From the IMG/VR virus record IMGVR_UViG_3300028829_007756, positions 1 through 64,000 of that record: 64,000 bases of DNA; one strand, 5' to 3'. The translations under genes were made by a program, and so were the position numbers. Below are positions 1-64,000 of the stretch, in pieces (position 1 is the stretch's first letter; every line of letters begins with the position of its first letter). The notes beneath the pieces were generated by a model, which worked only from the letters and a program-made list of their open reading frames with translations, did no database searches and had not been told where the DNA came from. Source of the DNA: a virus.

Positions 1-1072
1 TGGGATCTTTATCACAGGTTCCGACCTGCGTGTCGATGGCAAGATTTACGCCCAAGAAATCGATGCTGTAGACTCTATTATGGGAGACTCTGGAGCTATG
101 GTTCTCACCGATGGTAGGGACCCAGCCTTATTTGAGGGTCCAGACTATAGCCTGTCTATGGCCTTCAGGAGTGGAGTATTCATTACAGGGGGGGCAGACT
201 TACATGTAGAAGGAAAAATTTATGCCGAAGAGATCGAAGCTATTGATTCAATAGCTGGCGAATCTGGAGCTATGGTTCTCACCGACGGTAGAGACCCCGC
301 TTTATTCGAAGGACCAGACTATAGCCTTACAATGGCCTTCAGGAGCGGGGTCTTTATCACAGGTGGATCCCTGAATCTAGATAGACCACCAACGATAAAA
401 GGAAAAAACATTTTAAAAAGCTCAATAAAAAGAACTGAAATAGCTTGTAATTTTTGGTGGAGTTCTGATTCTAAAAATGTTTACTTACCAATAGCAGACT
501 CTTCTTCAAGTAAAATTACTAAATCTGAAATGGGTCTTGAGTCAATTAGACTTATGAGCTACCAAGGAAGAGTTGCTAGAATTAGCTATTCTATAACAAA
601 AACAAATCCACATGGAATTAAAAACCCTCAGTTTAATATAATAACAGGGCAAGCAGTAAATCACAGTTGTGCCGAACCATTTGAGGAATGTAAATTATCT
701 TTTATTGATGAAGACGGTTTAACATCAGAAGATATATCAGAATCTTCTAATATAGAATATGAAAAATGGATGGATACATTTGGAATATATAATCAATTTG
801 GACCATCGAGCCCCAATGTTCCTTGTTGTTATCCATATCCTGGAGTAACTCCAATCAGGCGAGATGAAAAGCAAGAAGGGATAATTGAATATAGCACGCC
901 TCAGCAATATATTGTATACTCACAAGAATTTGAAAATAAATTTCATTTTAACGAAAAAACATTTTTAGCTATACAAATGGATAAAGACGGTAATGAAGGC
1001 GATAAATGTTTTCAAGGAAATATAAATCAACCTATTATGGTTACTATTGAACTCGAAGAGTTCTTGAATTAG
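1..1072 (+). CDS. Partial fibre-like structural protein with tandem repeats
   Basis: The reading frame is open to the left edge, so the N-terminus lies outside the window; the in-frame ATG at 80 falls inside a repeat and is not a convincing start. The visible part has two near-identical repeats of 57 and 58 residues and the first residues of a third. They share elements such as GVFITG, GKIYA and SGAMVLTDGRDPALFEGPDY. A unique C-terminal region of about 240 residues follows. Repeats ending in a globular tip are typical of phage tail-fibre or adhesin proteins, so that role is inferred. The repeats are near 50% G+C (31 of 60 bases at 241-300), while the C-terminal part is near 32% (19 of 60 at 481-540). 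The gene converges on the minus-strand operon with directly abutting stop codons. Confidence 0.7.
   Translation, partial: GIFITGSDLRVDGKIYAQEIDAVDSIMGDSGAMVLTDGRDPALFEGPDYSLSMAFRSGVFITGGADLHVEGKIYAEEIEAIDSIAGESGAMVLTDGRDPALFEGPDYSLTMAFRSGVFITGGSLNLDRPPTIKGKNILKSSIKRTEIACNFWWSSDSKNVYLPIADSSSSKITKSEMGLESIRLMSYQGRVARISYSITKTNPHGIKNPQFNIITGQAVNHSCAEPFEECKLSFIDEDGLTSEDISESSNIEYEKWMDTFGIYNQFGPSSPNVPCCYPYPGVTPIRRDEKQEGIIEYSTPQQYIVYSQEFENKFHFNEKTFLAIQMDKDGNEGDKCFQGNINQPIMVTIELEEFLN
2..346 (+). repeat. Tandem coding repeats, units of 171 and 174 bp
   Basis: Copy 1 spans 2-172 and copy 2 spans 173-346. A third, truncated copy begins at 347 (GVFITGG) and then diverges into unique sequence. The protein repeats differ by one inserted residue after FITG and by scattered substitutions. 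Nucleotide identity is high in the SGAMVLTDGRDPALFEGPDY segment. The array probably extends left of the window. It is a coding repeat, not an array with spacers. Confidence 0.9.
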
Positions 1073-1408
1073 TTACTTATTTTTTACTAAAGTAAAAAAA
1101 AGATAAGATATATATGGCCAAGAAAAGGTTGATGCTAAAATCAGCCAATAACTAGATCCAGATAGTTGACATATAATAAGACTTATCATCCATGATAAAT
1201 GGGTTGATAAACAAAGCGGACACATTAAAAGCTCCCCAAACCAACCTCCGTTCATACACAAATAGTCTTCAAGATCTTCCGTTGTAAATATTTTTTTATT
1301 TTTTTTAAAAAAATTAAAAAAGTGAACAGATATATTTGTCAACTTCCATATACATATAATGTTAGAAACTATTAAAGCTCCCAATATATAATACATAATT
1401 ATATTCAT
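1073..1408 (-). CDS. Small membrane protein with CPLC motif, DUF1360-like
   Basis: This 111-residue protein starts with a hydrophobic segment (about residues 4-22). A lysine-rich loop follows, then GELLMCPLCLSTHLSW near residue 60 and two further hydrophobic stretches up to the C-terminus. A CPxC-type motif next to membrane helices, in a protein of this size, resembles the DUF1360 family found in phages and Bacillus; that assignment is from memory of the family pattern. Function is unknown. The start codon overlaps the stop of the upstream gene by 4 bases (ATGA), so it is probably translationally coupled. Its stop codon directly abuts that of the convergent fibre gene. Confidence 0.65.
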   Translation of the reverse strand: MNIIMYYILGALIVSNIICIWKLTNISVHFFNFFKKNKKIFTTEDLEDYLCMNGGWFGELLMCPLCLSTHLSWMISLIICQLSGSSYWLILASTFSWPYISYLFFTLVKNK

Positions 1409-1629
1409 AACCCTATTTGAATCATTTTTGCATAAATGATTTGCCTGTATTTACTATATATAGAACTTTTTTTGCATGAGCTACAGCCTGGACCCCCTAA
1501 TTCTTTTTGGAGTGAAGCTTTAATGTCTTTACAGTTGACCATTTTAGATCCATATTCTTCTTGGCAAAAATTTTCATTACTAACGAAAAGTGAGAAAACC
1601 TTTTCTCTTAATTGTTGCTGGTTGCTCAT
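1405..1629 (-). CDS. Hypothetical 74-aa protein with CxxC
   Basis: This small basic protein has a central GGPGCSSCKKSS segment. The two cysteines spaced CxxC, with two more cysteines upstream (NFCQEEY and VNCKD), could bind a metal, but the spacing matches no zinc finger I recognise. It sits in the minus-strand operon, 2 bases after the stop of the upstream gene, and overlaps the start of the next gene by 4 bases. That arrangement supports it over the overlapping plus-strand frame at 1436-1657. Confidence 0.6.
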   Translation of the reverse strand: MSNQQQLREKVFSLFVSNENFCQEEYGSKMVNCKDIKASLQKELGGPGCSSCKKSSIYSKYRQIIYAKMIQIGL

Positions 1630-1631
1630 AT

Positions 1632-2015
1632 TTAAAAATCAATTTTGTAATCTTTAGTTTCTACGGTTTTCTTTTTATCTTCAGGATGTTTTGCTCCACC
1701 TCTTTTTTTTGAATAATCTTTAAAATATTTCTTTTTTACGGGATCAACTCCACCATTTTTTTCTGCTCTAGCATTGGAGAGTTCAGCACTTCTATCCAGT
1801 AAGTCTCCATATGTTCCTTTTGTGTTTCTTGTCTTTTCTACAAAATCTTTATTACTCCATGGGTCAATTGTGCCCTCGGTATTCAGTTGGCTAGGAGTAA
1901 AAAATCTATTCCACTCTAAGCCATTTTCGTCAAAATAAACATGATCATCCTTCATTGATTGAATAACCTCTATCAATTCACTAGTTTCAGGATTTTGATA
2001 TACATATATAGGCAT
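1632..2015 (-). CDS. FmdB-like small protein without zinc-ribbon cysteines
   Basis: The N-terminus MPIYVYQNPETSELIEVIQ follows the pattern of FmdB-type zinc-ribbon proteins, which T4-like phages often encode with starts of the form MPIYEY.NPETGE. The normal CxxC pairs are absent and the rest is Lys/Asp-rich and probably disordered. It may be a virion-associated or regulatory protein, but no function can be assigned. A GGGA element 6 bases before the ATG is one of the better ribosome-binding sites in this operon. One base separates it from the upstream gene. Confidence 0.6.
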   Translation of the reverse strand: MPIYVYQNPETSELIEVIQSMKDDHVYFDENGLEWNRFFTPSQLNTEGTIDPWSNKDFVEKTRNTKGTYGDLLDRSAELSNARAEKNGGVDPVKKKYFKDYSKKRGGAKHPEDKKKTVETKDYKIDF

Positions 2016-2016
2016 T

Positions 2017-2358
2017 TTAGTCCCAGTTTCCTCTCGCTGGTAATTGAGAAAAATCTACAGAAAAACAATACTCATCATCGTCATCATCGTGAATTTCATT
2101 ATCTAATTGCTTTTGCTTGTTTTTCGTAAGTTTAGCATTCATGCGTTTTCCCATCCAAAAAGCTTCTAATATTAGAGAACGAGCCGCATTGACATTAGTT
2201 GCTTCTTCTTGCATACAGCTATAAGCTAACCTAAGTACATTACAAATAGTTCTTTTGTTATCAGGGTCTGAACTTATACCATCTAAAGCTTCTTGCAGTT
2301 CATTAATGCCAAATGATTTAGGTGTGTATGCTTTTGATTCAAATTTAATCTCTTTCAT
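2017..2358 (-). CDS. Hypothetical acidic-tailed protein, 113 aa
   Basis: The protein is predicted to be mostly helical up to residue 85. An acidic run (DDDDDEY) and a short C-terminal segment ending in RGNWD follow. I do not recognise a family. Residues 20-70 contain a helical block with the sequence NVNAARSLILEAFWMGKR. It lies in the minus operon between the FmdB-like gene and the glycosyltransferase. There is no clear Shine-Dalgarno sequence; a TATAAT box lies just 2 bases before the ATG. Confidence 0.6.
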   Translation of the reverse strand: MKEIKFESKAYTPKSFGINELQEALDGISSDPDNKRTICNVLRLAYSCMQEEATNVNAARSLILEAFWMGKRMNAKLTKNKQKQLDNEIHDDDDDEYCFSVDFSQLPARGNWD

Positions 2359-2360
2359 AT

Positions 2361-2374
2361 ATTATAGTACACTA
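2361..2374 (-). promoter_or_regulatory. TATAAT box before a minus-strand gene
   Basis: Read on the minus strand the sequence is TAGTGTACTATAAT. It resembles the GTGTATATATAAT boxes at 35235 and 61695. No good -35 element is seen at the normal spacing. The box is only 2 bases from the ATG at 2358, so a transcript starting from it would begin inside that gene. It may be fortuitous in such AT-rich DNA. Confidence 0.25.
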
Positions 2375-3457
2375 AACATCCATTTCTTTTAATATCAAGT
2401 CTACAGTATTTTTATACGTAAATTTATCTTTTAGTTTTTCTCCTTCTGTATTAATTTTACCCTTGAAGTTTTCTGCCAACTCAAACTTAGAGATTATTTC
2501 ATCTTCACTTACTGTATTTATAGAGCCTTGATTAAATGGAGAGTTTTTGGTGAAAAATACTCCGTCTTCAGAGCTTTCTTTGTCTTGTGGGTTTAATAGT
2601 ATTGAATTTTCAGAAGTCGCCCAGTCTTTATGAGATGTATGATTCATGACAATACTCCATTTACCTAAACATGAAGCATTAAAAGAAGGTAAGTTCCAAC
2701 CTTCGGCACCGCTCAATCCAGATAAATCAAAATCTATAGAATTTAAAACTTCATTAACTTCTGAATTAGTACCTAGCCTACCAAGGAAATTTATATTACC
2801 ATATGTTTTACCTTCAAGAGCTTGGCCTATGATTTGGTTCATTTCTTCGTTTTTGAAGAACGGATTAAGAACACAGCAAGTGAGTTGGTACTTGTGGTTA
2901 TTTCCGTATTTTTTAGCCCAGGCTTTTATTATTTTACCAGTATGTTTTCTTTTTTCCCATTTTCCTATTATACCAAAATGTATTTTATCTTTGATGTATT
3001 CTTTATTTGTCTTGCAAAAGTCTTCGTCAAAACCAAGAGGAATAGATTTTACATTTTCGCAACCTACATTTTCGAAACATTTTCTTGCATGAGAACTGCT
3101 AAATATAGCCTTATCATGAATATCAACTATATTCTTTTCAGTGAATGTGGGGCTGTCTAATTCATAAAAAGAATAAAGAAAACTTTTTTTTCCAATGGTT
3201 GACTCGCTATCATTAAGATGCCATATTGAAAGACAGGGAGTATCCTTACTCATGCTTGTCAGTCTATTATTTGCAGAATCTTCAAGCCATGCCTTGAAGT
3301 CAGGATCAAGTTTATCAAAAGCAGAAAAATCAAAGTTATTGGATATTGGAAAAATAGAAGTCTTTATATCCCTTCTATACAATTCTCTAGCTATATTGTA
3401 GGATACATTGCCAAATGACAAAGAATTAAATGCAGCTTTTAAAATTATTTTTTTCAT
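2372..3457 (-). CDS. GT4-like glycosyltransferase
   Basis: This is a GT-B-fold glycosyltransferase, probably transferring a sugar from a nucleotide sugar to a glycan or protein. The N-terminal half has the usual lectin-like start (SLSFGNVSYNIARELYRR). Near the centre IPLGFDEDF and FGIIGKWEKRKH mark the domain linker and start of the donor domain. The C-terminal half has GLSGAEGWNLPSFNASCLG, which matches the donor-site loop of GT4 enzymes. The frame extends upstream to a TTG at 3478, but the ATG at 3457 (MKKIILKA) is preferred because the longer form would overlap ssb. It is isolated from the large glycan cluster and lies among replication genes. Confidence 0.8.
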   Translation of the reverse strand: MKKIILKAAFNSLSFGNVSYNIARELYRRDIKTSIFPISNNFDFSAFDKLDPDFKAWLEDSANNRLTSMSKDTPCLSIWHLNDSESTIGKKSFLYSFYELDSPTFTEKNIVDIHDKAIFSSSHARKCFENVGCENVKSIPLGFDEDFCKTNKEYIKDKIHFGIIGKWEKRKHTGKIIKAWAKKYGNNHKYQLTCCVLNPFFKNEEMNQIIGQALEGKTYGNINFLGRLGTNSEVNEVLNSIDFDLSGLSGAEGWNLPSFNASCLGKWSIVMNHTSHKDWATSENSILLNPQDKESSEDGVFFTKNSPFNQGSINTVSEDEIISKFELAENFKGKINTEGEKLKDKFTYKNTVDLILKEMDV

Positions 3458-3471
3458 CTTATTATTATAAA

Positions 3472-3900
3472 TTACCAAGGCTCTTCTTCAAGTTCTTCTT
3501 CTAAAGCTGATTCTTGAGTGTGTTTTATTTCAGAGTTAATTTTTTTTATATCCCTTAATTTATGTATGCTTTCGATTTCAACATCTTCTTTTGATGAAGA
3601 TTCTTTGTTGTTTAATATTTTTATAAAATCGCAGACACAGAACAATTTACTTTTAGACTCTCCTTTTTTTGTTTTCCAAGAAGAAAACTTCATTTTCCCT
3701 TCAACGAAAACTAAAGACCCTTTCTTGACAAAAGAATTGCAGTTCTCGGCAATTTTATCCCAACATTCAACATCTACCCATGTCGTCTCTTTTCCATAAT
3801 TAATCCCTATAGAAAATGATGCTTTGCATTTTCCTGAAGAGTATTCATTAAACTGAGGTTCTGAGGCGGCATACCCCATACATATATATTTGTTTATCAT
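3472..3900 (-). CDS. ssb: Single-stranded DNA-binding protein
   Basis: The N-terminal 110 residues follow the bacterial OB-fold SSB pattern: MINKYICMGYAASEPQF, then a strand with SFSIGINYG and the WVDVECWDKIAENC segment, then VFVEGKMKFSSWK. The linker is charged and the C-terminus is acidic, ending in EELEEEPW. That is a variant of the DDDIPF tip that recruits SSB partners. Length (142) is normal for the family. It overlaps the start of the next gene's extended frame and its own start overlaps the stop of the sigma-like gene by 4 bases. A role in replication and recombination is likely. A second SSB-like protein lies at 52666. Confidence 0.9.
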   Translation of the reverse strand: MINKYICMGYAASEPQFNEYSSGKCKASFSIGINYGKETTWVDVECWDKIAENCNSFVKKGSLVFVEGKMKFSSWKTKKGESKSKLFCVCDFIKILNNKESSSKEDVEIESIHKLRDIKKINSEIKHTQESALEEELEEEPW

Positions 3901-4466
3901 TTTTCTATTCTATTCTGTAATTTTTTTAAAAATTTATTGTGTATATTTATGCATCCCTGCACACTTAATGAAAGTCTTGAACTAACAACCTTCCAAGCTG
4001 TAAGCTTATTATTCTTAGATTCAAAATACCTAATTTTAAAAATTTCCGCAACCCTTTCGTCACTATCTTTTTCTATTTCTTCATGAATTTTATTGTAACG
4101 CTCTTTTTTTAACAGGAAAGGTATTGTAGAAATAGAATCATCTTTGATGTTCTCATACTCAAGTTTTGTTTTCTTTTTTTCTGAATTGAAAAAATTAAGA
4201 CAAAGCCATCTTGCCTTATTAGCTAGATAGGAAGAAAATTTAGCCTTTTTGAGATGTTCAGGATTGTACTCAAGTGCAGCGAAGTAAATATGATACTTAC
4301 ATTCTTCTATTAATTCTTTCTTTTTATCTGGAAAAGAATTGCAAGAAAAGTATTTATGTATTATTTTATAATAAATTTTAGAATGCATTTCGTATAGTCG
4401 GGAAAGGCTTTGATTCAAATCAATGCTTTCTTTTATATTATTAATGTGTTGTTCTTCTTCTTTCAT
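3897..4466 (-). CDS. Divergent sigma-70-like factor
   Basis: The central part (about residues 55-95) contains ECKYHIYFAALEYNPE and AKFSSYLANKARWLCLNF. This resembles sigma region 2, where an AAxxYDP..G.KFSTY..xxIR pattern binds the polymerase clamp helices and melts the -10 element. The C-terminal 60 residues (TAWKVVSSRLSLSVQGCINI) look like a helix-turn-helix similar to region 4. Length (189) is close to phage late sigma factors such as T4 gp55. I infer a phage transcription specificity factor. The match is by eye and weak, so a different helical DNA-binding protein is possible. Confidence 0.55.
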   Translation of the reverse strand: MKEEEQHINNIKESIDLNQSLSRLYEMHSKIYYKIIHKYFSCNSFPDKKKELIEECKYHIYFAALEYNPEHLKKAKFSSYLANKARWLCLNFFNSEKKKTKLEYENIKDDSISTIPFLLKKERYNKIHEEIEKDSDERVAEIFKIRYFESKNNKLTAWKVVSSRLSLSVQGCINIHNKFLKKLQNRIEK

Positions 4467-4469
4467 TAC

Positions 4470-5033
4470 TCAAGGGATTGTTTGTTGTTTTAAAAATTGT
4501 TTATGTAAAAAATCAGAGACCATTGAAGAAGCTATGCCATTAGTAAACTCTTCTTCACTGAAGTTAGGCCAATTAAAATGATAATCACACTCTTCTTTTA
4601 CGATTGGGTCATTGGTCAGTTCCTCTGAATTGATTGGCCCAACTCCTTCCCTCTCTATGTGTATGCAAAAGCCTTTTGATTTTTTTATTTCAGAAATTTC
4701 ATTTGGGAATCTTACATCTGTAATAAAGAAATTTTCCTCTTCTTGATCGTTTATTTTTTTAAATACTTGATCTATCCAATATCTACCATTAGAAATTTGT
4801 CTTTTTGCCATTCCATAGGAGACTAACATTGGCCTTATTACTTCTTTTTCTTTTAAGTCTTCAGTAAAAGAGCTTATATTAAAGTTTCTCAACAAGAAGT
4901 AATCCAACTCTTCCTTCAAGCATCCAGCAAAAGCTATACTTTGATTTGGGCGATTATTAAAATTAATGTTTTTACAGAAATTATAAAATGAATCTTTGCC
5001 ACTACGGGCAACACCAGCTAAACCTATTATCAT
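4470..5033 (-). CDS. Deoxynucleoside monophosphate kinase
   Basis: The protein begins MIIGLAGVARSGKDSF, a P-loop (GVARSGKDS) of the type found in T4 gp1-like dNMP kinases, which phosphorylate dNMPs to dNDPs. A DVRFPNE segment near residue 105 is the conserved middle motif of that family (DVRFPNE...I), which supports the call. Length (187) is slightly under that of T4 gp1. It overlaps the dUTPase by 4 bases (ATGA) and forms a nucleotide-supply pair with it, together with the ribonucleotide reductase further downstream. Confidence 0.85.
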   Translation of the reverse strand: MIIGLAGVARSGKDSFYNFCKNINFNNRPNQSIAFAGCLKEELDYFLLRNFNISSFTEDLKEKEVIRPMLVSYGMAKRQISNGRYWIDQVFKKINDQEEENFFITDVRFPNEISEIKKSKGFCIHIEREGVGPINSEELTNDPIVKEECDYHFNWPNFSEEEFTNGIASSMVSDFLHKQFLKQQTIP

Positions 5034-5569
5034 TTTCCAGTACTCCCAAATCCGCCATCTCCCCTTTGGCTGTCAGTAAGACTATCTTTTATGAAAATTT
5101 TTGGATGTATATGTTTGCTGAAAACAAGCTGGCCTATCTTATCTCCCTTGGAATATATCATGCTTTCATCAATACCTAAAGCTAAATTCTTACCTTCGTT
5201 AACTAAATAATAATTCTCTGGTTGCGGGATGTATTTGAATCTAAGTTTGATTGTGTCTCTGAATCCAGAATCTATAACTGCGACAGAATTACATAAAGAA
5301 AGATTGTATTTAGATATGCTAGACCTTGGGAATACATTGCAATACAGCTCGTAATCGCTGAACTCGTCTTTTCCTGGTTCAATAGCTATATTGGTCTCAT
5401 ATTCTAGGAAGTATATTTTTTTATAGAGTTTTTTTATGTAAATATCTCCCATTATTCTGGGGTAATCTACCGCAATTAAATCATATCCTGCATCACCTGG
5501 GTTTTTTGGAGATATAATTTGACCCTCTTTAAGGTTCTTTTTGGAATTAAGGGATACATTTATTTTCAT
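5030..5569 (-). CDS. dut: dUTP diphosphatase
   Basis: All five trimeric dUTPase motifs are visible. Motif 1 is DAGYDL, motif 2 PRSSISKY, motif 3 NSVAVIDSGFRDTI (with the catalytic Asp), motif 4 GDKIGQLVF and motif 5 RGDGGFGSTG at the C-terminus. The enzyme hydrolyses dUTP to dUMP, keeping uracil out of phage DNA and supplying dTTP synthesis. At 179 residues it is longer than usual because of an insertion between motifs 1 and 2 (about residues 36-62). It overlaps both neighbours by 4 bases. Confidence 0.95.
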   Translation of the reverse strand: MKINVSLNSKKNLKEGQIISPKNPGDAGYDLIAVDYPRIMGDIYIKKLYKKIYFLEYETNIAIEPGKDEFSDYELYCNVFPRSSISKYNLSLCNSVAVIDSGFRDTIKLRFKYIPQPENYYLVNEGKNLALGIDESMIYSKGDKIGQLVFSKHIHPKIFIKDSLTDSQRGDGGFGSTGK

Positions 5570-5877
5570 TTCTCTTTTTTCATTAATTTAATTATTTTAT
5601 TATATTTGTTCGATAAGTCATACATACCAACATCAGCCAATACATCTGGTGTGTATATAAGATGAACATCATCAACCACATCCATTTTTTCAAAAATGGA
5701 TGAAATATCAAGGATTGTTATTGAAGGGGCTAAATTTAAATCTTTTCCAAATTTATCATTAGCTTCTTCAACGGCTAATGCCGCAGCCTCATTAGGGTCC
5801 TTAGCCTTAACCATGCACTCCCAATTAGCACAAGTCACATAGTAGCTCTTCTTTTTAGTGTCTACATCAAAAATCAT
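5566..5877 (-). CDS. Hypothetical 103-aa protein, first gene of the minus operon
   Basis: The protein has a plausible alpha-beta start (KKSYYVTCANWECMVKAK) and an amphipathic helix (DPNEAAALAVEEANDKF). I do not recognise a family. The pattern of a short strand followed by an AAxLAVEEA helix occurs in small phage proteins of unknown function. It is the promoter-proximal gene of the minus operon, so it should be expressed with dut and the dNMP kinase. Its stop overlaps the start of dut by 4 bases. Confidence 0.65.
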   Translation of the reverse strand: MIFDVDTKKKSYYVTCANWECMVKAKDPNEAAALAVEEANDKFGKDLNLAPSITILDISSIFEKMDVVDDVHLIYTPDVLADVGMYDLSNKYNKIIKLMKKEK

Positions 5878-5996
5878 ATTCGTATCAAGAATACCCTTTT
5901 TTCTAAAAAAAACAACCTTTTTTTATTTTATATTAAAGAAATATATTGAATAATATATAAATTCTATAATAATATAATAATTAATATATTATATAT
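5878..5996. promoter_or_regulatory. Divergent AT-rich intergenic region
   Basis: This is the only place where transcription diverges: minus operon to the left, glycan operon to the right. The segment 5921-5996 contains only 3 G or C bases in 76. Many overlapping TATA-like boxes make it impossible to pick one promoter by eye. The plus gene starts at the very edge (ATG 5997) with no upstream Shine-Dalgarno sequence; GGAGG occurs inside its first codons instead. Divergent promoters are inferred. An origin or unwinding element is a second possibility. Confidence 0.6.
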
Positions 5997-6890
5997 ATGG
6001 AGGAAGGTAAGGTATGCTTTATAGACGATTCTGTTTCTGGTGTAGGAGGTACAACATTGACCCTAGATGCTATAGTTGAGCCGAAAAAAGAATTCGTTCA
6101 ATTTATAAGCACCGATCAATTTAGTCTCAAAGATGTTTTTTCTGGGTTTGAGGTCTTTATTTTAGGAAACCTAACTAGGTTTACCAAGAACTCTCTTGAT
6201 GCATTAATTTTATTAATGGAATCAAAACGGTTCTGCAAAATTGAATTTGATTACGGGTATTGCGAATTCAGAGGTTCTATTCCTCATAAATTAATAAAAG
6301 GCGAAGATTGTCAATGCCCATTTGGGAGCACTGGGAATAAAATATTATCTATGATTTACTCTTTGATAAAAGAAAATTGCCTCCACACTTTCTACATGTC
6401 AGAATCTCAGCTCAACATCCATTCAGAAAAATTAGAATGGATCGACTCAGATAAGAAGTCAGTGCTTTCATCTTGCTTTACTGAAGACAATATGTTAAAG
6501 TTCCAATCATTGAAACCTAAACCTAAAAACAATAAGTATGCAATCATAGATGGTCAAGGAGGATGGCACACACAAGCAAAAGGAATCAAGCAAAGCATAG
6601 ATCACGCTAATAAAAAAGAACTGGACTTTGATTTAATAAAAACTGAAACTCACAATGAAATGCTTAACTTGCTATCGGAATACAAGGGGTTAATATCACT
6701 CCCCATAATAGAGGACACTTGTCCCAGGATAACCATAGAAGCTAGATATATGGGTTTAGATGTTATTACAAATGAAAACTCGCAACACATTACTGAAGAT
6801 TGGTGGAAGTCTGACGACGAAACAGCCTTTAACTTCACTAAAAACAGGCCAAAATATTTTTGGGAGACAATAAAATGTTTAAAATCTTAA
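5997..6890 (+). CDS. Putative GT-B glycosyltransferase, first gene of glycan cluster
   Basis: The N-terminus VCFIDDSVSGVGGTTLTLD resembles the acceptor-domain start of GT4 enzymes, where a G-G loop follows the first strand. Near residues 239-252, DTCPRITIEARYMG with a following DVITNENSQH resembles the donor-site region of GT-B glycosyltransferases. A cysteine-rich stretch around residue 105 (GEDCQCPFG) is unusual. At 297 residues it is shorter than typical GT4 proteins. It overlaps the next gene by 16 bases. The exact donor and acceptor are unknown. Confidence 0.6.
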   Translation: MEEGKVCFIDDSVSGVGGTTLTLDAIVEPKKEFVQFISTDQFSLKDVFSGFEVFILGNLTRFTKNSLDALILLMESKRFCKIEFDYGYCEFRGSIPHKLIKGEDCQCPFGSTGNKILSMIYSLIKENCLHTFYMSESQLNIHSEKLEWIDSDKKSVLSSCFTEDNMLKFQSLKPKPKNNKYAIIDGQGGWHTQAKGIKQSIDHANKKELDFDLIKTETHNEMLNLLSEYKGLISLPIIEDTCPRITIEARYMGLDVITNENSQHITEDWWKSDDETAFNFTKNRPKYFWETIKCLKS

Positions 6891-7606
6891 TACCTTGCCA
6901 TGGCGACAAAACACAAAATTTAGATTCTTTAGTAAAAAGCATCGATTTTCAGAATTATGATTGCAAGGTTGAATGTTATTTTTTAGAAGATCAAATAGCT
7001 CCTAATTTCAGAGAATCGTTGATTGATTTATGCAGTAACTCATCTGATAAATTTTTAATAAAAAATGAATCAAAGGAAAGACTTTATGGTATTTATAACA
7101 TCTATAGATTTTTAACTCCACTAGATTCAGAGAAAGAAAAGGATACTATTTTCGGCATAATAGATTGCGATGACCAGCTTTGGGGGAAAGATTGTTTTAC
7201 TAACATTAAGTCTGAATATGATTCTGGCCATAGCTGTGTTTGGACAGCTAATGAACTTAAAGGTATAGGTATTAATTTTTCAGGGCCTTTAGTTCAAAAT
7301 TGTGATGTATATTCTCACCCTTGGGTTTCCAGCCATTTTAAAACTTTTAAACTTTCAGATTTTAAATCAGTTCCTTTTCAAAATTTTCAAGATGAAAACA
7401 AAGATTGGTTTGAAGCATGTTATGATCAAGTTTTAATGCTCCCAATCCTTCATAATATTTTTAAAAGAGGTGGTTCTGTTAAATATATAAACAAAGTTCA
7501 TTATATTTACAATGGCACAATTAATCCAGACCCAGAAACTCGTTATAGAAAATCTCAACTTGAAACAGAAAATTTCATAAGATCAAGGGGGTATGTAAAT
7601 GAATGA
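6875..7606 (+). CDS. GT2-like (GT-A) glycosyltransferase
   Basis: MFKILIPCHGDKTQNLDSL is a GT-A nucleotide-binding start, and IIDCDDQLWG near residue 96 provides the DxD-type metal site. The frame extends to TTG 6860, but ATG 6875 is chosen because GGGAG lies at 6862-6866, a good ribosome-binding site. It overlaps the previous gene's end by 16 bases and the next gene's start by 8. The enzyme probably adds one sugar of the glycan made by this cluster. Confidence 0.75.
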   Translation: MFKILIPCHGDKTQNLDSLVKSIDFQNYDCKVECYFLEDQIAPNFRESLIDLCSNSSDKFLIKNESKERLYGIYNIYRFLTPLDSEKEKDTIFGIIDCDDQLWGKDCFTNIKSEYDSGHSCVWTANELKGIGINFSGPLVQNCDVYSHPWVSSHFKTFKLSDFKSVPFQNFQDENKDWFEACYDQVLMLPILHNIFKRGGSVKYINKVHYIYNGTINPDPETRYRKSQLETENFIRSRGYVNE

Positions 7607-8507
7607 TTTCTTTATAAATAATTTCTCCAATATTGACGGTCCTTCGATATTCTCGAAAAGACTAAAAGAGGAACTCGAAAAACAAAATTATAAATTCTCT
7701 TCGACCTCTAAAAATAGAATTGCCGTGACTACAGGTTCTTACGAAAATGATAGCTTTAATATGTTAAGGCTTGACGGGCTTTATTTAGATTCTGGAAATA
7801 CACTGGGCGACAGTAACATGCTAAACAAACCTATATTTGAATGTTACGAGAGGTTTGATCATATTATTTTTCAATCTGAATATGCTAAAAAAAGTTACGA
7901 AACATTTACAGGAACAAAAAAATCTAACACTGTTATATATAATGGAGTCTCTTCAGATTTTTTTAAAAAAGTAGACCCAATAAGCAAGCCAGATGGTTTT
8001 GAAAAAGTCGTCATTGCTTCTTCAAAATGGCGTAGGCATAAAAGATTAGAGGAGTGCATAGAAGCATTTAAAAACAAAAAATTAAAAGATGTAGCTTTGG
8101 TTGTATTGGGTGGTTATGAAAATGTAGACATGCCAAATGTTTTTACTTTACCAATGATACGCCCAACAGAACTGCCTAAGTATTATCAAATGGCAGATGC
8201 AATGATTCATTTATCATGGTTAGATTGGTGTCCTAATACAGTCGTTGAAGGGTTAGCTTCAGGATTACCTGTTATTTGTAGTCATAATGGGGGAACTAGC
8301 GAATTAGTTAAGGGCGATGGTATTGTTATACAAATAGAAGATACTTATGAGCATGGAGCAATGGTTGACTTATATAACCCTCCTAAAGTATGCACAGAAA
8401 CTATAGTTAGTGCTATTCTAAAATCTTTAGAGATAGGAGAGATTGAGCCAAGACTAGATCTAAATATAAGGAATACGGCGCAAAACTATTCAGCTCTCTT
8501 TAAATAA
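7599..8507 (+). CDS. GT4 glycosyltransferase
   Basis: This is a GT-B enzyme. The linker YNGVSSDFFKK (about residue 113) is the classic IxNGVDxxxF signature of GT4. VVIASSKWRRHKRL begins the donor domain, and the C-terminal donor loop is PNTVVEGLASGLPVIC followed by NGGTSELV. Length (302) is a little short because the N-terminal acceptor domain is reduced. Its stop codon overlaps the next start (TAATG). Confidence 0.88.
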   Translation: MNDFFINNFSNIDGPSIFSKRLKEELEKQNYKFSSTSKNRIAVTTGSYENDSFNMLRLDGLYLDSGNTLGDSNMLNKPIFECYERFDHIIFQSEYAKKSYETFTGTKKSNTVIYNGVSSDFFKKVDPISKPDGFEKVVIASSKWRRHKRLEECIEAFKNKKLKDVALVVLGGYENVDMPNVFTLPMIRPTELPKYYQMADAMIHLSWLDWCPNTVVEGLASGLPVICSHNGGTSELVKGDGIVIQIEDTYEHGAMVDLYNPPKVCTETIVSAILKSLEIGEIEPRLDLNIRNTAQNYSALFK

Positions 8508-9310
8508 TGGGTATGGGTGGACATTTAATGTGGACTGCGGTAGCAAGAAACATAAGAAAACACAAGGGTCAAACATGCTTAGCATTAGAAAATTATAACT
8601 TTTGTATGAGTGACATACTTAAAAACAATCCTAATTTTTCTTTTAATGGAGATTTTCATTTAGACTTTTCTTTACCCGAAACTAATTACATAAAAAAAGA
8701 CGGAGAAAGAATTGAGTTCTCATGTCCAGGCAAACATGCCATTGAGTATGCTTTAGATTTTTATGGGATAAAAAATGACATAGATTTAAAATGCGAAATA
8801 TATTTAACGGAAGAAGAAAAGTTCAATTCAAATTTAATTAAAAACTTATTACCTAAAAAATATGCATGCATTGAGCCGCATTCTAAAACAAGCTGGATGC
8901 AATCAAGAATGTATTCTTTTCAAAAATATCAAAATGTAGTAAATTCTTTAAAAGATAAAATTAATTTTGTGCAGATTGGATCTCCAGAATCAAAAAAATT
9001 AGACAACGTTATCTATACTAATGGAGATCTTACTTTCAGAGAAACTCATAAAATTTTAGAAGGAGCGTCATTTTTACTATCAACAGAAGGCGGTTTAGTT
9101 CATTTAGCGAACAGTGCCAATGCAAAATCTTTTGTCATTTACACTAGCTATCAATTTCCCGAAATGACAATGTACCCAGAAAATCGCTGTATAGATATAT
9201 CTTTGTATAGGGATGAAATATTAGGCTATAAGAGCCACAGGCTTTATTTAGATGAGGTAGAAAAACACGACGAGTCAATTATAATAGATTTAATTAAAGA
9301 AGAAATATGA
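8507..9310 (+). CDS. GT9-like heptosyltransferase-family protein
   Basis: The start MGMGGHLMWTAVARNIRK matches the GALGD-type first loop of ADP-heptose:LPS heptosyltransferases. Near residue 193, STEGGLVHLANS corresponds to the G-x-x-H-L-A donor-site segment, followed by a proline-rich stretch with YPEN. The protein is shorter (267) than typical GT9 members (about 320-350). The substrate need not be heptose. It sits between GT4 and GT2 genes in a run of overlapping glycosyltransferases. Confidence 0.75.
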   Translation: MGMGGHLMWTAVARNIRKHKGQTCLALENYNFCMSDILKNNPNFSFNGDFHLDFSLPETNYIKKDGERIEFSCPGKHAIEYALDFYGIKNDIDLKCEIYLTEEEKFNSNLIKNLLPKKYACIEPHSKTSWMQSRMYSFQKYQNVVNSLKDKINFVQIGSPESKKLDNVIYTNGDLTFRETHKILEGASFLLSTEGGLVHLANSANAKSFVIYTSYQFPEMTMYPENRCIDISLYRDEILGYKSHRLYLDEVEKHDESIIIDLIKEEI

Positions 9311-10236
9311 AAAATGTAGAAGTAACAATAGGCATAACATCATTCAATAGATTTTATTATTTATCTTCTTTATTAGATAGTCTTGCTGTTTGTATGCCTA
9401 AAGATATTTTATGCAAAATTATTGTTGCTGATAATTCCTCTATAGAGTCTGATTTAGTAAAGCTTAAACAAGACTACTCTGATTATCAAAAAAAAATTCA
9501 CCCACACAAAATAGAATTTGTAACCTGTTCACCTAATCATTGGTTAGAAGCTGAATATGTTGCAAGAAATGCTATCTTAGATAATGCAGAGGGTAAATAT
9601 TTATTATTTCTCCAAGATGATATTCAGTGTGTTGTTAAAGGCTTTTTTATTAATGATTTAAAAACCATAATAGATAATTATGATTGCAGTCAAATACTAC
9701 TTGATGGAGTTAGAAGGCAAACGGTTTTAAGAAAACTAGTTCGGCCAATTAGACATTTTGGAGAAAGTGTTGATATATGGCAAACTGGACATAAACACTT
9801 TCCCACCATGGGTTTTGCTTCTTTAGATCTATATAAAGAAGTTGGACATTTCATGATCAATGCTTCTGCGGGATGGGGTCAAGGGGAAAACGATTATAGT
9901 AATAGGGTGAATTCAAAATTCCCAGAAAAATCAATCTTCTTCCTGCAGGTTCCACCTTTTGTTGGTATATGGAATGACCCCAGGGGACACTATTCCTTCA
10001 TAAGAGATGGTAAAAGAAAAGGTCATTATATAAAAGCTGCTTCATCTGATAATTTTTATTATGAAATATTATCAGAGCCAAAAATAAAAGAGTTAAACTC
10101 AATGCAGATCCCATGTTCATTTAGAGAAATAGCTCACCCAATTGGTTGGGATTATGCAAAAGAGTCAGACGGAGAACAAACAAAATATCCTCAGCAAAGT
10201 ATCATAGAAGAAGGACCAAGTGAAGATATACTTTGA
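9307..10236 (+). CDS. GT2 family glycosyltransferase
   Basis: EVTIGITSFNRFYYLSSLL is a typical GT2 start, VADNSS follows the second strand, and LLFLQDDIQ (about residues 98-106) supplies the metal-binding acidic residues. The C-terminal half contains GWGQGENDYSNRV, the conserved ED-type segment of many GT-A enzymes. The start overlaps the previous gene by 4 bases (ATGA) and the end overlaps the next gene by 17 bases. The acceptor is unknown. Confidence 0.85.
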   Translation: MKNVEVTIGITSFNRFYYLSSLLDSLAVCMPKDILCKIIVADNSSIESDLVKLKQDYSDYQKKIHPHKIEFVTCSPNHWLEAEYVARNAILDNAEGKYLLFLQDDIQCVVKGFFINDLKTIIDNYDCSQILLDGVRRQTVLRKLVRPIRHFGESVDIWQTGHKHFPTMGFASLDLYKEVGHFMINASAGWGQGENDYSNRVNSKFPEKSIFFLQVPPFVGIWNDPRGHYSFIRDGKRKGHYIKAASSDNFYYEILSEPKIKELNSMQIPCSFREIAHPIGWDYAKESDGEQTKYPQQSIIEEGPSEDIL

Positions 10237-11131
10237 ATATAAATTCGAGAATGGCCCCTGGGGAGGAGGTAATCAATTCTTAAAAGCTTTATACAACGAG
10301 CTCAATAATGATTCTCTCATCACGGAATCTCCTGAGGATGCGGATGTTATTATTTTTAATGCCCACCAAAATATTCAAGAAGTTTTTCTTTTAAAACAAA
10401 GGTTTCCTAAAAAACTTTTTGTTCATAGAATGGATGGGTTATATAAATTATACAACAACGAGAACGACGAAAGGCAAGATTTAAGTATAGCAATCAATGA
10501 AAGTGTTGCAGACCTCACCGTCTTTCAAACCCAATGGGCTTTAAACGAATATATTAAAGAGGGGTTTAACCTCAATAGATCGCACTCGGTTATAGTTAAT
10601 GCTCCTAATTCTGATATATTTAAACGTCCTGCGTCTAAATTTTATTACAAAAAAACAAGACTTGTTTGCACCTCTTGGTCTATAAATAAAAACAAAGGGT
10701 TTGATTATTATAAATATTTAGATGATAATTTAGATTTTTCAAAATACATTTTTACATATATAGGAAACGATCCAGGTATAGAATTTAAAAACATAAGAAA
10801 AGTTGGACCTTTTGATTCTCATAGACTATCGAAAGAATTAGTAAACCATGATATTTTCATTACAGCGAGCAAGCACGAATGTTGTTCTAACTCTTTATTA
10901 GAAGCAATGTCATGCGGTCTCCCAGCTATTGGATTAAATAGCGGCGGAACTCCAGAATTAATTAATAAAGGAGGGGAGCTTTTTGATAATCAAGAAGATT
11001 TAAAAGATAAAATAGATTTGGTATCTAAAAACCTAGGCTCTTATTCTGATTCGGTAAAAGTAAAAACTATAAAAGAAATAAAAAACGAATACTTAAATTC
11101 TATAAATAATAATAAAGATGATAGATTTTAA
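10220..11131 (+). CDS. GT4 glycosyltransferase
   Basis: The start is a GTG (MKIYFEYKFENGPWGGGN), where the Gly-rich loop matches the acceptor-domain loop of GT4. The linker VNAPNSDIFKR precedes the donor domain. SNSLLEAMSCGLPAIGLN with NSGGTPELI near residue 223 is a clear donor-binding loop. The start lies within the preceding gene and the end overlaps the next by 14 bases, so the three are probably co-translated. Confidence 0.87.
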   Translation: MKIYFEYKFENGPWGGGNQFLKALYNELNNDSLITESPEDADVIIFNAHQNIQEVFLLKQRFPKKLFVHRMDGLYKLYNNENDERQDLSIAINESVADLTVFQTQWALNEYIKEGFNLNRSHSVIVNAPNSDIFKRPASKFYYKKTRLVCTSWSINKNKGFDYYKYLDDNLDFSKYIFTYIGNDPGIEFKNIRKVGPFDSHRLSKELVNHDIFITASKHECCSNSLLEAMSCGLPAIGLNSGGTPELINKGGELFDNQEDLKDKIDLVSKNLGSYSDSVKVKTIKEIKNEYLNSINNNKDDRF

Positions 11132-11780
11132 TTTTAAATTTAACGATTCTGAGTCTGAGTTTTATTGGAATTCAATATCGAAGGGGCAATGGGAGCCAGA
11201 GACTTTCAAAATTTTAGATCAATATAAAGACTCTAATTTAGTATATATAGATATAGGGTCCTGGATAGGCCCCACAGTTCTTTATGCATCTCAAAAATAT
11301 AAAAAAGTAATATCCCTTGAGGTTGATCCCGATCCAGTTAAAAAGTTAAAAAATAATATATCAATTAATGATATTTCAAATATTGATTTTGTTGAAAAAG
11401 CTCTCTATGATAAAACAGGTCAGGTTAACTTTTTTTCTAGATCAAGTTCCATGTCTACATTTTCAACAAAGAACCCTAAAGGGCAAAAAGAAACTGTTAT
11501 AAATGTTGATACTATAACATTTGAAGATTTGTTAGATGAATGTAAAATACAGGCTAAAGATATAGCTTTAATAAAAATGGATATAGAGGGTGGAGAAATT
11601 AAAGCGATTCCTTCAATGGAAAAATTTTTAACCAAAAACCCTATACCTCTTTATATCAGCCTTCATCCTATGTTTTTAGATTATGAAGAAATTGATTATT
11701 TGCAAAATATACTCCGCTCAATTTATAATAATATCGAAGTTGTAAGAGGTAAACATCCAGAATTTATTTGCCATAGCTAA
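11118..11780 (+). CDS. FkbM-family methyltransferase
   Basis: YIDIGSWIGPTVLYAS (from about residue 43) is the SAM-binding motif I of FkbM methyltransferases. ISLEVDPDPVKKL is the acidic ribose-binding motif. KMDIEGGEIKAI near residue 152 is the family hallmark (K.DxEGxE). Such enzymes O-methylate sugars in surface polysaccharides. The gene sits among glycosyltransferases and is one of two FkbM genes in the cluster (the other is at 14120), suggesting a methylated glycan. Confidence 0.88.
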   Translation: MIDFNFKFNDSESEFYWNSISKGQWEPETFKILDQYKDSNLVYIDIGSWIGPTVLYASQKYKKVISLEVDPDPVKKLKNNISINDISNIDFVEKALYDKTGQVNFFSRSSSMSTFSTKNPKGQKETVINVDTITFEDLLDECKIQAKDIALIKMDIEGGEIKAIPSMEKFLTKNPIPLYISLHPMFLDYEEIDYLQNILRSIYNNIEVVRGKHPEFICHS

Positions 11781-11781
11781 T

Positions 11782-12528
11782 ATGAATAAACTCTGTATAA
11801 TTTGCCCAGCTATTCTTGATATAGAATGTTATCAAAAACATTTCGATACTCTTGATAATATTTTCTTCAATAGAAATACTTTTTTTGAATATATTATTCA
11901 TTTGGACGACCACCTCAGAGAATCTTCTTCTATTTGTACAAAAGATGATTATATTAACCTCGTAAAGAAGATAAACGAAAAATACACTAATGTTAATGCT
12001 AGCATTTTTATATCAAATCCAAGGTTAGGTCTTCCCAGAAGTATGCAATTTCTTTTTAAAAAGTTTCTTGATACTGACAGTCAATACTGTGTAGTCATAG
12101 AGGACGATTCTGAAATAATTAACAAAATTTATACAGACAGTTTTCTAAAACTACTAAGCTCTAAAGAATATATTTATAGACTATCCTTTGGTGCTGGTCA
12201 TAGGTCGAGCGAAAATCCATTTTTAGTCAATCAATATTTTTCTACTGAAGGTCACAATATTTTTGAAAACAAAAAAAATTTTTGCTCTCAAAATGGAACC
12301 TTCTTCTCTAGGTCATTGGTCTCATCTATCTTAAACAACTATAGAGATGACATAGAACCTGAAAATTTCATATCAAGTTGCGAAAGTTTTAAAGACAAAA
12401 AAATTAGGACTATATTTTCAGACCTGAATGCGGATTTTAATAAGTCCTCTAAATGGAGGTTACCTAAAGAATGTCATATCCTATATGATTCTATTAGATT
12501 CCTTAGGAGAGTGGGTTGGAGTGAATAA
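11782..12528 (+). CDS. GT-A-like glycosyltransferase
   Basis: KLCIICPAILDIECYQKHF followed by FEYIIHLDDHLRES resembles a GT-A start. CVVIEDDSEIINK near residue 104 gives the acidic DxD-like site. QNGTFFSRSLV later resembles the acceptor loop. The family is less clear than its neighbours but position and motifs fit a glycosyltransferase. One base separates it from the FkbM gene upstream. Confidence 0.65.
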   Translation: MNKLCIICPAILDIECYQKHFDTLDNIFFNRNTFFEYIIHLDDHLRESSSICTKDDYINLVKKINEKYTNVNASIFISNPRLGLPRSMQFLFKKFLDTDSQYCVVIEDDSEIINKIYTDSFLKLLSSKEYIYRLSFGAGHRSSENPFLVNQYFSTEGHNIFENKKNFCSQNGTFFSRSLVSSILNNYRDDIEPENFISSCESFKDKKIRTIFSDLNADFNKSSKWRLPKECHILYDSIRFLRRVGWSE

Positions 12529-13240
12529 TTTAAACATAAGTATAGATGATGTAAGCCCGCATCCCCAGTCTTCAACAAAAGTCCTTGAAAGATGTTTTGA
12601 GTTAATAGAGATTTTTAACGATATTAAATTCACCCTTTTTATTCCGACTGCTTACTGGAGAACAGTAAAGCCTGATATATCAACAGACACCCCTTTAGTT
12701 TTATCTGATTACCCAGAATTCTGTTCTGAGGTAAGATCTCTTCCGAGTAAAAATTTTGAAATAGGATATCATGGACACTATCACGGTATTCCTGGCTATA
12801 ATGACAACGATGAATTCAAAAACCTCAGCTATCAAGAAGCATTAGACAAAGTAAGACTAATGAAATTAACTGTCAAGAATGCTGGTTTAGAAAATACTTT
12901 TAGCCCCATTTTTAGACCTCCTGCTTGGAAAATGAGCCCAGATTCTTTTAGAGCTTTCCACTCAGAAGGCATTAGCAATTTCGCTATTTTTCCTTTGAGC
13001 TTTTGTGATATTGGTTACACCCAGGCGAAAACATATAAGAATGAAGATGAAAATAAAAAATATAAAAAATCTTACGCCACTTGCTTTCCGCCTTTTGTTC
13101 CCCTTGCTTTAAAAAGTCAAACCAATATAGTATATCATGCCTGCGAATGGGATAAGAATTATTTAAGCAAAGGTCTTACTGATGAACTTAGACGATTTAT
13201 ATCATCAAATAATAACACAATAAAATTTAATTTTTTATGA
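12521..13240 (+). CDS. Polysaccharide deacetylase (NodB-like)
   Basis: The NodB motifs are visible: NISIDDVSP near the N-terminus (catalytic and metal-binding Asp pair), GYHGHYHG around residue 84 (metal-binding His pair) and FRPPAWKMS around residue 131 (RxPxG-like motif 3). The enzyme would remove N-acetyl groups from a sugar in the polymer or a precursor. The frame is open to 12428, but the GTG at 12521 is chosen because the D-D motif begins there and AGGAG lies 11 bases upstream. It overlaps the previous stop by 8 bases and the next start by 4. Confidence 0.82.
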   Translation: MNNLNISIDDVSPHPQSSTKVLERCFELIEIFNDIKFTLFIPTAYWRTVKPDISTDTPLVLSDYPEFCSEVRSLPSKNFEIGYHGHYHGIPGYNDNDEFKNLSYQEALDKVRLMKLTVKNAGLENTFSPIFRPPAWKMSPDSFRAFHSEGISNFAIFPLSFCDIGYTQAKTYKNEDENKKYKKSYATCFPPFVPLALKSQTNIVYHACEWDKNYLSKGLTDELRRFISSNNNTIKFNFL

Positions 13241-14136
13241 ATATTTTAGTAACTGGAGGGGCTGGTTTTGTAGGAACATCTTTAATTAAAAAACTTTTAA
13301 AAAAATATAATGATTGTAAAATTATATCTATAGATAACTACAGTTGTGGCAAAATAGAAAATCATATCGTATCCAAAAGGGTGCTGTATTTAAATAAAGA
13401 CACTAGGGATTTGAATAATGTTGACGCCCCTCTGCTCTGGAACAATAAAAAGTTTTCTCCCGATGTGGTTTTTCATTTTGGAGAATATTCAAGAATAGTT
13501 ACTAGTTTTGATAATATAAATCTTTGCTGGGATTATAATATGCAGGGAAGTAAATCTGTTTTAGATTTTTGCATATCAGAAAATTGCAAACTAATATATA
13601 GTGCAAGTAGCAGTAAGTTTGGAAACGACGGAAAAGATGAAAACCTATCTCCTTATGCTTGGATGAAAGCAAAGATAGTAGAGTTAATAAAAAACTACTC
13701 AGACTGGTTTGATTTAAAATATGAAATAACTTATTTCTATAATGCTTATGGTCCTGGTCAGGTCAGGTCAGGAGATTATGCTACGGTTATAGGGATATTT
13801 GAGGAACAATACTCTAGAGGCTCCCCATTGACTGTTGTTTCTCCAGGAGAACAGTCTAGAGATTTCACTCATATTAATGATATTGTCAGAGGTGTTATTT
13901 TAGCTTATGAAAAAGGTCAACAAGGAGAGTATCCGCTTGGCACTGGTACTCCTCATAAAATTATAGATGTTGCTGAAATGTTCAAACATAAACATGTTTT
14001 GATTCCTGAAAGAAAGGGTGAAAGATTTTTTGGTAAAGCGGTTCCTTCTTTGACTTATCAGCATTTGGGATGGAAGCCGCAGATTAAATTAGAAGATTAT
14101 ATATCAACCGTTATAAAGAATGAAGAGAAAAATTAG
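13237..14136 (+). CDS. NAD-dependent sugar epimerase/dehydratase
   Basis: This is an extended short-chain dehydrogenase. TGGAGFVGTSLIKKL is the NAD-binding Gly motif. SASSSKFG near residue 121 holds the catalytic Ser region, and YAWMK near residue 139 is the YxxxK pair. The C-terminal half (YNAYGPGQ, SRDFTHINDI) is typical of UDP-glucose 4-epimerase and UDP-glucuronate enzymes. The precise sugar cannot be told from sequence. It overlaps the second FkbM gene by 17 bases. Confidence 0.85.
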   Translation: MNILVTGGAGFVGTSLIKKLLKKYNDCKIISIDNYSCGKIENHIVSKRVLYLNKDTRDLNNVDAPLLWNNKKFSPDVVFHFGEYSRIVTSFDNINLCWDYNMQGSKSVLDFCISENCKLIYSASSSKFGNDGKDENLSPYAWMKAKIVELIKNYSDWFDLKYEITYFYNAYGPGQVRSGDYATVIGIFEEQYSRGSPLTVVSPGEQSRDFTHINDIVRGVILAYEKGQQGEYPLGTGTPHKIIDVAEMFKHKHVLIPERKGERFFGKAVPSLTYQHLGWKPQIKLEDYISTVIKNEEKN

Positions 14137-14701
14137 GTTTATAGATTGTGGTGCAAATGTAGGTCAATCTACAGAATGGGCTTTAGAATTCTTTTCAAAT
14201 CAAGATATTAAAGTTGATTGCTTTGAGCCATTACCTTATAATTATAATATTTTAAAAAAAAAGTTTTCTAAAGATATTCGTGTAGAAACTCATAATTTTG
14301 CAATTAGTAACAGTTCGGAACCTAAAAAATTTTATTGTCAAGACTGGGGGGCTAGGACAGGCTCTTCATTAGTTGCTGGAAAATCTTCAACGACCATAAA
14401 TGATTATATAAATGTTAATTGTTTAGATATATCAGATTGGATTAAAAAAAACATTTTAGAGACAGAAGTTGCGGTTCTTAAAATAGATATAGAAGGCTCA
14501 GAGTACGATGTTCTCCCTCATTTGTTTGAGAATAAAATACATGATTTCATTAAATATTGGTTGGTAGAGTTTCACCCTGAAGTTAAAACTCCTAATTACA
14601 ATAATTCTGTTAGGCTGGACTCAAAATCTAAAATAGCCAACTTATGTGAATGGGATCTCAGCTACCAGGATGCTGAAGAAATGTTGCAAGAATTAAAGTG
14701 A
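14120..14701 (+). CDS. FkbM-family methyltransferase
   Basis: RFIDCGANVGQSTEWAL is SAM motif I, VDCFEPLPYN the acidic motif II region, and LKIDIEGSEYDVL near residue 120 the FkbM signature. GARTGSSLVAG is the usual Gly/Ser-rich segment between them. The role is probably O-methylation of a sugar. It overlaps both neighbours: 17 bases with the epimerase, 4 with the next gene (GTGA). Confidence 0.88.
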   Translation: MKRKIRFIDCGANVGQSTEWALEFFSNQDIKVDCFEPLPYNYNILKKKFSKDIRVETHNFAISNSSEPKKFYCQDWGARTGSSLVAGKSSTTINDYINVNCLDISDWIKKNILETEVAVLKIDIEGSEYDVLPHLFENKIHDFIKYWLVEFHPEVKTPNYNNSVRLDSKSKIANLCEWDLSYQDAEEMLQELK

Positions 14702-15654
14702 ACTTCATCTTATATGAAATGACTTATCTCCGTTATTTCCTTCCGTTAATAATAGAGGGAAATAAACAAGGTATAAAATCTTTTGTTTACTATGGTCAAA
14801 ACCAAAAATATAACAATCCTTTAGCTTGTTTAGATTTTTTAACCAAGCTTTCGTGTTTTTATAATTTTGAGTTAATAAAACTTTCTCCCCGATCTCTTCG
14901 TGATCCTACTTTTTTTGTCGAAGGCGAGTATTCACAACACATCAACTGTGACAAAAAAATATCTTTAACTTATATGACTGACTTCAGAATGAGTTTCAAA
15001 AAATACATAGATAACATTAACTTTTGTGTTTTCCCTTCTAGATTTTTTGCTTCACTTGGAGGTTTCGAAAATCACCCTAAGTCTGTGTTTTATGGAAGTC
15101 CAAAGTATGATATCAACTTTAACTTAGATGAAATTTTCGAGAAATATAAACTCTCAAAAAAAGATAAATATATTTTCATGCCTATGCCTCGACTTAGAGA
15201 CTCTACCAAGATAGATTTAAATTCAATTTGCGATATAGCTAGAGATATAGGTTATAAAGTTATTACTAAAACAAGGGGTAAAGACCCATATAAGATCAAC
15301 TCGGATTATCACTTTATGGATGAATCTTGGTTTCCACATGACAGCATGGAGCTTATTTATGCTAGCGACATGGTTATCAATTTTAGCTCTACAATAACTA
15401 AAGAGGTCCTTATGTTAAAAAAGAGAATGTTAAACCTGAACATAAAACCATTCCCTCAAAGGCTGATAAAATTTTATGAGTGTAAGAATTTCAAGAACAT
15501 GAATTCTGATTTCAATAATCTTGATTTAATAAAATCCAATATAAAAGATCTACTTGCTAAAGAGTACGATTATGATTACTATATAAAAAAGTTTTTATCT
15601 TCAGGTAGTGCTTCAAAGAGAATCATAAATCGCTTAGTAAAGAATGAATGTTAA
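14698..15654 (+). CDS. GT-B-like protein, possibly glycosyl/glycerophosphotransferase or 2-epimerase-like
   Basis: Translation begins at GTG 14698, overlapping the previous stop by 4 bases. The second half has YIFMPMPRLRDSTKIDL and a C-terminal ASDMVINFSSTITKEVLM segment. That segment resembles the donor-site region shared by CDP-glycerol glycerophosphotransferases and hydrolysing UDP-GlcNAc 2-epimerases (GT-B fold). It directly precedes neuA and neuB homologues, so a NeuC/PseG-like step is a possibility; I see no decisive catalytic motif. The general GT-B call is moderate, the exact role open. Confidence 0.5.
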   Translation: MNFILYEMTYLRYFLPLIIEGNKQGIKSFVYYGQNQKYNNPLACLDFLTKLSCFYNFELIKLSPRSLRDPTFFVEGEYSQHINCDKKISLTYMTDFRMSFKKYIDNINFCVFPSRFFASLGGFENHPKSVFYGSPKYDINFNLDEIFEKYKLSKKDKYIFMPMPRLRDSTKIDLNSICDIARDIGYKVITKTRGKDPYKINSDYHFMDESWFPHDSMELIYASDMVINFSSTITKEVLMLKKRMLNLNIKPFPQRLIKFYECKNFKNMNSDFNNLDLIKSNIKDLLAKEYDYDYYIKKFLSSGSASKRIINRLVKNEC

Positions 15655-16225
15655 TATTATTATACCCGCAAGAGGGGGTAGCAAAAGATTAAAAGATAAA
15701 AATATTTTTCCTATTTTCGGAAAACCTATGATTTATTGGGCTATTAGAGCTGGGTTATCACTAAATCCAGATTACAAAACCAAGGTTTGGGTCACATCTG
15801 ATAGCGAAAAAATCTTATCTGAATCTAAAAAATATGGAGCCGAGACCATCTTACGTGATAAAAGTTTAGCTTGTGATCGTACATTCAAACAAGCTGCAGT
15901 TAGAGATGCTGCTAGCAAGATATCTCAAAAAAACCCTTGTAATGTATGGATTTCTCTTCAGCCTAATTCTCCAGAAATAGAAGGTCTTCATTTAAAAGAT
16001 GGCATCAATCTTTTATTGAACAGAAGTAAAGATGAAATCTTTAGTGTTGATTCTGATTTAATGCAAAATGCTGCCTTTAGAATATTTAAAGGGGATTATG
16101 TTTTTCAAAAAGATCTTAGTACTAATTGCGGGGTGATTGTTTGTGATATCCAAGATGTTCATACAATAGATGATGCCCAGTATATAGAGTCAAAACCTCC
16201 AGCGAGAACAGTTTCTTGGTCATGA
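15644..16225 (+). CDS. neuA: CMP-nonulosonate (sialate-type) cytidylyltransferase
   Basis: IIPARGGSKRLKDKNI near the N-terminus is the CTP-binding loop of CMP-Neu5Ac synthetases and their pseudaminate/legionaminate relatives. LQPNSPEIEG near residue 106 is the second conserved motif (LQPTSP). The protein activates a nine-carbon acid sugar as its CMP derivative. At 193 residues it is slightly short of the usual 220-230. It overlaps neuB by 4 bases (ATGA), as expected for consecutive steps of one pathway. Confidence 0.85.
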   Translation: MNVNIIIPARGGSKRLKDKNIFPIFGKPMIYWAIRAGLSLNPDYKTKVWVTSDSEKILSESKKYGAETILRDKSLACDRTFKQAAVRDAASKISQKNPCNVWISLQPNSPEIEGLHLKDGINLLLNRSKDEIFSVDSDLMQNAAFRIFKGDYVFQKDLSTNCGVIVCDIQDVHTIDDAQYIESKPPARTVSWS

Positions 16226-16908
16226 GTGTTTATATTATAAGTGAATTGTGCGGTCAATGGGGAGGCTCCATTGATAAAGCAAAAAAAATGATAGACCAAT
16301 CCGCCGAAGGTGGAGCTAATGCTGTTAAAGTTCAACTTTATGACACTTACAGAATGCCTGGAAAAGATAGACACAAGTGGGAATACCTTTCTATGTCCAA
16401 AGATGTTTTTCTAGAGCTCAAATCTTATTCCGAAAGCAGCGGTTTAGATTATTTCGCGTCAGTTTTTCATTTAGATAGGTTTGAGTGGGTTAAAGAGTCG
16501 GGCTTATCTATAAATAAAATAGCGAGTGGTTTAATAAAAAATGATTTTGAGCTTTGCTGTCATATGGTAAAATCTAATATAAAAACATATTGCTCTTTAG
16601 GCAAATGGGAAAATGATGGGTTACCTTTTGATAATATTAATGTTGATTATCTTCATTGTGTTTGCAAGTATCCTCATACTGAAGAGGAGGGAATATCCTT
16701 GCTGCCAAAATATTTTGATAAAAATTTAGTCGGTTATAGCGATCATTGCGATGGAATAAATGCTTGTAAAGAGGCTATTAAAAGAGGGTCCACTGTTATA
16801 GAAAAACATTTTACATTAGACAAAAACCTTCAATCGGAAACGGAAGCAGCTCATCATTGCTCAATGAACCTTAAGGAGCTCAAGGAACTTTCTAAATTTT
16901 GTAAGTAA
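16222..16908 (+). CDS. neuB: NeuB-like nonulosonate synthase, truncated form
   Basis: NeuB enzymes condense phosphoenolpyruvate with an amino-hexose to a nine-carbon acid. The barrel motifs are present: SELCGQWGG at the start, NAVKVQLYDT near residue 36, GYSDHCDG near residue 170 and VIEKHFTLDK near residue 193. Start ATG 16222 (MSVYIISE) is preferred over TTG 16216 because it forms an ATGA overlap with neuA. At 228 residues the protein ends right after the barrel and lacks the C-terminal SAF (antifreeze-like) domain of standard NeuB (about 340 residues). Confidence 0.85.
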   Translation: MSVYIISELCGQWGGSIDKAKKMIDQSAEGGANAVKVQLYDTYRMPGKDRHKWEYLSMSKDVFLELKSYSESSGLDYFASVFHLDRFEWVKESGLSINKIASGLIKNDFELCCHMVKSNIKTYCSLGKWENDGLPFDNINVDYLHCVCKYPHTEEEGISLLPKYFDKNLVGYSDHCDGINACKEAIKRGSTVIEKHFTLDKNLQSETEAAHHCSMNLKELKELSKFCK

Positions 16909-17769
16909 ATGGATGTAGGTATTTTTCTTTCTTGTTACAACTCTGAAAATACAATAGAAGATTGTATTAATTCTATTCTATCTCAGACTTTTCGTGGTTT
17001 TTCTCTGTATATATTTGATGATAACAGTACTGATGATACTGTTAAAATGATATCAAAGATAAAAGATGATAGGGTAAAGTTAATTTGTTCTGATTCAAAT
17101 ATTGGAACATATGCATCTAAAAATTTTTTATTAAAAAAATATGGAGGTTTACATAAATACATAGCACTTCAAGATGCCGATGATATAAGTATCAAAGATC
17201 GAATACAAGAACAGTACGACTTTCTTGAAAATAGCGACGAGTTAACAGCTTGTTGTGGAACAAATATTATTGAGTTCTGGGAAGATGGTTATACCCCTCA
17301 TACAGTTTCTAAAGAAAAAGCAGTTAAGAATAGTAGAAAAAACCACTACCCTGTAAATGTTAAAAGGTCAATATTAAGAGATATATGTAATTATCTTTCA
17401 AGCGAAGATCTTTACAAAGATTATATGAAAGTTAAAATTTGCATGAATGGATCTCTAATGTTCAAAAGAAGCGTTCTGGATGAGCTTGAAGGCTGGGACG
17501 GGAACACCCATATAGCTGCGGACACAGGAATTTTTCTCAGAATATTGTCAAAGTATAAGATATTTAATTTGCAAGAGTTTTTATATAAACGCAGATTTTC
17601 AAAATCATCTTTGACTGCCAGTAGTAATTTTGGTGTTTCTTCTGATCTCAGAAAATCATACAATTTGAAAAGAAGTGAAATCCCAAAACTCTCCTTAGCT
17701 GGGGTAGTGCAAAAAGAGAATTTTTTCTTTCCTGAATTTAACTTTAAAATTATCGATCTCAAATCATAA
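16909..17769 (+). CDS. GT2 family glycosyltransferase
   Basis: GIFLSCYNSENTIEDCINSI is a textbook GT2 start, FDDNSTDDTVKMI the second motif, and ALQDADDIS near residue 87 contains the D-A-D-D metal-binding motif. ICMNGSLMFKRSVL and GWDGNTHIAADTGIFLRI form the acceptor-side loop with the ED-like catalytic pair. It begins directly after the neuB stop codon. Confidence 0.9.
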   Translation: MDVGIFLSCYNSENTIEDCINSILSQTFRGFSLYIFDDNSTDDTVKMISKIKDDRVKLICSDSNIGTYASKNFLLKKYGGLHKYIALQDADDISIKDRIQEQYDFLENSDELTACCGTNIIEFWEDGYTPHTVSKEKAVKNSRKNHYPVNVKRSILRDICNYLSSEDLYKDYMKVKICMNGSLMFKRSVLDELEGWDGNTHIAADTGIFLRILSKYKIFNLQEFLYKRRFSKSSLTASSNFGVSSDLRKSYNLKRSEIPKLSLAGVVQKENFFFPEFNFKIIDLKS

Positions 17770-17775
17770 TATATC

Positions 17776-18408
17776 ATGGCTCCTTTATCGAATAGCCCAC
17801 TTGTTTCAATTATAGTCACTAATTATAATTATTCTAAATATATACAAAGATGCATTAGGAGTTGTATAGATCAAAAGTATGTTTCTCACGAGGTTATTGT
17901 AGTAGACGATTGCTCAACAGACGATTCGGAAGAGCAGCTCGTTCCATTTTTACAAAATACAACCCTCTTAAAAACAGAAAAAAATTCTGGTGTTGCTAGG
18001 GCAGCAAACTTAGGAGTTTCAAGATGTAGAGGCAGGTTTTTCATTAGGGTTGACTCTGATGACTATGTTCATAGCGAAATGTGCCATATGCTTTCTAAGT
18101 ATTTACAAATGAACAGGGATTCTTTTTGCGTTTCTTGTGATTATATTCTTGTCGATGAAATGGAAAATAAAATTACCAGAAAATATGCAGAGGTTGACGA
18201 CATTTCCTGCGGTATAATGTACAGAAAAGATCTTTTCGTTGAACTCGGTTCTTATAATCCAGAAATGAGACATAAAGAAGAAAGAGAGTTAAGAAAAAGA
18301 TTAGGTTCAGACTATAAAATAGACCACTTAAGAATGCCATTTTATAGATATAGAATGCATGACTCTAATAAAACTAAATCTAAAGAGTACGAACAAACAA
18401 AAGTATGA
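17776..18408 (+). CDS. GT2 family glycosyltransferase
   Basis: VSIIVTNYNYSKYIQRCIRS, VVDDCSTDDSEE and FFIRVDSDDYVHSE are the three GT2 motifs in order (substrate loop, uridine-binding Asp, and D-S-D-D metal site). At 210 residues it is a compact GT-A domain without C-terminal extension. ATG 17776 follows the previous stop by 6 bases, and its end overlaps the next start by 4 bases. Confidence 0.9.
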   Translation: MAPLSNSPLVSIIVTNYNYSKYIQRCIRSCIDQKYVSHEVIVVDDCSTDDSEEQLVPFLQNTTLLKTEKNSGVARAANLGVSRCRGRFFIRVDSDDYVHSEMCHMLSKYLQMNRDSFCVSCDYILVDEMENKITRKYAEVDDISCGIMYRKDLFVELGSYNPEMRHKEERELRKRLGSDYKIDHLRMPFYRYRMHDSNKTKSKEYEQTKV

Positions 18409-19259
18409 CTAAATCAAAAGCGAATATAGATTTCTTATTGGTTTTACATAACAATACTGCCATAAATTTATTTAATTCTAATAGTCCAGGATGGGTTAAA
18501 AATTTAAAAAATTTTAATGTAAACTTTTTAGTTAGATGCCCCATTGAATTAGAAAAAAATATAATTGCGCCTACTAATTCAACCTTGTTAAATTTTGATT
18601 ATCATCCTTTGGGTCCCCGTGACTCTCACGGATCTATGACTCATGCCTTTAATTTGCACAGGTTATTAAAAGAAATAACTTCTGATTTTTTTATTGTTTC
18701 TGATCCCGATATAGAGTATTTAGGAGATTGGGATCAAAAAGACCTAACGGAAGTTTTAGATTCTTACGATTTATTCGGAATTCCCTATGCAAAAATTCTT
18801 CAAGGAGGAACAATGGGTAGGTATGGTCATATGCCAAGTGCGTTAAATACATTCTTTAGGTCTAAATCTTTTTTTGAAAGGGTTGAGCATTTTCAATTAA
18901 TGAAAGATGATAAATTTTGGATTTTTTATCCTTGCGGCAAGGAAGAAGGGGTAAAAGATTTTAGGAAAAATTTAGATAAATCAATTCCTTACTCTGAAGA
19001 GGTTATTGATTTTGGTCATATATGGGGAAAAGATCTAGGTGTTTGGATGCCAATCTCTCCAAAGTTTTTTCTAGATCAAATGAGTCGCATAGGTTACACG
19101 GCCTTAGATACATCTTGGTTGCACCCAATTGTATTCGAAGATTTAAAATATTTAATCTTACCAGAGGTTGATTCGCAATCATCAGGAGATAAACATCAAT
19201 ACAAAAGCATTGTAATAAAACATAAAAGAGCTGGTACTAAAGAGCCAAGCGAGTATTAG
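18405..19259 (+). CDS. Putative GT-A glycosyltransferase
   Basis: The first strand is IDFLLVLHNNTAINLF and a DPDIEYLGDWD segment near residue 106 offers a DxD motif. A histidine-containing GHIWGKDLGVWM segment near residue 205 would be on the acceptor side. Family assignment is less certain than for its GT2 neighbours. The ATGA overlap with the preceding GT2 gene suggests coupled translation. Confidence 0.6.
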   Translation: MTKSKANIDFLLVLHNNTAINLFNSNSPGWVKNLKNFNVNFLVRCPIELEKNIIAPTNSTLLNFDYHPLGPRDSHGSMTHAFNLHRLLKEITSDFFIVSDPDIEYLGDWDQKDLTEVLDSYDLFGIPYAKILQGGTMGRYGHMPSALNTFFRSKSFFERVEHFQLMKDDKFWIFYPCGKEEGVKDFRKNLDKSIPYSEEVIDFGHIWGKDLGVWMPISPKFFLDQMSRIGYTALDTSWLHPIVFEDLKYLILPEVDSQSSGDKHQYKSIVIKHKRAGTKEPSEY

Positions 19260-19270
19260 CTAGCACTAAA

Positions 19271-19336
19271 ATGAAAGTTTTATTTTTTGGTAATAAGAAT
19301 AGAAACGAAAAAATACCCAAAGAAATTTATCCATGA
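19271..19336 (+). CDS. 21-aa micro-ORF before the GNAT gene
   Basis: ATG 19271 to TGA 19336 encodes MKVLFFGNKNRNEKIPKEIY plus one residue. The ending overlaps the next ATG by 4 bases (ATGA), exactly like true gene junctions here. The start looks like the first strand of a Rossmann-type enzyme. It may be the remnant of a deleted gene, or a short coupled leader peptide. Confidence 0.35.
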   Translation: MKVLFFGNKNRNEKIPKEIYP

Positions 19337-19800
19337 TTAGATCCATGACTCTTGAAGACATTCCTTTTTACAATGAAATCAGGAATGAGTGTAGAGATTT
19401 TCTGCACGACTCTTCTTTTTATACTACGGAAGAATCTTACAGTTGGTTTAAAACAAATAATCCTAAGTTTTTTATATATGAGATAGGTGGAAATAAAATA
19501 GGATATTTTAGAACCAGTAATTGGACCGACAAAGGTTGCTATATAGGCTTAGATATACATAAAAAATTCAGAGGAAAAAAGCTAGCATTTAAAGCTTATC
19601 AAGATTTTTTTGTTTTTTTAAAAAATAAGATTGGGAAAATAAATTTTTATGAATTTTACTTAGAGGTTTTAAGTTTTAATAAAGTAGCTATAAATCTCTA
19701 TAAAAAACTTGGGTTTACTGAATTGTCTAAAACACCAACTGGAAAAAACAATGATTTTATTTATAACATAAAAATGAAACTGATTTTAAAAAATGAGTAA
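19333..19800 (+). CDS. GNAT-family N-acetyltransferase
   Basis: The protein of 155 residues has the GNAT order: an N-terminal helix pair (MTLEDIPFYNEIRNECRDF), the central strands, the acetyl-CoA-binding segment DIHKKFRGKKLAFKAYQ (like Q/RxxGxG/A) and a C-terminal NKVAINLYKKLGF helix. PseH and related enzymes in nonulosonate pathways have this architecture and position. It overlaps the 4,6-dehydratase gene by 8 bases, so an amino-sugar N-acetyltransferase is likely. Confidence 0.82.
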   Translation: MIRSMTLEDIPFYNEIRNECRDFLHDSSFYTTEESYSWFKTNNPKFFIYEIGGNKIGYFRTSNWTDKGCYIGLDIHKKFRGKKLAFKAYQDFFVFLKNKIGKINFYEFYLEVLSFNKVAINLYKKLGFTELSKTPTGKNNDFIYNIKMKLILKNE

Positions 19801-20782
19801 AAAAGTTTTAATTACAGGTGGGTGTGGGTTTATTGGTCACCATTTAGTAGAGCATTTACTTCGTCATAGTGATTATGAAATTGTAATTCTAGACAAGCTA
19901 ACATATGCAAGCATGGGGCTAGATAGATTAAGGAGTTTTTCTGGATTAACAAATGAACGAGTTAAGTTTTTTTGTCATGATTTCACTTTACCCATAGAAG
20001 GCGGCCTTAAGAAAGAGATTGGAGATGTAAATATTATAGTTCATATGGGGGCTGAATCTCATGTAGATAATAGTATACTAGACCCAAGAAAGTTTTTTCA
20101 TAATAATATTAATGGAACAGTTGAAATGCTTGAGTATGCAAGAACGCTCAAAAATTTAGAAATGTTTTTTTACTTTAGTACTGATGAAGTATTTGGTTCT
20201 GCTCCTGAAAATTTTTGCTACGGAGAGTGGGATAGGCATAAACCAACAAACCCATACTCGTCAAGTAAGTCTTGCGCTGAACAAATATGTGTTTCTTATG
20301 AAAACACATACAAACTCCCCATAATGGTAATTAATGTCATGAATGCTTTTGGAGAAAGGCAACATGTAGAAAAATTTATACCTTTATGCATCAAGAGAAT
20401 TTTAAATAAAGAAAAAATATTTATCCATTCTTATCCAGACAAGAAAAAGGCTGGAAGCAGATTTTATATACATGCAAGGAATATTGCTGCAGCTGTGCTG
20501 TTCTTACTAGAAAAAGGTGTTATTGGTGAAAAGTACAATGTAGTCGGAGAAGAGGAGGTTGATAATCTATCGATGGCTAAAATGATATCTCAATTTATAG
20601 GGGAAGAATTGGAATACGAAATGGTTGATTTTCATAAAGATAGGCCTGGACATGACTTGAGATACTCTTTGTGTGGAGAGAAGATGAAAGATATGGGGTG
20701 GAGTATCCCTATTCCTTTTCTTGAATCACTTAAAAATACTGTCGAATGGACAGTTAAAAATCAAAAATGGCTTGAAGAATAA
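19793..20782 (+). CDS. NDP-sugar 4,6-dehydratase
   Basis: ITGGCGFIGHHLVEHL is the NAD-binding motif. FFYFSTDEVFGSA near residue 128 contains the T-D-E triad of RmlB-type 4,6-dehydratases. NPYSSSKSCAEQ near residue 154 has the YxxxK pair, and NVMNAFGERQHVEKFIP is the conserved RmlB segment (N..GP.Q). The enzyme converts an NDP-hexose to the 4-keto-6-deoxy form. It precedes an aminotransferase (1-base overlap), so a dTDP- or UDP-linked 4-amino-6-deoxy sugar is the likely product. Confidence 0.88.
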   Translation: MSKKVLITGGCGFIGHHLVEHLLRHSDYEIVILDKLTYASMGLDRLRSFSGLTNERVKFFCHDFTLPIEGGLKKEIGDVNIIVHMGAESHVDNSILDPRKFFHNNINGTVEMLEYARTLKNLEMFFYFSTDEVFGSAPENFCYGEWDRHKPTNPYSSSKSCAEQICVSYENTYKLPIMVINVMNAFGERQHVEKFIPLCIKRILNKEKIFIHSYPDKKKAGSRFYIHARNIAAAVLFLLEKGVIGEKYNVVGEEEVDNLSMAKMISQFIGEELEYEMVDFHKDRPGHDLRYSLCGEKMKDMGWSIPIPFLESLKNTVEWTVKNQKWLEE

Positions 20783-21867
20783 TGATACCTCTTTTTAAAG
20801 TACATTACCCAAAAGGTGTTGGGGAAAAAATAGATGAAGTTTTTAAATCTGGATTTATAACAGAAGGAGAATATTCAGATAAATTTGAAAAAGAATTTGG
20901 GGAATATATAGGAAATGATAATTGTTGTTTAACAAATAGTTGTACATCGGCAATTACTTTGGCTTTGAGGTTATCTGATGTTGGCCCTGGTGATGAAGTT
21001 ATAAGTTCGCCCATGACCTGCATGGCTACAAATGAACCTATATACAATGCTGGGGCTAGTATAGTTTGGGCTGATATAGAAAAAGACACAGGAAACATTG
21101 ATCCAGAAAGTGTTTTAAGAAAAATAACAAAAAAAACAAAAGCAATTATATCTGTTCACTGGGCTGGACAGCCTTTTAACATTGATTTAATAAATAAAAT
21201 CGCAAAAGATCATAATCTAAAAGTTATTGAAGATGCGGCTCATGCATTAGACTCAACATATAACGGTCAAAAAATTGGCAATCATAGTGATTTTATTTGT
21301 TTTTCGTTTCAGGCAATAAAACATTTAACAACTGCTGATGGAGGAGCTTTGCTTTGCAAAAATAAATCTGATTACGAGAAGTCTAAATTATTAAGATGGT
21401 TTGGTTTAAACAGGAAATATAAAGGCAGTAAATGGGAGCAAGATATCACACTCTCTGGTTATAAATTTCATATGAATAACATAACGGCTGTGATAGGCTT
21501 GGAGCAGATGAAATATATTAATGATTTAACCCTTGCGCATAAAAACAATTCAAAATTTTATGACAAAAACATTAACAATCCAAAAATTATAAAATTAAAA
21601 AGGGGCAGCGAGTATGAGTCTTCTTCTTGGATATATTCCATACTTTGCGACACTAGAGAAGATCTTCAAGATTTTTTAAAAAATAAAAAAATTCATACAG
21701 ATGTCGTTCATGTACGGAATGATAAATATTCTGTTTTTAAAGATTTTAAAAAATGCAATTTGCCTAATTTAGATTTTTTTGAATCAAGATTATTAAACAT
21801 ACCTGTTGGATGGTGGCTATCAAAATCAGATTTAAACTATATAGTAGATTGCATTAATTCCTATTGA
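20782..21867 (+). CDS. DegT/DnrJ/EryC1/StrS aminotransferase
   Basis: This is a PLP-dependent sugar aminotransferase. GFITEGEYSDKFEKEF is the N-terminal signature, and VIEDAAHAL carries D151, which contacts the PLP ring nitrogen. CFSFQAIKHLTTADGG contains the Schiff-base lysine K180 and the trailing T-x-D/G-GG loop of the family. Length (361) is normal. It would aminate the keto-sugar made by the upstream dehydratase. The GNAT gene two positions upstream completes the amination-acetylation route. Confidence 0.93.
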   Translation: MIPLFKVHYPKGVGEKIDEVFKSGFITEGEYSDKFEKEFGEYIGNDNCCLTNSCTSAITLALRLSDVGPGDEVISSPMTCMATNEPIYNAGASIVWADIEKDTGNIDPESVLRKITKKTKAIISVHWAGQPFNIDLINKIAKDHNLKVIEDAAHALDSTYNGQKIGNHSDFICFSFQAIKHLTTADGGALLCKNKSDYEKSKLLRWFGLNRKYKGSKWEQDITLSGYKFHMNNITAVIGLEQMKYINDLTLAHKNNSKFYDKNINNPKIIKLKRGSEYESSSWIYSILCDTREDLQDFLKNKKIHTDVVHVRNDKYSVFKDFKKCNLPNLDFFESRLLNIPVGWWLSKSDLNYIVDCINSY

Positions 21868-21897
21868 AAAATTTTCATAAAAATATATTATAAAACA

Positions 21898-22800
21898 ATG
21901 GATACAACACTAGGAGTCATAGGAAATGGATTTGTGGGATCAGCGGCTGTCCATGGATTTAATCATCATGTAAAAAGTGTGAAGGTTTTTGATAAGGATG
22001 AAAACAGAAGATCTCACACACTTGAAGAAACTTTAGATCAAGATGTAGTATTCGTATGCCTTCCTACTCCAATGTCTCTATCTGAACAAGGCAAGTGTGA
22101 TCTATCTATTATTGAATCTTTTTTTGCTGAAGCTTCCGAGCTTAAACCTGATTGCACTTTTGTTATAAAGTCTACCGTTCCAGTAGGAACAACCTCTAGA
22201 CTTCAAAAACAGTATGATAAATTAAAAATTTTACATTCCCCTGAGTTTCTTACCGCAAGGACTGCTCTTTTAGATTTTATAACCCCATCTAGAAACATAG
22301 TAGGATATCCAAAAGATTTTTATTCAAACCTTCATGCTGTCCCTAATAAAGTTGTAGAGCTTTTTGAAAAAAGATTTCCAGGAGTAAAAACATTTTTAAT
22401 GGACAGCGATTCTACAGAGATGATTAAATATGTAGCCAATTGTTTTTTTGCTACTAAAATCAGCTATTTTAATGAGGTAAAACTCTTTTGCGATAAGATT
22501 GGATTAGATTATAATAAAATTATGGAAGGTGTTTTGTCTGATGGCAGGATAGGCATAAGTCATTATCAAGTCCCAGGCCATGATGGCAAGTTAGGTTTTG
22601 GAGGCACCTGCTTCCCAAAAGACATAAACTCTTTCATTAATCTAATGAAAGCTAATGGCGTAAACTCTAAAGTTTTACAAGCAGCATGGGATACAAATGT
22701 CTTGGTTAGACCAGAAAAAGATTGGGAAAATTTTTCCGCCGCAGTTTCGACTGGAACACAAGATTTTGATACATCGGGATGCGGCCATGATCACATTTAA
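21898..22800 (+). CDS. ugd: UDP-glucose/GDP-mannose dehydrogenase family, short form
   Basis: GVIGNGFVGSAAVHGF is the NAD-binding motif, CLPTPMS the second conserved loop and KSTVPVGTT the third. FGGTCFPKDI holds the catalytic cysteine (C238). NCFFATKISYFNE is the family's helix contributing the conserved lysine. The enzyme oxidises a UDP-hexose to a UDP-uronate. At 300 residues it ends shortly after the Cys motif and lacks most of the C-terminal UDP-binding domain found in 390-450 residue members. A C-terminal HDHI tail is present. The following epimerase could use its product. Confidence 0.88.
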   Translation: MDTTLGVIGNGFVGSAAVHGFNHHVKSVKVFDKDENRRSHTLEETLDQDVVFVCLPTPMSLSEQGKCDLSIIESFFAEASELKPDCTFVIKSTVPVGTTSRLQKQYDKLKILHSPEFLTARTALLDFITPSRNIVGYPKDFYSNLHAVPNKVVELFEKRFPGVKTFLMDSDSTEMIKYVANCFFATKISYFNEVKLFCDKIGLDYNKIMEGVLSDGRIGISHYQVPGHDGKLGFGGTCFPKDINSFINLMKANGVNSKVLQAAWDTNVLVRPEKDWENFSAAVSTGTQDFDTSGCGHDHI

Positions 22801-22815
22801 AAATTATAGATAAAT

Positions 22816-23748
22816 ATGAAGTATACAGTTATAGGAGGAGCAGGTTTTATTGGAAGTCATTTAGTGGATGCACTAATAGATGAAGGTCATGAGGTTGTAG
22901 TTTTTGATAATTTCTCAACTGGCCAACCAGACAACATAAATGAAAAAGCTGAGCTATTTAGGATAAACCCTGCATATTTTAATACTATTGGCGAAAAGAT
23001 GGATTCATACAGGCAAGCAATTAATGCATCTGTCGGCTCAGATGCTATATTTCACCTTGCAGCTTTGCCAAGAGTACAGCCTTCATTATTGGATCCCGTA
23101 GGAACTAATAAGGCTAATGTGGATTCATTGGTTGGAGCTCTTGATTTTGCAAAAAATATTGGAGTTAAGAGATTTGTTTATAGTGCAAGTTCTTCTGCCT
23201 ATGGAGACGCTTCAGTTTTCCCAACTCCAGAGGATCACCCCACTAATCCGAAAAGCCCTTACGGACTCCAAAAACTTATAGGAGAACAGTATTGTAAAGT
23301 TTTTTCGGATTGTTATGGTTTAGATACTGTAAGTTTGAGATATTTTAATGTTTACGGTTCCAGAGCTAGTTCGGGTTCTGCATACAGCTTAGTTCTTGAG
23401 GTATTCTTCAAACAACGTCTTTATAAAAAACCTCTCACAATAACTGGAGACGGAGAACAAAAACGAGACTTTACTTTTGTTGGCGATGTAGTGAAGGCAA
23501 ATATCCTTGCCGCTCAATCGGACCAAGAGTTTAAAGGTGATATTTTTAATATAGGAAATGGCGACAACAGAACAATAAATCAAGTGGCTGATTTAATAGG
23601 AGGAGAAAAAGAGTATATTGAGGCTAGGTTAGAGCCTAAAGAAACCCTAGCTGATATTTCAAAAGCGAAAGAGGTTTTAGGCTGGGAGCCTTCTATGACC
23701 TTAGAAGAATGGATTCCTCAAAGAAAAAAAGAATTACGCCTTGATTGA
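22816..23748 (+). CDS. UDP-sugar 4-epimerase-like SDR protein
   Basis: TVIGGAGFIGSHLVDALID starts the Rossmann fold. The catalytic motifs are SASSSAYGD near residue 123 and SPYGLQK near residue 149. RYFNVYGSRA and KRDFTFVGDVV are typical of UDP-glucuronate/UDP-GlcNAc 4-epimerases (WbpP/Gne group). Directly after the UDP-sugar dehydrogenase, conversion of UDP-GlcA to UDP-GalA, or of the acetamido equivalents, is plausible. Specificity is not readable from sequence. Confidence 0.88.
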   Translation: MKYTVIGGAGFIGSHLVDALIDEGHEVVVFDNFSTGQPDNINEKAELFRINPAYFNTIGEKMDSYRQAINASVGSDAIFHLAALPRVQPSLLDPVGTNKANVDSLVGALDFAKNIGVKRFVYSASSSAYGDASVFPTPEDHPTNPKSPYGLQKLIGEQYCKVFSDCYGLDTVSLRYFNVYGSRASSGSAYSLVLEVFFKQRLYKKPLTITGDGEQKRDFTFVGDVVKANILAAQSDQEFKGDIFNIGNGDNRTINQVADLIGGEKEYIEARLEPKETLADISKAKEVLGWEPSMTLEEWIPQRKKELRLD

Positions 23749-23753
23749 TTTTT

Positions 23754-24824
23754 ATGAAAAAAGTTATTGTTACAGGTATAACAGGTCAGGATGGAAGCCA
23801 TATGTGCGACTATCTTATTAAAAAATTAAATAAAGAAAAATTAGATATTAAAATTTTTGGTTCAGTAAGACGTATTAGCGTCAAGAATCACGAAAATATT
23901 TTGCATTTAGAAGGTGATCCTAACTTCGAGCTTATCGATATGGATTTGAATGATGCTCATAGCATTAGAGATGCTATCATAGATATCAAGCCAGACTATT
24001 TTATAAATTTTGCCGCACAATCTTTTGTCGCTGGTAGCTGGAAATATCCTATACAAACTTGGGGTACTGATGCTGATTCTGTTCTTCATATCCTTGAGTC
24101 AATAAGAAGATTCGCTCCGCTATGCAGGTTTTATAATGCAGGATCTTCTGAAGAATTTGGAGATGTTATATATTCCCCTCAAGATGCCGCTCACCCCTTA
24201 AGACCTCAGTCTCCTTATGGAGCTGCCAAGTGTGCTGCTAGACATCTAGTCAGGGTCTATCGAGAGTCTTATAATCTATATGCTATTCAAGGTTGGTTAT
24301 TCAATCATGAAGGGGTAAGGAGAGGTCTTGATTTTGTTACTAGAAAAATAACATATAATGTAGCTAAATTTAAATTGGCTTTAGAAAAGTCTAATCTAAG
24401 TCATGTGGAGATTCCTAGCTTCTCTTTGGGCAACTTAGAAGCTAAGAGAGACTGGAGTGATGCGGAGGATTTTATGGATGGAGTGTGGCGTATGTTAAAT
24501 CAAGATAAACCCAAAAATTATGTTTTAGCTAGTGGGGAGATGCATACAATTAGATCTTTTCTTGAAGAGACCCTATCTTGCGCAAACATTGAATATTATA
24601 AAACAGGGGTGGAGGATAAAGAAAAATATTTTTCAAAAAAGGGTGATCATCTGATAATGTCAGTAGATCCAAAATTCTACAGGCCTGCCGAGGTTCACGA
24701 GCTCTGCGGCGACCCTTCTTTGGCTGAAAAAGAATTAGGATGGGCCCGTAATACAGATTTTAAAGGGCTTGTTAAAAAGATGTATCAATCTGATTACGCA
24801 AAGTCATCATATGAACAAAGATGA
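23754..24824 (+). CDS. gmd: GDP-mannose 4,6-dehydratase
   Basis: VTGITGQDGSHMCDYL is the GMD-specific NADP motif. AGSSEEFGDV near residue 130 holds the catalytic T/S-E region and SPYGAAKCAARH the YxxxK pair. FNHEGVRRGLDFVTRKI is the hallmark NHES..RG segment of GMD. It makes GDP-4-keto-6-deoxymannose. The frame opens at TTG 23745, but ATG 23754 gives the normal GMD start (MKKVIVTGI). It overlaps the following fucose synthase by 14 bases, the usual gmd-fcl partnership. Confidence 0.93.
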   Translation: MKKVIVTGITGQDGSHMCDYLIKKLNKEKLDIKIFGSVRRISVKNHENILHLEGDPNFELIDMDLNDAHSIRDAIIDIKPDYFINFAAQSFVAGSWKYPIQTWGTDADSVLHILESIRRFAPLCRFYNAGSSEEFGDVIYSPQDAAHPLRPQSPYGAAKCAARHLVRVYRESYNLYAIQGWLFNHEGVRRGLDFVTRKITYNVAKFKLALEKSNLSHVEIPSFSLGNLEAKRDWSDAEDFMDGVWRMLNQDKPKNYVLASGEMHTIRSFLEETLSCANIEYYKTGVEDKEKYFSKKGDHLIMSVDPKFYRPAEVHELCGDPSLAEKELGWARNTDFKGLVKKMYQSDYAKSSYEQR

Positions 24825-25761
24825 TGCTATTTATGTGGCGGGCCACAGAGGAATGGTTGGCTCTGCTACTGTAAGAGCTTTAAAATCTAATGGTTACACT
24901 AATATTGTAACAGCAACAAGGGAAGAGGTAGATCTTAAAAACCAAAAAGATGTAAACCTTTTTTTTAAAAATTTAAACATCGATTATGTTGTTCTTGCTG
25001 CTGCAAAAGTGGGAGGTATACTAGCGAATAATGACCTTAAGGCTGACTTTATATATGAAAATACTATTATTGGTGCTAACATCATAAAAGCTTGTCATGA
25101 TAATAAAGTTAAAAAGTTGATAAATTTAGGCTCTTCTTGTATATATCCAAAAGAGTCTCAAATCCCTATAAAAGAAGAGTATTTGTTAACAGGAAAGCTT
25201 GAGCCGACAAACGAACCGTATGCGATAGCAAAAATCGCCGCCTTAAAAATGTGTGAAAGTTTTTACCATCAATACGATGATAACTATTATTCCTTGATGC
25301 CCTGTAATCTTTACGGGATTAATGACAATTTTGATCTAAAAAGCTCTCATGTTCTACCAGCTTTAATTAACAAAGTTCATCATGCAAAAAGCTCTAACAG
25401 TCCTAGTATTACTCTTTGGGGTTCTGGAAAACCGCTTAGAGAGTTTCTTTTTTCTGAAGATGTTGCCTCTGCTATTTTATTTTGCCTAGAAAACGTTGAT
25501 GCTAAAGATATTTATGAGCAAGGGATCTCTCATCTTAATTGCGGATCTAATGAGGAACTCTCTATTTTAGATCTATTATTAAAAATAAAAAATATTATAA
25601 GTTACGAAGGCGAAATTTTATTTGATAGTTCTAAACCAGATGGGACTTTTAGAAAAAAAATGGATAATAGCAGAATAAACCAGCTAGGCTTTATTCCGCA
25701 AGTATCAATTGATGAAGGTATTGCAAAAACATACTCTTGGTACTTATCAAATTCAGAATAA
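24811..25761 (+). CDS. fcl: GDP-L-fucose synthase
   Basis: YVAGHRGMVGSATVRAL is the diagnostic motif of GDP-fucose synthase (WcaG/Fcl), which epimerises and reduces the GMD product. NLGSSCIYPKESQIPIKE and NEPYAIAKIAALKMCE (Y137, K141) supply the catalytic Cys, Tyr and Lys. ATG 24811 is preferred over the upstream TTG at 24769 because it starts right before the strand. Length (316) is normal. It is the last gene of the 20-kb glycan block; GDP-mannose itself must come from the host. Confidence 0.93.
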   Translation: MNKDDAIYVAGHRGMVGSATVRALKSNGYTNIVTATREEVDLKNQKDVNLFFKNLNIDYVVLAAAKVGGILANNDLKADFIYENTIIGANIIKACHDNKVKKLINLGSSCIYPKESQIPIKEEYLLTGKLEPTNEPYAIAKIAALKMCESFYHQYDDNYYSLMPCNLYGINDNFDLKSSHVLPALINKVHHAKSSNSPSITLWGSGKPLREFLFSEDVASAILFCLENVDAKDIYEQGISHLNCGSNEELSILDLLLKIKNIISYEGEILFDSSKPDGTFRKKMDNSRINQLGFIPQVSIDEGIAKTYSWYLSNSE

Positions 25762-25815
25762 AAAAATAGTTGTTTTGTTTGAGTAACTGGGTTAATCCTC
25801 TTACTCTATTTTAGA

Positions 25816-25846
25816 AAATATTCATAAATATAAACTCTGAATATTT
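25816..25846. repeat. Perfect 9-bp inverted repeat upstream of nrdA
   Basis: AAATATTCA at 25816-25824 and TGAATATTT at 25838-25846 are exact reverse complements separated by 13 bases. It sits just upstream of the -10-like box, so it may be an operator or, as RNA, a hairpin. There is no strong T-run after it, so a simple terminator is less likely. Confidence 0.7.
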
Positions 25847-25847
25847 A

Positions 25848-25862
25848 GAATAGTCGTGTAAT
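25848..25862 (+). promoter_or_regulatory. Shared RNR upstream motif, copy before nrdA
   Basis: GAATAGTCGTGTAAT matches GAATGGTCGTATAAT at 31124-31138, upstream of nrdB, at 13 of 15 positions. The last six bases form a -10-like box (TGTAAT here, TATAAT in the other). It ends 26 bases before the nrdA start. Co-regulation of the two subunit genes is inferred. Confidence 0.5.
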
Positions 25863-25888
25863 AAAAAGAATCCCCCCCTAATCATTTT

Positions 25889-28324
25889 ATGGAAATAAAA
25901 GTAAAGAAAAGAAACGGAAGGTTAGAAGACTTTAAAGTAGAAAAGATAAATGCAATATCCGAAAGAGCGTGTGAAGACATTGATAATGTTTCTGCAAGTG
26001 AGGTCGTACTTGATGCCCAGTTACAACTTTACGATAAAATTACTACTTCTGAAATAGACAAGGCTTTAATCCTTAGTTCTAGAGAAAAAATACAAAAAGA
26101 ACCAAACTATAGTTTTGTAGCGTCTAGGCTTCTTTTAAATACGGCCTATAAAGAGGTGTTTAAAGAAGGGGTCGATTCTGATACTTTCAAATTACAATAT
26201 AGGAAAAGTTTCATACAAAATATTAAAAAACTATCCAAGGTGGGTAGAGTTAATGCTAAGCTTTTGGATTTCGACTTAGTAAAACTTTCTGAATCCTTAA
26301 AAATAAGGAGAGATTTAAATTTTAAATATTTAGGCATACAAATTTTAACTGATAGATACTTCATTAGGCACGAAGATAAAATCATGGAAGCTCCTCAAAG
26401 TTTCTGGATGAGGGTCGCTATGGGTCTAGCAATAAATGAAGAAAATAAAAATGAAAAAGCTATAGAGTTCTATAATCTTTTTAGTCAATTTTTATACACA
26501 CCTTCCACTCCTACTCTTTTTAACAGTGGCACAGTTCGATCTCAGTTAAGCTCATGCTATTTAAATACTTTTGATGATAGTATAGATGGAATTTTTGATG
26601 GAGCTTGGCAAGAGGCAAGAAAGTCAAAATATGCTGGAGGGCTTGGGCTTGATGTTACGCCTTTTAGGTCTACAGGCTCCTTCATAGAAGGCACTAATGG
26701 TATCTCAAGTGGTCTTGTGCCTTGGTTGAAGATATATAATGATCTATTAGTTGCAGTCAATCAAGGCGGAAAGCGTCCAGGTGCAGGATGTGCATATCTT
26801 GAGCCTTGGCACTTAGATTATGAAGATTTCCTAAACTTAAGAAGGAATACAGGGGATGATCGTTTACGATGTCATGACATGAATACAGCTTCATGGATAC
26901 CAGATGAGTTTATGCGTAGAGTTAAGAACGAAGAAGATTGGTATTTCTTTGATCCAGGCGAGATGGTTTATGAAGACGGAAAGACTCTTCACGATTATTT
27001 TGGTAAAGATTTTGATGATAGATATGAAGATGCATGTCGAGCTGCAGAATATGGCCACATCAAAAACTTCAGAAAAATCCCTGCCAAAGAGCTCTGGAAA
27101 AAAATGCTGAAAGTGCTTTTTGAGACTTCTCACCCATGGAATACTTTTAAAGATCCATGCAACATTCGTTACACAAATCAGCATGAAGGTACTGTCAGAA
27201 GCTCTAATCTTTGCACAGAAATTACTCTGCACACTAAAGCCTCAAAATACAAAGAAGGGGAAAAGGTTGAGCATGGAGAAACCGCAGTCTGTAATTTAGG
27301 CTCTATTAATTTATTAAATCATTTAAAAGAAAACAACTCTATAGATTTTCAGAAATTAAAATCAACTATACATACCGCTATACGTATATTAGATAATGTT
27401 ATAGATTTAAATTTTTATCCAACTAAAGAGTCTAGTAATTCTAATTTAAGAAATAGGCCAATAGGCCTAGGAATGATGGCTATTCATGATGTTCTACACA
27501 AAATGAACATAAAAATAGATAGCGATGAAGCCGTAGCTTTTAACGATAATTTGTTTGAATTTTATTCTTGCAATGCAATCCTTGCCAGCTCTATTCTTGC
27601 AAAAGAAAAAGGATCTTATGAAACTTACAGTGGCTCTCTTTGGAGCAAGGGGGTGTTCCCTTTAGATTCATATAATAACTTAATGCTGTATAGGGGTAAT
27701 AACACAAAGTCAACAGAAAACCTTAAAGAATGGGGTCGAGTCAGAGATCATGTTCGTCAATTTGGCATGAGGAACTCTAATGTTATGGCTATAGCTCCAA
27801 CGGCTACTATAGGATACATAAACGGTGTAGAGCAAAGTATTGAACCAAATTTTTCAGTATTATTTGTTTACGAAAATAAGAGTGGTAATTTTTATATAAC
27901 CAATCCTCATTTCATTAAAGATATGAAGGATAGGGGTTTATGGAATGCAGAAATAGCTAATTTTATTAAAACTATAGATGGCGATTTATCCCTTGCAAAT
28001 GGAGATATACCTCAAGATATAAAAGAAAAATATAAAACCGCTTTTGACAGAGACATGATGAGTTTAATAGATTCTAATTCTGCACGTCAGAAATGGATCG
28101 ATCAAGCTGTAAGTTTTAATCTTTACAACAAAGGGACTTCACTAAAATACTTAAATGATATCTATATGAAATGTTGGGAGTGTGGTTTAAAAACCACCTA
28201 TTATTTAAGAAATAGAGCTGCAAGTAAAATTGAAAAGTCTGCCAGTTCGGACACTTCATCTACTGAAACTTCGTGCAGTATTGAAGCCATGAAAAATGGA
28301 GAGGTTTGTGAATCCTGTCAGTAA
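25889..28324 (+). CDS. nrdA: Class I ribonucleotide reductase large subunit
   Basis: The enzyme reduces ribonucleoside diphosphates to deoxy forms. Residues 1-90 form an ATP-cone (KVKKRNGRLEDFKVEKI), so allosteric activity control is likely. The catalytic domain has LSSCYLN near residue 217, NLCTEI near 440 (radical cysteine region) and APTATIGYI with the C-terminal half-barrel. The C-terminus ends in CESCQ, the redox pair that regenerates the active-site disulfide. Length (811) is normal. The gene is followed by an overlapping Nudix gene; nrdB comes 2.8 kb later, after an insert of structural genes. Confidence 0.96.
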   Translation: MEIKVKKRNGRLEDFKVEKINAISERACEDIDNVSASEVVLDAQLQLYDKITTSEIDKALILSSREKIQKEPNYSFVASRLLLNTAYKEVFKEGVDSDTFKLQYRKSFIQNIKKLSKVGRVNAKLLDFDLVKLSESLKIRRDLNFKYLGIQILTDRYFIRHEDKIMEAPQSFWMRVAMGLAINEENKNEKAIEFYNLFSQFLYTPSTPTLFNSGTVRSQLSSCYLNTFDDSIDGIFDGAWQEARKSKYAGGLGLDVTPFRSTGSFIEGTNGISSGLVPWLKIYNDLLVAVNQGGKRPGAGCAYLEPWHLDYEDFLNLRRNTGDDRLRCHDMNTASWIPDEFMRRVKNEEDWYFFDPGEMVYEDGKTLHDYFGKDFDDRYEDACRAAEYGHIKNFRKIPAKELWKKMLKVLFETSHPWNTFKDPCNIRYTNQHEGTVRSSNLCTEITLHTKASKYKEGEKVEHGETAVCNLGSINLLNHLKENNSIDFQKLKSTIHTAIRILDNVIDLNFYPTKESSNSNLRNRPIGLGMMAIHDVLHKMNIKIDSDEAVAFNDNLFEFYSCNAILASSILAKEKGSYETYSGSLWSKGVFPLDSYNNLMLYRGNNTKSTENLKEWGRVRDHVRQFGMRNSNVMAIAPTATIGYINGVEQSIEPNFSVLFVYENKSGNFYITNPHFIKDMKDRGLWNAEIANFIKTIDGDLSLANGDIPQDIKEKYKTAFDRDMMSLIDSNSARQKWIDQAVSFNLYNKGTSLKYLNDIYMKCWECGLKTTYYLRNRAASKIEKSASSDTSSTETSCSIEAMKNGEVCESCQ

Positions 28325-28763
28325 AGCTTCTGGAGTAACATTAGTAGTTGGTAATGAAATATTGCTAGCTAAAAGATGCGAATTATGGAATGGAGAACCA
28401 GTGCCTTTAGCTGGCTATTGGAGTATTTTTGGCGGAGCTATTGAAAAAGGGGAGAGTGCCATGTCCTGTAGCATTAGAGAGATGAAAGAAGAAACTGGAG
28501 TTGATATAGAAATATCTGACCTTTCTTACATACGAGATATCTTTAATGATCATAGCGATGGTCATACAACTCAGTTTACTGTATATTTTTCTAAAAATAA
28601 AAGTAAACCTGTTATTGTTTTAAATGACGAGCATACTGAATTCAAATGGTTTGACATTAATGATATAGAGAATTTTCCATATAAAATTATGGACGATTTA
28701 AAAGACTGTATAATTAGATATAGATGTTACCTAAAGGATCTTAAAACTAAATATGGATTATAA
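28296..28763 (+). CDS. Nudix hydrolase
   Basis: The Nudix box is complete: GGAIEKGES followed by REMKEETGVDI, matching GX5EX7REUXEEXGU. These enzymes hydrolyse nucleoside diphosphates linked to another moiety, for example nucleotide sugars or oxidised dNTPs. It overlaps the end of nrdA by 29 bases. An alternative GTG start at 28308 has GGAG six bases upstream and would shorten it by four residues. Coupling to nrdA suggests nucleotide-pool cleaning, but GDP-mannose-type substrates cannot be ruled out given the glycan cluster. Confidence 0.88.
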   Translation: MERFVNPVSKASGVTLVVGNEILLAKRCELWNGEPVPLAGYWSIFGGAIEKGESAMSCSIREMKEETGVDIEISDLSYIRDIFNDHSDGHTTQFTVYFSKNKSKPVIVLNDEHTEFKWFDINDIENFPYKIMDDLKDCIIRYRCYLKDLKTKYGL

Positions 28764-28793
28764 TTTTATTGAAAAAGCTTTTTTTAAATTTAT

Positions 28794-28801
28794 TATAAAT
28801 A
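28794..28801 (+). promoter_or_regulatory. T4-type late promoter match TATAAATA
   Basis: TATAAATA is the exact consensus -10 of T4 late promoters. It lies 22 bases before a small gene that opens a short structural/holin-like group (28823-30510). It fits the presence of a sigma-like gene at 3897. Other structural genes here lack the motif upstream, and chance matches are common in AT-rich DNA. Confidence 0.4.
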
Positions 28802-28822
28802 AAAACTAACCCAAAAAATATC

Positions 28823-29014
28823 ATGATTCAATTCTATAATGTAAAAAAGAAGACAAAAGTCGAAATTTCAGAAGATAAAGTGGAAAAGAAAACCTACGAA
28901 AAAGTTTCCAAAGCTGGAAAGACTACAATTAGATATGCCCTCGCTGCAGTAGATGAAGATGGCACAAAATTAACTAAATTTTGCAGTAAAGATGTCTACG
29001 ACAGCCTTGGCTAA
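28823..29014 (+). CDS. Small conserved phage-type protein, 63 aa
   Basis: MIQFYNVKKKTKVEI and DEDGTKLTKFCSKDVYDSL match the pattern of a small protein seen in T4-like marine phages, whose function is not known. That recollection is from memory and needs a search. It is basic and probably forms a small beta-rich domain. The stop overlaps the next start (TAATG), coupling it to the membrane protein gene. The TATAAATA element upstream suggests late expression. Confidence 0.6.
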   Translation: MIQFYNVKKKTKVEISEDKVEKKTYEKVSKAGKTTIRYALAAVDEDGTKLTKFCSKDVYDSLG

Positions 29015-29448
29015 TGGGCCCAATTTTAAATACTATATTGGGTGCGGGAATTAAACTCGCATGCAATTTAATAAACTCTTGGTTGGAGCAAAAAAGGCAA
29101 GACCAAATGATGCTTGCCGCAAGAGATAGTGCAACTCTTGAAGCTCTAATTAAAAATCAAGAAGTTCAAGCTAGTGATCCTTTTGTTAAAACCACAAGGA
29201 GAATATTGTTTATGTCTATCACATTTACAATGTGCTACCTTATGATTTATTATGCTCACAATCCCACAATCACTTATGATATAATTGTTCCTAAAGGTGA
29301 TGGAGCAAAGTGGGGATTTTTTAGCTGGATATTTGGAGGTAAGGAATGGGAGGTTGTTACTCTCAGTGGTGGTTTAATGCTTAGCTCTTTTATAGATTTA
29401 TGTTTTATGGTTGTCGGATTTTACGCTATTCCTAGCAAGAGGAGATGA
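29014..29448 (+). CDS. Holin-like membrane protein
   Basis: The protein of 144 residues begins with a short hydrophobic segment (GPILNTILGAGIKLACNLI), then a charged helix with EALIKNQEVQASDPFVKTTR. Two clear membrane helices follow: around residues 67-83 (ILFMSITFTMCYLMIYY) and around 117-138 (LSGGLMLSSFIDLCFMVVGF). A basic tail KRR follows. Such a layout recalls three-TM holins, so it may form the lysis pore. No endolysin is visible nearby, so holin is only an inference. Confidence 0.5.
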   Translation: MGPILNTILGAGIKLACNLINSWLEQKRQDQMMLAARDSATLEALIKNQEVQASDPFVKTTRRILFMSITFTMCYLMIYYAHNPTITYDIIVPKGDGAKWGFFSWIFGGKEWEVVTLSGGLMLSSFIDLCFMVVGFYAIPSKRR

Positions 29449-29466
29449 TTTTGTGTAATATTTTAC

Positions 29467-30510
29467 ATGAACTTTATTGATTTAAAAAACCAGATCCACC
29501 GTGCAAGTAAGTCTGAATTTATCAGTCAACGCTCTACTTGGGTATCTAATATCAAAACTTTACTCGCTAATGCATCAGAGGCAGACATTGAATACTTCAG
29601 GAATCATGTTGGCAGAGAGTTGTTTAGAAAAGCAAACTTATTTGACGATGCATCTTTTATAAAAGATGATTTTGACTCTGGGTTTCGTCCTAGAATAGTC
29701 GATCCAACCACAGGATTAAATGGAAATATTATTTCGTGGTACGATGGGTCAGACCCTAGTTCTCACGAATTAGATTCGCAAAACAGAGTCATAAAAGCTT
29801 ACGATAAAGCTGGATCTTTTGATTTGTCTAGTAATAAAGGGATAGATAAAGCCCCGACAATTGGCCCCATAAAATTTGATGACGGAACATTTAGAAATAC
29901 TTTCTTTTTTAGAGCAGGTCCCACAGCTGATAATTGCACGTTCAGAAGTTATAATTTTTCTCATGACTTTAGCTTAGATGGTGAATTAAATATGCTCATT
30001 GTCTTACATCATATGAAATCTAATTTAGGAGATAATGACACTCAAGATTTTATTTTTGAAGCTGCTCAAAACAACAAACATGCATCAGGAACCCCTAGGG
30101 TTTTTCTTAGAAAAGGTGGAGAGGATACAACTGCCCCTACCTATAATAACCAAGGGCTTGGGGATGCAATTGGATTCACTGAAGGCGAAGCTGTAATTCA
30201 GTTCGATAACCCAGTTAACTTATTACTAAATTTTCATATAAAAAATAGCGAGCAAGAATCACGAATAAATGGAAAGCAAATTAAACAATCATCCAGAGTC
30301 AATGTTCAAAACATAACAAAAGAATCAGGAGGCGACGGAGGAATTTATTGGGGAAGCAATATGCATGGAGGGCAAACTCTAGAGGGTGGATTTGGAGAAA
30401 TTATATTGTATGATAACTTTGCAGAGGATGGAGAGTTCTTAGAGTCTTATCTTGCTAAAAAGTGGGGCTTCGACATCCCAACACCTAAACATTTTAAAAC
30501 ATTTGTGTAG
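29467..30510 (+). CDS. LamG/ConA-like domain structural protein
   Basis: The first 70 residues are helical. A jelly-roll LamG-type domain then starts with ISWYDGSDPSSHEL, a pattern often found as LDSDDLST-type starts in this family. It ends with GGFGEIILYDNFAEDGEF and SYLAKKWGFDIPTPKHFK, the usual end of this domain. The same domain type occurs in the 901-residue protein at 58956 (GYLAHKWGL near its end). A carbohydrate-binding fibre or baseplate component is likely. Confidence 0.75.
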   Translation: MNFIDLKNQIHRASKSEFISQRSTWVSNIKTLLANASEADIEYFRNHVGRELFRKANLFDDASFIKDDFDSGFRPRIVDPTTGLNGNIISWYDGSDPSSHELDSQNRVIKAYDKAGSFDLSSNKGIDKAPTIGPIKFDDGTFRNTFFFRAGPTADNCTFRSYNFSHDFSLDGELNMLIVLHHMKSNLGDNDTQDFIFEAAQNNKHASGTPRVFLRKGGEDTTAPTYNNQGLGDAIGFTEGEAVIQFDNPVNLLLNFHIKNSEQESRINGKQIKQSSRVNVQNITKESGGDGGIYWGSNMHGGQTLEGGFGEIILYDNFAEDGEFLESYLAKKWGFDIPTPKHFKTFV

Positions 30511-30512
30511 TT

Positions 30513-31103
30513 TTGGACTTTATACTTTTCAGCTTATTAATACTTTCCTCTTTAACATCGGTTGGCTTTTATTTAAAATTTAAAAAAACTTTTATATATT
30601 TAAAAGATATAGAAAATGATAATTTTTTAACCCAAGCTAGATTCAAAGATTTAGAAAAAAATTTAGAGCTAAAAGAAAATCAACATAGACTTAGCATGGA
30701 ATCGTTAAAAGAATCTTTTGAGCATGAAAGAAAATCTATAGAAGAAAAAAAGGTAGAAATACAAACCAAGGAAAAAGGTTTCCAGATTGCTGTGGCAAAG
30801 CTCACCGAAGATCTTGAAGAGCAAAAAGAATTAAAATCTAAAGTTACTTCTCAGAAAAAAAGTAGCGAAGTTAGGTTAGGACATATAGCAGAAACCCTTG
30901 CTCCTTTTCTAGATCAATTTGAATTTGAACCAGAAGAATGTTGCTTCTTGGGAAAGCCAATTGATTACGTGTCCTTTGGGGAAGAAGAAATTACATTTAT
31001 AGAAGTTAAAAGCGGCCAAAGCCAACTAAGCACAAAGCAAAGAAAGATTAGAGATCAAGTCAAAGCTGGAAAAGTTTCTTGGAAAGAAGTGAGAATAAAA
31101 TAA
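30513..31103 (+). CDS. Membrane-anchored Holliday-junction-resolvase-like nuclease
   Basis: The protein starts at TTG. An N-terminal membrane helix (about residues 2-21) is followed by a coiled coil (about 40-120) and a C-terminal nuclease domain. The nuclease part has GKPIDYVSFG (D151) and TFIEVKSGQS (E164 and K166), the PD-(D/E)XK core. The C-terminal pattern KQRKIRDQVKAGKVSWKEVRI, seen around residues 175-195, matches the Endonuc_Holl family. This may be a junction-processing nuclease held at the membrane, or an anti-host nuclease. Using a later ATG would remove the membrane segment. Confidence 0.75.
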   Translation: MDFILFSLLILSSLTSVGFYLKFKKTFIYLKDIENDNFLTQARFKDLEKNLELKENQHRLSMESLKESFEHERKSIEEKKVEIQTKEKGFQIAVAKLTEDLEEQKELKSKVTSQKKSSEVRLGHIAETLAPFLDQFEFEPEECCFLGKPIDYVSFGEEEITFIEVKSGQSQLSTKQRKIRDQVKAGKVSWKEVRIK

Positions 31104-31110
31104 TTTCACC

Positions 31111-31138
31111 TTGAGTAGAACCTGAATGGTCGTATAAT
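31111..31138 (+). promoter_or_regulatory. Sigma-70-type promoter before nrdB
   Basis: TTGAGT (31111-31116) and TATAAT (31133-31138) are separated by 16 bases, close to the consensus. The segment 31124-31138 is also the second copy of the RNR-associated 15-base motif. Transcription would start about 7 bases before the nrdB ATG, leaving almost no leader and no Shine-Dalgarno sequence. This is the best-formed promoter in the window. Confidence 0.6.
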
Positions 31139-31151
31139 CGTTATATAGACT

Positions 31152-32168
31152 ATGAATAAAGAAAAAACTGGAGATATATTAGGGAAAGAACTTGCTGGAG
31201 TGAATCAAATTTTACCCCATAAACATAAATATGTTTGGGATTTATTCCTAAAAAGTTGTGCCAATAATTGGATGCCTACTGAAATATCAATGCAAAATGA
31301 TATAAAACAATGGAAAAATGATGAAATCACAGAAGATGAAAAGTTACTTGTTAAACGCTGTCTCGGATTTTTTGCTGGATCTGAGTCTTTGGTTGGTAAC
31401 AATCTGTTTACTGTGGCCGCTAGATTTATTACGGATCCTGAGTGCGGTCAGTACATCATGCGTCAGGGCTTTGAAGAAAGTCTTCACAATCATACGATAG
31501 TCTATATTTGTGACAGTCTTGATTTAGATGTGAAAGAAGTTTATGAGGCTTATCAGAATATTCCTAGTATAAAAGCTAAAGATGACTTTCTGATGTCTAT
31601 AACTAACGATGTTAATAGACAAGATTTTGTTCATCATACAAAAGAAGGAAAACAAGAGCTTCTTCGTAACTTTTTAACCTACTGGATAGTTTGCGAGGGA
31701 ACTTTTTTCTTTAGTGGTTTTGCAATGCTTCTTGCTTTAGGTAGGCAAAACAAATTACAAGGAATCTCTGATCAAATTAAATATACATTAAGAGACGAAA
31801 CCAATCATATAGCTTTTGGGACTTATGTTATAAATAAAATTATCGAACAAAATCCGTCAATCTGGACTAAAAAAATGCAAGATGAATTTGTTGATCATAT
31901 GAAGAAAGCGGTTGATCTTGAAATTGCCTATGCTCATGATGTGCTTCCTACTGGCATATTAGGTCTTAATGCAGATATGTTTGTTGACTACATGCATTAT
32001 ATTGGCAATCGTAGATTAGAGTCAATTGGTATAGATTTTCGCTTCCCTAGTGATAAAAATCCTTTTCCTTGGTTAGGTGAAGTTGTTGATGTTCAAGCCA
32101 TGGGTAACTTCTTTGAAAGAAGGGTTAGGGAGTACCAACAAGTTGGTTCTCTTGACGATGACTTCTGA
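31152..32168 (+). CDS. nrdB: Ribonucleotide reductase small subunit, class Ic-like
   Basis: The dimetal ligands are visible: E78 in GSESLVGNN (first ligand Glu, not Asp), E109 and H112 in FEESLHNHTIVYICDSL, E182 in VCEGTFFF, and E216 with H219 in RDETNHI. In class Ia proteins the radical Tyr lies four residues after the first His ligand; here that position is Ile 116. The Glu ligand and the missing Tyr are shared with Chlamydia-type class Ic proteins, which use an Mn/Fe cofactor. The C-terminal tail keeps the radical-transfer Tyr (EYQQVGSL). Length (338) is normal. Confidence 0.93.
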   Translation: MNKEKTGDILGKELAGVNQILPHKHKYVWDLFLKSCANNWMPTEISMQNDIKQWKNDEITEDEKLLVKRCLGFFAGSESLVGNNLFTVAARFITDPECGQYIMRQGFEESLHNHTIVYICDSLDLDVKEVYEAYQNIPSIKAKDDFLMSITNDVNRQDFVHHTKEGKQELLRNFLTYWIVCEGTFFFSGFAMLLALGRQNKLQGISDQIKYTLRDETNHIAFGTYVINKIIEQNPSIWTKKMQDEFVDHMKKAVDLEIAYAHDVLPTGILGLNADMFVDYMHYIGNRRLESIGIDFRFPSDKNPFPWLGEVVDVQAMGNFFERRVREYQQVGSLDDDF

Positions 32169-33363
32169 TGTAACAATATTAATTGCATTTTTTAGTACAT
32201 GTAAGTACAGAAAAAATTCTTTTCGTTTCGTAAGAGATTATATAATTAATTGCCGCATACCTTTGGTTGTTTGCGAGCAGACCAATAAAGATAAAAAAAG
32301 CTTTCAAGAAGGTTCTTATAAGCATTTTTACTTAAATATTGATGGTCCATTCAATAAATCAAAACTTTATAATTTTGGAGTTAAAAACATCTTAACTAAA
32401 CACATTTGGTTCTTAGATTCGGATGTCATTCTTGATTTTAGTAAAGTAATACCCAAGTTAAATGATCAAGAATTTGTTAGACCTTTTGGTCCAGTTTATA
32501 TGCTATCAGAGAAGCAGTCTATTTCCTTTAAAAAAGGTTTCCCAATTAACCTCAAAGAAGTAAACGCCGACTCTCATTTCTCAAAGCATTCTTTCATAAT
32601 TAGATCTGATATCTTCCATCGATCAAAAGGTTTTGATGAAAAATTTTCTGGCTGGGGCTGGGAAGATATAGACTTCTCTTACAATAAAATGGATTTTTGT
32701 AAAAAAGAAGTTTTTGATAATGTTTTTGGCTTTCATTTTTTTCATCCTCCAGCTTCTAAATTTAACGAGAGGAATAATTTTTTAAATTATTTACAAAACT
32801 CTGGTAATCGGCCTAAACTTAGTATTTGTTCTTTTCTAGATTCGAATTTTGATTTTGATAATTTTAAAAAAATGCTGTCTTCTAGTGGCGAAATTCATAA
32901 GTCGATAGATTTTTCTATTTTCACAAATTTGGAAAAAGAAAGGGTTCCGATCAAAGAACTTTCCTCTATCCAATCTAAATTTCCATCGGTTAGTCTTTTT
33001 TGGAATGCGTCTAAATTAGAGAGCCTAAAAGATAAAATGAATTCTACTGTTTATATTTCTACAGGTTTATTAGTTTCATATTTTGATAATAGCTTTGTTC
33101 CAGATTATAATTTTTTTCAAAAAGCTCTTTCTTCTACTAGCTCTTTGTTTAATGCAGGCGGATCTCTTTTCATAAGCAGAGATCTTTTTGATTCCGTAAA
33201 TGGTTATGTTGACTTTAAAACCGTTTCTGAATGCAATAAGGACCTTGAGAGCAGGTCATCCGAAATTCTCGAAAACAAATCTTATAATTTTTATTCTAGT
33301 TTTGGGGAAAGAGATGGTTTAGAAGTTTATAATTTTAAAACTAAAAGTTTTTCCCCTCTTTAA
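32158..33363 (+). CDS. GT-A glycosyltransferase with galactosyltransferase-type C-motif
   Basis: The N-terminal half has WFLDSDVILD near residue 82, a DxD-type motif, and GFDEKFSGWGWEDIDF near residue 160, the classic GWGxEDxD segment of galactosyltransferase-like enzymes. The remaining 170 residues show no motif I recognise. The frame is open from 32077, but ATG 32158 is preferred, giving an 11-base overlap with nrdB. It lies outside the main glycan cluster, between nrdB and recA genes. Confidence 0.75.
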   Translation: MTSDVTILIAFFSTCKYRKNSFRFVRDYIINCRIPLVVCEQTNKDKKSFQEGSYKHFYLNIDGPFNKSKLYNFGVKNILTKHIWFLDSDVILDFSKVIPKLNDQEFVRPFGPVYMLSEKQSISFKKGFPINLKEVNADSHFSKHSFIIRSDIFHRSKGFDEKFSGWGWEDIDFSYNKMDFCKKEVFDNVFGFHFFHPPASKFNERNNFLNYLQNSGNRPKLSICSFLDSNFDFDNFKKMLSSSGEIHKSIDFSIFTNLEKERVPIKELSSIQSKFPSVSLFWNASKLESLKDKMNSTVYISTGLLVSYFDNSFVPDYNFFQKALSSTSSLFNAGGSLFISRDLFDSVNGYVDFKTVSECNKDLESRSSEILENKSYNFYSSFGERDGLEVYNFKTKSFSPL

Positions 33364-33402
33364 TCTTGTTTTTATCTTTTTTTGGCTTAGGTTATTTTTG
33401 AA

Positions 33403-33750
33403 TTGAAGCTAAAACAAACAGAAAAGAAAAATATAATAGAATTCTTACTCAATGTCCCGAAAGTCAATAAAAGAGGATTTTGGGCTAGAGAAATAAAACT
33501 TTTGAATGATCTTTTTTCTGAATATCCCAGTTTAGATTTTTGGAAAAAATTAAATTTCCCTGATAAGTACGACTCTTTAAGTTTTTTTAAATCACAATTT
33601 GGAATTAAAAAGTTAAAGAAGAAATTTTTAGAGTATAATTATGTTCCAAAGCAAAATTTAGAAATTAAAATTTATGATAATAAATTTGGAGAGCCTTACA
33701 AAAAAAATAAAAAACAAAAAACTATAAAATCCTTTCTTACAAATGAGTGA
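33403..33750 (+). CDS. Hypothetical basic protein, 115 aa
   Basis: The protein is Lys-rich and starts at TTG 33403, with no internal ATG. WAREIKLLNDLFSEYP and LDFWKKLNF suggest a helical fold. It could be a small DNA-binding or recombination accessory protein, given that it overlaps the recA start by 8 bases, but this is guessed from position alone. Confidence 0.5.
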   Translation: MKLKQTEKKNIIEFLLNVPKVNKRGFWAREIKLLNDLFSEYPSLDFWKKLNFPDKYDSLSFFKSQFGIKKLKKKFLEYNYVPKQNLEIKIYDNKFGEPYKKNKKQKTIKSFLTNE

Positions 33751-34825
33751 TACATTAAAAATAATCGATGATTTTCTTACCGATAAAGAAAATAAAAAAT
33801 ACCATTATAATAATTACGAAGATGATAATTATAAAATTTCATCTGGTAGTATAAATCTAGATCTTGCTTTGGGCGGTGGACTTCCTTCTGGAGCTCATAG
33901 GTTTACAGGAGTTAACGAAGGTGGTAAAACTAGTTGTGCTTTAACGGTTGCAAAAAACTTCCAAAATTATTTTGGTAAAAAGGGTATGGTTGTTTATATT
34001 AGAAGTGAAGGTAGACTTAGCCCAGAGTTATTAAATAGATGCGGCATAGATCGAGATCCAGAAAAGTTTTTCAAATTTGACTGTAATATTTTTGAAAAAG
34101 TTTTTCAACTCATAAGAACTCTTGTCGATGAAAACCCAGATGATAAAAAATATTTATTCATAATCGATAGTGTTGATGCTCTTTGTAGAATAGGTGATTA
34201 TGATAAGCCTTTTGATGAGAGCGAGCAGGTTGCTGGAGGAGCTTTAGTAACATCTGTTTTTTTAAAGAAGATGGTTTTGCCTATAACTAAAATGGGTCAC
34301 ATGATGATATTGACATCTCAAGTTAGGGTTGAGGTTGCGACTAACCCTTATGCTAGTAGAGGTGGGCCCAAAGTTAAACAAGCGGGAGGAAATGCTGTTA
34401 AGCATTATGCTAATTTTATTTTAGAATTTCAAGAGAGATACACTAATGATATTATATATCCAAATGCCTCTGCTTCAAAGATAGAGGATAAAGGAGATCC
34501 AATAGGTCATATTTGCAAAATAATTTTCAGAAAAAGTGTTAACGAAAAGACTGGGGGGGTAGTGAGATATCCTATAAGGTACGGTCAAAAAGACGGAAAT
34601 AGTATATGGGTAGAGAGAGAAATTTTAGATATGATGAAATTATGGGGTTACATTGAACAAAAAGGAGCTTGGATTTCTTTTGATCAAGAGATTATTGATC
34701 TAGCTAAAGAGCAGGGGATTGAATGTCCAGAAAAAATACAAGGCGAAAATAAATTAGTTGATTTTATAGATCAGAACAAAGGGTTTACTAAATTTATGCT
34801 CTCTCAAATTCATTCAAATTTTTAA
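33743..34825 (+). CDS. recA: RecA/UvsX-type recombinase
   Basis: SSGSINLDLALGGGLPSGAHRFTG is the RecA core entry (split here by length), followed by the Walker A motif GVNEGGKTS near residues 56-64; the usual GPESSGKT is altered. YLFIIDSVDAL is Walker B and MMILTSQVRVEV the loop L1 entry. A Gly-rich GGPKVKQAGGNAVKHY segment resembles the L2 and following strand. The protein catalyses strand exchange and probably recombination-dependent replication. Its end overlaps the following nuclease gene by one base (TAATG). Confidence 0.9.
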   Translation: MSDTLKIIDDFLTDKENKKYHYNNYEDDNYKISSGSINLDLALGGGLPSGAHRFTGVNEGGKTSCALTVAKNFQNYFGKKGMVVYIRSEGRLSPELLNRCGIDRDPEKFFKFDCNIFEKVFQLIRTLVDENPDDKKYLFIIDSVDALCRIGDYDKPFDESEQVAGGALVTSVFLKKMVLPITKMGHMMILTSQVRVEVATNPYASRGGPKVKQAGGNAVKHYANFILEFQERYTNDIIYPNASASKIEDKGDPIGHICKIIFRKSVNEKTGGVVRYPIRYGQKDGNSIWVEREILDMMKLWGYIEQKGAWISFDQEIIDLAKEQGIECPEKIQGENKLVDFIDQNKGFTKFMLSQIHSNF

Positions 34826-35235
34826 TGAAATTTAAAACAATCCAAGGCTCTCTTAAAAGAGTTCCAAAAGTTAGAAATTATTTGATAGATTGGGAAGGTA
34901 AAAGCAAAAGTAAAATACAGTTTAATACAAAAAAGTTCTTAAAAGACTATTGGGAAAATCATGTTGTATTCGAGGAGTTTCCTGTAGCTGGAACGAGACT
35001 TTCTTTAGACTTTTATAATGCTACAAAAAAAATAGCCATTGAAGTTCAAGGAGCTCAGCATAGAAAATACGTTCCCTTTTTTCATGGAGGTCATAAATCA
35101 AATTATTTAGACCAATTAAGAAGAGATAAGCAAAAAATGGAATTTTGCTCTACAAATGAAATAAAGTTGATGGAAGTTTATGATGGAGATGTTATAGATA
35201 GATCTCTTTTTGAAAAGTTTGGAATAAATTTATAG
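34825..35235 (+). CDS. PD-(D/E)XK endonuclease-like protein
   Basis: Residues 55-80 contain LSLDFYNATKKIAIEVQGAQ, with D62 and E73-x-Q75 forming a PD-(D/E)XK-type active site (Q replaces the common Lys). DQLRRDKQKMEFC and IKLMEVYD continue the fold as in Vsr-like and phage-encoded DUF559-like nucleases. It is coupled to recA, so a recombination or repair nuclease is likely. A homing-type nuclease is an alternative. Confidence 0.65.
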   Translation: MKFKTIQGSLKRVPKVRNYLIDWEGKSKSKIQFNTKKFLKDYWENHVVFEEFPVAGTRLSLDFYNATKKIAIEVQGAQHRKYVPFFHGGHKSNYLDQLRRDKQKMEFCSTNEIKLMEVYDGDVIDRSLFEKFGINL

Positions 35236-35247
35236 TGTATATATAAT
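35235..35247 (+). promoter_or_regulatory. GTGTATATATAAT box, copy 1
   Basis: The 13-mer GTGTATATATAAT occurs identically at 61695-61707. The TATAAT at 35242-35247 lies 18 bases before the ATG at 35266. TTGAAA at 35210 is too far away for a standard -35. A phage promoter class with an extended -10 is inferred. Confidence 0.4.
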
Positions 35248-35265
35248 ATGTAAGACACTATAAAT

Positions 35266-35514
35266 ATGGATGATTTTGACCCAAATATAACTCACAACTT
35301 CAGCATCCCTAAAGAGTTTTTAAATCAGCTTTATGATTTTACTGGAGGTAAAGACGGTAATTCTGGCTTTGTATTAAGCTATGTCAACGACCAAGGCAAA
35401 GCCTTAGTTTTTTCCAAAGCTAGTTCTGAAATAGTAGAGATGGGACTGAGAAAGGCTCTTGAAAAATATCTAATGCAGATGGAAGAGGGCGAGATATCAA
35501 TAGATTTATCTTAA
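35266..35514 (+). CDS. Hypothetical 82-aa protein
   Basis: This acidic protein with NFSIPKEFLNQLYDFTGG near the N-terminus and a C-terminal helix MGLRKALEKYLMQMEEGE has no family I recognise. It lies between the recA-linked nuclease and dnaB, behind a promoter-like box. It may be a replication accessory protein, inferred only from location. Confidence 0.6.
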   Translation: MDDFDPNITHNFSIPKEFLNQLYDFTGGKDGNSGFVLSYVNDQGKALVFSKASSEIVEMGLRKALEKYLMQMEEGEISIDLS

Positions 35515-35555
35515 TTTAATATTGTTTTTTTTGTAAGTTTTAGTTAGCATATTGA

Positions 35556-37076
35556 ATGCGTCTATATAATTATGAATTAGAACAGCACTTGTTGGGGGGG
35601 TTAATACAGAAGCCAGAAGAGTATTATAAAATATCATCTTTTATATCTGAGAAGGATTTTTATTCGGATTCTACATCCATCCACAAAGCTATATTTATTG
35701 TTTTAAGGTCATCTATAGAAAAGAATGAATCTATAGATGAATACCTTTTATCTGAAAAGATAAAGTCATTAGGCTTATCTTTTGAAGAGGGGATTGAGCC
35801 CTTAGAGTATTTGCAAAGCTTAACTCTTAGAAAGGTTTCGGCTAAATCTATAATGGACTCTGCGAAAGAGATTAAGACACTAACTCTTAAAAGGGACATT
35901 TCAGAAATTGGGGTTAATCTTCAATCCAGCATGACTAAATCTAGTCTTTCTTCCTACCAGGATATAATTGATAAGGCTGATTCTATATACAATAGTAAAA
36001 TAAATTTTTATGAATCTGGTTCAGACATACCAGAAAATATTTATGAAAATATGGAGGACATGATTGAAGATAGGGGCGAAAACCCTGTAGATGATCATGG
36101 CTTAGAGGGGCCCCATCAAAGACTTCATGAAATATATGGATCTCTTCTTAGGCCTGGTAACATAAGTGTTATTGTTGCTAGATCTGGAATAGGCAAAACA
36201 CAATTTTGCATGGACTTCTGCACAAAAGTTTCTTCTTTGAATAATAATGTTCCTATTTTACACTTTGATAATGGAGAAATGAGCATTGAAGAGCTGACGA
36301 TGCGTCAGTGTGCGGCTCTATCTGGAGTTCCCTTGAATTTACTTGAAAGCGGTCGCTGGAGGAATGCAGGTGATGAAGTTGTCAATAAAGTTAGAAAAGT
36401 TTGGAAAAACTTAAAAGGAATGAAATTCTTTTATTATAATTGTGGCGGCATGTCTATAGATGAAATGGTAAATACTGTTAAAAGATTTTATTATTCAAAT
36501 GTAGGAAGAGGGAATGAGATGATTTTTAGTTTTGATTATATAAAAACTACATTTCAACCTTCTGGAAACAAAACAGAGTGGCAGGTTGTTGGTGAAATGG
36601 TGGATAGATTTAAGCGGCTTATAGCTAAAGATTTAGTTTTTGATAAAAAGCCAGTTGTATCTATGCTAACAAGTGTACAAATGAATAGAGTTGGAACCAG
36701 TCGAAATAGAAGTTCTGAAAATATTATTGAAGATGAAACTGTAGTTTCTTTGTCGGATAGAATCACTCAGTTTTGTTCTCATATGTTTTTGTTGAGAAAT
36801 AAAGAGCCTTCAGAAATTACAGAGGATTCGAACTTTGGAACGCATAAACTTACTAATATTAAAGCTCGGCACTTAGGTCAAGATCCAATGGGTGAAATCG
36901 AGCCAGTCAGAATGCCAGATGGATCTTTAAAAAGAAATTATTTGAACTTAGATTTTAATAATTTTAATATAACAGAAAGGGGAGACTTAAGAGATTTAGT
37001 GGAGCACCTCAGGGTCGAAGGAATGTCCCCCTCAGAAGATGGTGATAGTTCTTTACCAGATCTTTTCAATGAGTAA
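35556..37076 (+). CDS. dnaB: Replicative DNA helicase (DnaB-like)
   Basis: The N-terminal domain has the DnaB pattern YELEQHLLGGLIQKPEEYY. The RecA-like motor has Walker A near residues 209-216 (ARSGIGKTQF), the H1a/DNGEMS segment (LHFDNGEMSIEELTMRQ, typical of F-x-E-M-S), and SFDYIKTTF as Walker B. Length (506) is close to DnaB. It unwinds DNA at the fork and recruits the primase encoded next, whose start overlaps the dnaB stop by 8 bases. Confidence 0.93.
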   Translation: MRLYNYELEQHLLGGLIQKPEEYYKISSFISEKDFYSDSTSIHKAIFIVLRSSIEKNESIDEYLLSEKIKSLGLSFEEGIEPLEYLQSLTLRKVSAKSIMDSAKEIKTLTLKRDISEIGVNLQSSMTKSSLSSYQDIIDKADSIYNSKINFYESGSDIPENIYENMEDMIEDRGENPVDDHGLEGPHQRLHEIYGSLLRPGNISVIVARSGIGKTQFCMDFCTKVSSLNNNVPILHFDNGEMSIEELTMRQCAALSGVPLNLLESGRWRNAGDEVVNKVRKVWKNLKGMKFFYYNCGGMSIDEMVNTVKRFYYSNVGRGNEMIFSFDYIKTTFQPSGNKTEWQVVGEMVDRFKRLIAKDLVFDKKPVVSMLTSVQMNRVGTSRNRSSENIIEDETVVSLSDRITQFCSHMFLLRNKEPSEITEDSNFGTHKLTNIKARHLGQDPMGEIEPVRMPDGSLKRNYLNLDFNNFNITERGDLRDLVEHLRVEGMSPSEDGDSSLPDLFNE

Positions 37077-38112
37077 TATTGATTATAAAAACACCTTAGA
37101 GTCTCTGGGGTATAAACTACTAGATAGGGGAGATTACTGGCAGACAAATGCTATATTCCGTGGAGGAGACAATAAAACCGCAATACAAATATATAAAGAT
37201 TCTGGAGTATGGAAAGATTATGTAAATCAAACTCCATTTTTATCATTTAAAAAATTAGTTCAAGCGACTATTGGATCTAATGATGATGAATTGGTGGATT
37301 CTTTATTGAAAAAAGATATTATCTTTAATAATCCTCATAGAAACAGCAACCAACCAAGAATTTCAATGGAAAAAACTTATAAAAAAGACTGCTTAGATAG
37401 ACTGCTTCCCCATTATTCTTTTTACGAAGATAGGGGTATATCCGCTGATGCTCTTAAAAAATTTAAAGGAGGGCTCTGCACAGAAGGAAAAATGTACCAA
37501 AGGTTTGTATTTCCAATATTTAATTTAAATGGAAAAATACATGGCTTCTCTGGTAGAGATATGGCTTCGCTTGAAAACAGACCCAAATGGAAACATATTG
37601 GATTGAAAAGTAAATGGATTTTCCCCCATCATATATCTTCAAAATATATAGAAGATTCTTCTGAGGTTATTTTAGTAGAAAGTATTGGTGACGTCTTAAG
37701 CTTGTATGAAAGAGGTTTTAAAAATATTCTATGTACTTTTGGTACCTTAATTTCCCCCACATTAATATCTTATATTGTTGGTATTAATCCTTCAAAAATA
37801 ATATTAAGCCTTAATAATGATTTAAATTCTGAATTAAACGCTGGCCTAACTGGGTGTATAAAAAGTTTTTTTAAGTTAATTTCTTATGTAGATTATGAAA
37901 AAGTAATTATTTGCCTTCCTAATCAAAATGACTTTGGAGAAATGTCCGAAAAAGATTATAATAAATGGGAATCAAAAAAAGAAAAGTTAATCAAATCATT
38001 TAATTATCAAAATATCATCAATACTGCTGAAAATATTTGCTCCAAATCAAAACAGCCTGATGTTTTTATAAAAAAAATTAAAAAATTTAAAAAAGAATTA
38101 AACAATGAGTGA
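37069..38112 (+). CDS. DnaG-type primase with TOPRIM domain
   Basis: The C-terminal half has VILVESIGDVLSLYERGF near residue 199, the TOPRIM Glu motif, and ILSLNNDLN near residue 245 in place of the usual DxD (NND). FPIFNLNGKIHGFSGRDM is the primase core segment. The N-terminal zinc-binding CHC2 cysteines are missing; only a weak trace (QIYKDSGVWKDYVNQ) remains, as in several phage primases. ATG 37069 is preferred over the in-frame upstream ATG at 37039 because it follows the dnaB end. Confidence 0.8.
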   Translation: MSNIDYKNTLESLGYKLLDRGDYWQTNAIFRGGDNKTAIQIYKDSGVWKDYVNQTPFLSFKKLVQATIGSNDDELVDSLLKKDIIFNNPHRNSNQPRISMEKTYKKDCLDRLLPHYSFYEDRGISADALKKFKGGLCTEGKMYQRFVFPIFNLNGKIHGFSGRDMASLENRPKWKHIGLKSKWIFPHHISSKYIEDSSEVILVESIGDVLSLYERGFKNILCTFGTLISPTLISYIVGINPSKIILSLNNDLNSELNAGLTGCIKSFFKLISYVDYEKVIICLPNQNDFGEMSEKDYNKWESKKEKLIKSFNYQNIINTAENICSKSKQPDVFIKKIKKFKKELNNE

Positions 38113-39169
38113 TGTCATATTATCTGCAAGTAAAATAAAGACAGCACAAAGTTGTTCCTGGAAATATTGGACATCTTATGTTCTTAAATTGCCTCAATCT
38201 ACAAACGATGGTGCTAGCAGGGGTTGGATATGCCATTTGGTTTGCGAGCTTCTTGGCTTTAAAAAGCATAAAAAGCATTACAATCTAATTATTAAATCTG
38301 GTTCGATTCATGCCTCTAAGGCTGTGTCTAAATTAGTCTCACATCATGCTCGAAAGCTAGAAGTATCTGATGATGATAATATGGAATTGATTGATATGAT
38401 GACCGTAAAAGCTCTCTTACATGATTTTTTTGGAAAAGAAAAGGGTAGAACTACAGATTCTATATCCGAACATGAATTTAATATTTCTGTGGATGAAGGT
38501 GGAAAGAATTATAAAATTAGAGGTTTTATAGATAAGCTTTTTTTATACGATAGAGGTAAAGATGCTTTAATTAGAGATTTTAAAACAAGTAAACAAGTTT
38601 TTAAAGGCAAAGAAATCACAGACAATCTCCAAAATTTGATGTATTGCCTAGCCGTCAAAAAAACATTTCCCAAAGTTAAAAATGTAGAGGTTGAATTTCT
38701 ATTTTTAAAATTTGATTTAAGTTCTGATTTGCTTGGTCAAAAAGGAAGTGGAGTGCTGTCTATGGAGGTTATAAGCAAAGAAGAATTAGAGGGTTTTGAG
38801 TATCAACTTACATCCATACAAGAATATCTAGAAAATTTTGATGAAGAATGTGCAAAAAGTGATTTTGCTGCAAACAGAAACTATCCTTCTGATGGTACTT
38901 TTGGCGGACCATTAATGTGTGGCAAAGAGGGGTATAAAAAATCAAGAGGTGAATTAGTTTTAGACTCTCAAGGAAACAAGATAAAGAACTTTATATGTGA
39001 ACATAGACTTCCCTTTGATTACTATGAACATAGAGATTGTGATGGTAAAATTATAAAATGCTATAAAGACAAACCCTCTTTTGTTTTAAATGATGGGGAA
39101 GAATTAACTCTTAAACATTACTCTGGTTGCCCTCATTTTGACAAAGGCAATTCTTCTTTTTTGGTGTAA
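38105..39169 (+). CDS. Cas4/RecB-like PD-(D/E)XK exonuclease
   Basis: SASKIKTAQSCSWKYWTSYV has the Cas4/RecB N-terminal Cys. GFIDKLFLY near residue 140 contains the catalytic Asp, and LIRDFKTSKQVF near residue 156 the D-x-K. NLQNLMYCLAVKK is the conserved Q-x-x-x-Y motif. The C-terminal part has several cysteines (MCGKEGY, FICEHRL, KCYKDKP, SGCPHFD) that with the N-terminal Cys could hold an iron-sulphur cluster. The enzyme would process DNA ends for recombination. It overlaps the primase stop by 8 bases. Confidence 0.85.
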   Translation: MSDVILSASKIKTAQSCSWKYWTSYVLKLPQSTNDGASRGWICHLVCELLGFKKHKKHYNLIIKSGSIHASKAVSKLVSHHARKLEVSDDDNMELIDMMTVKALLHDFFGKEKGRTTDSISEHEFNISVDEGGKNYKIRGFIDKLFLYDRGKDALIRDFKTSKQVFKGKEITDNLQNLMYCLAVKKTFPKVKNVEVEFLFLKFDLSSDLLGQKGSGVLSMEVISKEELEGFEYQLTSIQEYLENFDEECAKSDFAANRNYPSDGTFGGPLMCGKEGYKKSRGELVLDSQGNKIKNFICEHRLPFDYYEHRDCDGKIIKCYKDKPSFVLNDGEELTLKHYSGCPHFDKGNSSFLV

Positions 39170-39177
39170 ATTAAATT

Positions 39178-39312
39178 ATGGCGATCCTGAAAAATAAAAA
39201 AACAAACGAACTGGTATTTGTAAAAGGTCAATTATTGTTGAAAAAAAAGAATAGAAAAATAGATTTTTACGCAAAAGAAAAGGGAGCTAACCCACGCGAA
39301 ACAGGAGGTTGA
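39178..39312 (+). CDS. Small basic protein, 44 aa
   Basis: ATG 39178 to TGA 39312 encodes a Lys-rich protein starting MAILKNKKTNELVFVKGQ. The last codons overlap the Shine-Dalgarno AGGAGGT (39303-39309) of the next gene. It fills an otherwise empty gap and has the composition of a real small protein. No function is recognised. Confidence 0.5.
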   Translation: MAILKNKKTNELVFVKGQLLLKKKNRKIDFYAKEKGANPRETGG

Positions 39313-39313
39313 T

Positions 39314-41152
39314 ATGGGTAGACCTATTTGGCCAAAACAGTTCTCTCCGAGTAAAGCCAAGGTCTTTGGTGAAAGGCCTGGTCGTGCCATATGGCAAGGT
39401 AGAGCTCAAGTAATAGAGTCATCTTCTCCTTTCAGTAACTCTTACACATCAAGAGTTTTTGTAAATAAATACGGTCAAAAAAGATATGAGAATTCAGATA
39501 GGTTAAGCTTTCCAGTAGATTCAAATATAATGACACCGACATTGGTTCGTTATCCAGCTAAAGACTTTAATGATTTTGGATTTTTCAATGGCTTCCCTTT
39601 TCTACTAAACGAAACCTGCGAGCACTTAAATTTTGGCAATAATTTTGTTATAGATGATAAAGGAGCCGTAACAGATTTAGGAAAGGGCTTTTCTGATAGA
39701 TCCTTGACTGGCATACCAGTTGACGACTATTCTGCTGTAAGTGTACTTGGAGGGGGTTATGATTTAAATAAGAATAAAGGATATTTTTCTCCTAATCTTA
39801 AAGGTGTGCATAGAAGGGCTGCAGCTGTAAATCATTATTGGAATTTAGCAGCTATAGAGACTGATTTCATCATACAAACTAGAAGAATTCCAGATGGCTA
39901 TGTAACTGGTTACTCTAAAAACGTAGACTATGACAGTGATGAAGGGATTCAATATGTTACAGAAGATTATGAAGTGGTAGAGTCTTATACTGATAAAGCC
40001 TATTTACCACAATTAAGACAATATATAGATCCAAGCGGCTCTTTTGACCAAACAGATGGAGTCAATAATTGTACGATAGATCCTGAAACTAGATTATTTC
40101 AAGGTAGTGGAGAAAATTATTCTTCAATGTTTTTTCTTGGTCAAGACACTGGGCATTATGCAGACTTTTTTATACCCTTTAGTATTCAGCCAAATAATAC
40201 TGGAGCTTATACAATATGTTTTGACGAAGATGTCGCCACCCATCTCGAATCTCAACCCGAATGGGGTCCAGCAAAAGCATTTAATTGTAATGTTTCTCTA
40301 GATTTTAATACTAAAGATCGTGACCACGAAGGTTTTGCAGGATCGAATGTAGAGTATCATTGTTTTCCTCATAGAGCTTATATCGTTCCAGCGAAAGATT
40401 GGGAATTCACCGTTCTTGGTTCAAAAGTCAAAGGGGTCTACTACACATATGCCCAATCTGAGCTTCTCAGATATCCTGGAGATCAATCTATAACACTAAA
40501 TTATAGGCCTTGGTATCAAGACATTCATTTCACTTACTCAAACTATGCTCCTGATAGGCTAGGGGGTGGACCTATTGAATATAACTTATTGCCCACCACT
40601 CATATTCCTTTTGATTCTGCTGCTGGAGGTCCAGAAGATAAAACCTATTGCTATAAGTTTTCCTGTAATTCAAGGTTCAGCTTTTTAACTCCTACCATTA
40701 GTCAAGATGCAGGATTATCTGAGTTTAGGCAAACCTATAATGGAGCTGGAAAATATTCAATTTTTGGAACGGATCTTGAGTTTTATTGTGGTGGTCCGAG
40801 GCCAGAATTAGTTCTTGAAGACAGTTTAATATCAAGATTTTACGATAGTAAATATGATAATTTAGTTTATAGACAAGAGAATAAATCTGTTTATCATTCA
40901 TCAGAAATAGCAAAACTTTATTATAATTTAAGGAACACAGAAACAGCTGATAATAAAAATTTAAGAAAGTTAAAAAACCAATCAAACACACTCATCACAA
41001 AAGAAGTTGTTAGCAGAACTATAAAAAGAAAAACTAGAGATTATACATTTTTTAGTGATTCTTTAGCTAATAGTGCTACAACAAAACGCATTCCATTACA
41101 AGCTAGTTTTCTTGATTTCCCTGATGCAGATAGTGTTGTTTATGCGGATTAA
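39314..41152 (+). CDS. Large hypothetical structural protein, 612 aa
   Basis: No family is recognised. The protein is rich in Tyr, Asp, Asn and Gly with few long helices, suggesting a beta-rich virion protein such as a tail, baseplate or fibre part. Several His and Cys residues (YHCFPHRAYIVPAKDW) stand out near residue 345. It has the clearest Shine-Dalgarno in the window (AGGAGGT, 5-base spacing), consistent with abundant late expression. The next gene, also structural-looking, begins 18 bases later. Confidence 0.6.
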   Translation: MGRPIWPKQFSPSKAKVFGERPGRAIWQGRAQVIESSSPFSNSYTSRVFVNKYGQKRYENSDRLSFPVDSNIMTPTLVRYPAKDFNDFGFFNGFPFLLNETCEHLNFGNNFVIDDKGAVTDLGKGFSDRSLTGIPVDDYSAVSVLGGGYDLNKNKGYFSPNLKGVHRRAAAVNHYWNLAAIETDFIIQTRRIPDGYVTGYSKNVDYDSDEGIQYVTEDYEVVESYTDKAYLPQLRQYIDPSGSFDQTDGVNNCTIDPETRLFQGSGENYSSMFFLGQDTGHYADFFIPFSIQPNNTGAYTICFDEDVATHLESQPEWGPAKAFNCNVSLDFNTKDRDHEGFAGSNVEYHCFPHRAYIVPAKDWEFTVLGSKVKGVYYTYAQSELLRYPGDQSITLNYRPWYQDIHFTYSNYAPDRLGGGPIEYNLLPTTHIPFDSAAGGPEDKTYCYKFSCNSRFSFLTPTISQDAGLSEFRQTYNGAGKYSIFGTDLEFYCGGPRPELVLEDSLISRFYDSKYDNLVYRQENKSVYHSSEIAKLYYNLRNTETADNKNLRKLKNQSNTLITKEVVSRTIKRKTRDYTFFSDSLANSATTKRIPLQASFLDFPDADSVVYAD

Positions 41153-41169
41153 AAGAAAGGCTTAAAAAA

Positions 41170-43134
41170 ATGGTTAGTAATATTTATCCTCCAAGTAGCG
41201 GTTATCCAAGGCCTAGCTTTAGCCCTAAATCTCCTTCTTCTCCAGGTAGTATCCCTTCTTCCTTTGGTGGAGCTGGAACTGGTTCTGGTGGAGTTTCTAC
41301 TCCTAGTGGAGATACAGCTATTGGCGCTGGAGGCTCTGATATGTCTAGTGGGTCCCCTTCCAATATGGGCACTCCTCGCCCCCCATCCGTTGGCGGTGAG
41401 GGCTTTACATCTTTTGGTGGGGGTGGGTCTATAGGAAGTCCTGTCTCAGGAACAGAAAGTGGTTCTAGTTCTCCTATCAATCGTCCATCCACATCTCCTA
41501 GTTCTACCCAGAATTCTGGCGGGCCACCACCTTCTCAAAATAGTGAGCCGCCACCCAAGTTCCCTGGCTCAAGAGCTACCCCAGGGAAACCTAGTGGCAC
41601 TTCTAAAGGTCCTGGTGCTACACCTTCTTCCAACGGATTAGGTCAAAACATGGGCTCTAATATAGGTGTTCCTCCACCACCCTCAGGTTCAACAAGCGGT
41701 ACTGGTGTAGGTAATGGTAATAGCAGCTCAACAACTCCCACTCCAGGCTCAAACACTGGCACTGGAGGCGGTTTACAACAGAAACAAAGAACTGGAGCTG
41801 GTACAGGATCAGTCTACGTTCCCCCAAAAGAAACACAAGAAACTAGTTCAAAACAGGAACAGGAAAATTCGGGCAAAAAAAGTGCGGAAGAAATCCAAAA
41901 ATCAGTTCCGTCACCTAATGGCAACTCAACTAATCCGCCAAAAATAATTAAGCCCCCTAATAAGACGGGAAATACAAATACAGACGATCAAATCAATAAT
42001 GCCACAAAGAATTCTAAAGGTTCTACAGAAGGTTCTGACGGCGCTGATTCAGAACAAGGAAGATCGAGAGGTGATATAGAGAATATAAATAACGCTGCAA
42101 ATGAAGCTCAAAAAGATGCTAAAAATAACCCAAAAACAGATTGCAAAGATTGTGGCACACCGAAAGGTCCTGGAGAGATAGATGAAGAAGTTGTAGATGG
42201 TGTCAATGATATTGCAGATGGAGATCAAGATATAAACACCGACTCTGAATCAGGAGAAATTATCGTTCCTGGAACAGATCAATTAGATGATGAAAATTCA
42301 GATGGAGTAACGACTCCAGAAGAAACTCCAGATTTTATTGAGCCATGGGAGTCTTTGGAGTCTAACGAGGATCTTAAGAATTTAAGCTTTACTTATGGAA
42401 ACAATTATAGTAAGAAAAAAAAGAATCCAGAGGATGTTTATGGGGGTTATTTTAGCGAATATGCCGATACAGTGGATTCTGTAGCAGATACTGCCCTTGG
42501 CGCAGGTAGTGATTTTAGACAAAATCCAAACGAATCTTTGGCAGATTCTCTTTTTAGATGGCAGCAAGACCCTAACAGAGATTATGATCCAAGTGGGAAA
42601 GCCGATTGGGTCGTCACAGGAAGGGGTAGTATGCAGAGTTATTTGCACACTAAAGGTTATAATACTTATGGCGCGCAGAATGATTTTGGAAATGATAGTG
42701 CTACTGGGCCAGCTTTCGGACTCAAAGATAGCAAAACAACTTCTAGTAACAATGTTAATCTGATAAATGCAGAGCTAGCGTTTGGTGCCAGAAATATGGG
42801 GGATAATGGGGACCTGCAAGGTATGAGTGCTAGTTTAGCATACGCAGGTCCTATTGGGGCAGGTTCCAGTGATTTTAGTGACTTTGCAGGAATTCAGCCT
42901 AGTTACAGTGCTTCTGTAGCATTCAGTGTTAGCTCGAAAGATCTCAGCCCCTTAAATGCACCAGGAAAGTTAATTGATGCTGCTGTTGATCTCACCACTC
43001 AATTGGGAAGTCAAGTATCCAGTAATTTTAGAAACAAAGGGGCTATTGAAGCAGCGGGAGACTTAGCAAAAGGATCTCTTAAAGCCGCAGGGAAAATAGG
43101 TCTGGGTCTTTTGGCTGGAGGCTGGGAGTTTTAA
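41170..43134 (+). CDS. Low-complexity Gly/Ser/Pro-rich structural protein
   Basis: Residues 1-215 are a Gly, Ser, Pro and Thr-rich low-complexity tract, followed by a polar linker (to about 300), an acidic part (about 330-400) and a more ordered C-terminus with AYAGPIGAGSSDFSDFAG. The C-terminal 60 residues are Ala/Gly/Leu-rich and could be a hydrophobic helix. No domain is recognised. The layout suggests an extended fibre or decoration protein. The reverse-strand frames under it are shadows. Confidence 0.6.
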   Translation: MVSNIYPPSSGYPRPSFSPKSPSSPGSIPSSFGGAGTGSGGVSTPSGDTAIGAGGSDMSSGSPSNMGTPRPPSVGGEGFTSFGGGGSIGSPVSGTESGSSSPINRPSTSPSSTQNSGGPPPSQNSEPPPKFPGSRATPGKPSGTSKGPGATPSSNGLGQNMGSNIGVPPPPSGSTSGTGVGNGNSSSTTPTPGSNTGTGGGLQQKQRTGAGTGSVYVPPKETQETSSKQEQENSGKKSAEEIQKSVPSPNGNSTNPPKIIKPPNKTGNTNTDDQINNATKNSKGSTEGSDGADSEQGRSRGDIENINNAANEAQKDAKNNPKTDCKDCGTPKGPGEIDEEVVDGVNDIADGDQDINTDSESGEIIVPGTDQLDDENSDGVTTPEETPDFIEPWESLESNEDLKNLSFTYGNNYSKKKKNPEDVYGGYFSEYADTVDSVADTALGAGSDFRQNPNESLADSLFRWQQDPNRDYDPSGKADWVVTGRGSMQSYLHTKGYNTYGAQNDFGNDSATGPAFGLKDSKTTSSNNVNLINAELAFGARNMGDNGDLQGMSASLAYAGPIGAGSSDFSDFAGIQPSYSASVAFSVSSKDLSPLNAPGKLIDAAVDLTTQLGSQVSSNFRNKGAIEAAGDLAKGSLKAAGKIGLGLLAGGWEF

Positions 43135-43144
43135 TCTAGCAAGT

Positions 43145-43408
43145 ATGCGCAAAAGGGTTAAAGCTTCTATTGATCTAAGGTTAAATTCAGATTCTATTAG
43201 CTCTGTAGATTTATTAGAAAAATTTCTTGATCCAGAAAATAGGTTTAATTCTTTTATACCTTTTAATTGTAATGGTAGGTCAAATCCCCCTCAGAAAATA
43301 GATGTTGGCTCAGAGCTTCCTATAGACACGGATGTAAATACTAATTTTGAAAATAGTTTTAGGATATTTGAAAGATATAAGATAAAGAAAAAGAAGAAAG
43401 AAGAATAA
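43145..43408 (+). CDS. Hypothetical 87-aa protein with Lys-rich tail
   Basis: MRKRVKASIDLRLNSDSISS begins an amphipathic segment, and the protein ends with an extremely basic tail (YKIKKKKKEE). It sits between two probable structural genes and one base before the coiled-coil membrane protein. It may be a virion or packaging accessory protein, inferred from location only. Confidence 0.55.
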   Translation: MRKRVKASIDLRLNSDSISSVDLLEKFLDPENRFNSFIPFNCNGRSNPPQKIDVGSELPIDTDVNTNFENSFRIFERYKIKKKKKEE

Positions 43409-43409
43409 A

Positions 43410-44636
43410 ATGAAATATTTTTTACTTAGCTCTGCATTGTCTCTTTCAGCGATAGCTGCTTATTTTAGCATAATTGGTTTGTCTACTATTTTTCCAGGTT
43501 CAATAGTTTCTATTGTGGTGATGGCTGTAGCATTAGAGGTTGCTAAAATAGTTGTCGCTGTCTGGGCTCACCAAAATTGGAAAAAGATATCAATCTTAAC
43601 TAGGGCTTATTTGTCTTTTTCGGTCTTTATTCTTATGGCAATAACGAGTGCAGGAATCTTTGGTTTCTTAAGTAAATCTCACATTGAACATTCTTCAAGT
43701 GTTTCTTTTGCAGAGCAAAACATAAAAGAAATAGATAGAAAAATATTACTAGAAGAAGAGTCTATAGATCGTCAAAAATCTTTTATAATAGAAAAAAAGT
43801 CAGTACAAAAATTTTCAGAAGATAAAAATTCAAAAATTATAGAACAGCTTTCGGCAAATATTGAGTTGATATATTCTAGGTTAGATGAAGATATAAAAGA
43901 ATTAAATTCAAAAATTGATAAGCATCAGTCTAGATTAATTTTTATGGATGAGCAGCTTCAAGATCTAAGAAATCAAAAAACAGGCTTTTTCTCTAGTAAC
44001 TCAAAAAAAATAAAAGACTTAGAGGTTTCTCAGTTAGAGGAAAGAGAATACATTAGCTCTCAACTAAAAATTTTAAATGATTCTATTATTGAATTAAGGA
44101 GATCTTCAACTATCAAAGTTGACGATATTAATAACGAAATAAGATCTTTACAAAACTCAAAAATAGAAATCGATCAAACAGATCTTGATTTAATATCGAC
44201 GTATGAGTCTAAGATTAAAGATAGCCTGTCTAATATAGAAGTTTTAAATTTAGAAAAATTTAAATTAGAAAGTGACAACCTCAAAATAGAGAACGAACTT
44301 GGTCCAGTTAAATATATAGCTGAATTAATTAAAGACTTTGGTGGGCCAAATTTAAATACTGCTGGATCTATAAGGCTTGTTATAATCTTTATAGTTTGTG
44401 TTTTTGACCCTTTAGCTATTGTAATGGTTATATGTGCTTCTAATTCTTTTAAAAAGAAAAATAAAACCAAAGAGGTTGAGGTGAAAAAAGAAAGCCTTGA
44501 AGAAGAAATGTTAAGGCTTGTGCCTGAGACAGCAAAGGAACCTAAAGCCACAGAGAAACCTAAAGCCACAGAGAAACCTGATGATTTTATTGAGAAAAAC
44601 GGCTTTATATACAAAGTCCCTAAAAATAAAAAATAA
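43410..44636 (+). CDS. Membrane protein with long coiled coil
   Basis: Three membrane helices occupy about residues 3-95 (for example IVSIVVMAVALEVAKIVVAVWA). A coiled coil of about 190 residues follows, rich in E, K, I and L. A further membrane helix (RLVIIFIVCVFDPLAIVMVI) comes near residue 320. The cytoplasmic tail contains a duplicated PKATEK unit and ends in FIYKVPKNKK. Such a protein might act in the host envelope or span the virion tail, for example as a lysis-timing or membrane-injection factor. No family is recognised. Confidence 0.6.
   Translation: MKYFLLSSALSLSAIAAYFSIIGLSTIFPGSIVSIVVMAVALEVAKIVVAVWAHQNWKKISILTRAYLSFSVFILMAITSAGIFGFLSKSHIEHSSSVSFAEQNIKEIDRKILLEEESIDRQKSFIIEKKSVQKFSEDKNSKIIEQLSANIELIYSRLDEDIKELNSKIDKHQSRLIFMDEQLQDLRNQKTGFFSSNSKKIKDLEVSQLEEREYISSQLKILNDSIIELRRSSTIKVDDINNEIRSLQNSKIEIDQTDLDLISTYESKIKDSLSNIEVLNLEKFKLESDNLKIENELGPVKYIAELIKDFGGPNLNTAGSIRLVIIFIVCVFDPLAIVMVICASNSFKKKNKTKEVEVKKESLEEEMLRLVPETAKEPKATEKPKATEKPDDFIEKNGFIYKVPKNKK
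44541..44576 (+). repeat. Two perfect 18-bp tandem copies in the coding tail
   Basis: CCTAAAGCCACAGAGAAA is repeated twice without change (44541-44558 and 44559-44576), encoding PKATEK each time. It sits in the cytoplasmic tail of the coiled-coil membrane protein. Such repeats expand by slippage and may set the tail length. Confidence 0.9.
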
Positions 44637-44658
44637 AACTTGTTTTTTCGGCCTACCG

Positions 44659-44676
44659 ATGCATGCTATAATGCAT
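44659..44676 (+). promoter_or_regulatory. TATAAT box flanked by ATGCAT palindromes
   Basis: ATGCAT lies at 44659-44664 and again at 44671-44676, with TGCTATAAT (TGn extended -10) at 44664-44672 between. The start codon of the PHP-like gene (44675) falls inside the downstream copy, so a transcript from this box would begin within the gene. It may be a regulator-binding site or a chance symmetrical sequence. Confidence 0.3.
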
Positions 44677-45415
44677 GATACCTTTATTTAAGTCTGATTT
44701 TTCAATAGGCAAAAGTATACTTAGGTTAGATAAAAGATCTTTCGAGGAGGAGTCTGATTCAAATATATTTAAAATTTTATCAGATAGTAAAGAGAAAAAC
44801 CTTGTTTTAGTAGAGGATACTATGATAGGCTTTTTGGAAGCTTATAATAATTCATTAGAACTTGGTTTTAATTTAATATTTGGAGTGAATATTCTTTGTA
44901 ATTCTTCGATTAACCCTCAAGAAAAAGATAAATATATAATTTTTGCGAGAAATGAGCATGGATGTAAAATTTTAAATAAAATATATAGCTTTATACATTC
45001 AGAGAGGAATGGCTCTATAGATTTACCTGATTTAAAAAAGTTCTGGACTGAAGATTTAGTTTTATATGTGCCTTTTTATGATTCGTTTATCTATAATAAC
45101 TTCATGTATTTTTCTGAAAGTGCTCCAGATTTAAGCTTCTTTAATCCTTGTTTTTTTATACAAGATAACGGTTTACCTTTTGATTTAATGTTAAAAGAGA
45201 TGGTGGAAAATTATATAAATTTTAATAATTACAAATCTATTTTGAGCAAAAGTATTTATTATAATAAAAAAAATGATTTTTCGGCATATCAAGTTTATAA
45301 ATGTTTATGCTCTAGAAATTTCTCTCAAAATTCATCTTTAGAAAAGCCCAACCTAGATCATTGTTCTAGCGATGAATTCTCTTATGAAAGTTATTTGCAG
45401 TATGAAAGCTCTTAA
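44675..45415 (+). CDS. Degenerate PHP domain of DNA polymerase III alpha, separate gene
   Basis: Residues 1-110 follow the DnaE PHP domain: PLFKSDFSIGKSIL corresponds to the HxHSxYS start, and the LVEDTMIGFLEAYNNSLELG segment to the TDHGNLFGAVEFYxxAKxAG segment. FGVNILC corresponds to the following G-x-E strand and KYIIFARNEHGCKILNKI to LLAKNxxGYKNLxKL. The metal-binding histidines (HxH and TDH) are replaced (FKS, EDT), so phosphatase or nuclease activity is probably lost. The polymerase core is encoded separately at 47144. The gene probably provides a structural subunit of that polymerase. Confidence 0.75.
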   Translation: MIPLFKSDFSIGKSILRLDKRSFEEESDSNIFKILSDSKEKNLVLVEDTMIGFLEAYNNSLELGFNLIFGVNILCNSSINPQEKDKYIIFARNEHGCKILNKIYSFIHSERNGSIDLPDLKKFWTEDLVLYVPFYDSFIYNNFMYFSESAPDLSFFNPCFFIQDNGLPFDLMLKEMVENYINFNNYKSILSKSIYYNKKNDFSAYQVYKCLCSRNFSQNSSLEKPNLDHCSSDEFSYESYLQYESS

Positions 45416-46361
45416 ATATTCAGATATTTGTTTAATACCAAATTACAGTGAAGTACACAGCAGGGTTGACTGTGATGCTTCTGTAAATCTTTTTGGAAAA
45501 AAATTTCTATTACCGATTATTCCTGCGAATATGAAATCCGTAATAGATATGCGTACATGTGAGTGGATGAGCTCACATGGCTTTTTCTACATTATGCATC
45601 GCTTTGATCGTGATTTAGCTGAAGATGTTGCCAATGCTCAAGAGTGGGATAACATTTCATTTAGTGTCGGAGTTAAGATGCAAGATAAGATGGCTATTCA
45701 AAAAATCAGCAAGAGAGGCCATCGAGTTGATTACTTAACTATCGATATTGCTCACGGTTATTGCCAGCGAATGAAGTCAACTATTGAATGTATAAAAAAA
45801 CATCTCCCAGATACAAAAATTATTGCTGGGAATGTTGCTACTTCTGATGCGGTAAGGCAATTATCTAATTGGGGAGCTGACATTGTAAAAGTTGGAATTG
45901 GTCAAGGCTCTCCATGTACCACTAAAGATAAGACGGGATTCACTATGCCTATGTTCACTTGCGTTCAACAATGCTCTCAAATTTCCTCGAATCACATAGA
46001 TAGTGTTCCAATCATTGCTGATGGTGGTATTCGCTGTAATGGTGATGTAGCTAAAGCTTTAGTTGCTGGAGCTACCATGGCAATGGCTGGCAGCTTGTTT
46101 GCTGCTTGCACCGATAGTCCTGCTTCAGTTATTACTATTAACGGTCTTGAGCATAAAGCTTATTTTGGCTCTGCTAGTATTGAAAACAAAGGACACAACA
46201 ACAATGTAGAGGGTAAATTAAATCAAATACCAAACAGTGGAATGACTTATGGTGAAAAATTAAACGAAATCACCCAAGACCTCCAGAGTTCTATTAGTTA
46301 TGCTGGTGGTCAAACACTATCTTGCTTGGCTCCACGTGAAGTTAAATATTATGAAGTATGA
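45402..46361 (+). CDS. guaC: GMP reductase
   Basis: IIPANMKSVIDMRTCEWM and FYIMHRFDRD are GuaC signatures. KVGIGQGSPCTTKDKTGF holds the catalytic C172, IIADGGIRCNGDVAKAL is the phosphate-binding loop, and DLQSSISYAGG is the family C-terminal motif that separates GMP reductases from IMP dehydrogenases. No CBS domains are present. The enzyme reduces GMP to IMP, so it would redirect guanine nucleotides to adenine pools. ATG 45402 is preferred over the longer frame at 45372. It overlaps the PHP-like gene by 14 bases. Confidence 0.93.
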   Translation: MKALKYSDICLIPNYSEVHSRVDCDASVNLFGKKFLLPIIPANMKSVIDMRTCEWMSSHGFFYIMHRFDRDLAEDVANAQEWDNISFSVGVKMQDKMAIQKISKRGHRVDYLTIDIAHGYCQRMKSTIECIKKHLPDTKIIAGNVATSDAVRQLSNWGADIVKVGIGQGSPCTTKDKTGFTMPMFTCVQQCSQISSNHIDSVPIIADGGIRCNGDVAKALVAGATMAMAGSLFAACTDSPASVITINGLEHKAYFGSASIENKGHNNNVEGKLNQIPNSGMTYGEKLNEITQDLQSSISYAGGQTLSCLAPREVKYYEV

Positions 46362-46528
46362 ATAAGAAAAAATTAAAATTAATTAAAAGTATAATCTCCT
46401 ATGATGAGTCTATAGAAGAGCATAAGAGAGCACTTAGGGTGATTAAGAAGGCTTACGATAAAACCCCATCTAATCTAAAGTCTCAATTCATAGCAGAAGT
46501 TAAGGAAACTTTTAAAATCGATGAATGA
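46358..46528 (+). CDS. Small helical basic protein, 56 aa
   Basis: ATG 46358 to TGA 46528 encodes a protein starting MNKKKLKLIKSIISYDESIE, helical and Lys-rich. Its start overlaps the guaC stop (ATGA) and its end overlaps the exonuclease start by 8 bases, which strongly supports translation. It could be a small polymerase accessory protein, similar in size to the theta subunit, but no homology is evident. Confidence 0.65.
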   Translation: MNKKKLKLIKSIISYDESIEEHKRALRVIKKAYDKTPSNLKSQFIAEVKETFKIDE

Positions 46529-47162
46529 AAATTTACTTAGATTCAAAAAAGATCAAAAATTTCTTGTCTTTGATTATGAAACTTGCAACTTAAACTTAAG
46601 TAGTTTTGAAAATAAACCTTGGCAAATTGGTTTCATTTTGTTAAAAGGGTCGAATGTAATAAATAAATATAATTTACTTATTGGTTGGGATGATTTAAAT
46701 ATTTCTTCAGATGCTGCGAGAATAACTAATTTTTCCAAATCAAAATATGAAAAAGAAAAAAAGGATGCTTCTTATTGTTTAGATCTTTTCGATAAATATC
46801 TTTATGACGAAAGTTATCTTGTAGTGGGTCACAACATTCTCGGTTTTGACATTTTCATGCATAATATACATCGGAAACTTTGCGGTAAACCTACGGATTA
46901 TTCTTATATTGATAGGGCCATTGATACTAACTGCCTAGCCCGTGCTGTCAAGAATGACATTCATTACAATGATTCAATTAATTTAATATCCTGGCAATAC
47001 AAATTGCTTAATTACAGAAAAAGAGGTGTTAAAACTAATTTAAAACAATTATGTAAGGATTATTCTATTGATTTTGATGACTCAATGTTGCATGATGCTC
47101 TTTATGATGTCGAAAAAACTTCAGAAGTTCTACAAAAAATGTTATGGCAGCTAGAAATATAG
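46521..47162 (+). CDS. DEDDh 3'-5' exonuclease, DnaQ epsilon-like
   Basis: FLVFDYETCNLNL has the ExoI D18 and E20. VVGHNILGFDIFMHN is ExoII with its Asp, and LHDALYDVEKTSEVL is ExoIII with the His and Asp of the DEDDh class. It probably proofreads for the C-family polymerase encoded immediately downstream, whose start codon lies inside this gene (19-base overlap). Confidence 0.9.
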   Translation: MNENLLRFKKDQKFLVFDYETCNLNLSSFENKPWQIGFILLKGSNVINKYNLLIGWDDLNISSDAARITNFSKSKYEKEKKDASYCLDLFDKYLYDESYLVVGHNILGFDIFMHNIHRKLCGKPTDYSYIDRAIDTNCLARAVKNDIHYNDSINLISWQYKLLNYRKRGVKTNLKQLCKDYSIDFDDSMLHDALYDVEKTSEVLQKMLWQLEI

Positions 47163-49711
47163 ATCTTAATTTCCTTAATCAATTTTCTTCTTACGAAGGT
47201 TGCATACCTCCAGGGGTTAGACTTCCAGAGATTAAAATTGAATCAAAATATTATAAGAAACTAAATTTAAAAAATACAATATCTAATTTTGATTTCCTTA
47301 AAAATATTTGTGAAGAATCTTTGTTAAAAAAGTCTATTCAAAAAAATAAACTATCACAATACCAAGAAAGACTTGATTACGAGCTTAATACATTAAATGA
47401 TTTAGGTTTCGTAGATTATATTTTGCTGAATTGGGATATAATTAATTTTTGTTACGAAAATAATATCCCTACTGGTCCAGGCAGGGGTTCTGCCGCAGGA
47501 AGTCTAATTTTATATTTAATAGGGGTGACAAAGGTTGATCCTATTAAATATGATTTGTTTTTCGAGAGGTTTGTTTCGAAAAGTAGAGCTAGAAAGATAG
47601 AAAAAGATGGAGTAGTATATTTAGATGGAAGCCTTCTCGCTGATATTGATAATGATATAGCTTATGAGCATAGGCAATCAGTAATATCTTATATAGAAAA
47701 AAAATACCCATCAAGAACTGCAAAAATCCTTACCCTTAATACTCTTAGTGGTAAATTATGTATTAAAGAATGTTCTAAAATAGTAGCTCAAGTATCAGAG
47801 CAGGATGCAAATTTCTTAAGTGACACTATACCAAAGCAATATGGAAATGTCGCTAAACTTTCAGATGCATATAATGAAAGTGAAAAATTCAAAAGTTTTT
47901 GTGATAAAAATCCAAAAGTTTATGATATTTCCCTAAAACTAGAAGGTCTAAAGAAAAACACGGGCATTCATCCTTCTGGAATCGCCATTTGCTTTGAGGA
48001 GATATCAAACATATGTCCAGTTCAAAAATCTAACGATGGCTCCTTGGTTACTGGGTATGACATGAATTGGGTTTCAGAACTAATGGTTAAGTTTGATATA
48101 CTCGGTTTAAGAACTTTGTCTGCTATTTATTCTTCTTGCGAAAGACTTGGTATTGACCCTTCAGAAATAGATCTTGACTCTAAATATATTTATGAAAATC
48201 TAGATGACTTAAGAACTCCTCATGGCCTATTTCAAATCGAGGCTAGTGCTAATTATATGGTTTGCAAAAAAATTAGACCTACTAGTTTAGAACAGTTGAG
48301 TGCTGTTATAGCCATTGCTAGGCCTGGAGCTATGGACTTCGCAGATTCATATAAAAATTATAGAGAATCTGGAGATCATCAAAGTGTTGATGAGTTTTTT
48401 GATGATGTCCTGTCTTATACTGGTGGCATACCTCTTTACCAAGAGCAATTAATGAAGATGGCAGTAAAAGTAGGCTTTAGTTTAGAAGAATCTGAACAAC
48501 TAAGAAGGATTGTTGGCAAAAAGAAGGTTAAAGAAATGCCGAAGTGGAAAAAGAAAATAGAAAAAAAAGTTAAATCAAATAAACTTTCCGAAAAAGTTGG
48601 AGATGTTTTATGGAAAGTTGCAGAGGATAGTGCTAACTATTCTTTCAATAAGAGTCATTCTATTTCATATTCAATACTAGCAGCTTGGACGATATATCTA
48701 AAGTTCAAATATCCAAAAGAATTTTTTCTTAGTCTACTTAGGATGACTAAATATGAACCTTCTCCGCAAGACGAGATTAATAAAGTTTCTCAAGAGTTAC
48801 CCCATTTCGGAATAAAACTATTAGCTCCAGACTTAGCTGTATCTGAAATGGATTTTAGTACAGAAGGCGATGATATAAGATTTGGTCTTAATAGTATAAA
48901 AGGAATTAGCGAAAAATCTTTAGAGAGATTAAAAGAGTTTAGAAGCTCTTCTAAGCCGAATAAGTACGACACTTTTCTTGCTGCAAAAGAGTCTGGCCTA
49001 AATATAGGAGTTCTTTCTGCATTGATCCAAGCTGGAGCCTTATCATCTTTTAAAACTAATCGACCACGGCTAGTTCTAGAGGCTCAAGTTTTTAATTTAC
49101 TTACAGATAGAGAGAAAAGAATATTTATAAATTCCGCAAAGAAATATAATTATGATATCCTCAACTCTATTCATGATGCGGTACAGAATAAACTAGTAGG
49201 AGACGATAACAAACCAATTATGAAGGATAGTAGGTTTGAAACTTTAAAATCTAAATATCGCTCATATAAATCTATATACGAAAAAAATAAAAAGTATGAA
49301 GATTTTGCGAATTGGTTTTTTGAAAAAACTTTATTAGGTTTTAGTTACAGTAAGAATCTTTCAGATTGTTTCGGTCTTAATAGAAACTTTAAAAACTCCT
49401 TATTTTTTAATTCTTGTGAGCTTGGAGACAAAGGTAAATACATAGGTGTGGTTGAAGATGTCATATCCAGAAAGAGCAAGAAAAATAATCAATATGTAAA
49501 AATGACTATAGGGGATGAATACGGAAGATACGAAGCTCTTCTTTTAGACGGAAGGGAAAAATCTCTAACTAAGTTTTTGTCTAAAAATCAGACTCCAGAA
49601 AAAAATAATATAATTATATTGCTTGGCTCAAAAGGGGAAGATATATTATTTGTCAATGAAGCATCTATTATTGATGAAAAAATTTATATGAAACTTTCTG
49701 ATATAAAATAA
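47144..49711 (+). CDS. dnaE: DNA polymerase III alpha core, lacking PHP domain
   Basis: The C-family palm motifs are complete. GPGRGSAAGSLILYL, then DPIKYDLFFERFVS, LLADIDNDIAYEHR near residue 167 with the catalytic DxD, and MVKFDILGLRTLSAIY with the third Asp. TGIHPSGIAICFEE and YSFNKSHSISYSILAAW are standard. The C-terminus has an OB-fold nucleic-acid domain (GKYIGVVEDVISRKSKK). The normal N-terminal PHP domain is missing and lies in a separate gene at 44675. At 855 residues it is correspondingly shorter than DnaE (about 1,160). Confidence 0.95.
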   Translation: MAARNIDLNFLNQFSSYEGCIPPGVRLPEIKIESKYYKKLNLKNTISNFDFLKNICEESLLKKSIQKNKLSQYQERLDYELNTLNDLGFVDYILLNWDIINFCYENNIPTGPGRGSAAGSLILYLIGVTKVDPIKYDLFFERFVSKSRARKIEKDGVVYLDGSLLADIDNDIAYEHRQSVISYIEKKYPSRTAKILTLNTLSGKLCIKECSKIVAQVSEQDANFLSDTIPKQYGNVAKLSDAYNESEKFKSFCDKNPKVYDISLKLEGLKKNTGIHPSGIAICFEEISNICPVQKSNDGSLVTGYDMNWVSELMVKFDILGLRTLSAIYSSCERLGIDPSEIDLDSKYIYENLDDLRTPHGLFQIEASANYMVCKKIRPTSLEQLSAVIAIARPGAMDFADSYKNYRESGDHQSVDEFFDDVLSYTGGIPLYQEQLMKMAVKVGFSLEESEQLRRIVGKKKVKEMPKWKKKIEKKVKSNKLSEKVGDVLWKVAEDSANYSFNKSHSISYSILAAWTIYLKFKYPKEFFLSLLRMTKYEPSPQDEINKVSQELPHFGIKLLAPDLAVSEMDFSTEGDDIRFGLNSIKGISEKSLERLKEFRSSSKPNKYDTFLAAKESGLNIGVLSALIQAGALSSFKTNRPRLVLEAQVFNLLTDREKRIFINSAKKYNYDILNSIHDAVQNKLVGDDNKPIMKDSRFETLKSKYRSYKSIYEKNKKYEDFANWFFEKTLLGFSYSKNLSDCFGLNRNFKNSLFFNSCELGDKGKYIGVVEDVISRKSKKNNQYVKMTIGDEYGRYEALLLDGREKSLTKFLSKNQTPEKNNIIILLGSKGEDILFVNEASIIDEKIYMKLSDIK

Positions 49712-52129
49712 ATGGAAAAATATAATCTAACTCCTAGGGTTCAAAAAATAATATCTACAGCTAAAGAGACTTCAATTAATCTAAGATGCGAGTCTATAGA
49801 TTTAGATCATTTACTCTTTGCTATATTAGACAGCGGCCAATCTACAATAGTTAATTTCTTTGAAGATCTTAATGTGTCTATTGATGATTTTAAAACTTTT
49901 GTTTTCAACAATATTGAGAACGACTTTTTTTCAACTGATAAAGGGGAATGTCCACAGCCAGATTACTCGCAAGATTTTAAAAAAATATTTAAAGATTCAA
50001 AATCTTTATCTTCTAGCTTTAAACATTCATATATAGGCGTTGAGCACGTTTTTTACACCTTAATGGTTCATCCTAACTCTCCTCTAAATGAATTTTTTGA
50101 AACATTCAAAGTAAGTCCAAAAAAATCTAGCGAAAAACTTAAAAACTTTTTTAAAACTGGAGAGTGGGACAGATCTGGTAAAAGAAAGAATCTAGAGCCT
50201 CAAGTTAAAAGACAAAAATCTCCTGTCCCTCAGGATCCAAACAATGCGTCATCCTTGGATTTGTTTGCTAAAAATTACAATATATTAGCTCTCAAGGGTC
50301 AGTTTGATAAAGTCATTTGCAAAGAAGATCAGTTAAATAAAATTTCTGAAATTTTATGTAGAAGAAACAAAAACAATCCGATTTTAGTTGGGCCTCCTGG
50401 AACTGGGAAGACTACCTTGGTTGAAGGTTTAGCTCAGTCCATAGTTAATGGCACATGTACCAGCTTTTTGTCGAATAAAATTATTTATGAACTTGATCTA
50501 GCTGGAATGATAGCTGGAACTAAATACAGAGGTCAGTTTGAAGAAAGGCTTAAAAATTTACTTAAAGAAATATCTGGATCTAAAAATATAATTTTATTTA
50601 TAGATGAGATTCATACTATTATAGGGGCTGGTTCGGCAGAAGGCAGTCTTGATGCTGCAAATATATTAAAACCAGCCTTAGCTAGGAATAAAATAAAATG
50701 CATCGGAGCTACAACTCCAAAAGAGTTCAAAAAATTCATCAATAAAGATGCTGCATTAGAGCGAAGGTTTGAAGAGGTTGATGTAGTTCAGCCAAGTGTT
50801 AAAGAGACTTATGAAATACTAAATGGTATTTGTCCTCAATATGAAAAATTTCACCACGTTGTTTACAGAAAAAACGCTTTAAAGTTAGCTGTTGATCTTT
50901 CTGTTAGGTACATTACGGACAGGCAACTTCCTGATAAAGCTATTGATGTTATTGATCAAGCTGGGTCTAAGGTAAAAATGAGAAATTTTCACAAACCAAA
51001 CAAAGCTTTTGATTTAGAAAAAAAAATAGAAAAACTTATGTCCTCCGATGGCCCTAACACCAGCAGTAAACTTCAAGATAAACTTATAGATGAGTATAAA
51101 AGAGTTCTAGACAGCTGGAGCTCTAATTATGAAAAAAAGAAATTCTTCGTAACAAAAGAGGATGTTTATGATGTTATTTCCTCTAGGACAGGGATTCCAG
51201 TCGGAGCTTTAACTGAGAAAGAGTCTGAAGTCTTATTAAATTTAAATAAATCTTTAAACTCTGTCGTTTTTGGTCAGCCTGAGGCTTGCAAGCTAATATC
51301 GGACTGTATTCTTAGATCTAAAAGTGGGTTAAATGACCAAAATAAACCGATTGGCTCTTTTCTTCTTTTGGGCAGGACTGGTGTTGGTAAAACTTTTGTG
51401 GCAAAAACTTTAGCTCAACATGTTTTTGGCAGTGATGACAACCTTATTCACATCGACATGTCTGAGTATTCCGAAAAGATAAATATATCTAGGCTTATAG
51501 GCTCTTCGCCTGGTTATGTTGGTTATGAAGATGGGGGGCAATTAACAGATAGGATAAAAGCTAAGCCTTATTCTGTTTTATTGTTTGATGAGATCGAAAA
51601 GGCTCACCCAGAAGTTCTAAATATTTTACTACAACTCCTTGAAGAAGGCAGGCTTACTGATAATTTTGGAAGGGTTTCTGATTTTTCTAATTGCATCGTT
51701 ATTCTAACTGGAAATATTGGAGCGGATTTACTTAAGACCACAACAACTCTGGGCTTTGGTCAGAATAATTCAAATGACATTTTAAAATCAGATGTAAGAA
51801 AACAGGCTGAAAAAACATTAACGCCAGAGTTAATAAATAGATTAGATGAAATTGTAGTTTTCAATCCTTTTGACATTGACGATATAAAGTCCTTCTTTGA
51901 CAAAGAAATAAAGGACCTCAAACTAAAATTAAAGAAAGAATATTCAATTATTTTAGACATTGATCAAGAAACCCTTGATTATTTTGCAGAATTAGCTTAT
52001 AATAAAAAACTAGGGGCTAGACCAGTCAAAAGAATTATACAAAAAAATATTGAAAATGCAGCTTCTAAGTGGATTATAAACAAGAAAAAAGGAACCCTTA
52101 AAATAACAAAAGATAATATTAATGACTGA
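49712..52129 (+). CDS. ClpC/ClpA-like AAA+ unfoldase
   Basis: The Clp N-domain repeats span about residues 1-150 (LTPRVQKIISTAKE, SIDLDHLLFAIL). NBD1 has GPPGTGKTTLVEGLA near 227 and LFIDEIHTIIGAG near 300. A short coiled M-region follows (about 430-475), too short for ClpB. NBD2 has GRTGVGKTFVAKTLA near 553 and LLFDEIEKAHPEV near 623. A TTTLGFGQNN segment near residue 679 places an LGF tripeptide at the ClpP-docking loop position. It starts directly after dnaE. It could deliver proteins to host ClpP. Confidence 0.93.
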   Translation: MEKYNLTPRVQKIISTAKETSINLRCESIDLDHLLFAILDSGQSTIVNFFEDLNVSIDDFKTFVFNNIENDFFSTDKGECPQPDYSQDFKKIFKDSKSLSSSFKHSYIGVEHVFYTLMVHPNSPLNEFFETFKVSPKKSSEKLKNFFKTGEWDRSGKRKNLEPQVKRQKSPVPQDPNNASSLDLFAKNYNILALKGQFDKVICKEDQLNKISEILCRRNKNNPILVGPPGTGKTTLVEGLAQSIVNGTCTSFLSNKIIYELDLAGMIAGTKYRGQFEERLKNLLKEISGSKNIILFIDEIHTIIGAGSAEGSLDAANILKPALARNKIKCIGATTPKEFKKFINKDAALERRFEEVDVVQPSVKETYEILNGICPQYEKFHHVVYRKNALKLAVDLSVRYITDRQLPDKAIDVIDQAGSKVKMRNFHKPNKAFDLEKKIEKLMSSDGPNTSSKLQDKLIDEYKRVLDSWSSNYEKKKFFVTKEDVYDVISSRTGIPVGALTEKESEVLLNLNKSLNSVVFGQPEACKLISDCILRSKSGLNDQNKPIGSFLLLGRTGVGKTFVAKTLAQHVFGSDDNLIHIDMSEYSEKINISRLIGSSPGYVGYEDGGQLTDRIKAKPYSVLLFDEIEKAHPEVLNILLQLLEEGRLTDNFGRVSDFSNCIVILTGNIGADLLKTTTTLGFGQNNSNDILKSDVRKQAEKTLTPELINRLDEIVVFNPFDIDDIKSFFDKEIKDLKLKLKKEYSIILDIDQETLDYFAELAYNKKLGARPVKRIIQKNIENAASKWIINKKKGTLKITKDNIND

Positions 52130-52658
52130 AGAAATAAACAGAGATAGATTCCAAATAGTTTCAGCAGGTGGAAACGTAATGGAGTATAGTAAAGTCGATC
52201 AAGACTACCTGCCAAGAAATTGGCTTAGATTTAAAACTTTTGATGAATTTAGAAAGTTTGTTAGGAGCAAAAAGTTTGAATCCATTTTTCTTTCTGATCA
52301 GCAAGAGGTTGTCTTAGTCACTCAAGATGAGACTGGCAATCTTTTACATATGGGAATAGGTCCAGCATTTAAGGAAGAAGATGATATTCAAGAATTGATT
52401 TTTGAAACTCAAGCTGATGCAAGCAAATATGTCGCTGATAATAAGCTATTGCCATCCTCTTCGCTACTCGATGATCCATCTAAAGAGCAGTTACAGAGAT
52501 TTTTCAATGGAGAAAAATGCTTTTTTGATAATTCTAGAGATCTTTACGAGGAATATATTGAAAAAAAGAATTCAATAGAAGCTTCTGATCAATTAGCTCA
52601 ACTTCTTCTCGGCAGAAAGTACGAACAAAAAGTCGTAGAAATTTTAATGAAATACTGA
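52122..52658 (+). CDS. Hypothetical 178-aa protein
   Basis: No family is recognised. The N-terminal two-thirds look like an alpha-beta domain (RDRFQIVSAGGNVMEY, EVVLVTQDETGNLLHMGIG). The C-terminus has a helix with YEEYIEKKNSIEASDQLAQLL. It overlaps the Clp-like gene by 8 bases. It might be an adaptor or substrate partner of the unfoldase, or a replication factor linked to the SSB-like gene 7 bases downstream; both are guesses from position. Confidence 0.55.
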   Translation: MTEEINRDRFQIVSAGGNVMEYSKVDQDYLPRNWLRFKTFDEFRKFVRSKKFESIFLSDQQEVVLVTQDETGNLLHMGIGPAFKEEDDIQELIFETQADASKYVADNKLLPSSSLLDDPSKEQLQRFFNGEKCFFDNSRDLYEEYIEKKNSIEASDQLAQLLLGRKYEQKVVEILMKY

Positions 52659-52665
52659 AAAAATT

Positions 52666-53268
52666 ATGTCTATACAAATATATAAACCCAATAGTAAAAA
52701 CACAGGTTCCGCTTTTACATTCTCAAAAAGCAAAGATAAAAAAACAGGCAAGCCTGTCTTTTATATTAGTGCAATAGCACAATATTCATGGAATGAGGAC
52801 TCAAAGACTGGATCATTCTCTGGAAACTCTAAGAATCCAGAAAAAACTATTAATGTAAAAATCAGTGAAATTGAGGCTGGATCTTTTTTAAGCTGCTTTA
52901 GTTCTAGGTATGAATATACTGCATTTCATTCTTATGATAATAGCAATACTACTATTAAATTCACACCTTGGGATAAAAAGCAAAAGATTTCAAAGTACGA
53001 TTCTAATTCAAAGGGTTTCGTGGATATGGATATCGAAGTCCCAGCTTTCGGAATCACCCTATCAAAGGGAAAGGGAAATTCAATAAAAATAGCTCTAGAT
53101 CCAGGCGAGGTAGAAGTTGTTAAAAAACTATTTGAAATCTTCATAAATGATTATTTGAATTATGAGATTCATAAGGCTGAATCATATAGTTCCGCTTCTA
53201 AAAGTAAACCTAATACTGCCTCACAAGAAGAAGAGCGGGTAGATGATTTTGAAGATGCCCCTTTCTAA
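52666..53268 (+). CDS. Putative second ssDNA-binding protein with acidic tail
   Basis: The first 170 residues look like a compact beta-rich domain (SAFTFSKSKDKKTGKPVFYI, FSGNSKNPEKTINVKISE). A Ser/Lys linker follows, and the end is VDDFEDAPF, an acidic tip with terminal Pro-Phe like bacterial SSB tails that bind replication proteins. The core does not match the bacterial OB-SSB at 3472 and resembles phage-specific SSB-like proteins only in outline. Position among replication genes supports a single-stranded DNA role. Confidence 0.5.
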   Translation: MSIQIYKPNSKNTGSAFTFSKSKDKKTGKPVFYISAIAQYSWNEDSKTGSFSGNSKNPEKTINVKISEIEAGSFLSCFSSRYEYTAFHSYDNSNTTIKFTPWDKKQKISKYDSNSKGFVDMDIEVPAFGITLSKGKGNSIKIALDPGEVEVVKKLFEIFINDYLNYEIHKAESYSSASKSKPNTASQEEERVDDFEDAPF

Positions 53269-53270
53269 AG

Positions 53271-55187
53271 ATGGTTAAAAAACGGAAAATACTTTTCCAT
53301 AGCAATTACTCTAAGATATTAACTGGCTTTGGTAAAAATTCTAAAAATATACTTAGATATTTAAGCCTTACAGGGAAATATGAAATTGTAGAGCTGAGTA
53401 ATGGAGTAGCTAAAGATCAACCAGAACTTCAGAAACTTCCATGGAGGGCTATAGGAGGAATCCCCGCTGACCAATCTGTAATTGATAAGATCAACAAAGA
53501 TCCTAACCTTTCAAGGCAAGCTCAATATGGAATGCTTGGCATAGATGATGTAATTAAACAAGAAGAACCAGATGTCTATATTGGAGTAGAGGATATATGG
53601 GGCCTAGCTCCTTTTAGTAAAAAACCTTGGTGGAATAAAATCAACTGCATGATTTGGACGACTCTAGATAGTTTACCCTTACTCCCAGAGGCTGTTAAAG
53701 TAGCTCCTAAAATTAAAAATTATTTTGTTTGGGCTACATTTGCCGAAAAAGCAATGCATAAGTTAGGGCATTCTCATGTCAAAACTCTTCATGGAGCCAT
53801 TAATTGCTCAAATTTCTTTAATGTTGGCCCTAATGGAAAATCAGCATTAAGATCTGCGTTTAATATAGATCAGGATACTTTTATAATAGGTTTTGTATTT
53901 AGGAATCAACTCCGAAAAAGTGTTCCAAACTTATTAGAAGGCTTTAAATTGTTTCAATCTAAAAACCCTAATTCAAAATCGAAGCTTCTATTACATACCA
54001 ATTTCTCAGAAGGTTGGAATATAAACTCCTTAATAGAAGAAAAAGGGCTTGACCCAAAAGATATACTTTGTACCTACTATTGTTCTGCATGCAAACGCTA
54101 CGAAGTTAAACCTTTCTCTGGTCAAAAACAAAACTGTAGGTTCTGCGGCTCTAAGGAAACTGTTAACACTGTTTCTATACTTCATGGCGTAGATGAAAAC
54201 CAGCTAAATGAAATTTATAATTTAATGGATGTATATTGCCACCCATTTACTAGTGGAGGTCAAGAAATTCCGATACAAGAGGCTAAGCTTTGTGAACTTG
54301 TGACTCTCACCACGAATTATTCCTGTGGAGAAGACATGTGTGAAGATAACACTGGTGGATTTCCATTAGATTGGTCTGAGTATAGGGAGCCTGGAACTCA
54401 GTTTATTAAAGCTAGTACAAATCCAAATAGCATTTGCAACAAACTCTCCAAGGTTTATAAAATGGATGCCCTTAAAAGATCTTCTTTGGGAAAAAAGTCT
54501 AGAGATTTTATTTTAAATAATTACTCAATTGAGGTTATAGGAAAACAAATTGAAAACATTATAGATTCGATGCCAGATCATAATTATAATTTTTCATTTG
54601 AACCTGAAAAAAGAGATCCTAATTATGTTCCTCCAGATATAGAAGATGATTCAGAGTGGTTGATTGATATATATAAAAACATACTCAAGGTTGATCTAGA
54701 TCACAATGACGAAGGACACAAACACTGGATGCAATCATTTAAAAATGGAGCAACAAGAGCTTCCGTTCTTGATTATTTTAGATCCGTTGCAGTGCAAGAG
54801 AATAGCAAAATCGGATCTAATAAATTGGTTGATTTAAATGATGTAATAAAAAATTCTGGGAATAAAAAAGCTTTGTTTTGTTGCAGTACTAGTGAAGAGG
54901 ATGTGCTATTAGTTTCATCTTTATTGAAATCTTTCAAATCTCAGCATAAAAATTATGATATTTTCTTTGCTACTGAAGTTGAGTATTTTTCTATAGTAGA
55001 TTGCAATCCTTATGTGTACAAATGCATTCCTTATCAAGATGGTCTTGAGGATGAAAGAGCTATGCTGGGCTGCAACCTTAAAGAAGATCAAAAATATTTT
55101 GATTGTTGCTATAATTTTAATTCAGCTTTATCTGAATCAAATTTAAAATCCTCAATCCAAAACAAGTTATACAATATACATGAATAA
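53271..55187 (+). CDS. Multidomain GT4 glycosyltransferase with zinc ribbon and DUF4214-like region
   Basis: The N-terminus KILFHSNYSKILTGFGKNSK is a GT4 acceptor-domain start. HGAINCSNFFNV is the linker, and IPIQEAKLCELVTLTTNYS the donor loop. A zinc ribbon (CSACKRY followed by CRFCGS near residues 270-292) is inserted in the donor domain. Around residues 462-510, WLIDIYKNILKVDLDHNDEG and a W-x-Q segment resemble DUF4214. The last 110 residues start KALFCCSTSEEDVLLVSSLL and resemble the first half of a GT9 domain that ends abruptly. Its stop overlaps the next start. Confidence 0.75.
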   Translation: MVKKRKILFHSNYSKILTGFGKNSKNILRYLSLTGKYEIVELSNGVAKDQPELQKLPWRAIGGIPADQSVIDKINKDPNLSRQAQYGMLGIDDVIKQEEPDVYIGVEDIWGLAPFSKKPWWNKINCMIWTTLDSLPLLPEAVKVAPKIKNYFVWATFAEKAMHKLGHSHVKTLHGAINCSNFFNVGPNGKSALRSAFNIDQDTFIIGFVFRNQLRKSVPNLLEGFKLFQSKNPNSKSKLLLHTNFSEGWNINSLIEEKGLDPKDILCTYYCSACKRYEVKPFSGQKQNCRFCGSKETVNTVSILHGVDENQLNEIYNLMDVYCHPFTSGGQEIPIQEAKLCELVTLTTNYSCGEDMCEDNTGGFPLDWSEYREPGTQFIKASTNPNSICNKLSKVYKMDALKRSSLGKKSRDFILNNYSIEVIGKQIENIIDSMPDHNYNFSFEPEKRDPNYVPPDIEDDSEWLIDIYKNILKVDLDHNDEGHKHWMQSFKNGATRASVLDYFRSVAVQENSKIGSNKLVDLNDVIKNSGNKKALFCCSTSEEDVLLVSSLLKSFKSQHKNYDIFFATEVEYFSIVDCNPYVYKCIPYQDGLEDERAMLGCNLKEDQKYFDCCYNFNSALSESNLKSSIQNKLYNIHE

Positions 55188-56340
55188 GCTTGAAAAAATA
55201 AGTTTGCATTCTGCTTTAAAATCTTCAGATTTTATTGTTAATAAATGTTTTTACCCTTTGCTTTTTGACAGATTTATTACGATTGACTTTTCTAAATCTG
55301 TTCAATCTTTGTATTATGAATACTGGCAAGAGGTTATAGATATGATAAAGCCTTATCTCGATAAGGAGAATATTAAAATATTAAGAGTTGGATCTAGCAA
55401 AGGTTATGAGTTGGATGGAACCCATAATTACACCAATAAAACCTTCAATCAAAATGCATACATATTGAGCAACTCAATGCTCCATGTCAGTTCTAGCGGT
55501 GTCTTGTCTTTCCTTGCTTATCAGTTTAATACTCCGATAGTTTGTTTATTTTCAGGTAAAGATTCTTCTTTATTTCCTTTTGACAGAAGAGAGAATACAG
55601 TTTTAATAGATTCTCCTAAGTCTGGCAAAAATAAAAGCCTTTCTGATTTCGAGAATCCTAAAACCATAAATTTAATAGATCCATGTATAGTTGCTAAATC
55701 TATACTTTCCAACCTTAATATAAATCATAATTTAGATAATAGAAAAAGAGTTTTTAATGGGGACATGTCTTTTATAAAAACAATAGAAATTGTCCCAGAT
55801 TTTCCTGCCCCCAAATCTCTTCTTCCAAATGCATTAATTAATATTCGGGCAGATCTTCATTTTAATGAAGCGAACATAGCTTCTCTTTGTTCTAACAATA
55901 GAAGAGCTGGAATAATAACCAACAAACCTTTGTCTGAACCCCTTTTACTTGCTATCAGAAATAGCATTCAAAGAATATCTATCAATGCAGACGATGGTCT
56001 TGATGAGAATTTTTTAAAATTATTAAAAAAATTAAATATCACATATGAAATTTTTATTTCTGACAAATCAAAACTCTATGAGCTTAGATTAGCTTATATA
56101 GACGAGCCAATTGATTACTTAGAAAAAAAATCGAAACCTCTTGATTTCAATTATGATTCTAGTCATAGTATAAGTATGACTTCGTCAAAAATTTTAATTT
56201 CCAAAAATGGATCTTTTCCCACTAAAGCTCACTGGATCATTGGAGAGAATTGTAAAGAAGGATTTCAGTCCTACATAGACACCGATGATTTTTGGGAGGA
56301 TTTGGATTTTATTAACATATACAAAATAATACAGTTTTAA
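55180..56340 (+). CDS. GT9-like C-terminal half plus unknown domain
   Basis: The first 130 residues end with AYILSNSMLHVSSSGVLSFLA and the NTPIVCLFSGKDSSLFPF segment. This matches the second (donor) half of GT9-like enzymes, including a serine-rich loop in place of the G-x-x-H. The first half of such a domain is at the end of the preceding gene, so the two proteins probably work together or come from a split. Residues 200-386 form an unknown alpha-beta domain with several Lys/Asp-rich strands (ALINIRADLHFNEANIASLC). Confidence 0.5.
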   Translation: MNKLEKISLHSALKSSDFIVNKCFYPLLFDRFITIDFSKSVQSLYYEYWQEVIDMIKPYLDKENIKILRVGSSKGYELDGTHNYTNKTFNQNAYILSNSMLHVSSSGVLSFLAYQFNTPIVCLFSGKDSSLFPFDRRENTVLIDSPKSGKNKSLSDFENPKTINLIDPCIVAKSILSNLNINHNLDNRKRVFNGDMSFIKTIEIVPDFPAPKSLLPNALINIRADLHFNEANIASLCSNNRRAGIITNKPLSEPLLLAIRNSIQRISINADDGLDENFLKLLKKLNITYEIFISDKSKLYELRLAYIDEPIDYLEKKSKPLDFNYDSSHSISMTSSKILISKNGSFPTKAHWIIGENCKEGFQSYIDTDDFWEDLDFINIYKIIQF

Positions 56341-56342
56341 AG

Positions 56343-57092
56343 ATGGAAAAAAATACAAAAGGACCTCTTCTATATAAAAGAGATGAGAATGGCTTACTTG
56401 AAAATGTGAGCTATATTTTTAATGAAGACGGCTCTATAGATTGGAGATTAATGATAAAAGAAGAGCATCTTTTTCCTAATAAACTCTGGTTTGAGTCTAG
56501 AAAAAAGCCAGTTCCAAAAACCATCGAAGGATTAAAAGACCACCAACTTCTTATAAAACTTAGCGGAATTAAAGAGCTGGCAAAACTAAGAGGATTCTCT
56601 GACTTATCGTATAACATACTTAAGTGTGAGCAAGACCATGTTGCAGTCACTTGCTCTATAAAATTTATACCTAATTATGAAACAGATGGTTCTCCAGTTC
56701 ATTTTGAGGACATGGCAAATGCCACATTAAATAACACAAGTAGTTTCGCTACAAAATTTCTTGAAACAATTGCCTGTAATAGAGCTTTCGTCAGGGCTGT
56801 TAGAAATTTTCTTAATATCCACATCGTTGGTGATGATGAGATAGATAAGTCTGAAAATTCTACTCCATCAACTATTTCTAAATCGAGTTCACTTTCGCCT
56901 CAAGGTATTTTAAAAAATACATGTATTGATTCTGGGCATAAATCATTCGATGAGTTCATGGATGTTTTGAGAACATGGCACACTACTGGAGTTTATAAAG
57001 TTCCAAAAGAATTAGATCCAAAGTCATGGTCAGGTTTTGAAGATGTTCCAGCTAAGCAGGCTAGAGAATTCTTAAAATTAATAAAGAACTAA
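56343..57092 (+). CDS. Possible ssDNA-annealing (Rad52/Erf-like) protein, tentative
   Basis: The central part has LIKLSGIKELAKLRGFSDLS and a C-terminal core segment FLETIACNRAFVRAVRNFL. This recalls the A-x-x-R-A-x-x-R-A-x-R helix in Rad52/Erf-type annealing proteins. Beta strands in between (VAVTCSIKFIPNYE) fit such a fold. The C-terminal 80 residues have a linker rich in Ser and a helical end (GFEDVPAKQAREFLKLIKN). The match is weak and the neighbourhood is not dedicated to recombination, so this remains a suggestion. Confidence 0.4.
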   Translation: MEKNTKGPLLYKRDENGLLENVSYIFNEDGSIDWRLMIKEEHLFPNKLWFESRKKPVPKTIEGLKDHQLLIKLSGIKELAKLRGFSDLSYNILKCEQDHVAVTCSIKFIPNYETDGSPVHFEDMANATLNNTSSFATKFLETIACNRAFVRAVRNFLNIHIVGDDEIDKSENSTPSTISKSSSLSPQGILKNTCIDSGHKSFDEFMDVLRTWHTTGVYKVPKELDPKSWSGFEDVPAKQAREFLKLIKN

Positions 57093-57098
57093 ATAAAA

Positions 57099-57902
57099 AT
57101 GAAAAGGAAAATTCTAATCATGGGCCTTCCAGGTTCTGGTAAGACGACTTTAGCTGAAAATTTAGTTCCTAGACTTAATGCAGCTTGGTTTAATGCTGAT
57201 GCCGTAAGGCAGGATATTTATTCAGAACTTGGATTTTCTCCAGAAGATAGGTTGGCACATGCCACTCGCATGGGTAAACTTTGCGACTGGGCTAAACTCG
57301 GAGGATGTTATGTTATTGCTGATTTTGTTTGCCCCACCGAAGATACTAGAGAAGCATTTGGTCCAGACTTTACTATATGGGTAAACAGAATTGAAGAAGG
57401 TAGATTTGCAGACACAAATAAACTTTTTCAAAAACCTAAAAATTATGATATTGAATTAAACGAAGGCGATCCTGAGGAATGGTGCGAAATGGTTGTCTCG
57501 AAATTAAATGAAACAGAAGCGTGGGACAATCAAGCTCCGACCTCTTTATTAATTGGTAGATACCAACCATTTCATATCGGTCATAAAAATTTAGTAGCAG
57601 AATCCATAAGGAGAACTGGCCAATGTTGCATTGCTATAAGAGATGTTGGAGGTTCTGGAGATAAAAACCCATATGATTTTGAAAAAGTCAAAGAAGAAAT
57701 TCATTCAGCATGTGTTGAATTCGGGAATAAAATTAAAGTTGTAGAGCTTCCTAATATTACTGATATCTTCTATGGAAGGGGTGTGGGGTACAATATAGAA
57801 GAGCTTGAACTTAGTAAAGAATTGCAATCTGTTTCTGCGACTAAAATCAGAGAAGGTCATATAGATCAGGAAGGTAATTTACTTGGCAAAAGGCCAGAGT
57901 AA
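57099..57902 (+). CDS. P-loop kinase fused to nucleotidyltransferase
   Basis: Residues 1-135 form an APS-kinase-like P-loop kinase: ILIMGLPGSGKTTLAENL, then FNADAVRQDIYSELGFS, and TIWVNRIEEGRFADTNKLF, the lid and substrate segment. Residues 148-267 form a HIGH-type nucleotidyltransferase: LIGRYQPFHIGHKNLVAE is the GxFxPxHxGH signature, and SVSATKIREG the C-terminal motif. The closest families are NMN/nicotinamide-ribose adenylyltransferases (NadM/NadR), so NAD synthesis is possible. A sulphur or sugar role is the alternative. A fusion in this order is uncommon. Confidence 0.75.
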   Translation: MKRKILIMGLPGSGKTTLAENLVPRLNAAWFNADAVRQDIYSELGFSPEDRLAHATRMGKLCDWAKLGGCYVIADFVCPTEDTREAFGPDFTIWVNRIEEGRFADTNKLFQKPKNYDIELNEGDPEEWCEMVVSKLNETEAWDNQAPTSLLIGRYQPFHIGHKNLVAESIRRTGQCCIAIRDVGGSGDKNPYDFEKVKEEIHSACVEFGNKIKVVELPNITDIFYGRGVGYNIEELELSKELQSVSATKIREGHIDQEGNLLGKRPE

Positions 57903-57915
57903 AGATCTCTCATAA

Positions 57916-58452
57916 GTGAATATATTAAATAAAACCAAAACATATTTGGTTGGCCATATGCAGTATTTAAGTGGTCGAAATTGGCGCCAAGAAGTTTCGC
58001 TAAAATTAAAGCCTTTGGGTATAACTTGTTTTGATCCTTATAAAAAGCCTTTTGTAAAAGATATAAGTGAGGATGAAAATGCAAGGCAATTGATGGATAA
58101 GTGGTTAAAAAATGGAGATTATGATAAACTTTCAGACAAAATGAAGACAATAAGATCCTACGATCTTAATTTAGTTGATAGGAGTGACTTCATTATAGCG
58201 CATCTGGTTCCTGAGGTCGCTTCTTGGGGCAGTGCTGAAGAAATAGTTACTGCGGTTAGGATGAAAAAACCTATTTTCATAAGTATGGAGGGAGGGAAAT
58301 CAAAAACTCCCCTTTGGATGTTCGGCATGTTGCCCCATAAATACATTTATAATAGTGTGGAAGAGATTATAGATATGATAAAATCTATAGATTCTGGAAA
58401 AAAACCCATAGATTCTGAAAGATGGAGGCTTCTTCGGGAAAAATTTAGATAG
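57916..58452 (+). CDS. Nucleoside 2-deoxyribosyltransferase-like protein
   Basis: The start is GTG. KTYLVGHMQYLSGRNWRQEV and FDPYKKPF match the first strand and loop of the deoxyribosyltransferase fold. VDRSDFIIAHLVPEVASWGS and EIVTAVRMKKPIFIS correspond to the catalytic region of that superfamily (E at the S-x-G-x-x-E-I position). Enzymes of this fold break or exchange N-glycosidic bonds of nucleosides or NAD. It follows the adenylyltransferase fusion by 13 bases, so a nucleoside or NAD salvage task is inferred. Confidence 0.75.
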   Translation: MNILNKTKTYLVGHMQYLSGRNWRQEVSLKLKPLGITCFDPYKKPFVKDISEDENARQLMDKWLKNGDYDKLSDKMKTIRSYDLNLVDRSDFIIAHLVPEVASWGSAEEIVTAVRMKKPIFISMEGGKSKTPLWMFGMLPHKYIYNSVEEIIDMIKSIDSGKKPIDSERWRLLREKFR

Positions 58453-58501
58453 ATTTTAATAAGATTTTTGGCAGGCTGCTTAAAATTTGTGTAACTTTCC
58501 T

Positions 58502-58915
58502 ATGAAAGAACATTCAAATAAAAATCTCATGCCATTACTATTAATACCACCTTTAGTCGCTGCAGCAAAATTTGTTGCAGCTAGATTAGCCACGAGCGCA
58601 GCTGTAAGTGCTCTCAAATTTGCTATTTCACCTCCAGGGAGGAACTTAATTAAACATGCAGGGGGAGCGGCACTGGGAGTTCAGCTATCAACCAGTAGAA
58701 GTAAAGCTGGTCGGTTGATTGAAAACGGATGGAACTTAGGAGAAAAAGCTTACAGTAAAGCTGATCAACTTGGCCTTATACCAGAATTTGGATCAGGTGG
58801 GGGTAAGAGCGTCAGTAGTGGAAGACAAGGCAGGGGTAATAATCAAGGAACTAAGACACCGCAAGGAAAGAAAGCACCAACTCCTCAAACGAGACCGAAC
58901 AGAAGAACGGGTTAG
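58502..58915 (+). CDS. Hypothetical Ala-rich protein with basic tail
   Basis: ATG 58502 is preferred over the upstream in-frame TTG (58487). Residues 10-45 are hydrophobic (LMPLLLIPPLVAAAKFVAAR) and could form one or two membrane helices. The rest is basic, with a Gly/Ser/Gln/Pro-rich tail ending in RPNRRTG. It could be a virion-internal or membrane-active protein. It lies 40 bases before the large structural gene at 58956, fitting the same expression class. Confidence 0.5.
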   Translation: MKEHSNKNLMPLLLIPPLVAAAKFVAARLATSAAVSALKFAISPPGRNLIKHAGGAALGVQLSTSRSKAGRLIENGWNLGEKAYSKADQLGLIPEFGSGGGKSVSSGRQGRGNNQGTKTPQGKKAPTPQTRPNRRTG

Positions 58916-58955
58916 TATAAAATTTAACATTAACTAAAATTATTAGTAAAATAAA

Positions 58956-61661
58956 ATGAGCGCAGACGATCAATATATAGCATGGACGGCACAGCCACCT
59001 TTAGACACAGACATAACACTTTTTGACACGCCTCCTTATGAAGTAATGTTAAATAAAAACGGTGAAATAACACAAGGTCAATTTGAAAATTTCACACCAG
59101 ACCAGAAGATGGATTCAATTTATTTAACAATGGCTGCTAATAAAGCCAGAAAGACATTGGGCCTTCCTTCGCTAAGAGAGCTGAGGTTTTCAAAAAATCA
59201 AGAAGCATATGATCTTGCTGGTTCAAACTCTAGTGGATATACTACTGACGGAGGAACTACTCGTAAGCCAAACATAGAACTTTTACAAGGAAAATCTTAT
59301 AAATTTACCTTTCCTCAATTTCATCCTATTAAATTTTCCGAAACTGAAGATGGAACTCATCAAGAAGGAACAGAATACACAGATTTTATTGTCGAATCTA
59401 CTTCTACATCCGTCACAATAAATGTAAAGAAAAAAATCCCTTATACATTATATTATTATTGTGGAGCCCATTCTGGAATGGGCGCAAAATTAAGATTAAT
59501 GCAGCCATATAGACAAGAGGAGGTGGAAACGTTTCATGCATCTACGAAAGAAAAGATTACTGAAAAAATCTTAAAATTTCAAACAAATCTTTTTCAAAAA
59601 TTAACTGTTGATGAAGTTGCTATAGATCTTGGTGCAATCCCAGGTAAGGATACTGAAGCAGTTCAGAATAAAATAAATTCTCTTTATTATATTCCTGAAA
59701 AAGATGAACAAACCAACAGGTTAACATCAGACCTTACTCTATTTAAAGAAAAAGCTAGACAAGGACTTGTGTTTATTGATGAAGAGGATGCTATTGATGC
59801 TTATGGAAATATACTTGATGAAGACGAGTCTAATGACTTTCCAGAGCTTTGGCCTTCTTTTTATGCTCATGCATTTGGAGCTAATGCATGTCCAGTTAAT
59901 CTTGATAAAGAGTTAAGACCTCTTGTAAATCAGTCAAGAAGATGGTTTTGGTTAAAAACTACAAGGAAAAAAATTGATAGTAGAATTTTGTTTCAACCTC
60001 CTACGGTAAAAGATATTGCTCTACATCTGGATGGTCATGAAGAAAGTATTGATGTTGTTAGTCAGAAAGCAATCAAAACCGTTCAACCCATGCTTGCTAT
60101 CGCCGATCTTACAGATCTTGACGACCCTAAAGAAGAAACACAGAATGGAATCTTTTTTGATGACATGTATTGTCTAATGAATATTAAAGATCCAGGAATG
60201 GGAATTAATTCAAATGGCGGTGGTGGTCAAGACTTGAGCAGGCTACAAAGAGTAAGAAAAGCTTTTATCGTAGATGATGATGGTCTAATGTCAGAAATTA
60301 ACAGTGCTGAATTTGCCGCTACTGATCAACCAAGGGGGGGAGTATATATAGGTGGATGTGTTATCGCCCCACCTAATCAATACCTTCTCCCGATTTATGA
60401 TGATATTCCTAGGCTTGATTTCTTTACTTTTGGCGCTGAAAATCAATCATTATCAACCAATAAAAATCTCTTCTGGAGAATCTTCAATGATTTTGCTCGC
60501 CCCACATATGCCGACGATGAAACTTTTGATCTTGATAGTAGTGTTGTTACTACTCCCTTAACAAGTGTTACTCCAGAGGATGTATTAGGCTTAAACCTTG
60601 TATGGAGTGAGCCTCAAAACTTTCCACCTTATATTTCAGATGACCACTTCCTTCTTCGTGGTGCTGACGGAAAAACAAAAGGAGCCGCATTCCAAAATGT
60701 AGACATAGAAGTTTGGACGCCAAGTTTAATATCAACAGAACTTTGGCTTGATTCCGATGACCTAAGCACAATCACGAAAGACTCTTCTACGAATCTAGTC
60801 AGCACTTGGTCAGATAAAAGTGGGAACGAAAATAACGCAACGCAGTCGAGCAACGCTCTTCAACCTTCTGATGTCAACCTTGGAGATGGCATTGAATTTG
60901 ACGGTACAAATGAAGGATTTATTTTAACCAATAATATTAGCGAAAACGACATAAGCGTTTTTGTCGTGATGAAAGGTGATGGTTATATATTTGCAAATAA
61001 CCATACTGACCGACTTTTATTTCATAAAATGCCCGCCGACGAAGATTATCGTATGTGGTGGAGACTTGAAGACACACACGAGTTCGAAAGAGTGTCTGTT
61101 CCAAATCTAAACACTTCGAATGTTCAGATTTTTGAATTTAGCAATCACGGAACAAGTTTAGATGCTCGAATAAATGGAGCGAGTGGGGTCAATGATAGTA
61201 GTGATAAAAAAATAAACATTGATCGCATAGGGATGAAGTGGGACGCAAATACCAATGTCCCATCGTGGGGCGGAAATATTTTAGAAATTATTGCAGTAAC
61301 ATCCACGACAGACCGAGAAAAAATCGAAGGATATCTCGCTCACAAATGGGGACTTGAAGGAGACCTCCCGTTAAATCATAATTTTAAATCATCTGCTCCT
61401 TACACTTCTACCTCAACACCTAGTCCGACACCTAAGCCAAAATTTTTAGAAACTACCGTTACTAGTACTGATTTAGGTCTTGAAGGTGATGTTATAACTA
61501 GAAAATATAGGGTGCTAGAGTCGAATGCTCTATTGAATATAAATCAATTCAATTTGGTTAGAAATAGATGGTTCATCTTAGATGAATATGGTTATGATCT
61601 TAATTTTACTGCATTTACTGGGCCTAGAGCATATTCAAATGTATTTCTTTACAACGAATAA
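58956..61661 (+). CDS. Large structural protein with cupredoxin-like and LamG domains
   Basis: Residues 105-182 contain NIELLQGKSYKFTFPQFHPI, then LYYYCGAHSGMGAKLRL. The H, C, H and M residues in that order fit a blue-copper (cupredoxin) site or its remnant. Residues 390-585 resemble the C-terminal part of the 668-residue protein at 61769 (FDDMYCLMNIKDP, PRGGVYIGGCVIAPPNQ, NKNLFWRIFNDF). A LamG domain spans about 585-825 (WLDSDDLST to GYLAHKWGLEGDLP), with higher G+C and CGN arginine codons than its surroundings. A Pro/Thr-rich linker and a short C-terminal domain follow. Probably a tail fibre or baseplate protein. Confidence 0.7.
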   Translation: MSADDQYIAWTAQPPLDTDITLFDTPPYEVMLNKNGEITQGQFENFTPDQKMDSIYLTMAANKARKTLGLPSLRELRFSKNQEAYDLAGSNSSGYTTDGGTTRKPNIELLQGKSYKFTFPQFHPIKFSETEDGTHQEGTEYTDFIVESTSTSVTINVKKKIPYTLYYYCGAHSGMGAKLRLMQPYRQEEVETFHASTKEKITEKILKFQTNLFQKLTVDEVAIDLGAIPGKDTEAVQNKINSLYYIPEKDEQTNRLTSDLTLFKEKARQGLVFIDEEDAIDAYGNILDEDESNDFPELWPSFYAHAFGANACPVNLDKELRPLVNQSRRWFWLKTTRKKIDSRILFQPPTVKDIALHLDGHEESIDVVSQKAIKTVQPMLAIADLTDLDDPKEETQNGIFFDDMYCLMNIKDPGMGINSNGGGGQDLSRLQRVRKAFIVDDDGLMSEINSAEFAATDQPRGGVYIGGCVIAPPNQYLLPIYDDIPRLDFFTFGAENQSLSTNKNLFWRIFNDFARPTYADDETFDLDSSVVTTPLTSVTPEDVLGLNLVWSEPQNFPPYISDDHFLLRGADGKTKGAAFQNVDIEVWTPSLISTELWLDSDDLSTITKDSSTNLVSTWSDKSGNENNATQSSNALQPSDVNLGDGIEFDGTNEGFILTNNISENDISVFVVMKGDGYIFANNHTDRLLFHKMPADEDYRMWWRLEDTHEFERVSVPNLNTSNVQIFEFSNHGTSLDARINGASGVNDSSDKKINIDRIGMKWDANTNVPSWGGNILEIIAVTSTTDREKIEGYLAHKWGLEGDLPLNHNFKSSAPYTSTSTPSPTPKPKFLETTVTSTDLGLEGDVITRKYRVLESNALLNINQFNLVRNRWFILDEYGYDLNFTAFTGPRAYSNVFLYNE

Positions 61662-61694
61662 TATAAAAACTATTTCACAAATTTTAAAATCCAG

Positions 61695-61707
61695 GTGTAT
61701 ATATAAT
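61695..61707 (+). promoter_or_regulatory. GTGTATATATAAT box, copy 2
   Basis: This 13-mer is identical to that at 35235-35247. TATAAT at 61702-61707 lies 61 bases before the ATG at 61769, room for a normal leader, and a clear AGGAG follows at 61757-61761. No good -35 is seen. It probably drives the 668-residue structural gene. Confidence 0.5.
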
Positions 61708-61768
61708 GTATACGAGTTATTAATTATAATTTATTTTAAAAAAAACACAATAAAATAGGAGAAATAAT

Positions 61769-63775
61769 ATGGCAAAACAAAACGCAATATTTGGGGTCAA
61801 TGCAGGGGTTCAAAACAACGTTGAAAAAGTGGCCGTAGCGGCTCAACCCTCAAAGGAAGAATCTATAGCAAACGCAAAAAAACTTTTAAACCATGCTAAG
61901 AATATTCTTAAGCAACTTCAGGATGGGAATACAAAAGCCCCTTCTAGTGGTAGCGCTGCTGCTGTTAAAGGAATGTTTCATGCTCCTTTAACTGGGCCTT
62001 CAAATAAAATTCATGGTGTAATGATGAATAATGAGCCCTTCAAAAGAGAAGATATGAAGCATTTCAATAAGCCACCCATAGATCCTATGGTGGATAGGAG
62101 AGGTAAAAAAATTACCCAAACCCGATGGGACCAAATGAGTGATTGGGATAAGCATGATGCTTATACACATACTAAAGGTGCTAATGAGACTCTTGCACAG
62201 CAAGGTAAGCCACCTATCAATGATGCCATGATAGCTGATGCTAATACTCCTAATGACAATGCAGCCGCAGGGCGAATGCAAGATTTAATCGAAGGCAAAC
62301 AGAAAGATGGAGCCGCTATTCCAGTTGGTGATCCTAAAGCTCCTGTGAATGCTAATAATAAGCCGCTTACTGCATTACAGCACGCAGCAAAGCTTGAAGC
62401 TCTTAAGGCAGAGGGTATTGTTCCTACTTTTAACAATAACGATGTGCCGCAAAATGATAATGATGTTGATAGAAATAATTTAGCCAATGCATTGAACAAA
62501 AAGGCTATCAGGGGAGAATCTGTTGAGGGACCTGATGCTATTGATTGGAGTGGATTTGAGCCTAATGGAGATGTTCGTAAAAGCATGGACAAAGGTATTT
62601 CATCTAAAACCTTTGCGGGTATGGACAATGATATCAAAAATGCTTTAAGGAATGGTAATTGTGGCATAGTTATGCCAGATAACTTTGATGTAGACACTAA
62701 AAATCGACTGAATCAAGAGGCGGTAGCAGGTAGAAAATTATACAGAAAGCTTGTGACTCAAGGTCATATTCCCGAAGAAATAGGTTTCGATCCTAAAAAG
62801 TCTAATAACGGCAAAGGTGTAGACGCAAGAGCTATTAATACTGCATCGAAAGTTCCCATGGTTTTAAATGTTGGCCCTCAAGATCATAATGATCTTTCAG
62901 CTGGAGCAGCAAAGGAAGGGCTTATGTTTGATGATGTTAATAAATTAATAAACATTAAAGATCCTTTTAGCGACGTTGATAGAGAAAGCGGTCTAGGGGG
63001 ACAGCAATTTGATAAACCGCAAAAGATCAGATTTGGTAAAGTTGTCAAACACGTAGGGGAAAACAAAGAAGTTCCTATGCTTAAAAACGCCAAAGACATC
63101 AGTCTCGGTATAAATGATCAACCTACAGGAGCTGTTTTCCTTGGAAAACAAAAAGGCCCAAATCAGGGAGGTATAACTGATCGTTCTGTAATTATGGCTC
63201 CTCCTCAAATGACACTGCCAGAGGGTCAAAAGGATACTCCTAGAGTTAGTCTTCAAACTGGGGAAGGAAGAGATGATCCAAAAGTTAACAAAGGCTTATT
63301 TCAAAGAATTAAAACTGACTTTAACAATGTTTCAGAAAATGGTAAGAAAATGAGTACCGCTAAGATCGAAAGTTCTATTAAGGCTGGGGATTGGACATCA
63401 TTAGAACTTCCAACGACTGATGTTCATCCTGATGCATTTAAACTCAGAAAAAGTAATTATAACACTGAAACTGCTGTGGATGAAAAAATTCCTGTTTTCA
63501 GAGACACCAATGGTCCAATACAGGATAATCCTCCAATGAAAAAGCAAACCGTCACATTTGGGGGTCAAAGTAGAACCTATGCGGTCCTTGATGATGATGT
63601 ATCGTATATTCCTGAAGTGGTACAATCAACAGAAAAACCTGGCAAAAAAGCAGTTAAACCTGTTATCTCTCATGGCGAGGTTATTAGCGACAATCAAGTA
63701 ACAAGATCTGCTAGTAGTTCACATATGCGAACACCCTCTAACTTTGACATATCGAACCTTCAGCAAAGTGCTTGA
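61769..63775 (+). CDS. Large structural protein, 668 aa, paralogue of the 901-aa protein
   Basis: The protein has a disordered, Asn/Asp/Lys-rich N-terminal 350 residues (for example NAKKLLNHAKNILKQLQDG). A C-terminal part contains FDDVNKLINIKDPFSDVD, QPTGAVFLGKQKGPNQGG, SVIMAPPQMTLPEGQ and NKGLFQRIKTDFNNV. These segments appear in the same order in the 901-residue protein at 58956. An AGGAG ribosome-binding site lies 7 bases upstream of the ATG and a promoter-like box 61 bases upstream. A terminator follows, so it is likely an abundantly made virion protein. Confidence 0.7.
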   Translation: MAKQNAIFGVNAGVQNNVEKVAVAAQPSKEESIANAKKLLNHAKNILKQLQDGNTKAPSSGSAAAVKGMFHAPLTGPSNKIHGVMMNNEPFKREDMKHFNKPPIDPMVDRRGKKITQTRWDQMSDWDKHDAYTHTKGANETLAQQGKPPINDAMIADANTPNDNAAAGRMQDLIEGKQKDGAAIPVGDPKAPVNANNKPLTALQHAAKLEALKAEGIVPTFNNNDVPQNDNDVDRNNLANALNKKAIRGESVEGPDAIDWSGFEPNGDVRKSMDKGISSKTFAGMDNDIKNALRNGNCGIVMPDNFDVDTKNRLNQEAVAGRKLYRKLVTQGHIPEEIGFDPKKSNNGKGVDARAINTASKVPMVLNVGPQDHNDLSAGAAKEGLMFDDVNKLINIKDPFSDVDRESGLGGQQFDKPQKIRFGKVVKHVGENKEVPMLKNAKDISLGINDQPTGAVFLGKQKGPNQGGITDRSVIMAPPQMTLPEGQKDTPRVSLQTGEGRDDPKVNKGLFQRIKTDFNNVSENGKKMSTAKIESSIKAGDWTSLELPTTDVHPDAFKLRKSNYNTETAVDEKIPVFRDTNGPIQDNPPMKKQTVTFGGQSRTYAVLDDDVSYIPEVVQSTEKPGKKAVKPVISHGEVISDNQVTRSASSSHMRTPSNFDISNLQQSA

Positions 63776-63800
63776 TAAATAACAATTAACATTTAAAAAA

Positions 63801-63828
63801 GGCGAGGTAAAACCCTCGCCTTTTTTTT
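63801..63828 (+). terminator. Rho-independent terminator
   Basis: GGCGAGG (63801-63807) pairs with CCTCGCC (63814-63820) around a 6-base loop. A run of eight T follows (63821-63828) and a run of A precedes it, so it could work in both directions. This G+C-rich hairpin stands out in AT-rich DNA and ends transcription after the 668-residue structural gene. Confidence 0.95.
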
Positions 63829-63844
63829 GCTTTGCTTTGCTTTG
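63826..63844. repeat. TTTGC pentamer repeat after the terminator
   Basis: Three TTTGC units (63826-63840) and a partial fourth (TTTG) follow the terminator hairpin. The repeat overlaps the end of the terminator's T-run and may come from slippage. No function is implied. Confidence 0.7.
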
Positions 63845-63850
63845 TTTTTT

Positions 63851-63859
63851 TGTTATAAT
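63851..63859 (+). promoter_or_regulatory. Extended -10 promoter-like box (TGTTATAAT)
   Basis: TG, one base, then TATAAT forms an extended -10. It follows the terminator directly and could start a new transcript toward the right edge. The T-rich sequence upstream offers no clear -35. Confidence 0.4.
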
Positions 63860-63953
63860 ACTATTATTATTTTTTTTGTATTCTTAAAATTTTTTTTTGA
63901 AAGATTTCCTATAAAGTTCGAATACCAACACTAAACCATTTTTTAGAACCTTT

Positions 63954-64000
63954 ATGTCGGCTCTTACAATATCCATATGCACTAATAATAGTTTTTCCTA
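63954..64000 (+). CDS. Possible start of a plus-strand gene, truncated by window edge
   Basis: ATG 63954 opens a frame encoding MSALTISICTNNSFS up to the window edge, with no stop. It lies about 95 bases after an extended -10-like box and shares the strand of all genes from 5997 onward. The first strand looks like a GT-A start, but 15 residues are too few for any assignment. No Shine-Dalgarno is visible. An opposite-strand frame overlaps it (see rejected items). Confidence 0.3.
   Translation, partial: MSALTISICTNNSFS

Follow-up and report, generated by a model that had tools for sequence, protein, structure and literature searches.

It has long been asked why C-family polymerases retain PHP domains that have lost their activity, and the question is raised again by a viral locus in which the PHP domain and the polymerase core are encoded by separate genes. 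The locus lies in a window of 64,000 nucleotides (positions 1 to 64,000 of IMG/VR virus record IMGVR_UViG_3300028829_007756), which is the whole stretch of DNA analysed here. The original prediction proposed that a DnaE-type polymerase had been cut after its PHP domain, with a GMP reductase gene, a 56-residue ORF and a DEDDh exonuclease gene between the two pieces. All five ORFs are present, and the core is adjoined by an ATPase gene:

44675-45415, + strand, 246 aa: free-standing PHP domain of DnaE type, catalytically degenerate, predicted N-terminal piece of Pol III alpha
45372-46361, + strand, 329 aa: GMP reductase-like enzyme (GuaC), passenger gene
46358-46528, + strand: 56-aa basic ORF, mobile companion
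46521-47162, + strand, 213 aa: DEDDh 3'-5' exonuclease without the epsilon-type C-terminal tail, putative proofreader
47144-49711, + strand, 855 aa: DnaE polymerase core (palm, fingers, HhH) without PHP
49712-52129, + strand: ClpA/B-like AAA+ ATPase (phrog_4871, E 2.9e-235), adjoining the core

The predicted overlaps were found at all four junctions from PHP through core, at 44, 4, 8 and 19 bases; the first is 14 bases if the GMP reductase starts at 45402, which is probably its start by comparison with relatives. The ClpA/B-like ATPase is present in 85 of the 86 loci listed.

The 246-aa protein gave no NCBIfam match, no tblastn match to isolated phages at E values up to 1, and a single-sequence Pfam PHP match of E 0.014, under the gathering score. 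It matches positions 64-263 of a PHROG phage DNA polymerase profile (E 7e-4), and its family profile reached DnaE and PolC in the PDB at only E 0.035-0.41. The protein being almost invisible to single-sequence searches, its identification rests on profile-profile alignment and on fold. Alignment with hhalign matched it to PHP at a probability of 96 (E 2.8e-9), and its AlphaFold model (pLDDT 89.1) superposes on E. coli DnaE residues 6-248 with Z 21.6 and rmsd 3.1 over 227 of 246 residues. The top matches were whole DnaE chains (Z 20.3-21.6), followed by entries of an E. coli PHP-epsilon chimera (18.6-18.9 only), PolC (17.7-18.3) and other PHP proteins (12.4 or less). The DnaE-like fold spans the whole domain, with DnaE-type topology end to end, and as modelled 44675-45415 encodes a complete free-standing DnaE-type PHP domain. 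Two outcomes had been named beforehand as refuting this assignment, the lack of any match to PHP and a predicted fold of another kind; neither was observed in the AlphaFold model, the fold comparison or hhalign.

The core carries Pfam PF07733 (E 3.6e-64) together with PF17657 and HHH_6, and contains the palm with the catalytic Asp triad, the fingers and the HhH of DnaE polymerases. Residues D167, D169 and D318, which align to E. coli D401, D403 and D555, are invariant in 27 aligned rows. The match to Taq DnaE (E 2.2e-112) starts at Taq residue 383, and the core covers positions 327-1082 of the same 1190-position PHROG profile that is matched by the PHP protein. The PHP piece stops at about E. 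coli DnaE residue 248, and core residue 24 aligns with residue 275, placing the core start near residue 252; the two pieces thus tile DnaE. The core opens at the segment that follows PHP, as predicted, and carries no substitute domain, with the exception of two relatives (L044 and L057) that have extra N-terminal stretches. Fold and alignments therefore bear out the proposed cut of a DnaE-type polymerase right after the PHP domain, which leaves PHP and core in genes of their own.

In PMC12926913, the metal site of active PHP domains is given as nine residues, HHDHEH(C/H)DH; a domain that keeps this site intact is classed as a proofreader, and any deviation is taken to mean an inactive domain. 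The window protein has L4, K6, K13, D48, N72, K86, P133, S193 and Y195 at these positions, and canonical ligands number 0/9 in every one of 69 aligned PHP rows. The rewritten site carries conserved Lys/Arg. Histidines stand near two of the nine positions, at residue 8 in most relatives and at residue 85 in 64 of the 69 rows, and both are absent from the window protein. With all nine ligands replaced, the PHP should be structural and not a second proofreader. PMC3666897 describes variant PHP domains that co-occur with separate exonucleases, a Pol III that is stabilised by PHP integrity, and an E. coli DnaE PHP that has also lost metal ligands and remains structural.

The exonuclease matches Pfam RNase_T (E 1.1e-8) and the PolC exonuclease 2p1j (E 2.5e-5), and its DEDDh residues D18, E20, D110, H191 and D196 are invariant in 27 rows. 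Its fold corresponds to epsilon residues 5-180 (Z 20.1); since epsilon, DinG and PolC score equally well, the fold cannot tell the nearest type, and in sequence the protein is closest to the PolC type. It is proposed to be the proofreader. The C-terminal alpha-binding tail, by which bona fide epsilon is defined in PMC3666897, is absent from the exonuclease, whose model extends to about epsilon residue 180-183. Lacking the tail with which epsilon wraps PHP, the exonuclease would have to dock by another surface.

Relatives were collected by a core search (best 80 of 125 confirmed relatives) and a PHP search (best 80 of 554), so that the sample is weighted to close relatives. All three pieces were held by 116 loci, counted as distinct by exact PHP and exonuclease ORF sequence; ORFs are complete in 105, and contig ends truncate ORFs in some of the others, so that on rare occasions two loci may come from the same virus. 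Among the loci listed, the order PHP, exonuclease, core, which had been put forward for checking in related phage genomes, is found on one strand in 116/116, with PHP and polymerase always in separate genes. No fused PHP-core was seen among the listed loci of this clade, to which the statement applies because the family PHP profile missed the PHP of four fused isolated phages (L087-L090). As loci found by PHP cannot be used for PHP presence, this was taken from the core search, in which 77 of the best 80 loci have the PHP gene and the other three begin at a contig end within the exonuclease gene. Such recurrence of three separate genes is due neither to chance nor to assembly error. Among the same 116 listed loci, the gap between PHP and exonuclease is at most 100 bases in 71 and greater than 100 in 45, and that between exonuclease and core is at most 100 bases in 102. 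Median dN/dS over 19 close pairs was 0.053 for PHP (17 usable), 0.027 for the exonuclease and 0.028 for the core (15 usable each). The PHP is under strong purifying selection, its dN/dS being roughly double that of exonuclease and core. In all eight long clade records there is one C-family core, and PolA and PolB domains are lacking; a bacterial beta clamp was found in none of them, and the search for a T4-type clamp, which picked up none of the control genomes, carries no information. Twelve clade loci come from genome bins, with the titles Flavobacteriaceae, Flavobacteriales, Saprospiraceae, Halobacteriovorax, Verrucomicrobiales, Proteobacteria, Woesebacteria, Lokiarchaeota and uncultured bacterium, a mixture too broad to point to a host.

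In the E. coli Pol III core (DnaE and DnaQ), too, the PHP is a variant one and the DEDDh exonuclease is a protein of its own, for which the PHP domain is described as the dock. However, the E. coli PHP lies within the alpha chain and keeps 4/9 ligands, whereas here it is a separate gene with 0/9, and epsilon has the alpha-binding tail that the window exonuclease lacks. According to part of PMC3642679, E. coli PHP residues 1-270 alone are soluble with full exonuclease binding and a 1-255 fragment is insoluble; as the phage PHP ends near E. coli 248, these data are not directly transferable. A resemblance to PolC, which had also been suggested, holds mostly for gene order. PolC likewise brings PHP, DEDDh exonuclease and polymerase together, but as a single chain whose PHP domain is interrupted by the exonuclease, while in the window the PHP gene is uninterrupted, the exonuclease has its own gene downstream of it, the core is of DnaE type and the PHP is closer in fold to DnaE. 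A PolC-like permutation was rejected on that better fold match.

Split DnaE polymerases in phages are already known, and this clade-wide form with a dead PHP is a variant of them. In group 2.2 jumbo phages a minimal Pol III alpha, also a C-family polymerase, is divided over separate proteins (Iyer et al. 2021, PMC7824862), but there the cut falls inside the catalytic module, other Pol III domains are absent, the genes lie far apart and a family B polymerase stands alongside; the window core keeps the whole catalytic module and PHP is present. The isolated-phage comparison covered 13 regions from 1330 records with a core match, plus phiST by accession. In Cellulophaga phage phiST (gp44 and gp45) and Corynebacterium phage P1201 (gp59 and gp58), DnaE occupies two genes cut inside the palm, so that PHP stays with the first palm part (N-terminal pieces of 525 and 652 aa, respectively); in phiST a gene annotated as a DEDDh exonuclease lies some 4.6 kb upstream. 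The same cut as in the window was found in two isolated actinophages, Gordonia phage Djokovic (gp64 and gp66; PHP gene 318 aa, core gene 811 aa, with an 85-aa ORF between them) and Microbacterium phage Dauntless (gp55 and gp56; 345 and 766 aa), in which both genes are annotated as DnaE-like Pol III alpha. Unlike the window, both have no exonuclease gene between the pieces, and their PHP sites are intact (9/9 ligands against 0/9 in the window's clade). In the tree, which is unrooted with long branches, they stand on branches separate from this clade and near the fused polymerases of Dryad, GretelLyn, Chill and Fury. This suggests that phage polymerases were severed at the PHP border on at least three occasions, if fusion is taken as the ancestral state. 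Pseudomonas phage KPP12 and Escherichia phage ECO71P1 are fused, with a variant PHP and a DEDDh gene directly upstream. The polymerase of Bacteroides phage DAC23 is also fused and has a variant PHP, but the gene directly upstream encodes a helicase and not a DEDDh exonuclease, and a lost PHP site with a neighbouring exonuclease is thus not a universal pairing; its position beside the clade is an unsure placing from which no sister group is drawn. No published account of this split clade was found in the open-access literature searched, and the available portions of PMC9023294, PMC8481504 and PMC7412058 make no mention of a separate PHP gene.

We consider it likely that these phages replicate with a DnaE-type enzyme of three polypeptides, in which a dead PHP is re-docked in trans and a separate exonuclease proofreads. 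The core (47144-49711) would be the polymerase of the phage, and we infer its use as replicase. The PHP, severed at the domain border, would be a free subunit that re-docks non-covalently on the core; without metal ligands it would have no nuclease activity and would be a structural piece stabilising the core. It would also bind the exonuclease and hold it close to where the DNA leaves the enzyme, in the manner of the E. coli PHP with epsilon, and the exonuclease would supply all proofreading. The genes are retained in one operon-like cluster; GMP reductase, a SET-domain gene and other unrelated genes have entered the junctions, on this reading without harm because one continuous chain is no longer required. 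This reading is supported by the DnaE-type fold, the tiling of the pieces, the constant gene order, the presence of PHP in 77 of 80 core-search loci, the mostly short gaps, the low dN/dS, the lost PHP site against the invariant DEDDh residues, the lack of PolA and PolB in the eight long records, the E. coli precedents of PMC3642679 and PMC3666897, and KPP12 and ECO71P1. The missing tail, the insoluble 1-255 fragment, the higher PHP dN/dS, the 45 wider gaps, DAC23 and the lack of a bacterial beta clamp in the eight long records count against it. A further proposal, possible but rather doubtful, is that an obligate dead PHP in trans recruits the tail-less exonuclease via a new interface, the metal site now being a conserved basic Lys/Arg pocket.

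The PHP protein might instead have left the polymerase for another job, the core working without any PHP. The fully rewritten metal site with its conserved Lys/Arg and the doubled dN/dS of PHP fit such a departure, but the protein keeps its place and order in all 116 listed loci and its DnaE-type topology end to end, the core begins right after the PHP border without a substitute domain (bar the extra stretches of L044 and L057), and E. coli DnaE shows that ligands can be lost while PHP stays structural. We regard this explanation as unlikely. That the PHP is an active nuclease and second proofreader, as intact-site domains are in bacteria, is far less probable: the histidines near two metal positions in most relatives would favour it, but the absence of canonical ligands from all 69 rows led to its rejection under the rule of PMC12926913.

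Joining of the pieces into one DnaE chain during or after translation, by a split intein, trans-splicing or a frameshift, has a precedent in the intein-split polymerase genes of cyanobacteria (PMC3919608). Here, however, the PHP protein aligns over residues 1-246 with the PHP domain and the core starts within about 23 residues of the post-PHP segment, leaving no room for intein halves; a split intein was rejected for lack of spare sequence at either side of the cut, profile coverage of inteins being that of the Pfam scan. The pieces are also separated, in the window as in many relatives, by genes with their own starts, and joining is very improbable. Least credible of all, to the point of being negligible, is a relic or artefact of a decayed or misassembled gene. 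The sole support found is a TAA inside one PHP match (G005), but the match runs to the very end of an intact ORF of 249 aa (L074), whose natural stop codon the TAA probably is. Across the clade, decay and misassembly are refuted by the 116 distinct loci listed, 105 with complete ORFs, and the median PHP dN/dS of 0.053.

A PHP domain has thus been cut free yet preserved by strong selection across a large clade of uncultivated phages without PolA or PolB in its long records. If the proposal of a new interface is true, the clade offers a Pol III dissected by nature, with a PHP role separable from polymerase activity and a docking mode unlike that of E. coli epsilon or PolC. The separate protein would permit a direct test of what PHP is for, whether stability, exonuclease docking or both. 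As the window PHP piece scores under the Pfam threshold, automatic annotation would miss such genes, and many viral genes of this kind now receive a likely function.

The genes between the pieces are less constant. The GMP reductase ORF matches Pfam IMPDH (E 2.3e-59) and NCBIfam NF003966 at 342.3 bits, slightly below the cut-off of 344. It does lie between the pieces here, as predicted, but it is one of several passengers, standing between PHP and exonuclease in 19 of the 116 loci listed. The family of the 56-aa ORF occurs in 41 of the loci listed, some from the same virus: directly before the exonuclease in 27, after GuaC elsewhere in 5, and elsewhere in 9. That it is a theta-like companion dedicated to the exonuclease is unsupported, since the family also travels with GuaC or alone. 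Other junction inserts among the relatives include a SET-domain gene.

The five open reading frames (ORFs) of the original prediction were all found, with an overlap at every junction, in the 99,243-base IMG/VR virus record that contains the window, and the PHP and core proteins recur identically in a second record of 163,424 bases. The window's record also encodes a DnaB-like helicase, a primase, UvsX, a ribonucleotide reductase, a clamp-loader-like AAA+ protein and rIIA. The polymerase region is as follows:

44675-45415, free-standing PHP domain (246 residues)
45372-46361, GMP reductase
46358-46528, 56-residue ORF
46521-47162, DEDDh exonuclease
47144-49711, DnaE polymerase core
49712-52129, ClpA/B-like AAA+ gene directly after the core, seen in 85 of 86 loci

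The first of these genes encodes a PHP domain of DnaE type, 246 residues long. As a single sequence it matched Pfam PHP under the gathering score (E 0.014) and positions 64-263 of PHROG 405, a phage DNA polymerase family (E 7e-4), whose profile is matched by the core from position 327 onward. An AlphaFold model built from a 56-sequence alignment (pLDDT 89.1, pTM 0.86) matched E. coli DnaE 6-248 (Z 21.6, rmsd 3.1, 227 aligned) and Taq DnaE 7-259 (Z 21.3) in the PDB, followed by the E. coli PHP-epsilon chimera (Z 18.6-18.9) and PolC (17.7-18.3), with other PHP proteins at Z 12.4 at most. This fold, together with a profile-profile match to the PHP domains of phages and E. coli (probability 96, E 2.8e-9), bears out the PHP-like assignment.

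The core is the remainder of DnaE, with E 2.2e-112 against Taq DnaE, about 1e-95 against E. coli DnaE and only about 1e-8 against PolC. Its residue 24 aligned to E. coli 275, so that by back-counting it starts near 252, and the PHP piece ends near 248 in the structural match; the chain is therefore severed at the boundary of the domain, and no missing segment is evident. The core thus begins with the segment after the PHP domain, as had been predicted, and the main reading, a DnaE split with a separate PHP domain, was judged right together with the observation behind it. Core residues D167, D169 and D318 were invariant in 27 sequences and aligned to E. coli D401, D403 and D555, which form the catalytic triad. 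In two relatives (L044:8248-11580 and L057:216-3263) the core carries an additional N-terminal stretch of about 165-250 residues, nuclease-like by eye alone, and that of L044 gave no Pfam match.

The exonuclease site (D18, E20, D110, H191 and D196, invariant in 27 rows) is intact. The exonuclease model (pLDDT 94.3) gave Z 20.1 against residues 5-180 of epsilon, its catalytic domain, a score tied with those of the DinG and PolC exonucleases; by sequence profiles PolC-type exonucleases were nearest. Whereas epsilon has a tail, the window's exonuclease lacks it and ends at the point where it would start.

The nine PHP ligands were those that a section of PMC3666897 lists for E. coli, Taq and G. 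kaustophilus, and the window has L4, K6, K13, D48, N72, K86, P133, S193 and Y195 at these positions. No canonical residue occurs at any of the nine in 69 rows, two of which are gapped at the first few. Conserved basic replacements were K6 (58 of 69 rows), K13 (66) and K86 (all 69), and position 72 was R or K in 64. The first position was set by back-counting from where the hhalign match begins; the ranges of the structural alignment permit a shift by one at this position, which still gives no canonical residue in the window. Off-register histidines occur in most relatives at residue 8, two after the second ligand position, and in 64 of 69 rows at residue 85, one before the sixth; the window has Asp at both. 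Judged from these residues, the metal site is dead.

A core search of IMG/VR gave 125 loci, and among the best 80 (57-100% identity) the PHP gene lies upstream of the core in 77, the remaining three starting at a contig end inside the exonuclease gene. A PHP search gave at least 554 confirmed stretches, of which 80 were kept. Pooling both searches left 116 distinct loci holding all three pieces, and in all 116 the order was PHP, exonuclease, core on one strand, the recurrence in related phage genomes that had been proposed as a check; no clade locus had PHP and core fused. The three-gene arrangement is clade-wide. The PHP and exonuclease genes lie within 100 bases of each other in 71 of the 116 loci, and exonuclease and core in 102. 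GMP reductase lies between the pieces in 19 of 116; elsewhere a SET-domain gene or further genes occupy the gap. The sole SET-domain copy tested (L017:7815-8354), between PHP and exonuclease at the position that GMP reductase takes in the window, had Pfam E 5.9e-13, and by eye such a gene sits at the same position in some 20 further loci, a count in which one virus can appear more than once. Over 19 close pairs the median dN/dS of PHP was 0.053, from 17 usable pairs; for exonuclease and core, with 15 usable pairs each, it was 0.027 and 0.028. The family of the 56-residue basic protein is mobile: across 41 loci its gene precedes the exonuclease, follows GMP reductase or sits in another place. 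About 1.1 kb separates PHP from exonuclease in one relative (L044:6511-7628), with no + strand ORF above 100 residues.

Splitting of phage DnaE at the PHP border is already known, and the window's clade is a new, conserved variant. Two known cases, cut after an intact PHP domain, are:

L181:3696-7328, isolated Gordonia phage
L184:2818-6166, isolated Microbacterium phage

In Gordonia phage Djokovic the PHP gene is gp64 (Pfam E 8e-37) and the core gene gp66, separated by an 85-residue ORF, and Microbacterium phage Dauntless has PHP and core as gp55 and gp56; both PHP domains keep all nine ligands, whereas the window's clade keeps none. A tree built from 39 cores places the window's clade on a single branch (support 100/100), Dauntless beside the fused Dryad (100/100), and Djokovic among fused Gordonia and Mycobacterium phages. 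Since the split phages occupy separate branches, an ancestral fused form would imply at least three cuts at this border. In phiST and P1201 DnaE is cut in the palm, not at the PHP border, and the relevant passages of Iyer et al. (2021, PMC7824862) describe a minimal split Pol III of jumbo phages, whose cut falls within the catalytic module and which lacks the other Pol III domains. No account of the present clade was found in the literature searched. Its interest lies in the apparently dead PHP subunit, the linked tail-less exonuclease and the wide spread.

Eight long relatives (146-211 kb), each of which, like the window's record, may be incomplete, all had one C-family core, a PHP and a DnaB helicase, and none had PolA or PolB domains or a bacterial beta clamp. 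The three-gene polymerase appears to be the main replicative polymerase of the phage.

We infer that the PHP protein would act in binding and the exonuclease in proofreading, the free PHP docking on the core and holding the exonuclease. This is suggested by E. coli, in which residues 1-270, the PHP domain on its own, give full binding of the exonuclease, the latter being located between PHP and clamp (sections of PMC3642679); by variant PHP domains, which accompany separate exonucleases according to a part of PMC3666897 that also ascribes Pol III stability to PHP integrity; and by two isolated phages, Pseudomonas phage KPP12 and Escherichia phage ECO71P1, in which DnaE is fused, its PHP is a variant one and a DEDDh gene lies directly upstream:

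L178:3676-4230, KPP12, DEDDh exonuclease gene annotated as putative DNA polymerase
L180:3709-4251, ECO71P1, DEDDh exonuclease gene annotated as hypothetical protein

The shorter E. coli fragment 1-255 was insoluble in the account of PMC3642679, and the phage piece, ending near 248, must then have adapted; with the epsilon tail missing, the exonuclease contact must also differ from epsilon's. In Bacteroides phage DAC23 the DnaE gene (L087:4873-8706) is fused, very diverged and listed as a hypothetical protein; its PHP is likewise a variant one, but its immediate upstream neighbour, the one position inspected, is a helicase gene, not DEDDh. Near fused DnaE with an intact site, the regions covered include no gene annotated as DEDDh; one neighbour annotated as hypothetical, in Moorella phage MTATph1 (fused, intact site), is a PD-(D/E)XK nuclease.

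Elsewhere in the window, positions 5997-25761 hold a long series of ORFs of about 155-360 residues, all on the same strand. The product of 57099-57902 is kinase-like (phrog_10255, E 1.3e-51), with weaker cytidyltransferase and nicotinamide-nucleotide adenylyltransferase matches, and is possibly NAD-related.
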